From Hypomesus transpacificus (lineage: Eukaryota; Chordata; Actinopteri; Osmeriformes; Osmeridae), in the NCBI RefSeq assembly GCF_021917145.1, contig NC_061074.1, positions 13,683,772 to 13,747,771 on the forward strand: a DNA stretch of 64,000 nucleotides. The letters are read 5' to 3'. Positions 1-64,000 of this stretch are shown here, piece after piece. A model generated the notes under the pieces. The model saw nothing but the letters and a program-made list of their open reading frames with translations, was not told the DNA's origin and made no database searches. The position numbers and the translations under genes were made by a program. The number at the start of each line of letters is the position of its first letter. The first letter of the stretch is position 1.

Positions 1-192
1 CCTTGTGTCTTTCAAACCATTCAAATAGCCTATCTTGTTGCAATCTAGTGACACATACTCAATAGTATGTTTCGTCTTCCAATTCGCTATGTGGCGCTGT
101 CAGTTCAAACGAGGGTCCTGAAACTGCTGTCCTGAAACTACAGCCAGAGAATGTCTAATATTCACCAGAGAACCATACAGATAACAGAGCTT

Positions 193-1468
193 GGAGAGTC
201 TTGCCATTCCCTATTAAGCTCCATTGTACCGGATTTGGCTGTAGTTCCACCAGAGTCCCACTGGGGGTGATCGCGAGCGAGTGCATGTTGAATGGGAGTC
301 TAAGGAGCTAAACGGCTAAATTGGTCTCTTTCGTCTGATTGTCATTGAGAAATCTCCGATTTGATTGTAGTTTTGCATTATGTCCTTTTGATTTCTTACA
401 GGGTGAGTCATTGTTCCCCATAACACCCTAGCATTCTGCTAATGAATGCTGATTGGTTAGTGAAGGACTAATAGAACAATTATTTGTTTGTAAACATTCG
501 GGATGCGCGCGCAATGTGGTTGCAGAAAACCGGGAAAGGATAGCATTTTAAATGGCAAAAGGACCACACGGATAATACAAATAGTTAGATTTAAAAAGAC
601 CCAAAAGGTCGAGGAGGACAGCCTTTAAAAGAGAAAACGATTACCCATTGATTTGTCGCATCAGAATTTTGATTTGGGTCACGAAAGTCTTGACATTGAG
701 TGAGAATATCGCCCGGTAGACCGCATAGTCGGGCGGAAGCCATGTCTTCACGTCATGTCAAAGTTAATAATTTTACAGTTTTACAGTCAATTCAACATCT
801 AAAAAGTCGAGCAGGGCAGCTTTCAAGAGATATGGGAATTCTGCTTTTAGCCAGCTGGTCCGATTATTTTTGTTATTTGTCTAACACTGGCAATCTGAGT
901 GAGACTGTGTCCCCGTTAGACTGTTTTGACGCTAGCCTCAGTCAGACTCGCTCTCTGGCAGTGTGCACAATGTTGTATTTCATTCCATTCTACACCAGCA
1001 ACGTCAGGGAGGACTGCCTAATGTAGATACGAGCCTGATGAAGATAGCCAGCATCTCGGATTTCTTTAACCGAGCCTGTTTCATTCGTCAATTGCCTGAG
1101 GTACTAACGTTAGCCAGGCTAGTTTTGCCCGGTCACTTGGTCAGGCTATTTAAGGGTATCAGGGTCAAGTGACTTTTGTGCATAGACAAGTGAAACGTAA
1201 ATGTATTTGTCCAAAGGCCAAGAGCCTCAAAAAGTTAATATCAATCCCTGCAATCCAGTGGCCAGTGATATATGATGACCTGATCGACCAGGAAGAAGTT
1301 TGTCTTTTGGAACCGACATGCGCAGTTGAGCCTGCTTGACAGTTGTCTGACATAGGGTGATAATTGGTCTATACAACCAGAGCTCCCATTCAACATGCAC
1401 TCGCTCGCGATCACCTCCAGTGGAACTCTGGTGGAACTGCAGCCTAATAGGGAGTGGCAAGGCTCTCC
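193..1468. repeat. Degenerate element with long terminal inverted repeats
   Basis: About 100 bases at 193-298 recur in inverted orientation at 1382-1468. The shared part includes TTGCCATTCCCTATTA and GATCGCGAGCGAGTGCATGT. The arms enclose about 1.1 kb with no coding sequence I recognise; the short ORFs inside match nothing. This looks like a non-autonomous terminal-inverted-repeat or foldback element. I could not find a clean target-site duplication, so family and exact ends are open. Confidence 0.5.
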
Positions 1469-1681
1469 TTAAACAGGCTCTGCCTAAACGGTCAAACGTC
1501 TATGTAGTGTAAATACTTAAGTTCTTTGGGGGGGGTGGGAAAATAATAAATACAATTAATAAATATATGAGAGAGAACAATGGTTGTGCTCGCCAAAGGC
1601 CTGAACAAACCACATAATAATATAGGCTATGTGAGAGAACAAAGGTTGTGCCTGCCAAAGACAAGCACAAAAAAAACATCA

Positions 1682-1850
1682 GTTTGCCTCACTATGTTCT
1701 ACTAAGTCATGTTTGGTGATATGCACCTAAAACGCTTATAGGTAGCTTAGGAAAGAAGAAAGTTCTGCTTGGAAATTCCAGCCTTGGACTTTGAATGGGA
1801 CACACCTAGGCTATACAATTCCTGTGTGTAAACACAACTATAATGTGGAA
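1682..1850 (+). repeat. Left copy of a direct repeat flanking the minus-strand OR
   Basis: This stretch (around TTGGAAATTCCAGCCTTGGA and GGGACACAC) recurs in the same orientation at 3684-3860, with small indels. The pair brackets the receptor at 2194-3171, so it probably marks an old tandem duplication of the receptor's flank, with one receptor copy lost. Confidence 0.6.
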
Positions 1851-2193
1851 GAAAAGTCTGAATCTGTTTGAGTAATTAACAAAAACAATTTTAATAGTAT
1901 CCATTGTAGTTATACCATAATAACAACAAAGCACATGAGAAGGCTAGTCTATGTTATACATTACAAGCAACATAAAAAATAATATTTAAGATCACAATTA
2001 AGCACTTCATAACTTTAATGTCACATTTGTAACTGCTGTATGCTTTAGGAGCACATACTTCATCTAAGTCCTTGAGTATCGTTGGACTACATTTTGGATT
2101 TTTTAAATGTTTACAGTTGTACAATGTATGGGAACATCTCTATATAAATGGTTTTATCATTTACTAACATGTTATGTCAAATAGAAGTCAAGG

Positions 2194-3171
2194 TTACATT
2201 GAGACAGTGTTTACTTGAACTTTCAGGCCACCTGTCCCAGGTAACTGAAAGAAGAGTTGTTTCAGTTTTACTTTAATCTCTTTACTTTTAATCCCATATA
2301 TCAGTGGATTGAGGCTCGGAGAAACCACTGCAAATAGCATCCCCATCAACTGCTGAAGCAGGCGCGGACTACCTTGAAACCTATACACTAAGATAGTAAA
2401 CATCCCTGTGATTTCATAAATGAGAAAAACAAGCAAATGAGTGCCACACGTGTTTATAGCCTTTAATTTAGCCCCTGGGTCTTTGTTTTTAAAGCAAGTG
2501 TAGATGATCCATGAGTAGGAATATACAACACACAACAAACCAATACCATGGTACACTCCAGAGATGAATAAGCCGTAGATATTGTTCACGCTTGTATCGG
2601 TTGCACACGTTGCTTGTAAGAGGGTAACATTGTCACAGTAGACATTCACTAAAATAGTTCTACAGAACGGAAACCGCAACATAAGTCCTAACAAGACAGT
2701 TATTAGTGTAAAGTCAGCCAACCAAACACAAGCAATTAGGTTTCCAACAATGTCCTTTGTCAAAATAGTGTGGTATCTTAAAGGATAGCAGATAGCTACA
2801 TATCGATCTAAAGCCATTACAGACAATATAAAGAGTGTGGCCCCTCCGTATATGTGAAGGCAGAATGCTTGACCAAGGCAAGCTAAGAAACTGGTATATC
2901 TGAATTCAGACATTATTTCGGACAACACCTTGGGAATCATGGCACTGATGCCTATCAAGTCGTTGATTATTAAATGGCAAAGCAACATGTACATAGGTTC
3001 ATGTAGACTTTTGTTAACAGCTATGACCAAAAGCAAAGCTAGATTACACAACACTGAAAAAGTATACAAAACAGAGCCTATGAATATAAGTATTAACTTG
3101 CCATTATTGCTCAAATCCATTGCACCCATGGTGAAAACTGAGTTAAGTACATCTATTGTATTGTTTCCCAT
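2194..3171 (-). CDS. Olfactory receptor, intact, minus strand
   Basis: A 325-residue seven-transmembrane, class A odorant receptor, expected on the cilia of olfactory sensory neurons and coupled to the olfactory G protein. The coding part is one exon. It has an N-terminal glycosylation site (NNT at residues 3-5), the TM2 motif LHEPMYMLL, the TM3-end motif MALDRYVAICYPLRYH, a TM6 segment with TCGTHLLVF and the TM7 motif SPSLNPLIYG. The reading frame opens 18 bases upstream at a GTG, but the ATG at 3171 is the likely start. A splice acceptor (CAACGCAG) ends at 3198, so a non-coding first exon lies upstream at higher coordinates. It is the only OR here on the minus strand and is clearly diverged from the plus-strand groups. 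Odorant specificity cannot be read from sequence. Confidence 0.93.
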   Translation of the reverse strand: MGNNTIDVLNSVFTMGAMDLSNNGKLILIFIGSVLYTFSVLCNLALLLVIAVNKSLHEPMYMLLCHLIINDLIGISAMIPKVLSEIMSEFRYTSFLACLGQAFCLHIYGGATLFILSVMALDRYVAICYPLRYHTILTKDIVGNLIACVWLADFTLITVLLGLMLRFPFCRTILVNVYCDNVTLLQATCATDTSVNNIYGLFISGVYHGIGLLCVVYSYSWIIYTCFKNKDPGAKLKAINTCGTHLLVFLIYEITGMFTILVYRFQGSPRLLQQLMGMLFAVVSPSLNPLIYGIKSKEIKVKLKQLFFQLPGTGGLKVQVNTVSM

Positions 3172-3683
3172 TGCAAAGTTGCAACTCACTGTTACACCTG
3201 CGTTGAGGATGTAGAGATGTTATAATATAACACTTGTATGTGGTTACATAAGACATTTGAAGATTCATTAGTTTTGGAGGAAGGGATTGGCTAATAATAA
3301 TTAGATTATTCAGGGGGAGGTCATCATGTTTAATGCACTAGCAATAATTAATAACCACCACACTGGCCCCACCATGACAACAGTCACCCTGCTAGACTGG
3401 AGCTGAGCTGTGAACCAATAGTAGAGGAGTCACAATGTGCAATTGGCAGTGCACTGACCAATAGTTGGATTTGGATGGTGTGTTGCAGAGCAGAAGTAGC
3501 GAGAAATATCTCATGTAATTTACTGACCACCTCAAGCTGGATTCCAGTGTTTCTGAAAGCGACACATGGACATAAGGATGTTGTCAATATGTTTTCCATG
3601 TTATTGGGTGGCTGGTTGAGGACCAGTAAACAATCTATGAAAATTAGAATTTCAATTGTCAATGAACTTGTAGTAAAACAAAT

Positions 3684-3860
3684 CATCAGTTTGCCACAGT
3701 AAGATATGTTTTTATTCATGTTTGGTGCTGTGCCCTTAAAATGCGTGTAGGTAGGAAAGAGGAAAATTCAGCTTGGAAATTCCAGCCTTGGACTTTGGAT
3801 GGGACACACATACCTTAGCTATACAATTCCTGTGTAAGCACAACTATAAATGCTTATTAC
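3684..3860 (+). repeat. Right copy of the direct repeat flanking the minus-strand OR
   Basis: Partner of 1682-1850. The stretch between the OR and this repeat (3240-3680) shows no gene I recognise; the two short ORFs there, one on each strand, have no recognisable domain. Confidence 0.6.
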
Positions 3861-4855
3861 AAATGTACTGTACTGTAAGCAACATGCTGATTCCTAAAAT
3901 GGGAGAAATATGCACTCTGATGCACCATGGCTCCAACAAGTAGTTGAATTGGGCTGTTTCTACCCAAAGGTAAGGTAAAACATTAGCAATTATTTTAATA
4001 AAGTGACAAGGGTTTTAATATAGAAGCTTATGAAAATGTGACTTGAGTGAATGAAAACCGGGTCTTCGATAGAAGATGTCCATTGGAAATGCCTGGAAGG
4101 CCTTCACTAGAGTCTTTGTTCACCCTAGATCTTGTTATTGAAGACAGTTCTTGACAACCCTATGTATTGTAGCAACCACTGTGTTTACTTTCTTTCAAAC
4201 TTTATTAACAAGCTCATTAACTTAATGACTGTTTTGTTTACAGGAGTGATGGAAAGACACGGTTCTCTGGCTGCTCTCCAGAGTGCTAACTTTGGGACCG
4301 AGCGTCACGGGAACGCTTGACACAGAGTAAACAGTCACAAACACTGTCTAGAGGATCAACACCTAGGTGGTGTCAACTTCCTTCCTTTGATTATTTCTCA
4401 GATTATGATAGCACTATAATTATGTCCACTTATCTCATGCATTTACACTAAAAGTTATAAAAAGGTGTCGGTTATGGCTAATATTAGATGTTAATGCTAA
4501 GGTGCAACTGCATCACCACAATAACCATATGGTAATAAAATATTGAGAACATGCATAATTCATTTGTAACTATTTTATTGAATGTTCACATTTGTCGCAT
4601 CACTTAGTTGAGCCAACCTAACTATTCAACATGCATCATTTAGAAACTGATAGAGTATGTTAGAAAACAATGAGTGTTTGTAAGGACACACTTCATTCTC
4701 CTCATATGAAAGATCACACAATATTATTTATTAAATCATGTCATAATTCATGTCATAATTTTCTGTTGAAACTAGTTCACTTTTTTTCCCAAAGGCCTGA
4801 CATATAGTAGGCCTCATTACCTTCTGTTAGAGGCAGTTTGCTGCCTCATACCATT
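3861..4855. other. Intergenic, no gene recognised
   Basis: AT-rich DNA with one short ORF (4132-4320) that lacks any domain or good context. I see no RNA gene or transposon ends here. Confidence 0.5.
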
Positions 4856-4858
4856 TTA

Positions 4859-4872
4859 CCACTAGATGGCAG
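4859..4872 (+). promoter_or_regulatory. CTCF-like motif 1
   Basis: CCACTAGATGGCAG fits the core of the vertebrate CTCF consensus. A motif of the same form recurs at matching positions in several OR repeat units (5848, 8948, 16304, 19594). Binding is inferred, not shown. Confidence 0.45.
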
Positions 4873-4948
4873 TCAAATACATTGGCAGTACATACTGTAG
4901 GTTCATCCAATGTAGAGATGCTGAATGTCAAGTACATACTGTTCAGTA

Positions 4949-5512
4949 GTTTCAAGTTTTTTACTGTCAGGTGCACAGAACAACACAAGGTCAGACTGGA
5001 GTCGGAAATTCTTAGGACAAGACAACGCAAACAACCTGGCATAACATAACATATAAGTACTAAGAACATCTATGATAAGCTAAAATAGAATAGAAATACA
5101 ATTATTATAAACTTCCTAAATATACAAAATTGTATGCAATATACAATATCATATACCAGACCTCTAACACACATAATGACCTATACTAACCTTATAGACC
5201 TAACTAAGCTAAGACAAAACCTATACTAACCTAAGACAAGTGGGGTAAGTTAGTGCAATGGTGCAATAATGAATTGAAAGTGACAGTGTGGAAAGTGGCT
5301 AGTGAGAAATGTATCAATGTAAAGTGACCAGTGAGAAATGTATCAATGTACATATCAGTGTCCATTTAGAAGCCTGATGACGCTTGGATAGAAAATATTG
5401 TCCACTCTGCTAGTGCGAGACCGAATGCTACGGTAGCGCCTGCCAGAGGGCAACGGGATATAGAGACTGAAGGATGGGTGGTAACATTCTCATAGGATTC
5501 TGCTGGCTGTCT
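4949..5512 (-). mobile_element. 3' fragment of an L2/CR1-type LINE
   Basis: The sequence matches the 3' part of the longer LINE at 9734-11836 in the same orientation. Shared blocks are GTCAGGTGCACAGAACAACA, the AAGACAAGACAACGCAA block and the segment around GGTAGCGCCTGCCAG. Only the end of the reverse-transcriptase ORF and the 3' UTR remain, as expected for a 5'-truncated insertion. It is more diverged than the 9.7 kb copy, so probably older. Confidence 0.75.
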
Positions 5513-5584
5513 GCACGTTGATATAGGCGCTTCCTATGCAACGTACATTAGCAGCTAGCATATTTCATCACAGACTAGCGTTGA

Positions 5585-5900
5585 TTTAATTATTATAGCA
5601 TTAAACAAGCAGACACTGCTGGACAACATAAACAAAGAGACTTGATCAAAAACGAACCTGCAATTCTTGAGTCTGTGTTAATGACAAGGGTCATCTGTGA
5701 TTTATATGCACGTGTTAAAATGTTTGTCATAACGCCATTATCTAAGTTACAAAAAAAGCACTACCATGTAAAGCATTGTTATTGTTTGCATGATTCTAAA
5801 GAGACATTACAGGGCTTGATTAGAAGGCTCTGCACTTTCTGACAATACCACTAGATGGCAGTAAAATAATATTCACAGTATATACTGTAAATACACAATA
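5585..5900 (+). repeat. Relic of the group 1 OR repeat unit
   Basis: The segment with AAAATGTTTGTCATAA, GCCATTATCTAAGTT, GCACTACCAT and TTACAGGGCTTGATTAGAAG matches the intergenic part of the group 1 units at 8745-8985, 16100-16330 and 19400-19620. No receptor accompanies it, so it is an orphan piece of an older unit. Confidence 0.7.
5848..5861 (+). promoter_or_regulatory. CTCF-like motif 2
   Basis: CCACTAGATGGCAG, identical in core to the motif at 4859 and placed at the same point of the repeat unit as the motifs at 8948, 16304 and 19594. Confidence 0.45.
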
Positions 5901-6349
5901 TTTGATGACACGTAGGCCTGACTGCAGTGCTGTATTCCTGTATTAAGGTAATTAAGATAAGATGTAGTAGAGGCTGTGTGTTAAGGACATTGCTCTGATC
6001 CAAGACATTTTAAACAATAAACACATTTTAATGTGGTGAATAAGTTTTGTTTAAAGCCTCAACAGAATTGTACAATGACCACCTAGTAGGTTTGTTTGCA
6101 TGCTGAAGGCCAGTTAGAAGGAAAGTTATTTGGACAAGCCAGTTGAAGAGTGTGACATGAACGGATTAAACGGATGTGACATAATGCAGGTCAGGTTGGC
6201 AGGTCAATCTCAGACCAGTGGTCAGGCTGCTCTTGTTAAGAGATGTGTCTGTAAATTTGTTATCGGGAATATCACAACCAGGCCACAAGGATGTTCACTT
6301 AACATGTAGTTGACTCAGGATCAACTCCCAGCTCTCTATCAGTCACTTT

Positions 6350-6745
6350 GGTGTTGTGATTGTGATCGATGAGTCTTTCCTTGGAGGTCAAAGGATCACT
6401 GAGTTTAATCCTGAAGATAAACCTCACATTATGATGTAATGTGACTACATTTCCCTACAGAAAAGGCTTTGGGCCAATAGTTCATGAAACTAGATTTGGC
6501 AAGAGTCAGAAAAGTATGTCGTCATGCAAAGTCTCAAAGGCATGCCCATGTCTTACCATAACACAGTAAATTAAGTCTTGGTGGAGAACATCTTAATTGT
6601 TGTTTCTCTGAAACTTTGCTCCCATGTGTGTCATTAACAAGGTGTGCACACTGTATTTGTGTTCCTGTAATGCTTCACTGAGATCAAACTAAGAATAAAC
6701 ATTGTTGTCACTGTAAGTCATTAAAAAGTTGATAAAATAAGTTAA
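6350..6745 (+). repeat. 3' flank of a lost group 1 OR ('ghost' unit)
   Basis: This block matches the DNA just downstream of receptors B and C and of the 14.7 kb relic (14900-15280, 18200-18575, 21500-21875). Examples are AAGGCATGCCCATGTCTT, GGTGGAGAACATCTTAATTG and AACATTGTTGTCACTGTAAG. No receptor precedes it, so the receptor of this unit has been deleted. Confidence 0.75.
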
Positions 6746-7009
6746 CATACTACTACTACTACTAATCCACTACAAAGCAGGCCGATTCTCAATTGTCAAG
6801 GATGCATGGAAATACCTCATGAAATATGGTATAATCAAACAAACGTGCCTGTAAAAAAGTTTCCAAAGCATTTGTTATGAAATGCATTAAAATGTACCAA
6901 AACAATGTTGCTAGTGGAATTAAATCCACTTATTCTAATTTCAAAACCAACCAAGTTATTGTTGGTGGGGCTATCTTTTTGTTGTTATTATCAGTGACCT
7001 ATGTACTTT

Positions 7010-7066
7010 GTGAAGCTTTGGATAAAAGCGTCTGCTAAATGAATAAATGTAAATGTAAATGTATTC
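7010..7066 (+). repeat. Dispersed teleost repeat tail
   Basis: GGATAAAAGCGTCTGCTAAA followed by TGAATAAATG/TAAATG repeats. This is a motif I associate with a very common dispersed teleost repeat end, probably SINE-derived. Only the tail is visible. Confidence 0.35.
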
Positions 7067-7184
7067 CATTGATGTTCTCCTACTGTCCTGTTTTGAAATG
7101 TCAATATTACTGAACCTCATTAATTAACAACCCCAAAGCTGATCTAAATGACCAGGTATCCAGAGAGACATAACATATCTATTA

Positions 7185-8237
7185 CAGTTTTTCACGATTG
7201 CTAAAACACTAAACCCCATTCTCTGAATCAAATATTCAGTAACCTAAACCAATTTGTCAAATCAGACACTCTTTTGGCAAAACTCTAAACACATTCTCAT
7301 TCACTAAACACATTTTGCACTCTGATGCACTTGAGCTGAAAAATGGTAAACACAGGCGGCAAACAGTAAACACAACTACAACACAGTTGTCATCTGTAAA
7401 ACACAATGACTCAAAATTGTTCACACTTGTTTCTAATGCTGGTTTGGAACAATGTTAGCTTTCCCCGTGGTGTCCAAATACAAGAATAGTTCCACATCAA
7501 CCAGCATTTTTTACTGTAAATGTTTGCCTTCCACCATACAGCCCTTTTCTCTGTGTGGCGGTGGAAGGACTATGACCAAAACCCATATACCAGGGTACAT
7601 TTCCTACAGGCAATTGAGTTGGCCTGTGGTGACATAGGTGTGGAGTGTTTTCAAGGCTGTATCCAGCACACCAGAGGGTTTTTTCTTTGTTGACAGTACT
7701 ACAGAAAGTGTAAGACAAGGAAAAACTCACTAGAGGAGGAAAAATATAAGAAACCTTGGGATGAGCAATTCAGTGAGGGATCCCCTCCTCCAGAGACGGT
7801 TGGTGAAAGAGAGGTGCAGAACACAGGCTAAACATAGTCATACATCAGGAAAGTGTCAATGGGTGTTGAAACACCAAAATCCAGTGTTTCAAAATCCAAA
7901 ATCTATTTTCTTTATTGCTACAGTAAATTAATTTACTGTGTAAACATAGTAAACAAATTCTTCTTTACATGTAACTACATGGCCTGGATACTGTGTTCTT
8001 CATTTTTTTGTGTTATGTCTTGCCCCATAGTGTTTATATATTGATTGGTTGTGTTTATGATCTGAAAGCATAGTTTGATTTTGAGCACAGGTTACATGGT
8101 TTAGGAGCGAGTGTTTGATTTTGCCAGAAGAGTCAGAGGTTTTGGAAATGGAGTTTGAATATTTGGTTTTGTGTCTACAGTTTTGAGAACATGGTTGACT
8201 GTTTCAAGAAATGTGTTTTAGCAATCGTGAAAAACTG
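7185..8237 (+). mobile_element. IS630/mariner-like DNA transposon relic, copy 1
   Basis: About 25-base terminal inverted repeats (CAGTTTTTCACGATTGC at the left end, inverted at the right end) are flanked by TA on both sides, as in the Tc1/mariner (IS630) superfamily. The interior keeps only a decayed shadow of a transposase C-terminal region and a block shared with copy 2 (GAAACCTTGGGATGAGCAAT). It is non-autonomous and about 1.05 kb long. It sits inside the ghost OR unit, between that unit's 3' flank and the intergenic part at 8260. Confidence 0.8.
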
Positions 8238-8259
8238 TAAACCATTAAACAAGCTGAAG

Positions 8260-8981
8260 GGCATAAATAATGTCTAGTGCATAAATGATAATTAATTGTA
8301 TTTTCCCACATAGAAGCCAGTATCTCTGAAGTAGGGTCCACACTACTTCATTTCAACACAAGTGATGAGGGACAAAAGGTGCTCATGTGAAGCCATTATT
8401 TTACAAAATATTAGGAGAATGCAGCTAAGTCAATACTGCAAGGCCTGACTTGCTTTAAATCAATTGTTCCTCATACATATAGGATGTGGTTTATGCAGTA
8501 AGACAAAGGCAAAAGACAATCACAGCTTGGCTCTTTGTCAATTTGCAACGGTTCAATAATTTTCAAGATTTACAGGATGATATAGTAAGATCTTTTATTT
8601 ATTCATGCATGGAGAGAAGGCCCACAGCAATGGTGACAGCCTTGCACAAACATATTTACAAGGGACAGAAAGAGGAGGGAGGCCATCACATAGATACCAG
8701 TAAACAAGCAGGTACTATTGGACAACAGGAGACAAACAGTAGAGTTAATAAAAACTGAACCTGCACTAACTTAAGCTGTCATTGGTCATCTTTGATCGTG
8801 TCCTATTAAAATGTTTTTCATAATGCCATTATCTAAATTTTAAAAAGCACTACCATATATAAAGCATTGTTCTCGTTTGCATGATTCTAAAGACACATTA
8901 AAGGGCTTGATAAGAAGGCTTTGCACTTTCTGAAATGTTCATTAATACCACCAGATGGCACAAAAATAACATTCACGTATG
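8260..8981 (+). repeat. Intergenic part of the first group 1 OR unit
   Basis: Matches 15630-16330, 18920-19620 and, in part, 22220-22600. Shared blocks include AATTAATTGTATTTTCCCA, GGATGTGGTTTATGCAGTAA and GGTGACAGCCTTGCACAAAC. It is the upstream spacer of receptor A, later split from A's promoter by the Tc1-like insertion. The ORF here is not conserved as protein between units. Confidence 0.75.
8948..8960 (+). promoter_or_regulatory. CTCF-like motif 3
   Basis: CCACCAGATGGCA at the unit position that holds the other CTCF-like motifs. It lies 24 bases before the Tc1-like insertion. Confidence 0.4.
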
Positions 8982-8983
8982 TA

Positions 8984-11900
8984 CAGTGGGTACGGAAAGT
9001 ATTCAGACCCCTTTACATGTTTCACTATGGGGCTATTATTGTAGCAAAAGTATTCACAAATGCATGGCAATAGCCCCATATTTCACTCTTTGTTTCAGTG
9101 CAGCCATTTGCTAAAATAAAAAAAAAACATTTTATTTCTCATTAATGTACACTCAGCACCCCACCTTGACAGAAAAAAACAGAAATGTAGAAATGTTTGC
9201 AAATATATTAAAAAAGAAAAACTGAAATATCACACGGTCATAAGTATTCAGACCCTTTGCTCAGTATTGAGTAAAAAGCACCCTTTTGAGCTAGTACAGC
9301 CATGAGTCTTCTTGGGAATGATGCAACAAGTTTTTCACGCCTGGATTTGGGGATCCTCTGCCATTCCTCCTTGCAGATCCTCTCCAGTTCCGTCAGGTTG
9401 GATGGTGAACGCCATTTTCAGGTCTCTCCAGAGATGCTCAATTGGGTTTAGGTCAGGGCTCTGGCTGGTCCAGTCAAGAATGGTCACAGAGTTGTTCCAA
9501 AGCCACTCCTTTGTTATTTTAGCTGTGTGCTAAGGGTCATTGTCTTGTTGGAAGGTGAACCTTCGGCCCAGTCTGAGTTCCATAGCACTCTGGAAGAGGT
9601 TTTCTTCCAGGATATCTCTGTACTTGGCCACATTCATCTTTACTTCAGTTGCAACCAGTCGTCCTGTCCCTGCAGCTGAAAAACACCCCCATAGCATGTT
9701 GTTGCCACCACCATGTTTCATTGTTGGGATTGTTTCAAGTTTCAAGTTTCAAGTCTTTTATTTGTCAGGTGCACAGAACAACACAAGGTTAGACTGGGCA
9801 CTGAAATTCTTAAGACAAGACAACGCAAGGACCTGGCATAACATAACATGTAAGTAGCTTGGATTAATGAACTTCCTAAATATACAGATAGCAATAAATA
9901 AACGACTATACTGACCCTATCACTAAAACTTCCTAAATTACAGATAACAATAAATAGTACGCTATACTAACCCTAATGCACAAAAAACCTGTTTCAACCC
10001 TATAACCTAATCTAACCTAAGTGGAGTAGAGTGCAATAGTTCAAATTTGCAGATCAGTGACTATGTCAATGACTAAACATGAGCCTGGTGGCGAGGTACA
10101 GTGAGGTACAGTAGTGCAATGTTACTGAAAGAGCAACCAGTAGCTGAAAGTGACAGTGTATAAGTGACTAGTGTGCAGTAAAAATGTCCATATCAGTGTC
10201 CATTGAGAAGCCTGATGATTCTTGGGTAGAAACTGTTGTCCAGTCTGCGTGTGCGCGACCGGATGCTGCGGTAACGCCTGCCAGTAGGCAACGGGGTAAA
10301 GAGACTGAAGGATGGGTGGGAACAGTCTCTTAGAATCCTGCTGGCTTTCCTTAGGCAACGTGTGTGGTAGGTGTCCTGTAGGGCTGGGAGCTTCCTGCCG
10401 ATGATGAACTCAGCAGAAAGGACCACACTTTGTAGGGCCTTGCGGTCCCGGTCTGTGCAGCTCCCATACCACACTGTGATACAACCAGTCAGAATGCTCT
10501 CTATAGTGCATCTGTAGAAGTTAGTGAGGATGACTGAGTCCATACCAAACTTCTTCAGTCTCCTCAGGAAGAAGGCGCTTACGGGCCGCTTTGACCACCT
10601 TGTCCGTGTGAACAGACCAGGTGAGGTCATTGCTGATGTTCACCCCGAGGAACTTGAAGCAGCTGACCTTCTCCACTTCCGATCCATTGATGAATAGGGG
10701 TGCATGCTCCTCCTCCTGCTGCCTCCTATAGTCCACAATCATCTCCTTGGTCTTGCTGATGTTAAGAGAGAGGTTGTTGTCCTGACACCATGATGTCAGG
10801 GTGTCAACCTCCTCTCTGTAGGCTGACTCGTCACTGTCAGAGATGAGGCCCACGATTGTTGTGTCTTCAGCAAACTTAACGAGGAGGTTGGAGCTGTGCG
10901 TTGCCGCACAGTCGTGGGTGAACAAGGAGAACAGGAGAGGGCTGAGCACACAGCCCTGGGGGGTGCCTGTGTTGGTGATCAGTACAGATGAGGTGCGGTC
11001 ACCGATTCTCACCACCTGTGGCCTCCCCGTCAAGAAGTGGAAGATCCACTTGCAGAGGGAGGTGCTTAGTCCCAGGTCCACAAGCTTGGAGACCAGTCTG
11101 GAGGGGATGATGGTGTTGAATGCAGAGCTGTAGTCAATGAACAGCATCCTCACATATGTATTCCCCTTGTCCAGGTGGGAGAGAGCGGTGTGCATAGTCA
11201 GAGCGATGACCTGTTGGACCGGTATGCAAACTGCATAGGGTCCAGTGTGGGGGGCAGCGAGGAGCAGATGAATGATTTGACTAGCCGCTCGAAGCACTTC
11301 ATGATGACAGAGGTCAGTGCTATTGGGCGATAGTCGTTCAGACATGTGACCTTGGTGTTCTTGGGCACAGGAATGATGGTGGTCCTCTTGAAGCAGGTGG
11401 GGAGTACAGACAGGTTAAGGGAGAGGTTGAAGATGTCACTGAAGACCCCTGCCAGCTGGTCAGCGCAGCCCCTGAGGGCCCTACCTGATATGCCGTCTGG
11501 GCCAGGTGCCTTGCGAGGGTTGATCTTCTTAAAGCATAGCCTTACCTCGGCTACAGTTAGTGTAGGCACACCACTGGCTTGGCCTTCAGGTAGCTCCACT
11601 GCAGGGGGGTCACTGTCCCTCTCAAAGCGAGCGTAGAAGGAGTTCAGCTCGTCTGGCAGTAGGACAGAGGACTGGGTCTCATATTGGCTTCTCCCTTTGT
11701 AGTCTGTAATGGCTTTAAGTCCACTCCACATTCGCCTGGGGTCAGAGCCATGGTAGCTGGACTCCACCTTGGTCCTGTAAGCCCTTTTCGCTGCTTTGAT
11801 GGCCTTCAGAAGGTCGTATCTGGCAATGAACGAGTAAAACCATCTCAAAAAGGATCAGAAGAAATGGACAGCATGTGAGTTAAATATGAGTGTCACAGCC

Positions 11901-12109
11901 AGGGGTCTGAATACTTATGACTGTGTGATATTTCAGTTTTCTTTTTTAATACATTTGCTATGTCAACATTTCATTTTTTTTCTGTCAAGATGGGGTGCTG
12001 AGTGTACATTAATGAGAAATAAAATGAACTTTTTTGATTTCAGCAAATGGCTGCAATGAAACAAAGAGTGAAACATTTTAAGGGGTCTGAATACTTTCCG
12101 CACCCACTG
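8984..12109 (-). mobile_element. Tc1-like transposon, internally deleted, hosting a LINE
   Basis: Terminal inverted repeats begin CAGTGGGTACGGAAAGTATT and end with the reverse complement, with TA on both sides. Transposase remnants read on the minus strand: a central block ([36 protein letters not shown]) and, nearer the left end, the C-terminal region (RICKEEWQRIP, SFPRRLMAV). Family knowledge predicts a DDE transposase of about 340 residues; the N-terminal part is missing and the remaining frame is broken, so it cannot move itself. A LINE at 9734-11836 occupies the middle, and several hundred bases of the element are absent there. It inserted in the OR spacer that is continuous in the units at 16.3 and 19.6 kb. 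Confidence 0.88.
9734..11836 (-). mobile_element. 5'-truncated L2/CR1-type LINE inside the Tc1-like element
   Basis: Reverse-transcriptase sequence reads from high to low coordinates in three overlapping frames (about 11848-11198, 11345-10521 and 10630-10193), so there are at least two frameshifts. Visible motifs are [55 protein letters not shown] and [15 protein letters not shown]. The catalytic FADD box reads FAED, so the second metal-binding Asp is lost. No endonuclease domain is present, as in a 5' truncation. The 3' end is a short run of TTGAAAC repeats, a tail type used by L2/CR1-group LINEs. It is a dead copy; 4949-5512 is a second fragment of the same family. Confidence 0.88.
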
Positions 12110-12119
12110 TATATATCAA

Positions 12120-12486
12120 TGACTGTAAAAAGAATACAGCAAGGCATGATTTGTGATCAATCAGTTATTCCATGTCAATATGTGGATGCTACAGTGAGAC
12201 GAGGGCAAAGGCCCAATCTAGGGCTCTTTGTTCTTTGTTAATTTGCAACATGTAGTCATGGTAACGTATTGGACAGTGTAGAGTCATTTTGATTTTACGG
12301 CTGAGCTTCCTGATGATATCCTGCTATTGTTAGTATCATAACAGTTATTGTAGTCTAAAGAGACTGAAGAGGGTCATTAAGGGGGATGTGTGTGTAAGTG
12401 TGTCAGAAAAAGAGAGTGAGACAGAGAGAGAGTGCATGTGTGTGAGCGAATGTCGGGGAATCAGCACAGTCAGGTGGGTGTGCTGA
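12120..12486 (+). promoter_or_regulatory. Upstream region of OR A
   Basis: Matches 16360-16750 (B) and 19650-20045 (C). It holds a GT- and GA-rich tract (GTGTGTGTAAGTGTGTCAG, then GAGACAGAGAGAGAG) followed by a block with GAATCAGCACAGTCAGG just before the TATA-like box. Every group 1 gene has such a purine/GT tract in this place, which suggests promoter architecture rather than chance. Confidence 0.5.
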
Positions 12487-12600
12487 CTATAAGTAAGGTA
12501 ACTGGTTAACTACCACAGCCTATCTGGCAAGAGTCATGTTCAATTGTATTTTTCATATCAACAAAAAATCTAGTGACCTATCAAACAGAGAAACTCTGGT
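12487..12600 (+). promoter_or_regulatory. TATA-like box and non-coding first exon of OR A
   Basis: CTATAAGTA at 12487 is followed by a conserved leader. The leader ends TCAAACAGAGAAACTCTG at 12598 and abuts a GT donor (GTAAGAAC). The acceptor (TTTTATAG) lies just before the coding exon at 12967. The same leader occurs in all six group 1 genes. Transcription start is inferred to lie about 30 bases after the TATA-like box. Confidence 0.6.
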
Positions 12601-12970
12601 AAGAACCTATTATCTCAATGGCTATATCTTGGATTAAAAAATGTTTATTTTTAATTAAAAATATAAAATCAAGGGTTTTTCCCTTCAATAGTCAAAAGGT
12701 GAGAACATGGGACAGGTGGATGAAAGATACCTCACATGAGGACTCCACAGTTAGTCTATTGAAAAGTAGAGGAAGATTCATAGACACTCAGAAATTATAT
12801 TTATGTTCAATATTGATAATGTTCTCTTTATACAAAAAAATACAATTTGCAAAAAAAATGCGATATAACTTTTTTTTTATCCTGCCTTGCTTTACAGGGC
12901 TATGCAATCTACAGGGTAAATTGTTTCAATTAATTTGACCTATTTGTGTTCTGTTATGTTTTATAGGACC

Positions 12971-13948
12971 ATGGAATCTAACAATAAATCAACATTTGTG
13001 GTTCAAGAAATCATAATTACAGGACTGGATGGTGTGCTGTACCCCAAGTTAGTTGGAGCAGCAATTCTGTTTGTTCTTCTTTTCATTCTGTTTGGAAATT
13101 TTACCAACATTTCTATAATTGCATTCAACAAACACCTGCATTCTCCTATGTACTTTTTAATTTGTACATTGGCGATGGTTGACATTATCTATGCAAGCAG
13201 CATGAGTACTACTATGCTTAATGTCCTCCTTGGAGAGGAGAGAAGAGTACCATTTTCTCTTTGCATTTTACAACAATTCATGTTTCATTTAGGAACCTAT
13301 ATGGAGCCCCTCACCATTACTCTGATGGCTTTTGACCGACTTATAGCCATCTCATACCCTTTAAGATATCACACTATCTTATCTAATAGAACTATTTCTC
13401 TGCTCATAGTGGTTATATGGACAATAGGGAGTACTTTATCAGGAGTTTGGACAGTCATAGTAAACAATCTTCCCTTTTGTAACTCAAATGAAACTCCATA
13501 CCCCTTTTGTGATTTTCCAGGACTGGTCAGAGCTGCTTGTGTGGATCCCACAATGTATTTTAAAATTGCATCAACATTATTTAACTGTGTGTTGTGGACA
13601 AACTTTTGCCTCATTATTGTGTCATACATGAGGATAATTTATGCAGTTGTTAAAATGTCTTCATCTACACACAGGAAAAAAACATTTAGTACCTGTATAT
13701 CTCATGTTGTAGTAGTGGCTTGCTTTTTCTTCCCCAAAATGGTGCTTTCATTGTCACAAGTCAAAAATATAGGTTTCTCACTCACCTTTTCCATCAGAAA
13801 TGGCATTTCTATTTGTTCTACTCTTGGGCCCTCACTTGTGAACCCATGTGTCTATGGACTCAATACAAAAGAAATTCGAAACCATGTAAAACTCTTTTTT
13901 AAAAATATTTTATTTTTTAACAAAGTAAGGTTAAAGTTGATTCCATGA
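12971..13948 (+). CDS. Olfactory receptor A (group 1), intact
   Basis: A 325-residue odorant receptor in one coding exon. The start is ATG 12971 (MESNNKSTF), because the acceptor TTTTATAG ends at 12966; the in-frame ATG at 12935 lies in the intron. Visible features are an N-terminal NKS glycosylation site, TM1 with FGNFTNISII, TM2 LHSPMYFLI, the TM3-end motif MAFDRLIAISYPLRYH, TM6 KTFSTCISHVVVVACFFF and TM7 GPSLVNPCVYGLNTKEIR. The usual DRY triplet reads DRL and the usual VAIC reads IAIS, a change shared by the whole group. It should act in olfactory neurons through the olfactory G protein; the ligand is unknown. Closest to B and C (FNKHLHSP in all three). Confidence 0.93.
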   Translation: MESNNKSTFVVQEIIITGLDGVLYPKLVGAAILFVLLFILFGNFTNISIIAFNKHLHSPMYFLICTLAMVDIIYASSMSTTMLNVLLGEERRVPFSLCILQQFMFHLGTYMEPLTITLMAFDRLIAISYPLRYHTILSNRTISLLIVVIWTIGSTLSGVWTVIVNNLPFCNSNETPYPFCDFPGLVRAACVDPTMYFKIASTLFNCVLWTNFCLIIVSYMRIIYAVVKMSSSTHRKKTFSTCISHVVVVACFFFPKMVLSLSQVKNIGFSLTFSIRNGISICSTLGPSLVNPCVYGLNTKEIRNHVKLFFKNILFFNKVRLKLIP

Positions 13949-14324
13949 TGGTTTTCAGTCTTACATGTAATAGGCAAAACTGTTATAACATTAATAAATA
14001 AAATGTCAAATAGCAGTATTATCTGCATTTACATTATTAATCATTTTACTTGATGATGTATATTTTTTGTTGGTGGTGAAAGATCTGGGACACCGATCTG
14101 GAAACATCAAAATGTGCTCAGAATTCGAGTCGGCCATTCCTGAAATCTGATTGCCCCCCGCAGTGACCTCTGTGGGTGCGTAGAATTGGTTAAATCAATT
14201 GTCACATACCTTCAGTAAATAATCGTGCAGGACACTCCGAGACCCATGCACTGTTCGTTAGCAACACAGTCATGTCACACAGTCTTGACACTCCTACTTC
14301 AGCCAGAGCACTTACTTTGTTTAA

Positions 14325-14410
14325 GACCAGAATCAGAATCAGATTTATTCGCCATGAAAGTTTGCACTGACAAGGAATTTGCTTTGGCAGGAGGAACTCA
14401 CTCACACTCC
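14325..14410 (-). mobile_element. LINE 3'-tail fragment
   Basis: AGAATCAGAATCAGATTTAT followed by a block around ACAAGGAATTTGCTTTGGCA is, from memory, a common 3' end of teleost LINEs read in reverse. No coding part is present. The surrounding 14040-14700 is foreign to the OR units and replaces most of a receptor gene. Confidence 0.45.
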
Positions 14411-14715
14411 ATAGTTTTCCAGTTTGATAAAAGATGGTCAGTGCTTTATTCCTGTTTCCACATCAGCCTCCACCATTGGTTCTGTGTTCTCTCTGCCTAA
14501 GGGGAAATGTATATCTCAGCTCTCTGCCATGGATGTTGAGACAGTGTCTCAGTTGGGTTTGACAGAGAGTTGGTGCCGGCAGAACCATATACACCAAGAC
14601 GAATGTGTTTGCATTGTGAATAAAGTGTTTATTACCTACAACTGAGTGTTCCTGTCTGAACCAATATTTATAAACCTGTCTTAAAAGCTGTGTGAACGTC
14701 TACTAGGTTATTTTC

Positions 14716-14870
14716 ATAGGTTTCTCACTCCAACAGAAATGGCCTTTCTATTTGTTCTACTCTTGGACCCTCACTTGTGAACCCATATGTGTATGGACTT
14801 CATACAAAAGACATTACAAACCGTGTAGCACTCGTTTTTAAAGATAATCATTTTTTTTATTAAAGTAGAT
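14716..14870 (+). pseudogene. 3'-end relic of a group 1 OR
   Basis: The last 150 or so bases of a receptor survive: ACAGAAATGGCCTTTCTATT through the TM7 region (CTCACTTGTGAACCCATATG) to the tail and a stop near 14868. Next comes the normal 3' flank of a group 1 unit. The start and the first six membrane spans are gone, and eight bases are missing near 14730 compared with C. It is closest to receptor C (same late stop). Confidence 0.8.
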
Positions 14871-14879
14871 TCCATGACA

Positions 14880-16750
14880 GTTCCCAGTCTAAATAAGCAG
14901 ATGGGTATTTTTTTGAAGGTCAAAGGACCACTACGTTTAACCCTGAAGGTAGACCTCACTCTATGATGTCCTGTAACCACATTTCCCTTCAGAAAAGGCT
15001 TCGAAAGGTCAGTAGGACATGAGACTGGAGTTGGCAAGAGTCAGACAATATTTCAACATACAAAGTCTCAAAGGCATGCCCATGTCTTTCAACAACACAG
15101 TAAATGAAGTCTTGGTGGAGAACATCTTAATTGTTGTTTCTCTGAAACTTTGCTCCCATGTGTGTCATTAACAAGGTGTGCACACTGTATTTGTGTTCCT
15201 GTAATCCTTCACTGAGATTCAACTAAGAATAAACATTGTTGTCACTGTAAGTCATTAAAAAGTTGATAAAACTAAGTTAAAATTACAAACAGGCCTACTC
15301 TCAACTGTCAATGATGCATGGGAAACATGTCATGAAAAAATTGTATAATAAAACGAATGACTTTAAAATATATTCCTACACATTTGTTATGAGATGAATT
15401 GAAATTCATCACAACAATTTTGTTAGTGGATTTGTATCCATTCGTTCTCAATTTGAAACCAACCCGGTATTCAATTTCTGTTGTCCTACTGTCTTGTTTT
15501 GAAATGTTAATATTACTGAACCTTATTAATAATAAATCCCCAGAGCTAATATACATGACACCTGACTCGGGGCCCAGAGGGGTTTATAATATCTATTAAC
15601 CCCTGAAACCAGCTGAAAACCTGTCTGGGGCATAAATGATAATTAATTGTATTTTCCCATATGGAAGCCAGAATCTCTGAAGTAGGATCCATATTACTTA
15701 ATTTCAACACAAGAGATGAGGGACAAAAGATTCTCATGTGAAACTATTATTTTACTAAACATTAGTAGAATGCACCTAAGTCAGTACTGCAAGGTTTGAC
15801 TTCCTTTCAATGGATTGTTCCTCATCCATGTAGTATGTGGTTTATGCAGTAAGACTAGGGCAAAAGACAATAATTTGCTCTTTGTCAACACTCAACTGTT
15901 GTGATTCAATAAAGCTCTAAGATTTACAGGATGCAATAAGTAAGATCTTTCATTTATTCAAGCATGGACAGAAGGCTCACAGCAATGGTGACAGCCTTGC
16001 ACAAACCTGTTTACAAAGGACAGAAAGAAGAGGGAGGCCTTCACATAGATACCAGTAAACAAGCAGGTACTATTGGTCAACAGGAGATAAACAGTAAAGT
16101 TAATCAAAACTGAACCTGCACTAACTAAAGCTGTCATTGGTCATCTTTGATCGTGTCCTATTAAAATGTTTGTCATAATGCCATTATCTAAGTTTAAAAA
16201 AAAGCACTACCATATATAAAGCATTGTTCTTATTTGCATGTTTCTAAAGAGACATTACAGGGCTTCATTAGAAGGTCTACCTTTTCTGACATGTTCATTA
16301 ATACGACTAGATGGCACAAAAATAATATTCACCTATACATAACTGTTTATGTATATATTAAGGACTGTAAAGGGAATACAGCAAGGCATGATTTGTGATC
16401 AATCAGTTATGATTTGTGATCAATCAGTTATTCCATGTCAAATATATGGATGCTACAGTGAGACGAGGTCAAAGGCCCAATCTAAGGCCCTTTGTTCTTT
16501 GTCAATCTGCAACATGTAGTCATGGTAACATATTTGAAAGTGAAGGGTCATTTTGATTATCCAGCTGAGCTTCCTGACGACATCCTGCTATTGTTAGTAT
16601 CATAACAGTTTTTGTAGTCTAAAGAGACTGAAGAGGGTCATTAAGGGGGATGTGTGTGTAAGTGTGTCAGAAAAAGAGAGTGAGACAGAGAGAGAGTGCA
16701 TGTGTGTGAGCAAATGTAGGGGAATCAGCACAGTCAGGTGGGTGTGCTGA
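14880..16750 (+). repeat. Group 1 OR unit spacer before receptor B
   Basis: Downstream flank of the 14.7 kb relic followed by the upstream spacer of B. It matches 18190-20045 and 21480-22600 nearly base for base. It lacks the IS630 and Tc1/LINE insertions of the first unit and so shows the empty sites. The ORFs in it are short and not conserved. Confidence 0.8.
16304..16316 (+). promoter_or_regulatory. CTCF-like motif 4 (one base off)
   Basis: CGACTAGATGGCA, same unit position as the motif at 19594, but with CG in place of the usual CC at its first two bases; binding may be weakened. Confidence 0.35.
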
Positions 16751-16863
16751 CTATAAGTAAGGTAACAGGTTAACTACCACAGCCTATCTGGCAAGAGTCA
16801 TGTTCAATTGTACTTTTCATATCGACAAAAATCTAGTGACCTGTCAAACAGAGAAACTCTGGT
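16751..16863 (+). promoter_or_regulatory. TATA-like box and non-coding first exon of OR B
   Basis: CTATAAGT at 16751, then the conserved leader ending GAGAAACTCTG at 16861 and a GTAAGT donor. The coding-exon acceptor (CTTCACAG) ends at 17187. Confidence 0.6.
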
Positions 16864-17191
16864 AAGTACCTGTTATTTCAATGGCTATATATTGGATAAA
16901 AAAATATGTATTTTTAATTAAGAATATAAATCAAGGGTTTTTCCCCTCAATAGTCAAAAGGTGAGAACATGGGACAGGTGGATGAAAGATACCTCATATG
17001 AGGACTCCACAGTTAGTCTATTGAAAAGTAGAGGAAGAAGATGAGGAACAAACAATATTGAATTCATAGATACTCAGAAATAATATTTATGATCAATACG
17101 TATAATGTTCTCTTTATTCAAGAACATACACTTTACAAAACAAATGCAATATTACATCTTTTTTTTTTATCTTGCCATGCTTCACAGGGCT

Positions 17192-18187
17192 ATGGAGTCT
17201 AACAATAAAACAACATTTGTGGTTCAAGAAATCATAATTACAGGACTGGATGGTGTGCCATACCCCAAGTTGGTTGGAGCAGCAATTCTGTGTGTTCTTC
17301 TTTTCATTCTGTTTGGAAGTTTCACCAATATTGCTATAATTGCATTCAACAAACACCTGCACTCTCCTATGTACTTTTTAATTTGTGCATTGGCGATGAT
17401 TGACATTATCTATGCAAGCAGCATGAGTACTACTATGCTTAATGTACTCCTTGGAGAGGAGAGAAGAGTACCATTTTCTCTTTGCATTTTACAACACTTC
17501 ATGTTTCATTTAGGAACTCATATAGAGCCCCTCACCATTACTCTGATGGCTTTTGACCGATTAATAGCCATCTCATACCCTTTAAGATATCACACTATCT
17601 TATCTAACAGAACTATTTCTCTGCTTATAGTGGTTATATGGGCAATAGGGAGTATATGGACTGCCATTTTGACAGTCATAGTAAACAATCTTCCCTTTTG
17701 TAACTCAAATAAAACTCCATACCCCTTTTGTGATTTTCCTGGACTGGTCAGAACAGCTTGTGTGGATCCCACAATGTATTTTAAAATTGTATCAACATTA
17801 TTTAACTCTGTGTTGTGGACAAATTTTTGCCTCATTATTGTGTCATACATGAGGATAATTTATGCAGTTATTAAAATGTCTTCCTCTACACACAGGAGAA
17901 AAACATTTAGTACCTGTATATCTCATGTCGTAGTGGTGGCTTGCTTTTTCTTCCCCAAAATGATGCTTTCATTGTCACAAGTCTCAAATATAGGTTTCTC
18001 ACTCACTTTTTCCAACAGAAATGGCCTTTCTATTTGTTCTACTCTTGGACCCTCACTTGTGAACCCATATGTCTACGGACTTCATACAAAAGAGATTCGA
18101 AACCGTGTAACACTCTTTTTTAAAGATAATTATTTTTGTAATAAAGTAGGGTTAAAGTTGATTCCATGCAGTTCTCAGTCTAAATAA
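17192..18187 (+). CDS. Olfactory receptor B (group 1), intact
   Basis: A 331-residue receptor starting at ATG 17192 (MESNNKTTF), four bases after the acceptor; the longer open frame from 17105 runs through the intron. It is very close to A and C along its length, including LHSPMYFLI, MAFDRLIAISYPLRYH, the TM6 block and NPYVYGLHTKEIRNR. The C-terminal tail is a few residues longer than A's (ends SSQSK). The start codons of B and C lie 3.4 kb apart, matching the unit length. The single coding exon, leader and promoter plan suggest it is functional. Confidence 0.93.
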   Translation: MESNNKTTFVVQEIIITGLDGVPYPKLVGAAILCVLLFILFGSFTNIAIIAFNKHLHSPMYFLICALAMIDIIYASSMSTTMLNVLLGEERRVPFSLCILQHFMFHLGTHIEPLTITLMAFDRLIAISYPLRYHTILSNRTISLLIVVIWAIGSIWTAILTVIVNNLPFCNSNKTPYPFCDFPGLVRTACVDPTMYFKIVSTLFNSVLWTNFCLIIVSYMRIIYAVIKMSSSTHRRKTFSTCISHVVVVACFFFPKMMLSLSQVSNIGFSLTFSNRNGLSICSTLGPSLVNPYVYGLHTKEIRNRVTLFFKDNYFCNKVGLKLIPCSSQSK

Positions 18188-20045
18188 GCAGATGGGTATT
18201 TTTTTGAAAGTCAAAGGACCACTACATTTCACCCTGAAGGTAGACCTCACACTATGATGTCCTGTAACCACATTTCCTTTCAGAAAAGGCTTCGAAAGGT
18301 CAGTAGGTCATGAGACTGGAGTTGGCAAGAGTCAGACAATATGACAACATACAAAGTCTCAAAGGCATGCCCATGTCTTTCAACAACACAGTAAATGAAG
18401 TCTTGGTGGAGAACATCTTAATTGTTGTTTCTCTGAAACTTTGCTCCCATGTGTGTCATTAACAAGGTGTGCACACTGTATTTGTGTTCCTGTAATGCTT
18501 CACTGAGATTCAACTAAGAATACATATTTTTGTCACTGTAAGTCATTAAAAAGTTGATAAAACTAAGTTAACATTACAAAGCAGGCCTACTCTCAACTGT
18601 CAATGATGCATGGGAAACATACATAAAAATTGTATAGTAAAACGAATGACTGTAAAAAATATTCCTACGCATTTGTTATGAGATGGATTGAAATTCATCA
18701 CAACAATTTTGTTAGTGGATTTGTATCCATTTGTTCTCAATTTGAAACCAACCCGGTTATTCCATTTCTGTTGTCCTACTGTCTTGTTTGGCAATGTTAA
18801 TATTACAGAACCGTATTAATAATAAACCCCCAGAGCTGATATACATGACACCTGACTCGGGGCCCAGAGGGGTTTATAATATCTATTAACCCATGAAACA
18901 AGCTGAAAACCTGTCTGGGGCATAAATGATAATTAATTGTATTTTCCCATATGGAAGCCAGAATCTCTGAAGTAGGATCCACACTACTTAATTTCAACAC
19001 AAGTGAAGAGGGACAAAGGATGCTCATGTGAAACTGTTGTTTTACGAAATATTAGTAGAATGCACCTAAGTCAGTACTGCAAGATTTGACTTCCTTTCAA
19101 TGGATTGTTCCTCATCCATATAGTGTGGTTTATGCAGTAAGACTAGGGCAAAAGACAATCACACCTTAACTATTTGTCAACACTCAACTGTTGTGATTCT
19201 ATAAAGCTCTAAGATTTACAGGATGAAATAAGTAAGATCTTTCATTTATTCATGCATGGAGAGAAGGCTCACAGCAATGGTGACAGCCTTGCACAAACAT
19301 ATTTACAAGGGACAGAAAGAGGAGGGAGGCCATCAAATAGATGGATAAACAAGCAGGTACTATTGGACAACAGGAGATAAACAGTAGAGTTAATCAAAAC
19401 TGAACCTTCACTAACTTAAGCTGTCGTCGGTCATCTTTGATCGTGTCCTATTAAAATGTTTGTCATAATGCCATTATCTAAGTTTTAAAAAGCACTACCA
19501 TATTTAAAGCATTTTTCTTATTTGCATGTTTCTAACGAGACATTACAGGGCTTCATTCGAAGGTTTACCTTTTCTGACATGTTCATTATAATACCACTAG
19601 ATGGCACAAAAATAATATTCACCTATACATAAATGTCTATGTATATATTACTGTGATGACTGTAAAGAAAATACAGCAAGGCATGATTTGTGATCAATCA
19701 GTTATGATTTGTGATCAATCAGTTATTCCATGTCAAATATATGGATGCTACAGTGAGACGAGGTCAAAGGCCCAATCTAGGGCCCTTTGTTCTTTGTCAA
19801 TCTGCAACATGTAGTCATGGTAACGTATTTGAAAGTGAAGGGTCATTTTGATTGTCCGGCTGAGCTTCCTGACGACATCCTGCTATTGTTAGTATCATAA
19901 CAGTTATTATTGTCTAGAGAGACTGAGGAGGGTCATTAAGGGAGACGTGTGTGTATGTGTATGAGAAAAGGACAGTGAGACAGACAGAGAGTACCTGTGT
20001 GTGGGGTAATGTGAGGGAATCAGCACAGTCAGGTGGGTGTGCTGA
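18188..20045 (+). repeat. Group 1 OR unit spacer between B and C
   Basis: Contains the 3' flank of B and the upstream spacer of C, highly similar to 14880-16750. A direct repeat of TGTGATCAATCAGTTAT occurs twice in a row near 19690, as it also does near 16390. Confidence 0.8.
19594..19606 (+). promoter_or_regulatory. CTCF-like motif 5
   Basis: CCACTAGATGGCA in the spacer upstream of C, the same unit position as motifs 2 to 4. Confidence 0.45.
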
Positions 20046-20159
20046 CTATAAGTAAGGTAACAGGTTAACTACCACAGCCTTCCTGGCAAGAGTCATGTTC
20101 AATTGTACTTTTTTTATAAACAAAGAATCTAGTGACCTGTCAAACAGAGAAACTCTGGT
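20046..20159 (+). promoter_or_regulatory. TATA-like box and non-coding first exon of OR C
   Basis: CTATAAGT at 20046, leader ending GAGAAACTCTG at 20157, then a GTAAGT donor. The intron (to 20588) carries a tandemly repeated T-rich/AAGTAGAGGAAGA block at 20325-20450 that A and B lack. Confidence 0.6.
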
Positions 20160-20324
20160 AAGTACCTGTTATTTCAATGGCTATATAGTGGATTAAAAAT
20201 ATTTGTTTTTAATTAGGAATATAAATCAAGGGTTTTTACCCTCAATAGTCAAGAGGTGAGAACATGGAACAGGTGGATGAAAGATACCTCATATGAGGAC
20301 TCCACAGTTAGTCTATTGAAAAGT

Positions 20325-20450
20325 AGAGGAGGAAGATTAAGAACAAATGTTTTTTGTTCTTTTTTTAGTAGAGGAAGATGATTAAGAACTTCTTTTTTTT
20401 TTTTTTAAGTAGACTTTTTTTTTTTTTAAGTAGAGGAAGAAGATTAAGAA
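20325..20450 (+). repeat. Tandem AAGTAGAGGAAGA / poly-T repeat in the OR C intron
   Basis: The unit AGTAGAGGAAGA-GATTAAGAA is repeated three times, separated by runs of T up to 14 long. In B the same place holds one unit. Likely replication slippage or insertion of poly-T tracts. Confidence 0.65.
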
Positions 20451-20592
20451 AAAATAATACTGAATTCATAGACATTCCGAAATAATATTTATGATCGATA
20501 GGAATATGGTTCTCTTTATTGAAGAATATACACTTTACAAAACAAATGCAATATTACTTCTTTTTTTTTATCTTGCCATGCTTCACAGGGCT

Positions 20593-21468
20593 ATGGAGAC
20601 TAACAATAAAACAACATTTGTGGTTCAAGAAATCATAATTACAGGACTGGATGGTGTGCCATACCCCAAGTTGGTTGGAGCAGCAATTCTGTTTGTTCTT
20701 CTTTTCATTCTGTTTGGAAGTTTCACCAATATTGCTATAATTGCATTCAACAAACACCTGCACTCTCCTATGTACTTTTTAATTTGTGCATTGGCGATGG
20801 TTGACATTATCTATGCAAGTAGCATGAGTACTACTATGCTTAATGTACTCCTTGGAGAGGAGAGAAGAGTACCATTTTCTCTTTGCATTTTACAACACTT
20901 CATGTTTCATTTAGGAACTCATATGGAGCCCCTCACTATTACTCTGATGGCTTTTGACCGATTAATAGCCATCTCATACCCTTTAAGATATCACACTATC
21001 TTATCTAACAGAACTATTTCTCTGCTCATAGTGGTTATATGGGCAATAGGGAGTATATGGTCAGCCGTTTGGACAGTTATAGTAAACAATCTTCCCTTTT
21101 GTAACTCAAATAAAACTCCATAAACTCCAAATTTTTGCCTCATTATTGTGTCATACATGAGGATAATTTATGCAGTTATTAAAATGTCTTCATCTACACA
21201 CAGGAGAAAAACATTTAGTACCTGTATATCTCATGTCGTAGTGGTGGCTTGCTTTTTCTTCCCCAAAATGGTGCTTTCATTGTCACAAGTCTCAAATATA
21301 GGTTTCTCACTCACTTTTTCCAACAGAAATGGCCTTTCTATTTGTTCTACTCTTGGACCCTCACTTGTGAACCCATATGTCTACGGACTTCATACAAAAG
21401 ACATTCGAAACCGTGTGGCACTCTTTTTTAAAGATAATTACTTTTTAAATAAAGTAGGGTTAAAGTAG
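20593..21468 (+). pseudogene. Olfactory receptor C (group 1), broken by an internal deletion
   Basis: The gene opens normally at ATG 20593 (METNNKTTF) and matches B through the second extracellular loop (CNSNKTP). About 100 bases present in B are then missing near 21121, and the frame ends at once in TAA. The rest, from the TM5 region (CLIIVSYMRIIYA) to a stop near 21468, is intact in another frame. The junction reads ACTCCATAAACTCCAAAT, so the short match AACTCCA may have promoted the deletion. The lost part covers the loop with the SPYPFCDF-like motif and the start of TM5, so no working receptor is expected. High identity to B elsewhere implies a recent loss. Confidence 0.9.
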
Positions 21469-21475
21469 ATTCCAT

Positions 21476-22600
21476 GCAGTTCTCAGTCTAAATAAGCAGA
21501 TGGGTATTTTTTGGAAGTCAAAGGACCACTTTGTTTAACCCTGAAGGTAGACCTCACACTATGATGTCCTGTAACCACATTTCCTTTCAGAAAAGGCTTC
21601 GAAAGGTCAGTAGGTCATGAGACTGGAGTTGGCAAGAGTCAGACAATATGACAACATACAAAGTCTCAAAGGCATGCCCATGTCTTTCAACAACACAGTA
21701 AATGAAGTCTTGGTGGAGAATATCTTAATTGTTGTTTCTCTGAAACTTTGCTCCCATGTGTGTCATTAACAAGGTGTGCACACTGTATTTGTGTTCCTGT
21801 AATGCTTCACTGAGATCAAACTAAGAATAAACATTGTTGTCACTGTAAGTCATTAAAAAGTTGATAAAACTAAGTTAACATTACAAAGCAGGCCTATTCT
21901 CAACTGTCAATGATGCATGGGAAACATACATAAAAATTGTATAATAAAACGAATGACTGTAAAAAATATTCCTAAACATTTGTTATGAGATGGATTGAAA
22001 TTCATCACAACAGTTTTGTTAGTGGATTTGTATCCATTTGTTCTCAATTTGAAACCAACCCGGTTATTCCATTTCTGTTGTCCTACTGTCTTGTTTTGAA
22101 ATGTTAATATTACTGAAACTTATTTTAATAAACCCCCAGAGCCGATCGAAATGACACCTGATTCGGGGCCCAGAGGGGTTTATAATATCTATTAACCCAT
22201 GAAACAAGCTGAAAACCATGCTGGGGCATGAATATTAATAAATAGTATTTTCCCACTTGGAAGCCAGTATCTCCTAAGTAGGATCCACACTACTTAATTT
22301 TATCACAAGTGATGAGGGACATAAGATTCTTATGTGAAACTATTATGTTAAAAAATATTAGTAGAATGCACTTAAGTACTGCAAGATTTGACTTCCTTTC
22401 AATGGATTGTTCCTCATCCATATAGTATGTGGTTTATGCAGTAAGACTAGGGCAAAAGACAATCACACCTTTGCTCTTTGTCAACACTCAACTGTTGTGA
22501 TTCAATAAAGCTCTAAGATTTACAGGATGAAATAAGTAAGATCTTTCATTTATTCATGCATGAAGAAAAACTCACAGCAATGGTGACAGCATTGCACAAT
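21476..22600 (+). repeat. Group 1 OR unit spacer after C
   Basis: Same 3' flank and upper spacer as 14880-16000 and 18188-19300. The match fades near 22600, where the upstream region of D begins, so unit conservation breaks between C and D. Confidence 0.75.
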
Positions 22601-22904
22601 CATACGTACTCGGGACAGATAAAAAAACAACTACGCATGGCATCACCACGAATTTGGTTACAGAGTCATTGATTACCTGCTAATAACCAGTTCCATTTTG
22701 TTAGGGTCCATTAAGACTACAGTACTATGACCTAAATTAAGCGGGCTAAGGTCTGAGTTTTGCATCCTCTCAAGCACCAAACCTGAAAACATCAGATGAA
22801 GCCTCTTTACGTAATTCAATTAACCTGTCTCTAAGAAACAGAAGAAAATAGAGAGAGCAAGAAAGAGGGAGAGAGAGAGCCAGGTTGTGTGTAGGGGTTG
22901 CTTA
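22601..22904 (+). promoter_or_regulatory. Upstream region of OR D
   Basis: Not similar to the A-C spacers, but it ends with the same kind of GA-rich tract (GAAAGAGGGAGAGAGAGAG) and a short GTGTGT run before the TATA-like box. Confidence 0.4.
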
Positions 22905-23030
22905 TTATAAGAGTCTTAAATACAGTAGTACTTATTTACAAGTGCCTGTCTAGCAAGAGTAATTGTTCGCTTTCGTTTTATATCAACTGATATCAATATC
23001 TAGTGACCTGTCAAACAAAAGAACTCTGGT
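22905..23030 (+). promoter_or_regulatory. TATA-like box and non-coding first exon of OR D
   Basis: TTATAAGAGTC near 22905, then a leader with CTGTCTAGCAAGAG and TAGTGACCTGTCAAAC ending GAACTCTG at 23028, next to a GTGAGT donor. The acceptor TTTTACAG ends at 23421. Confidence 0.55.
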
Positions 23031-23425
23031 GAGTATGAGATAATTGTTTTTTTTTATTTATTTTTATTTCATAAAAAGTAAAAATACTCAATGAGAAAAA
23101 GCAAATCTACATTTATTCAGTGACTAACACCACAACACAAATAAATAAATAAAATAAATGTTTTCTCAAAATCCATGATATAAGAACATGGGGGTATATG
23201 AGTGGCACCTCGGAGATAGAGTTAAGGCCTAAATAATCTTAAATCTTCGCGTAGTTTCATAGGAATACTGATCTCTCATCTAGATAGCATACATCACAGT
23301 TGACAACTTTATAACACAAATTTCATACGTTGTTTTTCTCTGTCTATCTACATCCACATATGGTCAGTATACAATTGTTTCAATTCATTTACCAATATTT
23401 GTATTCTGGTATGTTTTACAGGACC

Positions 23426-24424
23426 ATGGAATTTAACAATAAATCAACATTTGTGGTTCAAGAAATCATAATTACAGGACTGGATGGTGTGCCATACCCC
23501 AAATTGGTTGGAGCAGCAATTCTATTTGTTCTTCTTTTCATTCTGCTTGGAAGTTTTACCAACATTGCTATAATTGTGTTCAACAGGCCACTGCATTCTC
23601 CTATGTACTTTTTGATTTGTACATTGGCAATGGTTGACATTATCTACACAAGTAGCATGAGTACTACTATGCTTAATGTACTCCTTGGAGAGGAGAGAAG
23701 AGTACAATTTTCCCTTTGCATTTTACAACATTTTTTATTTCATTTAGGTACAGCTATGGAGCCCCTTACCATTACTCTGATGGCTTTTGACCGACTTATA
23801 GCCATCTCATCCCCTTTAAGATATCACACTATCTTATCTAATAGGAATATTTTTGTGCTCATAGTAGGAATATGGTCAATAGGTATTATATGTTCAGGAC
23901 TATGGACTTCCATGGTGAACAATCTCCCTTTTTGTAAGTCAAATACAACCCCATACTCCTTTTGTGATTTTTCAGGACTGGTCAGAACAGCTTGTGTGGA
24001 TCCCAGAACGTATTTTAATATTGCGTCAACCATGCTGAACTGTTTGTTGTGGATGAATTTTTGCCTTATTATCGTATCATATATGAGGATAGTTTATGCA
24101 GTGTTGAAAATGCCTTCTACTATAGACAGGAAAAAAACATTTAATACCTGTATTTCTCATATTATAGTTGTAGCTTGCTTCTTTTTCTCAAAAATGGTGC
24201 TTTCAATGTCACAACTTTCAAATATTGGTTTTTCACTCACTTTTTCTAACAGAAATGCCCTTACTATTTGTTCCACACTTGGGCCTTCACTTGTAAACCC
24301 ATATGTTTATGGTCTTCAAACCAAGGAAATTCGAAAAAGACTAACAGATCTTTTCAACCCTCCTGTCATGCTCCGGTTGAATTGGACTGATTTAAACGTT
24401 TTCTCTCTGAAAAATAAATATTGA
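23426..24424 (+). CDS. Olfactory receptor D (group 1), intact
   Basis: A 332-residue receptor, start ATG 23426 (MEFNNKSTF) just after the acceptor; the open frame from 23330 is intronic upstream of it. It carries FNRPLHSPMYFLI, MAFDRLIAISSPLRYH, KTFNTCISHIIVVACFFF and GPSLVNPYVYGLQTKEIRKR. It belongs with E and F by the NRPLHSP signature rather than the NKHLHSP of A-C. The Y of SYPLRYH is S here. The C-terminal tail is distinct from A-C. Confidence 0.92.
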   Translation: MEFNNKSTFVVQEIIITGLDGVPYPKLVGAAILFVLLFILLGSFTNIAIIVFNRPLHSPMYFLICTLAMVDIIYTSSMSTTMLNVLLGEERRVQFSLCILQHFLFHLGTAMEPLTITLMAFDRLIAISSPLRYHTILSNRNIFVLIVGIWSIGIICSGLWTSMVNNLPFCKSNTTPYSFCDFSGLVRTACVDPRTYFNIASTMLNCLLWMNFCLIIVSYMRIVYAVLKMPSTIDRKKTFNTCISHIIVVACFFFSKMVLSMSQLSNIGFSLTFSNRNALTICSTLGPSLVNPYVYGLQTKEIRKRLTDLFNPPVMLRLNWTDLNVFSLKNKY

Positions 24425-24599
24425 TAATTGTCGTAAAATTCAGGGTGTTATATTAAACTTTTGTACAAATGTGTAAGACTTTAGTTGGTGCATGGAATTT
24501 AGCTCAGGCACCTGCCCATTCATCAGACCGGCACACTTCCTCTCCCAGATCCCGCTTGTGACGTAAATAACGTCAATAAGCTTCATATTTATTTTTGGA

Positions 24600-25180
24600 A
24601 CAGTGGCTGATACAGGGGCGTAGCCACGGGTACCCAATTTGTTTTAAGGACTTCCCAAAAAACGAAAATATCTCCGCAAAAAATTATGCACCTGCTGCAC
24701 ATCGCAAAGTGAATAAGTTTAAAACGAAAACCTATCCATACTTTTCTAGGCCTACCCCCCAAAAGAATTATGGGCTGATGTAACAAAAGTTTTAAATAAA
24801 ATGTCCAATTAGTTGAAGTATTGTACACGGCAGCAGGAACATAATTCTGAGCAAGGGGTGCTGGCGGGGGGAGGGATCAGGTCAGGCAGGAATGAGTGCC
24901 GATATAGACGCTTAATTTACAACATTGATTGCAGGGGATTGACTATGCGGAGTGCTTGTACGCTGTCCGTGGTGCTCATGGACAACCTTGTTACAAAATT
25001 AATATTAAAATAAAGAAAGTTGTCTGTTACAACGCTGAGACAGACACGGCTGCAGTTGCAGGCGAAACTGTTTATTAGTCCAGTAAACAAATCCGATACG
25101 ACAGGCAGGTTCAAAGCAGGGGCGTTGTTTGACATAAAGCTCTACTGGGGCACAGGCCCCTATTCATATCCCTTTTTTTT
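24600..25180. mobile_element. Probable degenerate hAT-type repeat remnants
   Basis: CAGGGGCGTAGCCACGG at 24613 and CAGGGGCGTTG near 25117 resemble hAT terminal repeats, but I find no matching inverted end or 8-base target duplication. The ORFs here have no recognisable domain. Read as decayed repeat DNA. Confidence 0.3.
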
Positions 25181-25970
25181 TCTTCCAAGCTTGCTGCGCA
25201 CAATGCACTACTCAGCTATACAAACTCCCATTGCTTAACCCACTAGAGCATGAGAAATTATTGAAACGCGTGAGTCTCACAGCGAATGCATGAGACATGA
25301 GAGCCCTGTAACCATTAAATATAAACTAAAGTTGTACAGGCCAGTGATTCACTGGTGGTTTTAAGATCTTGCACAAACACCTTCCAGAGTGTTCCCACCA
25401 ACTCCTGGCATGTGTTAAAAAACTTGGAAGGTGGCCATCCCTAAAATCTGAGTGACCAAGATCTTTAGTGCATAACTCGTGTTAATAGCCCTGTCTACTG
25501 CTGTGTGACCAGGCATTACCCTAGATGACATTCTGAAGACCTGTTGAAGTAAATTTCTCTAAGAAGTCATTTTGACAGTCCAGTTGAACCACGTGTCATT
25601 GTGAAGAAGACATACAGTATATATATATATGTGTGTATAATGTGCATAATCCATCAGGAAATGGATGAGACTGCTGTGTAACTTCATAAATTACTGATAT
25701 GTGTGAATCCTAGTATGTGATGGTTATTGCTCTGCGCGTCTATAGTAATTCAGTAGATCTGAATGCAAATGTGTGTGCCAGTAAGAGACAGTAGAGAGAG
25801 AAGGAAAGAGATACAAAAAGGGTGAATGAGTTAAAAGGGAGAGAGCATTTGTGTATGTGTGTCTGTGGAGGGGGTGAGGTGGGGTGGAGGAAGGCGAGAG
25901 TGCTTACTACAAGAGTCTTAAACATTTTAGATTTCATTTAGTGTCTTCCTGCCTGGCAAGATACATTTTT
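25180..25970 (+). promoter_or_regulatory. Upstream region of OR E
   Basis: No gene is visible in 25180-25730. From 25790 there is the group-typical GA-rich tract and GTGTATGTGTGTCTGTGG. GTGCTTACTACAAGAGTCTT follows, in the place where other group 1 genes have TATAAGAGTC; here the TATA is lost (TACAAG). Confidence 0.4.
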
Positions 25971-26022
25971 ACTTTACAACAGACCAAATAAAGTACTGTC
26001 AAACAGAAGAACTCTGATAAGT
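25971..26022 (+). promoter_or_regulatory. Non-coding first exon of OR E, donor destroyed
   Basis: The leader ends CAGAAGAACTCTG at 26016, as in the sister genes, but the donor reads ATAAGTATGAG instead of GTAAGTATGAG. The G-to-A change removes the invariant GT. Confidence 0.6.
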
Positions 26023-26339
26023 ATGAGATGCACTTATTTTCTGAAAGGTTGATGAAAAGACTAACAAGTATATATTAACTTTTTTTACTCAAGGTATATT
26101 TTATTTGGATAAGGTAAAAACATGGGACAGGCAGATGAAAGGTACTGAAGACTCCACAGCCATAATTTACTGAAAAGTGGAGGAAGAAGATGTGACTGTT
26201 AATACCTAGACACTCATACATATAATTTATAATAGTTTATTCGGAATAATGATCTCTAATTGAGACAACACATACAGTTTAGTATAGTTATTATACACTT
26301 TCTCGTTATTTTAGCTATATTTCGATTCTGTGATGTTTA

Positions 26340-26372
26340 CATGTAACAGGAGCATGGAGTCTAGCAATAATA
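26340..26372 (+). repeat. Short duplicate of the OR start region
   Basis: GTAACAGGAGCATGGAGTCT followed by AGCAATAAT mimics the acceptor plus start codon of the group 1 genes, 120-150 bases upstream of E's own start. It breaks off after about 30 bases and looks like a remnant of an earlier receptor exon or a local duplication. Confidence 0.5.
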
Positions 26373-26483
26373 GCATATATGCAATAGCTCAACTATGCAG
26401 CACACATTACAGTTGCTCATTTTCCAACACAATTTTAAATGTATTTTAAAAATGTGTTTCTTTTGTCATAATTTCACAGGACC

Positions 26484-27358
26484 ATGGAATCTAACAATAA
26501 ATCAACATTTGTGGTTCAAGAAATCATAATTACAGGCCTGGGTGGTGTACCATGCCCCCAAGTTGGTTGGATCAGCAATTATTTTAGTTCTTCTTCTCAT
26601 TCAGTTTGGAAGTTTTACCAACATTGCTATAATTGTGTTCAACAGGCCACTGCATTCTCCTATGTACTTTTTAATTTGTGCATTGGCGATGGTTGACATT
26701 ATCTACACAAGCAGCATGAGTTCTACTATGCTTAATGTCCTCCTTGGAGAGGAGAGAAGAGTACAATTTTCTCTTTGCATTTTAAAACACTTCATGTTTC
26801 ATTTAGGAACTCATATAGAGCCCCTCACTATTACTCTGATGGCTTTTGACCGATTAATAGCCATCTCATACCCTTTAAGATATCACACTATCTTATCTAA
26901 TAGGAATATGTTTGTGCTCATAGTAGGAATATGGACAGGAGGTAACATATTTTCAGGACTTTGGACTTCCGTAGTGAGCAGTCTCCCCTTTTGTAAGTCA
27001 AATAAATCTCCATACCCCTTTTGTGATTTTTCAGGACTGCTTAGAACAGCTTGTGTTGATCCCATAGTTTATGCTAGTTCTTTGTCAACAATGCTTAACT
27101 GTACTCTGTGGATGAATTTTGGCCTCATTGTAGTGTCATACATGAGGATACTTTATGCAGTGGTGAAAATGTCTTCCGCTACAGACAGGATTTTTTTTTT
27201 TGTACCTGTATATCTCATATTATAGTGCTAGCTTGCTTCTTTTTCAAAAAAATGGTGCATTCAATGTCACAAATTAGAACCCTAGGTCTGTCTCTCACCG
27301 TGACCCACAGAAATGGCCTTTCAATTGTTCTACTCTTGGACACTCACTTGTGAACCCT
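26484..27358 (+). pseudogene. Olfactory receptor E (group 1), pseudogene
   Basis: It starts like its sisters at 26484 (MESNNKSTF). An extra C near 26563 shifts the frame within the first 30 codons. The main body reads in the next frame from VPYPKL-like sequence through MAFDRLIAISYPLRYH to ATDRIF. A T-rich change near 27190 shifts it again, and the TM6-TM7 part follows with a further break near 27330. The gene ends abruptly at GTGAACCCTAG inside the NPYVYG motif, where unrelated repeat DNA begins. The broken leader donor and missing tail support loss of function. Confidence 0.92.
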
Positions 27359-28136
27359 AGTGCTGCACCTGTCATAGTCTCTCCACTGGACCCTGTCTCC
27401 ACAGCAGCCTCCATCTCTTTCCCTGTGTCAAAATCAAGACAATTGCATTTGAGCCACAGCACATTTATTATTTGAAGCCAAAAAACGTGCATATTTAGAT
27501 GAGTGCCTATTTCTCTTGGCCATTTCTATTACTTCATTTTAAATGTATAGCCTATATATTGGCTAACAGTAATATCAAATGTATAATGTTTTAAGAACAA
27601 TTAAGACAATATGGTTTGGAATGATATCTGAATTTTCTAATGTCGAAAATTACAGCAGCTTACAGCTACCTGCACCTGGCGCCTCTGGTACAGCCGCATC
27701 TTCGGGCTGCAAACTCTCTCCGTCTTTTGACAGCGTAAACATGTATTCTATACTTCTACATTGTGCAGCATATGCTTGCTGTGCCCGTTCTTTTTCTCCT
27801 TTTCCTTTCCATTTCTTTGCTAAAGAAACAACGATGTTAGCGAAAATAGCTCCAACGAATTGGTTGTACCCGGAAAACGATTGATTTTTGACCAATTGTG
27901 ATCTTTAAAATGGACGGACAAGTGCACCGTTCAAGTTTACACGGGGGAAATGCCCACCAATGATTTTGGATCGCTCCAGTTTAACAGTTGAATGGTATTA
28001 CTGTAAGGCCTTCCCTAAAAGTGAGCGTAAACTATTCGAATATTTTTTCTTGAATAGTGCTGTGGCCGTAGCGGCCGTTTGTTTGACCGGCCGTTCGGGA
28101 AATCTCCCGAGTCTCCCGATGGCCAGTCCGACCCTG
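27359..28136 (-). mobile_element. Probable hAT remnant truncating OR E
   Basis: The right edge ends GATGGCCAGTCCGACCCTG at 28136. Read in reverse it begins CAGGGTCGGACTGGCCATC, a form typical of fish hAT termini. The left terminus and target duplication are missing. An 81-codon frame on the minus strand (27650-27895) ends in a basic, QQAYAAQC-containing stretch that I do not recognise with confidence. The remnant starts exactly where E loses its last codons. Confidence 0.4.
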
Positions 28137-28198
28137 ACTTCAGGTGTAACTATAATATTGTTACTATGTATATCTGTTATAAATTACATGTCACCTTA

Positions 28199-29409
28199 CA
28201 GTTTTTCACAATTGCTAAAACACTAAACCCCATTCTCTGAATCAAATGGTCAGTGAACTAAACCAATTTGTCAAATCAGACACTCTTGGCAAAACTCTAA
28301 ACACATTCTCATTCACTAAACACATTTTGCACTGTGATGCACTTGTGCTGCAAAAAGGATTAACACAAGTTGCAAACAGTAAACACAACTACAACACAGT
28401 TGTCATCTGTAAAACACAATGACTCAAAAGTGTTCACACTTTTTTCTAATGCTGGTTTGGGACAATGCAAGCTTTCATTCGTGTCTGTGTACGAAAATAC
28501 TTCAACATCAAGCAGCATTTTTTATTGTGAATGTTTGCCTTCCACCATACAGCCCTTTTCTCGACCCAAATGAAGAGTTTTTCTCTGTGTGGTGGTGGAA
28601 GTTGTATGACTGAAACCCATATACCAGGGTAAATCTCCTACAGGCAATGGAATTGGCCTGTGGTGACATAGGTGTGGAGTGTTTTCATGGCTGGATCCAG
28701 CACACCAGAGGGTTTTTCTTTGTTCTTTGTTGACAGTACTAAGTTGTGATGGTTACTGTAATATTTTCAAATCAAACCAAATGTGCAGTATTTGTATAGC
28801 CCTTTTTACAAGCAATGTCACAGAGGGCTTCACATGCACCGATAGAACTGCCCCTCAGCCAACCTCAACCCTCAAGGAAGACTCTCAGAACAACTCACTA
28901 GAGGAGAAAAAAATGCAAGAAACCTTGGGAGGAGCAATTCAGTGAGGGATCCCCTCCTCCAGAGACGGTTGGCAAAAGAGAGGTGCAGAACACAGGCTAA
29001 ACATAGTCATACATCAGGAAAGTGTCAATGGGTGTTGAAACACCAAAATTCAGTGTTTCAAAATCCAAAATGCATTTTCTTTATTGCTGCGTAAATGCAT
29101 TTACTGTTTATACATGAACAAATTTGTCTTTACAAATAACTACATGGCCTGGATTCTGTGTTCTCCATTTTTTTGTGGTGTGTCTAATGATTGCTCCATA
29201 GTGTTTATATATTGATTGGTTGTGTTTATGATCTGAAAGCATGGTTTCATTTTGAACACAGGTTACATGGTTTAGGAGCGAGTGTTTGATTTTGCCAGAA
29301 GAGTCAGAGATTTGGGAAATTGAGTTTGAATATTGGGTTTTGTGTTTACAGTTTTGAGAAAAATGGTTGACTGTTTCAAGAAATGTGTTTTAGCAATCGT
29401 GAAAAACTG
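28199..29409 (+). mobile_element. IS630/mariner-like DNA transposon relic, copy 2
   Basis: Same terminal repeats as the copy at 7185-8237 (CAGTTTTTCACAATTGC at the left, TTTAGCAATCGTGAAAAACTG at the right), TA flanks and the same orientation. It keeps more transposase: a plus-strand stretch reading VWDNASFH, then FIVNVCLPPYSPFLDP and EEFFSVWWWKLYD. These hold the second Asp and the Glu of the DDE triad in a broken frame. Only the C-terminal third is left, so it is immobile. An extra block with ATGTGCAGTATTTGTATAGC near 28780, absent from copy 1, may be a further insertion. Confidence 0.85.
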
Positions 29410-29527
29410 TAATGTCAACAGTTATCAGGAGCCCCTAATGTGGGAGAAGCACAACAGAACCATGGGTTATTGGCGAGATACCACACCTTCTTGTAGTTTA
29501 TTGCTGTAAGAATGCACTCCCTCTAGT

Positions 29528-29632
<105 letters not shown>

Positions 29633-29659
29633 GGAAAAGAGGGAATGAGAGTGCACGTG

Positions 29660-29777
29660 TGTATGCGTTGCTTAAAGAGTCTCAAGCGTTATAGTATTTA
29701 TTCACAAGTGATTGTCTAGCAAGAGACATTCACATCATCAGAATAACTAGAGAACTGTCAAACAGAAGAACTCTGGT
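29660..29777 (+). promoter_or_regulatory. Promoter and non-coding first exon of OR F
   Basis: Leader with TTGTCTAGCAAGAGACATTC and GAACTGTCAAACAGAAGAAC ending CTCTG at 29775, then a GTAAGTATAAG donor. No clear TATA-like box remains (TTGCTTAAAGAGTCTC in its place). The acceptor CTTTACAG ends at 29948. Confidence 0.5.
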
Positions 29778-29952
29778 AAGTATAAGAACCGGTTTTAAAC
29801 AAAAGAAGTATGTACTGGATTAGTTCTTTTTTTTACTTATGGTAATATCCAAGAGGTAAGACCATACAACATAAAGATCCACATATGGTACAGTTAGTAT
29901 GCAATTGTTGCAATTTCACATACATTTGTATCCTGCCATGCTTTACAGGGCC

Positions 29953-30960
29953 ATGGAGTCTAACAATAAATCAACATTTATGGTTCAAGAAATCATCATT
30001 ACAGGACTGGATGGTGTGCCATACCCCAAGCTGGTTGGGGCAGCTATTCTGTTTGTTCTTCTTCTTATTCTGTTTGGAAGTTTTACCAACATTGCTATAA
30101 TTGTGTTCAACAGGCCATTGCATTCTCCAATGTACTTTTTGATTTGTACTTTGGCAATGATTGACATTATCTACACAAGCAGCATGAGTACTACTATGCT
30201 TAATGTCCTCCTTGGAGAGGAGAGAAGAGTACCGTTTTCACTTTGCATGTACCAGCACTTTTTTTTTCATTTAGGAACTGTTATGGAGCCCCTCACCATT
30301 ACTCTGATGGCTTTTGACCGACTAATAGCCATCTCATATCCTCTGAGATATAACACTATCTTAACTGATAGAAATATATTTCTGCTTATAGTAACAGTAT
30401 GGACAGGTGGTTGCACATGGTCTGGAGTTTGGACTTCTATAGTGAGCAGTCTCCCTTTTTGTAACTCAAATATAACTCCATACCCCTTTTGTGATTTTGC
30501 TGGCCTGGTCCGAGCAGCTTGCGTTGATCCCACAATTTATTTCAGTACAGCGTCAACAATGCTTAACTGTATTTTGTGGATAAATTTTAGTCTCATTGTT
30601 ATCTCATACATACGAATAGTTTATGCAGTGGTGAAAATGTCATCTTCTACGGATAGACAAAAAACATTTAGTACCTGCATTTCTCATATTACTGTTGTGG
30701 GTTGCTTTTTTTTCTCAAAAATGGTGCTTTCAATGTCACAAATTAGAACCCTTGGTGTGTCTCTCACCTTGGCCCACAGAAATGCCCTTTCTATTTGTTC
30801 TACTCTTGGGCCCTCACTTGTGAACCCATATGTCTATGGACTTCATACAAAAGAGATTAGAAACCGCCTCACACACTTAAAAAAAGACCCAAACCTCACA
30901 CACCCAAAAAGATTCAGCAATGTAGCTAACTCACTGGTTGGTTTCAATAAAACTAAGTGA
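29953..30960 (+). CDS. Olfactory receptor F (group 1), intact
   Basis: A 335-residue receptor, start ATG 29953 (MESNNKSTF), four bases after the acceptor; the open frame from 29899 runs through the intron. Motifs are NRPLHSPMYFLI, MAFDRLIAISYPLRYN, KTFSTCISHITVVGCFFF and GPSLVNPYVYGLHTKEIRNR. The C-terminal tail is longer and more basic (about 25 residues) than in A or D. The leader intron is the shortest of the group. It is the last of the tandem series and probably functional. Confidence 0.92.
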   Translation: MESNNKSTFMVQEIIITGLDGVPYPKLVGAAILFVLLLILFGSFTNIAIIVFNRPLHSPMYFLICTLAMIDIIYTSSMSTTMLNVLLGEERRVPFSLCMYQHFFFHLGTVMEPLTITLMAFDRLIAISYPLRYNTILTDRNIFLLIVTVWTGGCTWSGVWTSIVSSLPFCNSNITPYPFCDFAGLVRAACVDPTIYFSTASTMLNCILWINFSLIVISYIRIVYAVVKMSSSTDRQKTFSTCISHITVVGCFFFSKMVLSMSQIRTLGVSLTLAHRNALSICSTLGPSLVNPYVYGLHTKEIRNRLTHLKKDPNLTHPKRFSNVANSLVGFNKTK

Positions 30961-31270
30961 GCCATATTGTATTTTCAAAGAGTGACCCTTATCAAGTACT
31001 GTTGTTACTAATATGTTTACTAGCAACAAAATGTCTGGCAGTATTTTACGCATCTTCATAATTTATTATAATACCTAATAATGTCTAATGATTTAGAAGG
31101 TTCTCTTTCGTCGAGAAATGAAACGAGACTCAGCCTGCAAACGGCAGCTAAAGCTAGTTCTGGTTTTATTAGTCTCTGGCTGTTCTTCTCTGCAATTGAA
31201 AGATACATTCTCAACGTTTAGAGATCAGTAGACTGAGTTGGCCATCATAAAGTAATTTTGATTCAATTTA
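30961..31270. other. Boundary between group 1 and group 2 receptors
   Basis: No gene seen. A CG-containing stretch at 31105-31200 (CGAGAAATGAAACGAGACTC) looks like repeat DNA of unknown family. Confidence 0.4.
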
Positions 31271-31692
31271 ATGGGATTTTCCAAATACATATTTTATATA
31301 TATTTAATATTTCAGACTCTATTTGCATTTTATCATTCTTAAACTTTCAATCGTTTGATGTTGTTCTAATGGGTTTAAATAAATGTTTTTGGTTTACCGT
31401 CCCCTTTCCTGCAGTAATCCCACCTTGTCCAATCGCCATGTTAAGCAGGTCATGAGTCATGCTTGATTAGTTAGATAATTAATGGGATTATCCAAATACA
31501 TATTTTATATATATTTAATATTTCAGACTGTATTTGCATTTTATCATTCTTAAACTTTCAATCGTTTGATGTTGTTCTAATGGGTTTAAATAAATGTTTT
31601 TGGTTTACCGTCCCCTTTCCTGCAGTAATCACACCTTGTCCAATCGTCATGTTACTGTAAGCAGGTCATGAGTCATGCTTGATTAGTTAGAT
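31271..31692 (+). repeat. Tandem duplication (about 211 bp) in the promoter of the first group 2 OR
   Basis: 31271-31477 and 31482-31692 are near-identical head-to-tail copies (TTCCAAATACATATTTTATA through CAGGTCATGAGTCATGCTTG). The second copy has five extra bases (CTGTA) near 31660. Both lie directly upstream of a TATA box and non-coding exon, so any promoter element in the unit is present twice. Each copy ends with GATTAGTTAGAT, which resembles a homeodomain site. Confidence 0.9.
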
Positions 31693-31706
31693 GGTGTCCA
31701 GGACCA

Positions 31707-31772
31707 CATATAAACAAGAGCCAAATTAGGAGGCAATTCTCAGCATTAGCAGTGATAAGCATCACTAGAGGT
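31707..31772 (+). promoter_or_regulatory. TATA box and non-coding first exon of the first group 2 OR
   Basis: CATATAAACAAG at 31707, then a leader ending CATCACTAGAG at 31770 with a GTAAGC donor. The acceptor TGATTCACAG ends at 31990, 21 bases before the ATG. Confidence 0.6.
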
Positions 31773-32011
31773 AAGCATAGATTAATGGTTCTTTTTTTCT
31801 TCTTCTATTGGACAACATAAAAACATATATACCATAGTTTTAGAAAACGCATAAACATTTCTTTGATTTTATGTACAGTATTACGACATACACATTACAT
31901 TTTATTGAATGCTAAATTACAAAATTGTGCATGTATATTTAAATAAAACATTTTTGTGTGACAAGTTTGTTTTTGATATCTGATTCACAGGCTTTTTAAT
32001 ATATCATCACC

Positions 32012-32989
32012 ATGTCCCAAGGAAATGACAGTGCTGTGAGTGAGTTTTTAATTGTTGGTTTTCCTGGACTTCTTCCTGAGTACTACAGCCTTGCCTCATC
32101 TGTTTTATTCTTTGTTTATCTATGTACATTATTTGGAAACAGCCTTATTCTTGTCTTAATTGCAACTGATCGAGCCCTCTATAAACCTATGTATTTCATT
32201 TATATAAATTTAGTTGTGTCTGACATTCTCTTCAGCACAACCACTTTACCAAAGATCATCGCCAAATATTTGTTTCAAGCAGGAGCCATATCATTCACAG
32301 CTTGTTTTATCCAGATGTACTTTGTACACTATTTTGGTTCGGTAAACTCCTTAATTCTATTCCTCATGGCTTTAGATCGCTATTTGGCCATCTGTTACCC
32401 ACTTAGATACCCAAGTATGATGAAAAACTCCACCATTCTCATCATCAGTATCACTTCATGGGTTTTGGCTAAAGTTGGCCCTTTAATGATTGTGATTAGA
32501 GCCTATCCTCTTCCATACTGCTCCTCCAACAGAATCATACAGTGCTACTGTGATCACATCTCTATAACAACGCTTGCCTGCACCAATAGAGCCCCTTATA
32601 GTATTCCTGCTTTTATCACAGCTATGATTTATCTGCTTGCGCCTCTGGTCTTCATAGCATTCTCCTACAGCTCTATTATTGTGGCAGTTCTAAGGATCCG
32701 AAGCACCCAAGGACGTAACAAAACCCTCTCTACCTGCAGTGCTCAGCTGATCATCATTGCCCTTTATTATGTACCCAGGTGTTTTGTTTATCTGGCCAGC
32801 AATGTTGGACTTACAATCAGCACTGATGTACGTATCTTAATCATCATGTTGTATAGTCTGATTCCTCCTATGATAAACCCACTTATATACTGTTTTAGGA
32901 CTAGAGACATTAGAGAGTCTTTAATAAAAAGGTTCAAGAGGTCAACATCTCCACAAGCAGGTAATATCTCTTTTGTATGCAACTCCTGA
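32012..32989 (+). CDS. Olfactory receptor, group 2, copy 1, intact
   Basis: A 325-residue odorant receptor in one coding exon, start ATG 32012 in the context ATCACCATGTC. Motifs are an N-terminal NDS glycosylation site, FLIVGFPGLLPEY, TM1 LFGNSLILV, TM2 YKPMYFIYINLVVSD, MALDRYLAICYPLRYP, TM6 KTLSTCSAQLIIIALYYVPR and TM7 PPMINPLIYCFRTRDIRES. It keeps a standard DRY, unlike group 1, and is a different OR family. The protein is identical to copy 2 at 34018, but its promoter and leader exon differ from those of copy 2. Confidence 0.95.
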   Translation: MSQGNDSAVSEFLIVGFPGLLPEYYSLASSVLFFVYLCTLFGNSLILVLIATDRALYKPMYFIYINLVVSDILFSTTTLPKIIAKYLFQAGAISFTACFIQMYFVHYFGSVNSLILFLMALDRYLAICYPLRYPSMMKNSTILIISITSWVLAKVGPLMIVIRAYPLPYCSSNRIIQCYCDHISITTLACTNRAPYSIPAFITAMIYLLAPLVFIAFSYSSIIVAVLRIRSTQGRNKTLSTCSAQLIIIALYYVPRCFVYLASNVGLTISTDVRILIIMLYSLIPPMINPLIYCFRTRDIRESLIKRFKRSTSPQAGNISFVCNS

Positions 32990-33669
32990 TGATTATTGTC
33001 ACTGTATTGAATGTATTATATCGAGGCTTATGTTTTTATGATGTACATGGTTGATATGCAGAAAATTAAATGTTCAAGCTTAAAACTGTAACTTCATTTG
33101 TAATTCATTGATCTTGTTATATTCTGTCCTTTGTCACAGCCTCAGAGCTGGGTATGTAACAAAGATGACATACAAAAAGCGCATGAATAAAAAGTACAGC
33201 AGAAAATCCAACATCAGAAATGTATAGTTCTAACATTATTTTTGTGGTTGGAGTCAAGGAAAAGTCTGTATATACCAGGCACAGTACAAAGTAACCATAT
33301 CTCAGCTATCAGCACAGGGCAACAATAATGATATCTCAACTACAGTGCATTATATCAACATCAATATTACACGGGACAAAGCTGTATAAACGTAATGTCT
33401 TAGGTGCACATTAAACAGTTTTGTGCATATGTATTTGCACATGGAGGATATATTTTAACTGGGGAAGCTGGGATATCCAGGCATGAGGTTATTCCATCTG
33501 TCCCTTTCTATCATGAACCCATCATATAACTGACACCACAAGCAAGCACAGTGTAGAAAGTTTGGTCGTGAACTTCACAATGGAGGATTTCATAATTCTC
33601 TAGGGTATTAATGTAGTTTGTCATTCGAGGCAGAAAGCATTAATTAGAGATCAGGCCCAGTACACAGTG

Positions 33670-33734
33670 AGGATGCAGATAAAAACCACACACCTCTTCA
33701 TCTCTACAGCAGAGGACAGCATCAGACATTCAGG
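33670..33734 (+). promoter_or_regulatory. Probable promoter and leader exon of group 2 copy 2
   Basis: GCAGATAAAAACCACACACC acts as a TATA-like region, followed by a leader to GACATTCAG and a possible GTGCTC donor at 33733. The same block recurs at 35676-35740 before copy 3 and at 39096-39160 before the fourth gene, where the donor reads GTACTC. Confidence 0.4.
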
Positions 33735-34017
33735 TGCTCTAAGCTTTTGATTCAAAGTATTTACAGTTGTGTCAATATAGAATAGTCTAGTCTGATGTAT
33801 AAGATTTTACAGTACGTGTCATGTAGAAAGTAGTAACCATTTTCTGTATCAGTCATAGTTGACTAGTCCTACGAACCAAAAACTGTTATAACGTTATTTA
33901 GAGGTTAAATCGTTTACATTAATATAGAGTTCTGAATTTATAACTGTAGAAGATGAGCTAACTCGTGTACTGTTTTTGAAATCCGATTCACAGGCTTGTT
34001 TGTAATATATCATCACC

Positions 34018-34995
34018 ATGTCCCAAGGAAATGACAGTGCTGTGAGTGAGTTTTTAATTGTTGGTTTTCCTGGACTTCTTCCTGAGTACTACAGCCTTGC
34101 CTCATCTGTTTTATTCTTTGTTTATCTATGTACATTATTTGGAAACAGCCTTATTCTTGTCTTAATTGCAACTGATCGAGCCCTCTATAAACCTATGTAT
34201 TTCATTTATATAAATTTAGTTGTGTCTGACATTCTCTTCAGCACAACCACTTTACCAAAGATCATCGCCAAATATTTGTTTCAAGCAGGAGCCATATCAT
34301 TCACAGCTTGTTTTATCCAGATGTACTTTGTACACTATTTTGGTTCGGTAAACTCCTTAATTCTATTCCTCATGGCTTTAGATCGCTATTTGGCCATCTG
34401 TTACCCACTTAGATACCCAAGTATGATGAAAAACTCCACCATTCTCATCATCAGTATCACTTCATGGGTTTTGGCTAAAGTTGGCCCTTTAATGATTGTG
34501 ATTAGAGCCTATCCTCTTCCATACTGCTCCTCCAACAGAATCATACAGTGCTACTGTGATCACATCTCTATAACAACGCTTGCCTGCACCAATAGAGCCC
34601 CTTATAGTATTCCTGCTTTTATCACAGCTATGATTTATCTGCTTGCGCCTCTGGTCTTCATAGCATTCTCCTACAGCTCTATTATTGTGGCAGTTCTAAG
34701 GATCCGAAGCACCCAAGGACGTAACAAAACCCTCTCTACCTGCAGTGCTCAGCTGATCATCATTGCCCTTTATTATGTACCCAGGTGTTTTGTTTATCTG
34801 GCCAGCAATGTTGGACTTACAATCAGCACTGATGTACGTATCTTAATCATCATGTTGTATAGTCTGATTCCTCCTATGATAAACCCACTTATATACTGTT
34901 TTAGGACTAGAGACATTAGAGAGTCTTTAATAAAAAGGTTCAAGAGGTCAACATCTCCACAAGCAGGTAATATCTCTTTTGTATGCAACTCCTGA
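34018..34995 (+). CDS. Olfactory receptor, group 2, copy 2, intact
   Basis: 325 residues, identical in protein to the gene at 32012 and apparently identical in DNA. The acceptor GATTCACAG ends at 33993 before ATG 34018. The upstream DNA, which belongs to the duplicated 3' flank of copy 1, is a different promoter from that of copy 1. Two genes encoding the same receptor under different upstream regions could be chosen by separate neurons. Short reads cannot tell the two apart. Confidence 0.93.
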   Translation: MSQGNDSAVSEFLIVGFPGLLPEYYSLASSVLFFVYLCTLFGNSLILVLIATDRALYKPMYFIYINLVVSDILFSTTTLPKIIAKYLFQAGAISFTACFIQMYFVHYFGSVNSLILFLMALDRYLAICYPLRYPSMMKNSTILIISITSWVLAKVGPLMIVIRAYPLPYCSSNRIIQCYCDHISITTLACTNRAPYSIPAFITAMIYLLAPLVFIAFSYSSIIVAVLRIRSTQGRNKTLSTCSAQLIIIALYYVPRCFVYLASNVGLTISTDVRILIIMLYSLIPPMINPLIYCFRTRDIRESLIKRFKRSTSPQAGNISFVCNS

Positions 34996-35675
34996 TGATT
35001 ATTGTCACTGTATTGAATGTATTATATCGAGGCTTATGTTTTTATGATGTACATGGTTGATATGCAGAAAATTAAATGTTCAAGCTTAAAACTGTAACTT
35101 CATTTGTAATTCATTGATCTTGTTATATTCTGTCCTTTGTCACAGCCTCAGAGCTGGGTATGTAACAAAGATGACATACAAAAAGCGCATGAATAAAAAG
35201 TACAGCAGAAAATCCAACATCAGAAATGTATAGTTCTAACATTATTTTTGTGGTTGGAGTCAAGGAAAAGTCTGTATATACCAGGCACAGTACAAAGTAA
35301 CCATATCTCAGCTATCAGCACAGGGCAACAATAATGATATCTCAACTACAGTGCATTATATCAACATCAATATTACACGGGACAAAGCTGTATAAACGTA
35401 ATGTCTTAGGTGCACATTAAACAGTTTTGTGCATATGTATTTGCACATGGAGGATATATTTTAACTGGGGAAGCTGGGATATCCAGGCATGAGGTTATTC
35501 CATCTGTCCCTTTCTATCATGAACCCATCATATAACTGACACCACAAGCAAGCACAGTGTAGAAAGTTTGGTCGTGAACTTCACAATGGAGGATTTCATA
35601 ATTCTCTAGGGTATTAATGTAGTTTGTCATTCGAGGCAGAAAGCATTAATTAGAGATCAGGCCCAGTACACAGTG

Positions 35676-35740
35676 AGGATGCAGATAAAAACCACACACC
35701 TCTTCATCTCTACAGCAGAGGACAGCATCAGACATTCAGG
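35676..35740 (+). promoter_or_regulatory. Probable promoter and leader exon of group 2 copy 3
   Basis: Identical to the block at 33670-33734: TATA-like GATAAAAACC, then a leader ending GACATTCAG before GTGCTC. The coding-exon acceptor GATTCACAG ends near 35998. Confidence 0.4.
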
Positions 35741-36021
35741 TGCTCTAAGCTTTTGATTCAAAGTATTTACAGTTGTGTCAATATAGAATAGTCTAGTCTG
35801 ATGTATAAGATTTTACAGTACGTGTCATGTAGAAAGTAGTAACCATTTTCTGTATCAGTCATAGTTGACTAGTCCTACGAACCAAAAACTGTTATAACGT
35901 TATTTAGAGGTTAAATCGTTTACATTAATATAGAGTTCTGAATTTATAACTGTAGAAGATGAGCTAACTCATGTAGTTTTTGAAATCCGATTCACAGGCT
36001 TGTTTTTATTTTATCATCACC

Positions 36022-36999
36022 ATGTCTCAAGGAAATGACAGTGCTGTGAGTGAGTTTTTCATTGTTGGTTTTCCTGGACTTCTTCCTGAGTACTACAGCC
36101 TTGCCTCATCTGTTTTATTCTTTGTTTATCTATTTACATTAGTTGGAAACAGCCTTATTATTGTCTTATTTGCAACTGATCGAGCCCTCCATAAACCTAT
36201 GTATTTTATTTATTTAAATTTAGTTGTGTCTGACATTCTCTTCAGCACAACCACTTTACCAAAGATCATCGCCAAATATTGGTTTCAAGCAGGAGCCATA
36301 TCATTCACAGCTTGTTTTATCCAGATGTACTTTGTACACTATTTCAGTACCGTAAACTCCTTAATTCTATTCGGCATGGCTTTAGATCGCTATTTAGCCA
36401 TTTGTTACCCACTTAGATACCCAAGTATAATGAAAAATTCTACCATTCTCATTATCAGTATCACACCATGGGTTTTGTCTGAAGTTGGCCCTTTAATGAT
36501 GGTGATCAGAGCCTATCCTCTTCCATATTGCTCCTCCAACAGAATCATACAGTGCTACTGTGATCACATCTCTATAACAACGCTTGCCTGCACCGATAGA
36601 GCCCCTTATAGTATTCCTGCTTTTATCGTAGCTATGATTTATCTGCTTGCGCCTCTGGTCTTCATAGCATTCTCCTACAGCTCTATTATTGTGGCAGTTC
36701 TAAGGATCCGAAGCACCCAAGGACGTAACAAAACCCTCTCCACCTGCAGTGCTCAGCTGATCATCATTGCCCTTTATTATGTACCCAGGTGTTTTGTTTA
36801 TCTGGCCAGCAATGTTGGACTTACAATCAGCACTGATGTACGTATCTTAATCATCATGTTGTATAGTCTGATTTCTCCTATGATAAACCCACTTATATAC
36901 TGTTTTAGGACTAGAGACATTAGAGAGTCTTTAATAAAAAGGTTCAAGAAATCAACATCTCCACAAGCAGGTAATATCTCTATTGTATGCAATTCCTGA
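36022..36999 (+). CDS. Olfactory receptor, group 2, copy 3, intact
   Basis: 325 residues, start ATG 36022. An in-frame ATG at 35980 would add 14 residues, but it lies before the acceptor GATTCACAG and is intronic. It differs from copies 1 and 2 at a couple of dozen residues, for example LVGNSLIIVLFATDRALHKP, KYWFQAG, HYFSTVNS and GMALDRYLAIC, while the C-terminal third is almost identical. That uneven pattern suggests gene conversion of the 3' half or selection on the ligand-facing half. All core motifs are intact. Confidence 0.94.
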   Translation: MSQGNDSAVSEFFIVGFPGLLPEYYSLASSVLFFVYLFTLVGNSLIIVLFATDRALHKPMYFIYLNLVVSDILFSTTTLPKIIAKYWFQAGAISFTACFIQMYFVHYFSTVNSLILFGMALDRYLAICYPLRYPSIMKNSTILIISITPWVLSEVGPLMMVIRAYPLPYCSSNRIIQCYCDHISITTLACTDRAPYSIPAFIVAMIYLLAPLVFIAFSYSSIIVAVLRIRSTQGRNKTLSTCSAQLIIIALYYVPRCFVYLASNVGLTISTDVRILIIMLYSLISPMINPLIYCFRTRDIRESLIKRFKKSTSPQAGNISIVCNS

Positions 37000-37323
37000 T
37001 GATTATTGTCACTGTATTGAATGTATTATATGGAGTCATATATTTTTATGATGTACGTACATGGTTGATATGCAGAAAACGATATCTGTTCAAACTGTTC
37101 ATTTGTTATTCATTGATCTTGGCATATTCTGTCCTTTGTCTGAGCATCAGAGCTGGGTATGTAACAAAGATGACATACAAATAGTGCATGAATAAAAAGT
37201 ACAACAGAAAATCCAAAATCAGAAATGTATAATTCAAATGTTATTTTTGTGGTTGTAGTCAAGGAAGAGTCTGTATTTACCAGGCACAGTACAAAGTAAC
37301 CACATCTCAACTATCAGCACAGG

Positions 37324-38725
37324 CAGGGCCGTACGCAGGCCCCAAAAAATACTGAGGTCATGAGTCAGAACTTCTAGGCGGGTTCGGGGGCATGCTCCCC
37401 CGGATTTTTTTTAAATTACATTATTTAAATATGGCCATTTTCTCTTATTGAGTCTTAAGGAGCAAAAACATCATCATTATGACATTTCAATATGGGGCGG
37501 TGTGGAGCTTTTGAAATTTTGAGGTAAACATGGGGCATTCTGAGGCTTTTTGAAGGACCTTTATGGGACTCATGAAGTAAGGGCAAGTTACCACAATTTT
37601 TTTTAAATTATTATTATATGGCAACGACGGTACGAGCGTTTTGATTGGATAACGGGTAGTCACCCCAGCGTGTTGCCCTCCTCGCCGGTCAATACGGATC
37701 CGTATTGCCCTCTGACGTCAGCTTCAAAATGAGCGATATCGACGAGTCAGCTGCTGAGTTTTACTATCCAGATGATGCTGAAAAGCTTTGTCATCGAAAG
37801 TGAGGATGAAGACCAGACTCTTTGAATCACTTGTGTCGTTATTTTGTGATGAAATTAAAGCCATTTTAGCAGAACCATGTTGTCCGCTTTCTATCAAAAG
37901 TAATGAGTTGCTTGGCAACACATGAAACACACCGTGAGAAGACTTAAGAGCTAGCTACAATTAGCCTAAAGGTACCATTTATTTTCGTTTACAAAATGAA
38001 AAGAATCTAAAATTGCCATATAATAAACTACTTACTAACCTCGACCGTTCGGTCATGCCGGGAAATATCAAACTGAGGCTGGAACGTATCGACCGAGCGA
38101 TAGCGAGTCAGTTTGATATTTCCCAATTGCCACTGAATTTCATTTTCAATCAATCACATCAATGACATATCATATCAATCGCAAAATGAATGTTGATTCA
38201 ACCGGTGGAAATTGATTGACCACCGGTACAGTACTGACGGAGTTAACCAAACTTTGATTTGATGTTTCCTTATCTGAGTAGTACGCTGCTGCAATACAAT
38301 ATTTCCACATGAAAATGAATCTTTCTTCTCACAGTCATCTGCCACTTAAACTTCTCTTAACCTACATGTTTAGTTTGCTGCGCTCCTCTTCCAGTGACTG
38401 TAACTAACATAGGCTATTCACTAACAGTAGCGGTATGTCTATGGCGGTAACATCAGCGTCCGACTTGTGTTTGGTGGTTACCATAACGACAGTACGTTTT
38501 GTTGATGACGCGCAGCACATATGTCCAAACTCTTGAGCTACTCGGCTCTTCAAGTATAAAATCACGTTACGGTTTGTGGGAGACCAAGATCATCGTCCTG
38601 CAGTCAGTTTCACGTGTACTTTATTTTGAGTTTATATACCACGATTTAAGCAAAAAAAAAACAGAAATACGAAAAAAAATACCGAGGACACGACCTCGGT
38701 GTCCTCAATGGTAGTTACGGCCCTG
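37324..38725. mobile_element. Non-autonomous hAT transposon with 8-bp target duplication
   Basis: The ends are CAGGGCCGTACGCAGG and GTAGTTACGGCCCTG, flanked on both sides by AGCACAGG. An 8-base target duplication and CAGGGCCG ends are hallmarks of the hAT superfamily. The element is 1,402 bases long and has no transposase frame. An internal hairpin pairs GGGAAATATCAAACTGA near 38070 with its complement near 38108. The empty site is visible in the paralogous DNA at 33310 and 35316 (AGCACAGGGCAACAATAATG), so the insertion came after those flanks duplicated. Confidence 0.92.
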
Positions 38726-39330
38726 AGCACAGGGCAACAATAATGATATCTCAACTACAGTGCATTGATAATATATCAACTACAATATTACATGGTACAA
38801 AGCAGTATAAACGTAATGTCTTAGGTGCAACATGGAACAGTTTTGTGCATATGTATTTGCACATAATATGTTTTAACTGGGGAAGCTGGGTTATTCAGGT
38901 ACAGGGCTATTTCAACTGAACCTCTCTATATATTCATTAACCCATAATATGACTGACACCACAAGCAAGCACAGTGTAGAAAGTTTGGTCTTGAACTGCA
39001 CAATGGAGGATTTCATCATTCTCTAGGGTATTAATGGAGTTTGTCATTCGAGGCAGTAACCATTCATTAGAGATCAGGCAAAGTGCACAGTGAGGATGCA
39101 GATAAAGACCACACACCTCTTCATCTCTACAGCAGACGACAGCATCCGACATTCAGGTACTCTAAGGTTTCAATTCAAAAGCATTTACAGTTGTGTCAGC
39201 ATAGAATAGTCTAGCCTGATGTAACAATACGTGTCATGTACAAAATAGTAACTATTTCATGTATCAGTTACAGTTGACTAGTCCTAAGAACCAACAACTG
39301 TTATAACATTATTTAGAGGTTTAATATTTT
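38726..39330 (+). repeat. Continuation of the group 2 OR flank and promoter block
   Basis: Matches 33316-33905 and 35322-35910 after the hAT. It includes the TATA-like GCAGATAAAGACC near 39096 and a leader ending GACATTCAG next to GTACTC at 39157. Confidence 0.8.
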
Positions 39331-39539
39331 GATTAATATAGACTTCTGGATTAACATTTGTAGAAGAGGAGCAAACTTCTCTACATTAAATTTATTTTAA
39401 CAAAAGAAATGTCACCAACATTTTGAGTGCAGCTTGAGGAAGGATTCTAATTTATATTCTCAACTATTCATATTCCTTACTGACAAGTAACAACTATACA
39501 AGCATTTATTGAGTGGTGCACAGAATTGTCATTCCGAGC

Positions 39540-39585
39540 ATGAATTAACTTTGCATGCTGAATCTGATCTCCTTTGCAGGTAAGA
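39540..39585 (+). promoter_or_regulatory. Possible non-coding exon end of the fourth group 2 OR
   Basis: ATCTCCTTTGCAGGTAAGAT near 39569-39588 offers a strong GTAAGAT donor after CAG. It could end a leader exon of the gene at 39928, or be a tiny internal exon, since CAG is also an acceptor. Confidence 0.35.
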
Positions 39586-39927
39586 TATAACTTTTCAAGC
39601 TTTTTGAAGATTGAAGCATTTCAACTAAACTAATTTCAACAACTAAAAGGGGGTTTAAGGATTGTCTGTACTTCAGAGATTTATTCCAAATGACTTAAAC
39701 ATCAGAGAGAGAAATCTGAGAGAATTGTAGAGATACAAATGTGTACAAACCTGTTAAAACATTTAGCTTTAGGATTAAGAAGAAAGGAAGATTTTTTTGT
39801 CAATGTATCTACATCTGCTTTCAACTAACAATACAACAAGAAAAGTAACATCTGTAAATCTTGCACTTCTAAGGTCATATTGTATGCTGTGGAGATTGAA
39901 GAATTCTTGATTTATTTTAAACCAGTC

Positions 39928-40863
39928 ATGGTCCTCACCAATGTCACAACTATTACACATTTCAATATATTGGGGTTCCCAGGACTTCTGCCTCAGTATT
40001 TTGGCCCAGTGTCAGCACTTCTTTTCTTTGTCTACTTAGCAATCATGACAGGAAACATCTTCATCTTGATTTTTGTAGTATATGAGAGAAGTCTTCATAA
40101 ACCAACATATCTGATTTTCTGTCACCTTGCTGTGTCAGACCTAGCATTTGGAACCGTGACACTGCCTAAAATCATATCCAGATATTGGTTGGAAGACGAG
40201 ATAATTTCTTTCTATGAATGCTTTGCACAGATGTACTTTGTCCATTTCTTAGGAGCTGCCCATTCTTTCCTTCTTATGATTATGGCCCTTGATCGTTTTG
40301 TTGCCATATGTAATCCATTACGATACTCAGTTGTGATAAACAACATTAGCATTTCTGTTCTGTGTGGGATATGTTGGCTCCTTGCAATGTCATTTATGAT
40401 ACCAGTCGTTTTACTTGCCCTCCCTCTGCCCTACTGTGACTCAAATATTATTTCACAATGTTACTGTGATCATACTGCAATAGTAAGACTTTCATGTACA
40501 TACAGCAGCCTTGTTAGTAATGTTACAAAGACTCTCGCAATGTTTAGTCTTCTGGGGCCTCTCACATTCATATTGTTTTCCTATGTTAACATCATTATAT
40601 CTGTCCTGAGAATGTCTAAAACTGGTGGGTCCTACAAAGTGTTCTCTACCTGCACTTCACAGCTCTTTATTATCTGCCTTTACTACCTTCCCAGATTGGT
40701 TCTGTATCTGGGAGTTGTAATCAGTCAAAATGTCCGTGTTGTTGTCATTATGCTTTATAGTCTGGTTCCTGCTTTTGTTAATCCAGCCATTTATTGCTTT
40801 AAGACGAAGGAAATTAAAGAGCTGTTGATAAAGAGACGGAAAAACTATAAACATTGGTATTGA
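39928..40863 (+). CDS. Olfactory receptor, group 2-related, intact
   Basis: A 311-residue receptor from ATG 39928 ([19 protein letters not shown]), chosen because the glycosylation site NVT then sits at residues 5-7, as in typical ORs. The in-frame ATG at 39880 would add 16 unusual acidic residues. Motifs are [15 protein letters not shown] in TM2, [16 protein letters not shown] (DRF instead of DRY), [20 protein letters not shown] in TM6 and [19 protein letters not shown] in TM7. It is clearly related to the 32-37 kb genes ([23 protein letters not shown]) but much more diverged. It is the last OR before the cadherin gene. Confidence 0.92.
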
Positions 40864-41220
40864 TATAAAAATGTTCCATTAATGCATTATGTACGGCTTT
40901 CTAAACATCATATGTATGTAAATATAACCGGTGGTTGATGATGGTCCTGGAACATGAACCAAAGGACTTAAATAAATAAATATCTAATATTAATTAAATA
41001 ATTGTGCCATTGTGTACACATGCACTAGTCTGGCGGATTAAATCAAAACTATCCAACCAAATGCTTTTGAGTGTAAATTGTAGGATGGTATCTGTGAGTC
41101 ACCTATAGACATTATATGTTCTCATTTCAATGTATTGAGTCGTCTAGGTACTCTCTTTATTCTCTCTCAAAATGTTTTACTGGCTGTGCTTGCCATATTC
41201 TTTATCATATATCGTGATCC

Positions 41221-41266
41221 CAAGATATAGATATATATATAAATATATATATTTATATATATATAA
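41221..41266. repeat. (AT)n microsatellite
   Basis: Imperfect AT/TATAA repeat directly before the hairpin at 41263. Confidence 0.9.
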
Positions 41267-41387
41267 GAACGAGGTAGTCCCAAACACTGCAAGCAGCCAA
41301 AACATGAAGCATACATTGTGAAAAACTAAACAAGTGTATGCTTTATGTTTTGGCTGCTTGCAATGTTTGGGACTACCTCGTTGTTAT
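41263..41387. repeat. Long near-perfect hairpin (MITE-like)
   Basis: Two arms of about 50 bases (AACGAGGTAGTCCCAAACAC at 41268 and its complement ending 41382) pair with about three mismatches around a loop of roughly 25 bases. There is no coding capacity. It could be a small foldback MITE; a target duplication is not clear because the left side is AT repeat. Confidence 0.85.
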
Positions 41388-41572
41388 GATCAGTGACCTT
41401 TGCCCTTTTGTAAAGCTCTCTCTTGGAAGTCGCTTTATTTACAACAATGAGTGACTTCAATATTTCTTTTAACCTATTTGGAAAATTTTACTTTTCTGAA
41501 TTTACTGTGTTAAGTAAGTGTCACGTAACCGCTCATCTCACATCCCATTTGATTCACCTCGCTAGTCAACCT

Positions 41573-42753
41573 TAGCCTGGCTGCCAGCCCAACTTCTCCC
41601 TGCCCACAAAATAATTTGGTCGGGAAGTTGGGTCTGGAGGGTCTCGTATTGGGGACAACTACAGAAAACCAGAATCGGGACGGACCAATGAAATTGCCGG
41701 GGCGAGCTTTATAGATGATGGACAGATGATCAACAGTAACATAATCAACAACGTCACGAAAGAGCGCTTGGGTTGAATTCGTTTTCAACAAACAACATAT
41801 TACGTTGCTCTGATTGGTTGTAGGTCTATCCAATTGAGCGAAGAGGCATTTGTTTTACGAGTTCGGTTGAAACACGCCCCATAGTCACAGCCAAACGGAG
41901 AGTTTTCAGACTCATATTCTGACTAGAATTATGAGTATGACATAGTGATGGGAAGTTCGGTTCTTTTTACTGATTCGGTTCTTTGAATCTCGTTCAGTAA
42001 AATGAACGAATCTTTTTTCGAGTCATTTGTTCATTTCAGGGGGGGGGGGGGGGGGGGGGGGGGGTTGGGGGCTATACGTCCACTGCAAAGGACGTATAGC
42101 CCCTATACGTCCACTGTAGGTTAGTGCATGACATGTGCACCAGCAAATACTATTTCAAAATAAATTCCTGCATTAAAATAATGTATCATGAGTTTGTATG
42201 ATTTGGTCATGTATTATCACACTAGCATTTAATTATCACGTCAAACAATTACACTGCACTAAACTGTAAGTGTAAATGTAAAGTGAAAATAACAAAACCA
42301 GTCAGTATGATGACTTGAGCGAATATCATTCATTCACGTCTTACTAAAACAGCGGCCACGCGAAAGGGAATAAGGAAACTGTTTCCTCTACTAAAAAATA
42401 CAATGCGGGTCACGTGAAAAAAGGATCCAAAGACTCGTAGAAAGACCGAGTCGGGGAAGGAACTAATCATTCGTTTCCTCTAGCTACAGAGCCTATGCAG
42501 GTCACGTGAAAAATGATCCAAAGACTCGTAGAAAGACCGAGTCGGGAAAGGAACGAATCGTTCGTTTCCTCTAGCTACAGAGCCTATGCAGGTCACGTGA
42601 AAAATGATCCAAAGACTCGTAGAAAGACCGAGTCGGGAAATGAACGAATCACTCGTTGAGAGGACTCGTTACTCCCGAGTCCTTATAAGGATTCGTTCAA
42701 AATGAACGAATCGTTCACGAACGACACATCACTAGTATGACAACGTCAGGCTA
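41573..42753. mobile_element. Non-autonomous TIR element with 9-bp target duplication, split by a hAT
   Basis: The ends are TAGCCTGGC and its near complement GTCAGGCTA. Both sides carry AGTCAACCT (41564-41572 and 42754-42762). A 9-base duplication points to a Mutator-like or related family. No transposase frame is seen. The second element at 41943-42734 interrupts it close to its right end. Confidence 0.7.
41943..42734. mobile_element. Nested non-autonomous hAT with internal tandem repeats
   Basis: The ends are TAGTGATGGGAAG and GACACATCACTA, with an 8-base target duplication GTATGACA at 41935-41942 and 42735-42742. Inside are a run of 26 G (42039-42064) and three tandem copies of a 91-92 base unit starting at 42408, 42500 and 42591. 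Each unit holds GGTCACGTGAAAAA and GACTCGTAGAAAGACCGAGT. There is no coding sequence. Confidence 0.85.
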
Positions 42754-42762
42754 AGTCAACCT

Positions 42763-43680
42763 AGCTCTACTTGCTCTTTTGGCGTAACAATATTGATTTG
42801 GGGAAAATGGCATGGCTAGCTGGCTAGTCTTGATGTTAAACATACTGTCAAAGTATAATTACTGTTTGGAGAATATTTCAACTTTGATGTGGTAATCTCA
42901 CATCCATTCAACTCGCTCCACAGGCTGCAGCCGTAATGTAGCCTACTAGTATATGGCCGATACTTTGTTCGTGAACATTTTGATATTGATTTGGGGACAA
43001 TGACATGGCTGGTTAGCTAGTTAGTCATCTTGTCAAACATATTGTAAATTATATGTTCTGTTTGTCAACCGTACACAATGTTATTGCCAATATATCTTGC
43101 TAGCATAATTTAGCTTTCTGGGTAATAGCTCAGTCTGCTGCGCATAAAGGTAAACAGACGGAGCCGCCTACAGGGCGGGGCCCATGGGCTGGAGCCCAGT
43201 CAAGCCCAATGGTAAGTCGGCCCTGGTTGTAAGGTCAAAAATATATTTGTCAACTTTGCAGCTCCAACTATAACTTCGAACTTGGACAACTTGGTCAGTT
43301 AGTAGTAGAATGTGTAACAGGTCTTAAGTTTCTGTGGTCATTTTTCACAAAGATATGGAAACACTGGAAAATTTGTGTTTTCATTGATTTATTGACTATT
43401 ATAATGAATTAGGCCTATCAATTTAATCACCAAACCAAAGGTTGGAAAACTTGGTCAGTTAGAAGAATGTGCAACAAGTTTGAAGTTTGTATGGTCGATT
43501 TTGACAAAGACATTGAAGAAACATTCGGGCTGCTACTCTTTTACCCCGGTCCCTAAATATGACGCGGAGCCTGAACGGAGGTACGAATGTGAATGTATTG
43601 AATATCGAATTTCACCTTGGTGTTGGACCCAACGTCAAAAAGGGGTGGGTATATTGACACCAACCAATTGCATGGAAGCA
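42763..43680. other. Gene-poor boundary region
   Basis: No gene recognised. Around 43150-43225, CAGGGCGGGGCCCATGG and TAAGTCGGCCCTGG look like a decayed hAT terminus. A direct repeat of AACTTGGTCAGTTAG occurs near 43290 and 43448. The short ORF at 43480-43683 has no recognisable domain. Confidence 0.4.
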
Positions 43681-43683
43681 TAG

Positions 43684-43746
43684 ATGGTCCAAACCAGAGC
43701 CATAGAAAAAGATTTTTTCTTTTTCTATGGCTCTGGTCCAAACCTG
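43684..43746. repeat. Perfect 19-bp hairpin between short direct repeats
   Basis: CCAGAGCCATAGAAAAAGA (43694-43712) and its exact complement (43719-43737) enclose a six-base loop. TGGTCCAAACC occurs on both sides. The arrangement fits a template-switch or small foldback event. Confidence 0.85.
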
Positions 43747-44640
43747 TACACAGACTTAAAAAACGGTGACAATTTTACGTCTGTACACGAACGTTAGACT
43801 TTTGACAAAGTCGGTCGGCCTTCCATACAAACGCCACGTCACAAACCTTGAGCTACTTTTGGAAAAAAAAATATTTGTCAGCCAGGTTAGATTAGCTAAC
43901 TAAAACTGCAAGACAGCTGCAGAAACACCACAGGCAAAGGCCAGGGGGATAACTATTTTCTCATTTAACAGTGTGATAAAAAAAACACAATGGTGAAATG
44001 TACAATACGATATAGGCTATGCTGATATTATTAGTAGGCTAGGCCTGCATCTAGGCTCTTTCGGAAAACAGTCGTCAATTTTTGCTATTTCACGTAGCTA
44101 ACAGAGGCGTTTTTACTCATTAGCCTCTGTTGGTTGAAACATGTATCTGTGATACATCAATTTTCAAAGTTAAGATATTGAACATGCCTCACAAATAATT
44201 GTTCGTATTATGATTTATTATGACATATTACAGATTACAAGTAAACGATTCATTGGTGAAACTGTCACTTATTTCTTCAAGAAAAAGGAAATTAAAAAAA
44301 ATGCTTTCAATTATCAAATGTTTCATGTCAGAAAGGTACAATTTAGATTGCTTTAACAATGATCATTTCTTTCATTCAAATTAAAGTCAAAACGCGAAAT
44401 AAATTCAGTTGAACAATTAGGCTACTCTAGGAGTACAATGGCATTTTTTGAGAGGATTTAATTAGGCTAGTTAGCCCACCGTACGCTGGGTAAGCTAGGC
44501 CTACATGTTATGAGAAAAAGTTATAACAAAGCACAAAGTTCCTTGGAATTCATATAAAATTGTGAGTGTCATACTAAATCATTGATTTATTTTACATGTA
44601 TTACTTCAAAGTACAACTACTTATGAAACAGAGATAAAGA
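43747..44640. other. Downstream flank of the cadherin gene
   Basis: AT-rich, no gene recognised. It must hold the 3' UTR and polyadenylation site of the minus-strand cadherin gene. AATAAA-type signals on the minus strand occur (for example TTTATT near 44587), but I cannot choose between them. Confidence 0.4.
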
Positions 44641-44648
44641 GGCATCTA

Positions 44649-47600
44649 TCATATGATTTCTTCCTGGTCACTCTGCATGTTACAATCATGTTTTAGAGCA
44701 GAAGGCAAACCTGCAATGTCCTCAAACACATGAGCATAGGTCTCAAACTGCAGGCTCATGTTCAGTAAGTTTTCCCACTGTTGAACGCCCCCACATACAG
44801 TCTCTGTCCTGCTAAGGGCATTTGATTGGAAGGTGTCATGAACAGGAAATATGTCGGGCTCTCTGGAGTTGTATGTCCATTCACACACAATGCCCTTAGA
44901 ATTACTGGGAAGAAACTCTGTTTCAGACTCCAACTTAATTTCCTCCAGAGGAGAGTTCAACCTCCTGACTTCCTCCACTGACAGGCCCAGAGGGGGTGAC
45001 ATGAACCCTGGGAACCTTTCGAAAAAGTGAAGCTTTTCCACCTCTCCAGACTCACAATCTAGAAGATTCAGCAGCCCATCCCAGTCCACATCTTGTCTTG
45101 TATTTTGGGGGACGAAAGGATTCAAATTTAGCTGTGATTTTTGCCACATGTCCAGTGGTTTGTCCCTGCTGTCTTGGCTTGGCAGGGGTCCTGGTAGGGC
45201 TGGTTGACAGAACCCTGTCCACCTTGCCTCTGTCCTGTCATAGTGTGTGTTGTGGGTGTGTCCATGCCAGCTGAGTCTGACAGACGCCATGTCTGAATGG
45301 CTGTAGTTGCTGTCTATCTCGTAGTACTCCAGAACACCAGACTGCAGGCTTTGGAGGCAAGCCTCACTATAGCACCCCACACCCAGCCTCTGACTGTCAG
45401 CCCCAATAACATCAGGTGGTTCACTGACATCCTTCACAAGAGTGTTGTCACTGTCAGAGAACGCTTGGTTGTCTGCCCCCTGCTCTCTCCTTAGTGGGCT
45501 GTTGCCATGGCAGCTCTCCTGACACCCACTGCTGGCACTCTGCCGCTTCAAGGTGATGAAGAGGCACAAGAGGAGCAGGAGGCAGGTCACAGGGACAACC
45601 ACGGCTAGGATCCACAGAGGCGTGCTCTGCTGGGGCTCAGAAAAACAGCCATGACGGTTCTGGAGCAGCGAAGGGCAGACATCACACTCCACAGCGCTGG
45701 CATTGTGTAAACAGATGCAGGACATGTTGCTCCTTATAAGCTCCCCACAGTCTCTACCTGTCTCACACGACACTGAATGGCAAGGCCTCATGGTAGCGCT
45801 ATTTGTGTCCGTACAGTGTGAGGGAACACAGCTGGCCTGAGACACACAAGTGGGCTGGGTCAAAGTTGAACTGGGCCAGGCCTCCACCATCTCACTGGTT
45901 CCACTGACAGGTAAAAGGTAGCCAGGTACTCTGAAGTATGCCACACATCCGGAAAACCCTGGAGATTAGATCAAACTCATCATATCGAAACAACAATCAA
46001 CAAAATAACTACACAAAACTAATTATAGTCCCTTAATCTGTTTGCATTAAAAAATGCCATGTAAAACATGTGTATTCCCACCTGGCTGCAGCAGCTCTCT
46101 TGCAATCCCAGGTGGAACTGCCCCCAGCACCATCTTCTCCACATTGACAGGAGTCAGGTCAAGTGTTCCATTGGTGGTGTTCATAGACAGCTGTTCATCA
46201 ATGGTGATGATGGTGTTGTGTCCTTCTCTGTACAGGTGAAGGACATGCCAAATCCCATCTGCCACAGGAGGGTTTACAGTGATCTCTGACAGATCTCCTG
46301 ACCTGCTGTCTATGGACATGTACTGGAGCTGTCCATCCACTATCTAAAAGTTCCAAAACAGTATATCCAGATTAGTTCCAGCTGGAAAAGGCAGTATGGT
46401 GTATTATCACAAACATACATGGGAACAAACATACATGGGAAAATGCTTACCTTAAGCACGGTATGTCTTATTCTTCCAAGTACAAACACCAACACTCCAT
46501 CATTATTAATAGTCTTAATCTTGACTTCAATCTCTGAAAAGACTCGTCTGATTTTTTCCTTAGTACTGTGTGTGTTTAGCAGGTCTCTTAGCTGAACATT
46601 TCTTCTGTAACTCTCCCGAATGCCATACGCGATATAGCCATTTCCATTCAGGCGCAAAACATGCTCTTCTGAAACGACTACAGAAATGCATGTGGTCAAT
46701 TCCAAGCTAACCAAGTAGCTATTAATGTTAGGGTTTAGGATATGTGTAGCTCACTAGAGCAGAAGATACCTGTGGCACAACTGGCTCCAGTGTAGCTGTT
46801 TCTACAGTAGCAGAGGTAGTGAGACCACATGTCTTGACAAGCGCCTCCATTTTTACAGGGACTGCTGTCACAGGGGGAAACGGCATCTCGTGGACAGCTA
46901 GAACAACAGGCAAAACAATGTGGAATACGGGTACAGGAGGGAGACATATGTCTAGGGTGACATGGGTCGTAAATCAAGCTTACCTCTGGAGGATGTTAAA
47001 TGTTGCCAGGGCCTTGGAGCGCACCAGAGGTATTCCGTTCACTTTTACATTTCTGAGGCATCCAACAAAGTCATGAGACTGGATGTGCGTAGGGTTCTGC
47101 AGTATTGACTCTATAGACCTGACACCTCCCAATGACATGTTACTGGCCCCATCCAGAGTCCTACAAAACAAAAAGGAAGAGGGAGCAAAAGGACTGTGGA
47201 ACATCTAGTACAAAGTCAAAATGTACTTTTACCTTACCAGTACCAGACCAGTCCCTGAACAGTACCTTTGTGAGCTAATGCCTTCATTTTGGGAGAAACA
47301 AAATCCATTGGCTTCAATGTCTGTGCAGCTGTCCACTTGCAAAGAGCCTATCTGTAAAACACATATATCAATGTGTGTGTGTACATACTATAAAATACTA
47401 TATACTGTGGGCGTGTGGTACTCACATTGCCGATACGCCTGGCAGTGATGCTGTGAAAACGGCCGTCAGCCACCTGCTTCTTGGTCTCCAGCCTCACTAG
47501 GCCTGAGCCCAGGTTGTAGGAGAGCCGTGCTCTCCCCCCCAGTAGCTCCAGAGCCAGGAACTCTACACTGAGGGGGCTGCCAGGGTTGAACAGCAGCAGA

Positions 47601-50600
47601 GAGTCCTGCTGCACACTGGCCAGCTCTAACAAGATGATGTTGTTGTGAGGATCTAAAGGAGGAAACTCCATGTAGGACAACTCCTCAAACCCCAAACTAT
47701 GCTCCTGGCAGCGGGTCCCACTTACACCTAAACCAATACAAGGACATATTGTTGATATGTTTTCAGACTGTGCTGTAAAAAAGAATATAATAAGCACTCC
47801 ACAATAACATCCAGTAGCAGAGAAGTAACCCAGTACATAAATAAGATTTATGTATACTTTCTTACCAAAAGGACAATGGCAAGAGTATCCTGTCACAGAG
47901 TGTATGCAGGTGCCCTCGCTACAAGGAGAGGAATCACAGTTGTTGACGGTCCTCTCACAAAGTTTTCCTAAAACCAAGACAAATTAATGGGGGGGGGGGG
48001 GGGGGGGGGGTCAGCGTGTTATGCAACTGATGTTTAATATTTCTGTAAGTGACACAATATTTAAATAAAGATTTCAAAAAAACAGATTGTAGAAGACCAA
48101 TGCTAACCTTCATAGCCATCCTTACAGTAACAGTGGAACCCCTCTGGTCTGTTCAAACAGGAGCCTCCATTTAGGCAATTCACCTTCAGGCATTCACCCA
48201 CATGAGAGGATGGGCCTTCGTTATCACAAGAAGTGCCATCACACTCATACATGTCTGATTCACATAGAGGTCCAGTGAAGCCAGCTAAACAGGAACAGTT
48301 AAATATCTCCATCTGGGGGGAGACGAAGGCCAGAGCAGAGCTCTCCAGCAGGGCCACATCCTGGCTGATGTGGATGTCCTTGTTGCATGTGCCCCCGTTT
48401 TGACAGGGGTTGAACAGACATGGGTCGCTGGTGATGCGTAATATTGTGACATTACTCTGGGATTCTAACAATTTCCTGTGAAGAGCAGAGATACCACTAG
48501 CAACCTCAGCACTCAGATACTGGCCATTGTAGCTTTTCACAGCTGCCAACAGGAGGATTTCATTTCCAACAAGTTTCATGCCAAACACATGAGTTTTAGA
48601 GGCCTGCAGATTAAAAAGACTGTCCAAGGCTTTCACAAACTTCAAATACTTGTGAGACAAGAACTCTTCAACTGAGCTTGAGGATACATAGAATAATATA
48701 CAGCTAATCATAGAGGCATTTGTGAATCCTTTATAGTTGACATAAACACTGTTGTTGACTGGAGGGTGAAGCTCGTCACTGGCCTCAATGGTGATGTTGT
48801 ATGTAGCTTCTCCTTTGTATGGAGAAGACCACAGCTCACATGTACCGAAGGGAATCGAGAACATGTTGAGGTGACCATTTCTGATGCTGCAGTTGTACAC
48901 ACTAGTCTCATCCTGGTCCTCTGGTTGGACGTGACCGATCAGGCCCCCTGAGAAGGAGCTTCCGTAATACTTCACCTCGATATACACATTTCTGGGCATA
49001 GATGGGTTGTCGTTTTCATCCAGAATTTTGACATGAAGCGTTGCAGTGGAGGATAGTGGAGGACTCCCTGAATCTCTGACCGCTACAACAACATAAAACT
49101 CAGGCGTGAGCTCTCGATCCACGGGCCTAGTAGTGAAGAGAACTCCATCTGACGTGAGTGAGAAACTATTGTCTAAACTAGGCTGTGCCAGCCAGTATGT
49201 AAAAGGTCCTTGGTTGGGTGCTAGGTCAGCATCAGAGGTGTTCAGAGTTGCTACTATTGTACCATGAGGTTGGTTCTCTCTAACACTGACCTCTGTGAAT
49301 GCTACCCTAGGTGCATTGTCATTGATGTCACCGATCTCCAGAACTACATTAGCAGTCCCAGTGGCAGGAGGAGAGCCATAGTCTATGGCTGCAATGGTCA
49401 GGTTATACACAGGCCACAGTTCTCTATCCAGAGGTGAGTGGACAGTGATAACACCACTGAAGGGATCGACAGAGAAAGAGGAGTTTGCGTTTCCACTTAT
49501 AATGCTGTAGGAGAAAGTATTCCACTCCAGGATGGAATCCTGGTCCAGGGCATTCACTGTCATAATGGAGGTTCCCACTATGGTGTCCTCACTAACCTCT
49601 GCTGTGGACACCGTGAAGGTAAATTCTGGAGGGTCATTTGTATCTATAATGTTAATCTGAATAAAGGCCTCATCTATGTCCACACCAGTTATGACACCAT
49701 AGTTCTTTGCCAAAATTCTTAGACCTGCGTGGTTGAAGCCTAACTTTCTCAGATCTTGAGTGGTGTAAATTTCTCCAGTTTGTTCATCTGCATCAAAGCC
49801 AGTCTTTTTACTTTGACCAAAAAGCAAGTAAAATACTTTTCCATCAAAGCCTTGGTCGGAATCTGTGGCTGTGACCCTTCCTACTGTGGTTCCGACAGGC
49901 ACACTGTCTGACACTGTGAAGTTCAACTCATTTCTCAGGAATACAGGTATGAACTCATTGATCCCCGAGACCAGGATGGTAACATGTGCAAGGCTAAATA
50001 AATGGCGCCCTCCTGTGTTAGAAGCTTTGACTGTTATATCAAATGACTGCTCAATTTCAAAGTCAAACATGTCTAGGGTAGTGATTGTTCCCTTCTTGGG
50101 GTTGACAGCAAACTTATCAGTGTTGCCGGCGACGAGTGAATAGGTTATGTATGCGTTGGTTCCTGAATCTGCATCTCTAGCCTCCATCTGGAAAACCAGG
50201 GTTCCTACAGCTGAGTTCTCTGGAACAGAAGCCAGGTATTCTGAGGCAGTGAAGACAGGAGGGTTGTCGTTGACATCAGTGATGTTCACTGTAATGCTTA
50301 TTGTTCCATTTTCAGGTCTCCATCCCCCATCCCTGGCACTGATATGAAGATGATACATTGTCTGCTTTTCATAGTCGACCTCCTGTACCAGAGTGATCAA
50401 CCCGGAATGTTGCCCTATTGAGAAAGGTACACCTTTAGGCCCAAAGATGATAGAATACGTGACAATACCATTTACTCCATTATCTTTATCAATGGCATGG
50501 ACTTTCCCAATGACTGAACCTACTGGTAAGTTCTCTGGGACAGAAAAGGTGTCATGTGACTCCAGAAACTGTGGGGCAAATCGATTCTTGCTAGTGATTT

Positions 50601-53600
50601 CAAAATGAATTTCAGTCTGTGAGGACAGACGAGGGAATCCTTGGTCATTTGCCGTAACTATGAGAGTTAAACGTGTGTTAAGACTTTGCTTCAAGCTTTG
50701 ATTTAGTGTCACCATCCCGCTGTCAGACTGAACCACAAAGAACTCCGAAGCGTTTCCGCCAGCTGAGCTGAACTTGACAGACATGTTACTGGGATACATA
50801 TCCGGATCCAGTGTTGACAGCTGGACCAACTCCGTGCCTACGGCCACATCAAAGGGTATGACGAACAAAGGTGTAAGAGGCAGGAACACGGGGGGGAAGT
50901 GATTATAGGGAACAAAGGTCACCACCACAGTGGTGTTGCTATGGGGAGGAACGCCGCCACAGTCATCTGCTAACACAGTAAAGATGAAAATGTTTGCGGA
51001 GTGCTGTAAAGACACTGGTTGTTTGGTGTAAATCCCTCCTGTGGTTGCATTCACCCAGAACTCCTCACTAGCTGGCTCAATGAAGTACAATATGTAACTA
51101 TTGGGTGCGGTGTCTTCGTCTGTGGCGACAACTTGCACGACAAACACATCCCAGTCTTTGGTTTCAGCAAGAGTAACAGAGTAAAGACTTTGAGAAAACA
51201 CAGGTCTGTTGTCATTGATGTCTGTTATGTCAATGGAAACGTCTGTACTGATACTCCAAGCTGAATCGTTTGCATTGACCTGTAGAACATAGTGATCCTG
51301 CGTCTCTCTGTCTAAATACTGCACAACCTTTATATAGCCATTGGTTACATCAATTTGAAAAGGGATGTCATCACTTTGGTTGATTATTGAGTAGGTAATC
51401 ACAGCATTGGGACCAACGTCATCATCCGTTGAGATGATCTGCATGACGGTGTAGCCAATTGGGGCGTCTTCAGATATCGTAGTAAAGAAAATCTGAGAAA
51501 ATCGAGGCGCGTGGTCATTTGTGTCCAAAACAACAATTAGCACAAAGGCGATATCTTTATAAAGAATGTTATCTCGATCAACAGATTCAATTGTCAGATT
51601 ATATTCAGGAACTGACTCTCTGTCTAAACTCACTGTTGTGCTAAGTATGCCATTTAGTGAGTCTATAGTGAAAGCTCCATCAGTGTTCCCATCAATGATG
51701 CTGTACAGCACTGATCCGTAACTTCCAGAGTCAACGTCAATGGCCAGGACATCACAGAGCCATGTCGGTGGATCATTTTCAACCACCTCACACCTGTATT
51801 CTCTCTGGGTGAACTCAGGGACATTGTCATTACAGTCACTGATGTTTATGTGTATCTCTGTGTATGAGGAAAACGGTGGGGAGCCTGAATCTCTGCCTTC
51901 TACCAGGAGCACGTAATCCTTGGTGGTCTCATAATCCAACGGGTTCTTTAGTGTTAGCTCGCCATTTGAGGGGTGGAGCTGAAATGCATTGTCAAGGTTA
52001 CCAGAGATCAGGTAGAGGGATACTGGGCCCCTTCTGGAACTTTCTGCTGACACCACAGTAATAACTGTCCCCGCAGGCTCATCCTCAGAGAGAAAAAGTC
52101 CATCAGCATCCACGTTCACCACAGGGAAGTCAGACGTGTTCCGTAACCTGATGGTTATAGTTGTGGTATCAAACTTGGGATGTTCTCCACCGTCTTCCAC
52201 ATGGACATTGACTGTGATGTCTTCAGTTGCTGTTAAGCTGTTTGAGGTGAACACAGCGCCACTGAGTGGATGGATGGTGAACTGATCAGCATTTATGCCA
52301 TACAGTGAAAACTGCAGCTGGGCATTTACCCCTGAGTCTCTGTCTACTGCTTGCACTGCACAGACAACAGAGCCTGCATGATAACGAAAGTCAAAAGGCA
52401 TCATAAATAAACAAATAACTGTTCAAATCACGTCACAATAAATCACAAAAATATATTTGACTCTGGTTTCTCTTTGAATATCCCTCACCTGGAGCGGAGT
52501 CTTCAGGCATGTTTGCCACATATGGGCTGTAGAGGAACTGAGGCCAGTGGTCATTCACATCTCCGATGAGCACTGTTACCAGCGTTGAGCTGGACAGAGG
52601 ATGCGTGGGGTGTTTGTCCCTGGCAATCACGGTCAGTCTGTAAAGGGCCATGGCTTCCCTGTCCAGCACACCAGTGGTGAACAGCTCTCCAGAACTCTCA
52701 TCAATGGAGAATAATCTGTTCTCTTCATCTACAGAATACCTGAAGTACATTCAACAAATCCACGCTGATTTCCATACTACTAGAAGAAGCTACATTGAAC
52801 AGTCCATCAAAATAGTGTGCATGCATTTCCTGTTAATATGCAAAAAAGATGTATTGAACATACAATGTGTAGAGGCTCACTACAGTGGCTGACTGGGTCG
52901 CTTAGAACTGAAGACATACCTTATTAGTCCATAGACTCCATCATCCCAGTCCGAGGCTGTGATCATGGCAAACACAGTACCCAGAGGGGCATCCTCGGGC
53001 ACTATAGTGGTGAATACATCTGAAAACACAGGCTTGTTGTCGTTCATATCATCCACAATGACATGCACAGTGGCTGTCCCTGTTAAAGGTGGAAAGCCTG
53101 TTGAGGAAACAAAACAACATAATGGACTGTGCATATATTAGTTTTGAACTGAAACTAATTCATTTTATTTTACAGTTTTCCTCCAAATTATGATTACCTG
53201 AGTCAACAGCAATTATTTCAGTGGTGTACATAGATTTCAGTTCCCTATCCAGGCTGTGTATTATGTGAAACATGCCATTGGGAGAAAGTGAGAAAAAACC
53301 CTCTTCGTTTCCTCTCTGAATAAAATATGTTAGCTGACTGTTTTCCTCCAGGTCCCCGTCCACAGCTTGTATCTAACCAAAGGGAAAATACAACATGCGG
53401 AAACAAAGTAAGAATGTGAAGAAACTGCTTATGGTTAGTATAAAAGAAGAGAATTGAGATTTGCCTGATGAATGAGCTGGGAGGGATCCCCTCCATTCTC
53501 CAGCACATGAAGAGTCGGTGTTGCTGGAGCGAAGAAAGGGGTGAAGTCGTTTACATCCAGTAGAGTGACGTTCACTACAGCCCTGGCTGACCTGGGAGGC

Positions 53601-55681
53601 ACGCCCCGGTCCATGGCTATTACGAATAGCATGTAAGAAGATTCTGATTCCCTGTCTAGTCTGTCCATCACAGACACAACACCTCGAAAGGAGTCTACCA
53701 CAAACGGTCCATCCTGGTTCAGCTGATATCGGACCTCTCCATTTGACCCCTCGTCTGGGTCCTGGGCCTGGACCTGCAGCAGGTTGGTTCCCCAGGAAGC
53801 ATCCTCCCTTACCGTCAGGAAATAGGAACTCTGGGTAAACGCTGGGTCATGGTCATTAGTATCCTCAACATGCACAGTCAGGTTCAGGAAGGTGGTCAAC
53901 TGGGGTGATCCTTTATCTGTAGCTGCCAACGTGATGGCCAGGGTGTCAACCTGTTCTCGGTCTAAAGACTCCTGTAGGTACAGACTTCCACTAGTGCTGC
54001 TGATACTGAACACACCACCAGCAGAGTCCACCAAAGTGTAAAAAACATCCCCATTGGATCCTATGTCTGAATCCACAGCTTGAATGACCATTACAACTGT
54101 ATGAGGTGGAGTATCTTCAGGGATATTGACACTCTTGCCTGACACGAAGTGTGGAGCGTTGTCATTCACATCATCTACCTGAACATGAACAAGTGCTGTG
54201 CTGGTGAGACATGTAGTTGGAGACTGGGCACGGTCTCTTGCTTGGATTGTTAGATTATAGGTTGATCTCCTCTCTCTGTCTAACTCTGAATTCAGACATA
54301 AAACACCATCAGGGTTCACCAGGAATGTGGCCTTTTTGTCTCCGGTAGTAACCTCGACATCTGTCTCTCCATTTATACCTGAGCAAAAAAAAATAAAGTC
54401 AATATGTCAACACATATTCCTCAAAAAGTCTGTTTTCAGCATTAACTTGATGCATTTTCATGTATTGCCCTACATCATTCCACACTCACCATCATCTTTA
54501 TCAGACACATTGAGGGCAAGGAAGCAAGTTCCCACAGTGGTGTCCTCAGGCAATGAGACAGAATAGATGGCCTCTCTGAAGACAGGAGGGTTGTCATTAA
54601 CATCCACCACATTGAAGTACACCCTGACACTGGAGACGTACAGGTCCCCTGACTGCACAGTGACTGTGAGGACATAGTGTCTCTGTGCTTCATAGTCAAG
54701 GACACGGGACAGTAAGAACTCCCCAGAGTGTGGGTTGACAAGAAAGAGGCCTTCCCCGTCGTCCTCTAGCACAGAGTAGAGGAAGGGAGTGAATCTCTCA
54801 TGGTGTACTGCCTTTACGTTTCCCACCACAGTTCCTAAAAACACAGAAAAATCCTGAGGTTTTACACTACTAGCGTATGAGACACAACCATTTGGGAGTT
54901 ATATCTGGTCATGAAACACTTTGTCTTAACTCCATCCATCCCTACATAGATTTCAGATTGAGTCTTTAGGTATAGATTCAGAATGGGCCTTGAAAAGCAA
55001 TACTGTCCTACCTGGATCTGTGTCTTCATTCACTTCAAATGAATAGACAGATCTTGTAAAAGCCAGCTGTGAAAGACGTCTGCTCGGAGAGCGCACACTG
55101 ACTGTGCGGTGTGTATACACACCCCCACCTGCTGTAGCATACCAGGGCCGAGACAGAGACTTCTGCTGCATGGTATCGTTACTGGACCACTTCTGGCGAG
55201 TATCTTGCAGGCTTGTGTCAGGCATATTTACGGATGGGTGTCCGTGAGAGAATAAGCTGTTAAAGACCTATTGAAATATTAAATAAATAGGGAAAATCTG
55301 CGTTATTAGAATATGATCACGAGAAAGAGTTATGCAAATCTGGACACTACAATACTTAGGTTAGGATACACTGAAACCATGTCAACCAGCAGTTAAAAAT
55401 GAGTTTTTTGTTCCAATCCAGTTACAATATATTGTGAATAGAAGTCAAAGCCCACGGTTAAGGTATTTTCCAAATAAAATGATCACTTTCGATAAAGAAA
55501 CTGACTTCTAGTCCTAGCAGTTCTCAAATGACAGATGTCAGTGTGTACGATTATAGCTCCTTATAAAGGACAAAGTGAAAAGAGTAACTAATTGCAAAGA
55601 GGACGCTGTCGTGTAGCCTGAGAAACTCACCAGCGTGGAAAGTAAGAAGAAGTACTTATTAAACAATCCAACATAGTCCAT
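44649..55681 (-). CDS. Atypical cadherin, 17 repeats, EGF and two LamG modules, 16 exons
   Basis: Exons (high to low): 55681-55631, 55267-55012, 54834-54490, 54378-53465, 53372-53198, 53097-52920, 52739-52489, 52373-48108, 47967-47866, 47727-47426, 47351-47266, 47160-46984, 46897-46770, 46677-46451, 46343-46082, 45958-44649. The phases join exactly to 3,009 codons plus TGA. Order: signal peptide (MDYVGLFNKYFFLLSTL), 17 cadherin repeats, a degenerate Fcc-like membrane-proximal region, EGF modules, LamG (exons 10-12), EGF, LamG (exons 14-16), a membrane span (WILAVVVPVTCLLLLLCLFI) and a tail of about 300 residues. Most repeats keep DxNDN and LDRE motifs. The tail has DWDGLLNLL and WENLLNMSLQFETYAHVFED, reminiscent of the catenin-binding box of Dachsous/Fat and classical cadherins. 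Count and order fit the DN-cadherin/Hz-cadherin (type III) plan; a shortened Fat-type cadherin is the alternative. Role: surface adhesion, probably neural. Intron 4 uses a GC donor. Confidence 0.9.
47989..48010. repeat. Poly-G tract (22 G) in cadherin intron 8
   Basis: On the transcribed strand this is a run of 22 C, about 20 bases before the acceptor GGTTTTAG of exon 9 (exon starts at 47967). It may act as part of the polypyrimidine tract. Confidence 0.95.
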
Positions 55682-57400
55682 GTTAAATCTCCATACGTGC
55701 GGTGGCACTGCACTGTCAAGTTCAAGTTAAAAATTCCAAACGTTTCACATAGGCCTATCCTGAATGCGATTTAATTAGCTCTGGTTTAATCTTTTCGCAA
55801 AAACGAATAAAACACAAGAACATGGTGTTTGGAGACAGCAAAACTATTTGTGTTGCATCGCAATGCAGTAGGCTAACTCCCGAATGCCGATTGAGAGCGT
55901 ATGATCCCAAAGGCATTTGCCACCCCCCACCCACCTGGGTATCAGTCCGTCAAAAACATTCACTCTGATTATGAGCACCGGTGTGCTGCTCAGTTTCTTT
56001 CACGCATGCTTTCATTAAGTAAGCAGTTTTAAACATACACGCATGCATACATTATTAAACAATGCTTGGGGTAACCTACCAGGGTAGCATAACTCAATTT
56101 TAGGATATAAACACATGATTGCTTGTTTGCGCTGCTTGAGTTATAGAGAACAGTTATTAAGCATCTATGGATGCTAGAATGCTGCTTGTAGGAGCCCTAT
56201 TATTTGTTGATGTTTGTTGTTTTTTCTGTTCCTTTTCTCTCTTGGATGAATGCCATGAATAAACAATGGTCTATTTAAATGTTTCTTCACTGGCATGGCG
56301 GCCAAGGGTGATCCTTTACTTCACTAATGTGAAATGGAGGATTCATTCAGAGCCTATGGCCTCAAGCGGGAAATGAAGAAAATAGAAGAGAAAGAAATCC
56401 AGCCCGTCTTTGAAGCACAGGGTTTGGGGTTGACACGTTTCTCGTTTGTGCTCTCTTGGTCTCCCTATTTCTCTCTCTCGTTTAAATAATCTATCTTATC
56501 TAACAAAACTATTCAAATAAAATTGCAGGACTCAAGTTATTGGAGGATCATTCACTGAAATTGTCACTAATGCAGCTCAGTTCTACCACAGACATAATAT
56601 ATTTGTCACAAATCTTCATACTTATGTAATAATGGTATTTTACCGTATTCAGTCTTCATAATGAGGACGAATACATGTGTTACACCAGATTCTTTGAAAA
56701 AGACTGCCGTTGAGTTGTATAAATTACAGCACCTTTACAACTGAGATTTTCTTTGTAGGCAAAGGGCATGTTTGGTGGGAAAAGAGAAATGAATAGAAAT
56801 ATGATCCTCCTTAAAGTGAGGTGAATGTGGCCAAAGACAGTCTATTTGGCCAAAGTCAGTCTCCTGTTACAATGAAGGCTATTCCTGATCACAGCCAAGA
56901 ATACAAAAGACCTCTATACAGGCAGCTCACAAAAGGGGCATTTTATGTCCTTGTCAAATGCACTGCCTTCTTTGAATTTGTTCATGATTTGTCACAGCAT
57001 CATTTAATTCATTAAATAATTTGTTGTGCGGGCAACACCTGAGCAAAATAGGACATGAACACAAAATTGCTGTGCTTGTGAGCGAGTGTCAGCATACATC
57101 TACTTTTTTTCATCTCTCACTTAATCATTATGTGGTGTTTCAAACTGTGGGTCACATTTTCAATGTTTACTCAAGCTCAAATTTGTTTTGGTCATTAGCT
57201 TCTAATACGCACACACCCTATATTTCAATTACAATTGTGTAGTAATGGTATTGGCCTTGAATATAAAACATCCTTTCTGTAAGTTTGTGTGTTATTTTTT
57301 TGGAACTAATCAGACGTAATTCAACAAACTCAAATTACCATCTTATAATAAGAAATTATATTAATATTCACACACTGACATTTCTGAAAAAAAAAAGATC
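55682..57400. other. Cadherin promoter side and intergenic DNA
   Basis: The cadherin start at 55681 opens towards this stretch. No clear TATA box is seen. The ORFs at 56821-57551 are short, overlap nothing conserved and are not supported as genes. The hmgb1 transcript ends near 57400 on the same strand, so the two genes are in tandem about 1.7 kb apart. Confidence 0.5.
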
Positions 57401-57406
57401 TTTATT
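57401..57406 (-). other. Polyadenylation signal of hmgb1
   Basis: AATAAA on the minus strand (TTTATT here), about 420 bases beyond the stop codon, with an A/T run just downstream. It is the best-placed signal for the HMGB1-like gene. Confidence 0.6.
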
Positions 57407-57822
57407 GAGGACATTTGAATGTCAACAGCTGCATGTTATTAGAGTGGTATTCAAAGAACAATGTAAAGACATTGTGACAACACGTAGGAAAACATATTTT
57501 TCAAAACAAATACAGGAATATACACTACAAACCCCAAAATCAGATTTTTGAGTTGCACGCCTACATCACTACTCTCATACTGGTTTATAATTTTCCTAGA
57601 TTGAAAGAGAATAGGCAAAGAGATAAGGAACTACCACTAGAAATGTAAAACTTATGATATGTAGTGTTAACTTTAGAAAACAGGTGGATAACACTGTACA
57701 TCTTAAAAACATTAAATATACACCGCCTTCTTGTTCAGTCTGGGTTTGTTTCAAGATGGTGTATTGTTTATAATAAGGATAAATGGCATAAACAAGAATC
57801 CAGGCTCTGTTTGCAGACCAAA

Positions 57823-58740
57823 TTACTCATCATCATCATCATCGTCGTCATCATCCTCTTCCTCATCCTCGTCGTCTTCATCCTCAGCTGCAGCAGATGG
57901 CCCAGAGTCTACCTTACCCTTTGTACGGTAGGCAATTATATCCTGCGAAAACACCAACGTCAGTGCCCATTGAAGGTCCTTTCGAATAACAAGACTGAAT
58001 GCTAATGTATTGTAACATAACAAAAGGCCTTTACAGTTTCAATTGCACCATATTCATACTGAACCATGCTCACCTTGTCATATTTCTCCTTCAGTTTGGC
58101 GGCCTTTTTCTCATATGGCTGCTTCTCCTCAGCTGTGGAGCTGTTCCACATATCTCCCAGCCTCTTAGCAGTGTCTCCAATTGACAACCCTGGAGTCTCG
58201 ATCTTCACTTTGGGGCGGAAATCCGCACAGAAGATGAAGAATGCAGACCTGGAGAACAAAAACATGTATATTTTAATGGATAACTATTAACATTAGCAAA
58301 TTATTTATAATTGAGCAATTATGAGAACATTCTGAAGTGAATACATACGGAGGTCTTTTGGGGGCATTGGGATCCTTGAACCTCTTCTTCTTCTGCCCCT
58401 TCGGTGGAATGTAGTTTTTCATTTCCTTCTCATAACGAACCTTGTCTAGCTTTGCCATATCTTCAAATTTGCCTTTCTCTTTCGGGGTCAAGGGCTAAAT
58501 ACAAATGTAAAACACAAAGTGTATGAGTAACAGTTCTGCTTTCCATGATGCAATTCTAGAAACCCTTTGTGGGATCTAATGTTGTTTACCTACCCTCCAT
58601 CTCTCGGAACACTTCTTTGAGAACTCTGCAAAGTTAACACTGGCTTCTGGATGCTTCTTCTTGTGCTCCTCACGACAGGTTTGCACAAAATAAGCATAGG
58701 AGGACATTTTACCTCTTGGTTTCCTAGGGTCCTTCCCCAT
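57823..58740 (-). CDS. hmgb1: HMGB1-like high mobility group protein
   Basis: Coding exons 58740-58594, 58494-58349, 58248-58074 and 57942-57823 give 195 residues. Box A runs from about residue 7 to 77 ([33 protein letters not shown]) and box B from about 93 to 160 ([35 protein letters not shown]). A basic linker ([14 protein letters not shown]) and an acidic tail of about 24 Asp/Glu follow. The three redox cysteines of HMGB1 are present at 22, 44 and 105. The internal coding exons (146 and 175 bases) match HMGB exon sizes as I recall them. Known role: abundant nuclear protein that bends DNA and aids chromatin and repair, and can act outside the cell as an alarm signal. HMGB1 is preferred over HMGB2/3 by the start MGKDP, the tail ending in repeated D plus DE, and the TEX26 neighbour. 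I cannot tell which fish paralogue (a or b). The tail is shorter than in mammals. Confidence 0.92.
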
Positions 58741-59960
58741 ATTGGTTCTGCATTTAGACATACCTTTTAAATAAGCATTTTAAATACATATGAATATATA
58801 CACTTTTTTAACACAAGTTATGCATATCTTCAAAAGCTGAACATGTTGTATCTATTAGTAAATGCATTGTCATAGACACGACAAGGTAGACCTAACCTCA
58901 GAAGCAATTTTTTTATAAATTTGTATTTTTAATAAATGTCCGTAGACAAATGATCGCGAAATACTATTCATCGATGGAGTCTAATGGCTGAAGTTGACTG
59001 TTGATCGATTTAATATATATTGGTAAATGTCCTTGGATCCCATTCGAGACAATGAGAATAAAAAGGTGAGTCATGTTAGGATAAACAAATATATCTAAGG
59101 CTAAATGTTGCGTTAATTCATCTAAAACGTAGTAAGTATGCTAATTAAATCGATGTCTGTTAGATTGTGCAATGACAGGTTACATTCTACATCACATTCA
59201 ATCGGGTTCTGTGCTTTTAGCATAGCATTCAGCCTAGCTAGTGTGACCAGGAAAATAATGGCTTCTTTGCTTTGTTCAGAACAGCTAGGCTATTTAAACT
59301 ATCCGGGCAACTTCTCATGCGTTGCTAATACTACACAATTAACAAACAGTCATCATCTCGCTGATTGTTAAAAAATGAAGGTGACACTGTGCTATATTTG
59401 ATTCTAACGTTATTTTTAAGGTGTTGTTTATAATCGTAAGAATGTTGACCTACATAGCTTGTGCTATTGTTATTGAGTTGACTGAAATCAATATGGTCCA
59501 GACTAGAGCTAGCAAGATGGATACGCAAACGTGTCTTAGCATGGGTATTTAGTAAACCATAACAAATTCCGGTGTAGAATGTAAGGACATCAACCACAGG
59601 TCCACACCATAGCTAACTGAAGACAATACAGACCATATTGCAGTATGCGCGTCTGTTTTGCACCTAAGCTAACATTAGCTAACTAGCTAGCTACTCTTTG
59701 TTATCTCTGTTGGGCCCGGTGCACTGCGCTACAGTCTAGCTAACGTTATCTGCCCCAATAATTTATATTCAGAACGTACTACACGTATCTATTTTTGTTA
59801 ATGCAAGTGCATCCAATTCAATTGCAAATGCACAATCCCAACAATATGTATAACGTGATCGGGTGCTGTGATGTAAATACTCACCCTCAGATATATAGCC
59901 TAGCTAGATAGTTAGCTACACTAGCTAGTTATCCCTGACGCTACGTACTGTGAGACAATG
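58741..59960 (-). promoter_or_regulatory. hmgb1 5' intron and probable non-coding first exon
   Basis: The start-codon exon has an acceptor (TCTAAATGCAG) nine bases before the ATG. A matching donor (CTGAGGGTGAGTATTTAC, read on the minus strand) lies near 59877-59890, so a non-coding exon probably covers about 59885-59960. The intron holds TAGCTAGC/AACGTTAGC runs typical of teleost DNA. CCAAT boxes (CATTGGCTACC near 60046, TTATTGGCCAAT near 60075) lie just upstream. Confidence 0.5.
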
Positions 59961-60869
59961 GAACACGAGAAAACTCAATCAATGCGCGGTCTTTTCCTGC
60001 AGAGGGAAATGTGTGGGTTTAGCGTTTCAGGACACTCTGCATCCCATTGGCTACCGCCAACTCTGAATCTAATGTTATTGGCCAATTTACTAAAGTCCAT
60101 GAGGACGCCAGTAGAACCAATCATTAAGAATGCTGAATGATTGGTCGTCTTTCAGAAATCTATTTGTCTTCTGGTGCAAAACTTGAGTTGGATTGAATAA
60201 ACATAAAACACGTTAATAAACAAATCGACATTGATTGAATCAGTTTTTTTGTTTGTTTGGGGTTTGTGTGTAAAACTTTACAATGCGATATGCCTTTTCG
60301 ACTATGAACGAACGAATAAAAAGATCCGTGCCCGGTGCCCCCTAAAATCAATTTGCCCATGTGGGTGGGGTTTGTCAACATTACAGCATTATGTTAAACA
60401 ACTACATGTCCTCAGAGTTACAATGTTAGTCACAAGTGACTACAATAATCGTAGTAGATGCCCACGTCGTTTGAGGCATATGCTAGACAGAGAGATGATA
60501 TATATCTTTCTCTCAATGGCCCTGGTTTGAAGTAGCCAACTAGCCACTAGCCAGCCAGGCTTCAGGCCATCTAATCTTGAATCTTTCATGCGTCACTTCC
60601 CCCCTGGTGAGCATCAATCATCACTCAGTTTGTGTACGTCTCCCATAACAACAACACATTTCAAGAACCCTGTCCCAGGTCGGGGCATTCATCGCGTTAC
60701 GATGCAAACTCCAGAAGCAACATTTTTCTGTTTGATGTAATCACGACTGACTAGGTACAGTTTTCTACATAATAAATAACCCAATGACTGCCTAAATTCA
60801 TTTAACCTGGACACGTGTGTGACTTAAACAGGTAGGATATGCACAAATGTAGAAGGAATTAACGAAGAC
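59961..60869. promoter_or_regulatory. Intergenic, shared upstream region of hmgb1 and tex26
   Basis: The two genes point away from each other across about 0.9 kb. CCAAT-type boxes near 60046 and 60075 suit hmgb1. No TATA box is evident for tex26. No other gene is seen. Confidence 0.5.
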
Positions 60870-62807
60870 ATGGTTGCATTTGGGACTTGTGGCCCTAAAT
60901 CAATTTGGCAACCAACGAGTGTGAGCCTTGACAAAAATGCCAGCCGTAGGTGAGTATCCTTGTGGTATTTCATCACATCTCAGAATAAGGAGAATTACAT
61001 ATTAATATGGTTTGCTGGCCAAACAATGTATAGACCAAAACAGGGATGGTTTAGGCCTACTCCGCTTGAGTGTCGATTAGGACGACTAAATCCTTGCAGG
61101 TCTAAACATTGGTTTTGCACACTTGGCTTCCACTATTAGGCCACTATTTGGCTCATGTTCACACTAGTTAGGCGATTCTTTGTGTTATAATTTTTTTAAA
61201 GTATTCCGGGATGATCATTTTATTAACTGGTAGAATAAATTGTTTGATTTTGGAGATGAGAAGCCGTGGTGGGATCCCTATGAGACATCTCAGAAAAGAG
61301 ATTTTATTTACCGCCCCAATTCATCAACTCAAGTTATACGGTACGATAAACTAAATGAACATTTCACATTAATTACATTTTTATATTTTTAGGTGAATCT
61401 TTGTCTCATTGTAGCCTATGTTATACAGTAATGCAGATGTATTTCTTTTAGCCCTACAACAACAAAAGCCTTCAGAAACCCTTATTCGTTATGTGGTCCT
61501 GTGGGCTCAACTGTGTACAATCAGGACTTCCACTGGAAGCCAGTATGTAAACCAGACTGCATTCGTACGGGCTCTTCCTCTGGAAACAGGAGAAATAACC
61601 CTCATCCTAGCCAGGTACGTAGGTAGTTAACTAGATAGGTAGAGGGCAGTCTACAGCATAGCCAGGTTGGTAGAGGACAGTTTCCTTCCCCTCTTATGTT
61701 TTCCTTCATTATGAACAAGATTCCATACCATCACACAGAAGATTGCTCTTAGTGAAAAGAATTGTAAAGAAGCTCTTGATTAAAGTATTTTAGCGTTAAT
61801 TAATGTCTAATCGTGCACCTTCAAGTCTTTTATGGTGTGGAGGCTGCCCAAGGGATCGAAACAATTGGCTGCAGATGGCCAATCTCAGTGGAAGAACCCT
61901 CCCTCTGAGGAGGAACTCCGTAATACCTTGACAGCTCAGTATCGCTCCACCTACAGGACAGACTTCCTGGGTGTCCCTCAAGGTAAAGCTATAACCAAGA
62001 ATGCAACAATATGGTCTATCACTATTATGAACAGAATTGAAAATAGTGAGTATCAAAATTGCAAAATGTTAAATAAAAAAATTGTATTGATGAGCAACAT
62101 ATTCCCTAACTCCTTGCTCTTAAAAATGTTAAGTTTTGATTCTCTTGGGACGTTTCTTACAGGATATCATAGGAACCAAACCATTCTTGCTCCCCTGAGC
62201 TGCAAACAGCAGGCTCCTTATTCTATTCAGACTGAGATGAGGCACAATTACCAGGAGCCTAGACAAAAATCTGCACTTCAAGGCAATATGTCCCGATATG
62301 GCTGCAATGCTCTACATGAAGTGGCACCGAAGGGCATAGGTAACACTAGAATAACTGTTAAAATAACCTCTCAGCTGTGCAATTAGTCATAAAGACTCTC
62401 TGTGAAGGTCTGTATTTTGTGTTGCAGTTCCGACTGTTGTTCATAGTCATATCTGCAATCAGGAAAATGCAGCACAGTTGACCACCTATGACAGACACTT
62501 TGGAGGGAAAACCACAGATGTCACCACTGTGCTTGGGGCTCTCCAACCCCAGGATCTCCAGAAGTTTTACAAACTTGTACCTGAGAGAGGTAGTGTAATA
62601 TACACAATATGCTGTGGAACACACTAAAGCTATTTTTATAAAACTCTTCTCTGACTGTAAATGTAATTTGATTTCTTGACAGATAAGGAGGTTGTCCAAA
62701 CGTTCCTGAGCAAAGGAACCCCTTCTAGCCAGGTGAAAAAAGTGACAAATATCCCCCCGAAATTATCCAAACCAGAAAGGTTGTCTTGCTGGCCTGGTCC
62801 CTTGTAG
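60870..62807 (+). CDS. tex26: TEX26-like testis-expressed protein, six exons
   Basis: Exons 60870-60949, 61452-61614, 61826-61982, 62163-62339, 62428-62589 and 62683-62807 join in phase to 287 residues, close to the human TEX26 length as I recall it (289). Blocks resembling human TEX26: TTTKAFRNPYSL and VYNQDFHWKPVCKPD (exon 2), WRLPKGSK and LTAQYRSTYRTDFLG (exon 3), MRHNYQEPRQKSALQGNMSR followed by YGCNALHEVAPKGI (exon 4), PTVVHSHICNQENAAQLTTY and ALQPQDLQKFYKLV (exon 5). The family is poorly characterised, expressed in testis, and by its repeated short motifs may be tied to sperm flagellar microtubules (inference). There is no signal peptide or membrane span. The first exon is the least certain: it was chosen because its ATG gives the right phase (AG|C) with exon 2. 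Closeness to hmgb1 agrees with the human 13q12 neighbourhood from memory. Confidence 0.82.
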
Positions 62808-62936
62808 ATGCAGTAACTGTCAACCACAGACCCTCTCAAGTCAATAAGAGTCTCACTGGATCTGGAGTGTTGATGTAGTGTGTGACGGATCTGGAGTGTG
62901 GATGTAGTGTCAGACAATAACAGTGTTGTTATTGAT

Positions 62937-62942
62937 AATAAA
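62937..62942 (+). other. Polyadenylation signal of tex26
   Basis: AATAAA 130 bases after the TAG stop, in TGATAATAAAGTCACTTG. It is the first such signal after the stop. Confidence 0.7.
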
Positions 62943-64000
62943 GTCACTTGATCTAATGCAAAGCTACCTATGTTCTTATTTGTCATTAATCAATACTACA
63001 ACAATGTCATTTCATGGTTTTAATGTTTCACTTTTCTTACAAAAAAGAACGTTTGTTCAAAGAGAGATGGGTTCTCTGTCAAGCTTCTAATGTAAATGTA
63101 TTAGAAACTTTTGTTTTTGTGATTTACAAGTCAAAATCTGATAAGAATATACACGTACAGAGTGTAACATGCCATTGTTCATTGTATCTAGTTGTGATTG
63201 TTGTCGTGGCCTCGTTGGTTACCGAAGCGTCCCAACCCATCCAGGTGTAATACTAGAGTTTCAGGTAATATGAGAGCATGCTCTGTGGGCAGGACTGTCA
63301 GAAGAACAAGCGTTCTCAGTCTACATTTTACAGCTTCACCTTGGGAGATTGGGACTTTGTTGAAGAAATGCCGCTGTCCAAGGAAGCTCGTCCATCCTCG
63401 GCTGCTGGCAAATTGGAAACTCAAAATGTACCAAGGTAATTTTCATTGATTGGTTTGTCATGAGCTACTGTGGTCTTGTTGCATTTAACAAGCTAGCATA
63501 GCTGTTTTATGCAGGGTTATTGTGTAATTATTCTTTGCTTGGGCGTCATGGTCCATATGAACTTTAATCTCAGCATGGAACAAGGGTTTAGACTAGAGGG
63601 TATTACGTTTCTTTTCTCCCCCACGTTTCATTGTTTTCCTCAAATGGGGCTCAGTCAGAGACTGTTTACAGTTGTCATGGGACTGGTGGCAGCAGTGGAC
63701 ATTTACCACATCAAATTGGAAGCTTAATTAATTGGACCACATATAATCCGATTTCCCCAGCGTTACTAAATTGAAGTGCTGTTATGTTTACCTCCTTTCA
63801 ACCATTTGGGTAAACGAATGTAATTGCTACAGCAAGTTTGTTGCATCATTGCCTTGCAGTATTAAGCCAAGTGCTAACCCTCACAGTGAAGTTGTGCACA
63901 ACCATAAACTACCACTGATATGTGTTACTTATTCAGAACAGTCAAAATGTCAGGCCTTCTAAAGGCCTCTGATCCAGAAAACAAGTATTGTACCCATGCT
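62943..64000. other. Downstream of tex26; one possible unrecognised exon
   Basis: A stretch at about 63335-63436 has an acceptor-like TACATTTTACAG, an open frame reading FTLGDWDFVEEMPLSK and a GTAATT donor after ACCAAG. I do not recognise the protein, and the frame is short. The rest shows nothing I can support. Confidence 0.25.

Follow-up and report, generated by a model that had tools for sequence, protein, structure and literature searches.

Tandem duplication and gene conversion are established in vertebrate olfactory receptor (OR) clusters, as outlined in a review (PMC1995454) and in a description of the zebrafish repertoire (PMC1325023). For recent OR duplicates of the mouse it is reported that the duplicated stretch can take in the promoter region, and the same source describes an enrichment of TATA-like boxes close to start sites among the promoters of mouse ORs (PMC3247239). 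Receptor swaps in the mouse, such as M71>P2 and M71/M72, place a receptor in another locus and are reviewed as alleles that separate the effect of the receptor from the effect of the locus (PMC8394594). The OR array of Hypomesus transpacificus described here resembles the clusters outlined in the first two sources in that close paralogues stand head-to-tail on one strand (PMC1995454, PMC1325023). Unlike the clusters as outlined there, its copied unit is a gene together with its downstream DNA, and the copies therefore differ from the first gene upstream. Two of its genes, B and C, fit the promoter-including duplicates reported from the mouse, whereas A and B, unlike those duplicates as reported, have the same coding sequence and unrelated upstream regions (PMC3247239). 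The mouse swaps were engineered (PMC8394594), while the arrangement here would be natural. Among the listed titles and abstract openings of open-access literature on identical receptors, promoters and conversion, we found no description of such an arrangement.

We analyzed a window of 64,000 nt from contig NC_061074.1 (GCF_021917145.1), and all coordinates refer to this window. Three units, each made of a gene and its flank (IG), stand ahead of a fourth gene, D (Table 1). Self-comparison placed A, B and C head-to-tail on the same strand with spacings of 2006 and 2004 and, together with alignment, located IG 3' of A, B and C and 5' of B, C and D. Unit C draws on the second flank copy just as B draws on the first, and a third, interrupted copy in two parts (37000-37323 and 38734-39377) lies in front of D. 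A first-pass annotation of this DNA had described one receptor under two control regions. The upstream regions are indeed unrelated; the description is incomplete because the pair sits in an array of three gene-plus-flank units before D, which had been overlooked.

Table 1. Features of the receptor array, with coordinates in the window.
Feature	Coordinates	Strand	Evidence
Two-copy ~211-bp tandem repeat, part of P1, upstream of gene A	31268..31692	+	TRF
Core of P1, with the CATATAAAC box and a candidate leader exon that ends in CACTAGAG, followed by GTAAGC	31707..31770	+	predicted
220-bp 5' intron of A	31771..31990	+	predicted, GTAAGC..CACAG
Identical block copy 1 (gene A + IG1)	31997..33964	+	0 differences/1,968 bp
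Gene A, olfactory receptor, 325 aa	32012..32989	+	ORF; Pfam 7tm_4 E=1.6e-56
IG1: 3' flank of A and candidate promoter/leader exon/5' intron part of B	32990..33964	+	
38-bp junction before gene B	33965..34002	+	alignment; 31-mer uniqueness in window
Identical block copy 2 (gene B + IG2)	34003..35970	+	0 differences vs copy 1
Gene B, same 325 residues as A	34018..34995	+	ORF, alignment
IG2: second flank copy, 3' of B; candidate promoter/leader/5' intron for C	34996..35970	+	
Gene C, olfactory receptor, 325 aa	36022..36999	+	alignment to A/B
IG3: third flank copy, lying 3' of C; candidate promoter for D	37000..39377	+	
1,402-bp insert in IG3	37324..38725	.	terminal repeats + target duplication
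Gene D, olfactory receptor	39928..40863	+	ORF, Pfam

Receptor coding is contained in one ORF per gene, and the leader exons are predicted from splice signals alone. The olfactory receptor profile 7tm_4 was matched over its full length by A (192.6 bits), C (199.4) and D (179.1), all above the Pfam cut-off of 27. The best match among solved structures was consensus OR52 (8hti, E=1.9e-60), which confirms the receptor family and nothing more, and an Rfam scan of 30900-41000 returned no match at the gathering score. C differs from A and B at 38 of 978 nucleotides (3.9%) and at 21 of 325 residues. Between A and C, three methods gave a dS of 0.058-0.071, and dN was about 0.03; D has 49% protein identity with A. 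Of the coding differences between A and C, 32 lie in the first 608 bp, 2 in the 320 bp that follow and 4 in the final 50. The stretch with few differences (32620-32939 against 36630-36949, 2 of 320 bp) reached a permutation p of 0.0006 with two differences allowed, and 0.0098 and 0.14 in the stricter tests allowing one or none; it hints at an older partial conversion with C.

Other features surround the array. A second OR array of six copies occupies 12935-30960; the four of its six copies that were compared have 27-30% protein identity with A, and those near 20578 and 26472 have shortened ORFs. At least its first three copies have upstream DNA in common. Here 18011-20347 is 93% identical to 14729-17052, and 16409-17201 is 90% identical to 12146-12911. 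By these alignments the upstream region moves with the gene in at least those pairs, unlike in A and B. On the minus strand, reverse-transcriptase-like ORFs at 10521-11848 presumably belong to a LINE-type element, and what we take to be a large Fat-like cadherin gene lies beside the receptor cluster at 44649-54319.

Compared base by base, 31999-33964 and 34005-35970 showed no mismatch in 1,966 bp. The exact identity is slightly longer, with 31997-33964 equal to 34003-35970 over 1,968 bp at an offset of 2,006. Genes A and B are intact ORFs encoding the same 325 residues. These results bear out two claims of the first-pass annotation, namely that the genes at 32012 and 34018 encode the same 325 residues and that about 2 kb matches at a constant offset of 2,006. 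Because the 95% upper bound on the divergence of the two blocks is 0.0015, the event behind their identity is recent by this measure, whichever mechanism produced it.

Upstream of the blocks the two copies had been described as different, and they share just ~27 bp there, at the intron acceptor. We compared 31000-31996 with the window by word-7 blastn (E up to 0.01, low-complexity filter on). Apart from itself, this region matched two things: the tandem repeat that it contains, and 26-27 bp around the intron acceptor in B and C. Beyond these, the search found no likeness between the upstream region of A (P1) and upstream DNA elsewhere in the window. Between the upstream regions of A and C, the shared piece at the acceptor is 26 bp at 92%. 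The box CATATAAAC assigned to copy 1 was found at 31707 and nowhere else in the window, and CACTAGAG followed by GTAAGC is likewise present once; the minus strand of the window holds no match to either box string, CATATAAAC or GATAAAAACC. A tandem-duplicated promoter had also been proposed for copy 1. The two-copy repeat of ~211 bp is real, its copies (31268-31476 and 31479-31692) differing in 9 of 214 columns, but the box is not part of it and stands just downstream.

The IG flank carries a TATA-like box and a candidate leader exon with its donor. Its box GATAAAAACC is present in both of the first two flank copies (33678 and 35684), with predicted donors at 33734 and 35740, in agreement with the earlier statement that copy 2 takes its upstream DNA from the duplicated 3' flank. 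The counterpart box before D is GATAAAGACC, at 39101. A, B and C have the acceptor GATTCACAGGC in common (31982, 33985 and 35989). Their donors differ: CACTAGAG followed by GTAAGC occurs once in the window and GACATTCAG followed by GTGCTC twice, and GTGCTC, the IG donor, is further from the usual splice consensus than the GTAAGC of A. The predicted spliced leaders of A, B and C contain no upstream ATG, and their introns contain 4, 3 and 4. Splicing as predicted would join the leader end at 31770 to 31991 in A, 33733 to 33994 in B and 35739 to 35998 in C, and the 21-24 nt that separate the predicted acceptor from the ATG are different in each of the three.

IG1 and IG3 differ by 97 substitutions at 951 aligned sites (10.2%) and by 10 gap events. 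In self-BLAST the distal part of IG3 was 86% identical over 668 columns, and the proximal part 92% over 226 bp. Extra conservation around the box and leader of IG was not found: the 121 bp there contained 13 events (0.107/bp), compared with 107 over 974 bp, and a narrower stretch of 81 bp, running from the box to the donor, contained 5 (0.062/bp). Permutations reached the observed lowest-window value in 135, 242 and 122 of 300 cases for windows of 100, 150 and 200 bp. With no excess conservation at the box and leader, constraint lends no support to a promoter function of IG. We also scanned for motifs using consensus strings, allowing up to two mismatches for O/E and taking expectations from shuffles. 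The O/E-like pattern YTCCCNRRGRR was counted 0, 5 and 4 times in P1, IG1 and IG3 (expected 3.2, 2.7 and 2.3). For TCCCNNGGGA the counts were 0, 6 and 4 (expected 1.2, 1.3 and 1.6), all of them two-mismatch matches, each palindromic site being counted once per strand. TAATTA gave 2, 2 and 0 (expected 1.0, 0.5 and 0.3), each pair being both strands of one site, and a fifth pattern, with its K position opened to N, gave 7, 2 and 3 (expected 3.1, 1.2 and 1.3). These scans are not informative, and we draw no inference from the counts. Given this and the absence of excess conservation, it is the layout that suggests IG to be a promoter.

The third flank copy carries a 1,402-bp insert with 10-bp inverted ends (CAGGGCCGTA) and an 8-bp target duplication (AGCACAGG) on both sides. 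Transposons of the hAT type typically have short terminal inverted repeats and are flanked by a target site duplication of 8 bp, and we take the insert to be hAT-like. Absent from IG1 and IG2, it sits in the candidate promoter region of D, ~380 bp upstream of the box there.

How might such an array have arisen? The divergence of IG is similar to the silent divergence between A and C, and the coding sequence of D is far older, which argues that IG moves together with the gene that precedes it; on these comparisons the repeated unit is the gene plus IG. Likeness of IG3 to IG1 stops at 39377 (corresponding to 33963), inside the predicted intron of D. A-type likeness starts at 33971 (corresponding to 31968), at the end of the intron of A. 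The ends of the two parts lie a few bases from each other, and since both fall in predicted introns, the fusion would have taken place within introns. IG was probably the promoter of D originally. We lean towards an account in which the ancestral order was P1-A-IG-D, with IG containing the promoter, leader exon and first 5' intron part of D. An old tandem duplication, with one breakpoint inside the A-type gene's 5' intron and the second inside the intron of D, would have put the promoter and leader of D before a second A-type receptor, and a further duplication would have given B and C. The leader-intron layout would have kept the fusion spliceable, with leader and donor of D type and an acceptor of A type. 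A plus IG1 and B plus IG2 would later have become identical, through gene conversion or through an expansion of the array with a subsequent contraction, leaving behind a 38-bp junction of B's own.

This junction has a 30-bp run in common with the junction of C, whereas the DNA in front of A is unlike it. Three differences set it apart from that of C: G/A at 33965, an indel of 2 bp at 33970-33971, and G/T at 34002. In the alignment, the bases of B at 33965 and 33971 (the second indel base) equal those of A, so the changes there are not strictly private to B; those at 33970 and 34002 match neither A nor C. Bases 33966-33968, between the first two differences from C, are C-like, and a single switch from C to A therefore accounts for none of the three changes. 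By chance, three new changes would all fall within 38 of 2,006 bp with a probability of 6.8e-6, and two events matching neither neighbor (33970 and 34002) would fall in 38 bp with 3.6e-4, both tests having been chosen post hoc.

The strongest alternative, which we nevertheless regard as unlikely, is a single, very recent tandem duplication in an array of A, C and D only, through unequal crossing-over of the 5' end of A with that of C, with the odd changes in the junction arising during repair or as a patchwork of both parental sequences. It fits the complete identity on both sides and the borders of the identical blocks, which coincide with the unit junction. That coincidence is a counter-point to homogenisation; a single duplication explains the borders without it and more simply. 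The 26 bp at 92% common to A and C at the acceptor could have been the crossover site, and the bases at 33965 and 33971 equal those of A. Against it stand the bases at 33970 and 34002, which match neither parent, and the C-like bases 33966-33968 lying between differences, next to 1,968 bp without any. An identity tract of 0 differences in 1,968 bp beside a junction with its own changes could also be the picture left by a mutagenic crossover. As the junction changes are not explained by one crossing-over, B probably predates the homogenisation of A and B.

False duplications are a topic of the literature on genome assemblies, and complete identity over such a length is a usual sign of an assembly artefact. 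A and B are wholly identical over 1,968 bp, while their neighbor C differs by 3.9%, and the exact identity or the copy number could thus reflect collapsed, over-polished or falsely repeated units. The first-pass annotation had named an assembly duplicate as the alternative to its own reading, and it is still the main one to that reading. We consider it improbable. All 68 of the 31-mers of the junction are found nowhere else in the window, so the junction is no simple copy of other window DNA and a purely invented second copy becomes less likely. The junction also joins IG to an A-type start and, if present in reads, implies at least two tandem units; the window, moreover, is free of any N. A unique junction may still be compatible with further collapsed copies or with erased small differences.

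A further alternative concerns the origin of IG and is compatible with any of the other explanations. IG could have been the original promoter of all four genes, lost from A when P1 moved in, as would suit its position before three of the four. To us this seems a shade less probable again than an artefact, because the age of D far exceeds that of the IG copies (49% amino acid identity against 10% IG divergence) and D would have to gain IG separately, so that one or more additional events are needed. Chance similarity of A and B is ruled out by 0 differences in 1,968 bp.

On the account that we favor, with capture of the promoter of D in a 5' intron of a gene-plus-IG array and later homogenisation of A and B, the array is ordinary gene-cluster evolution of a known kind, with a probable and instructive promoter capture. 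It suggests that a duplication whose breakpoints fall in 5' introns is a simple route to the control region of a neighbor. A combines P1 with receptor 1, B combines IG with receptor 1, and C combines IG with receptor 2. By alignment, the upstream DNA of B and C is identical over 1,968 bp except for the last ~50 bp before the ATG, and A and B have the same receptor. Promoter capture in the 5' intron may thereby, as we tentatively propose, have set up a natural comparison within 6 kb, of promoters between A and B and of receptors, differing by 21 residues, between B and C. If all the promoters work, A would be chosen under P1, B as the same receptor under IG, and C as a 21-residue variant under IG. 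Should both promoters be in use, two independently chosen sets of neurons would express one receptor, and whether their axons converge on one glomerulus and whether the neurons lie in the same epithelial zone would directly separate the roles of the receptor protein and of the promoter. If sequencing reads confirm it, the array would be a handy natural experiment, in which receptor identity and promoter identity become separable in receptor choice and axon targeting without engineering.
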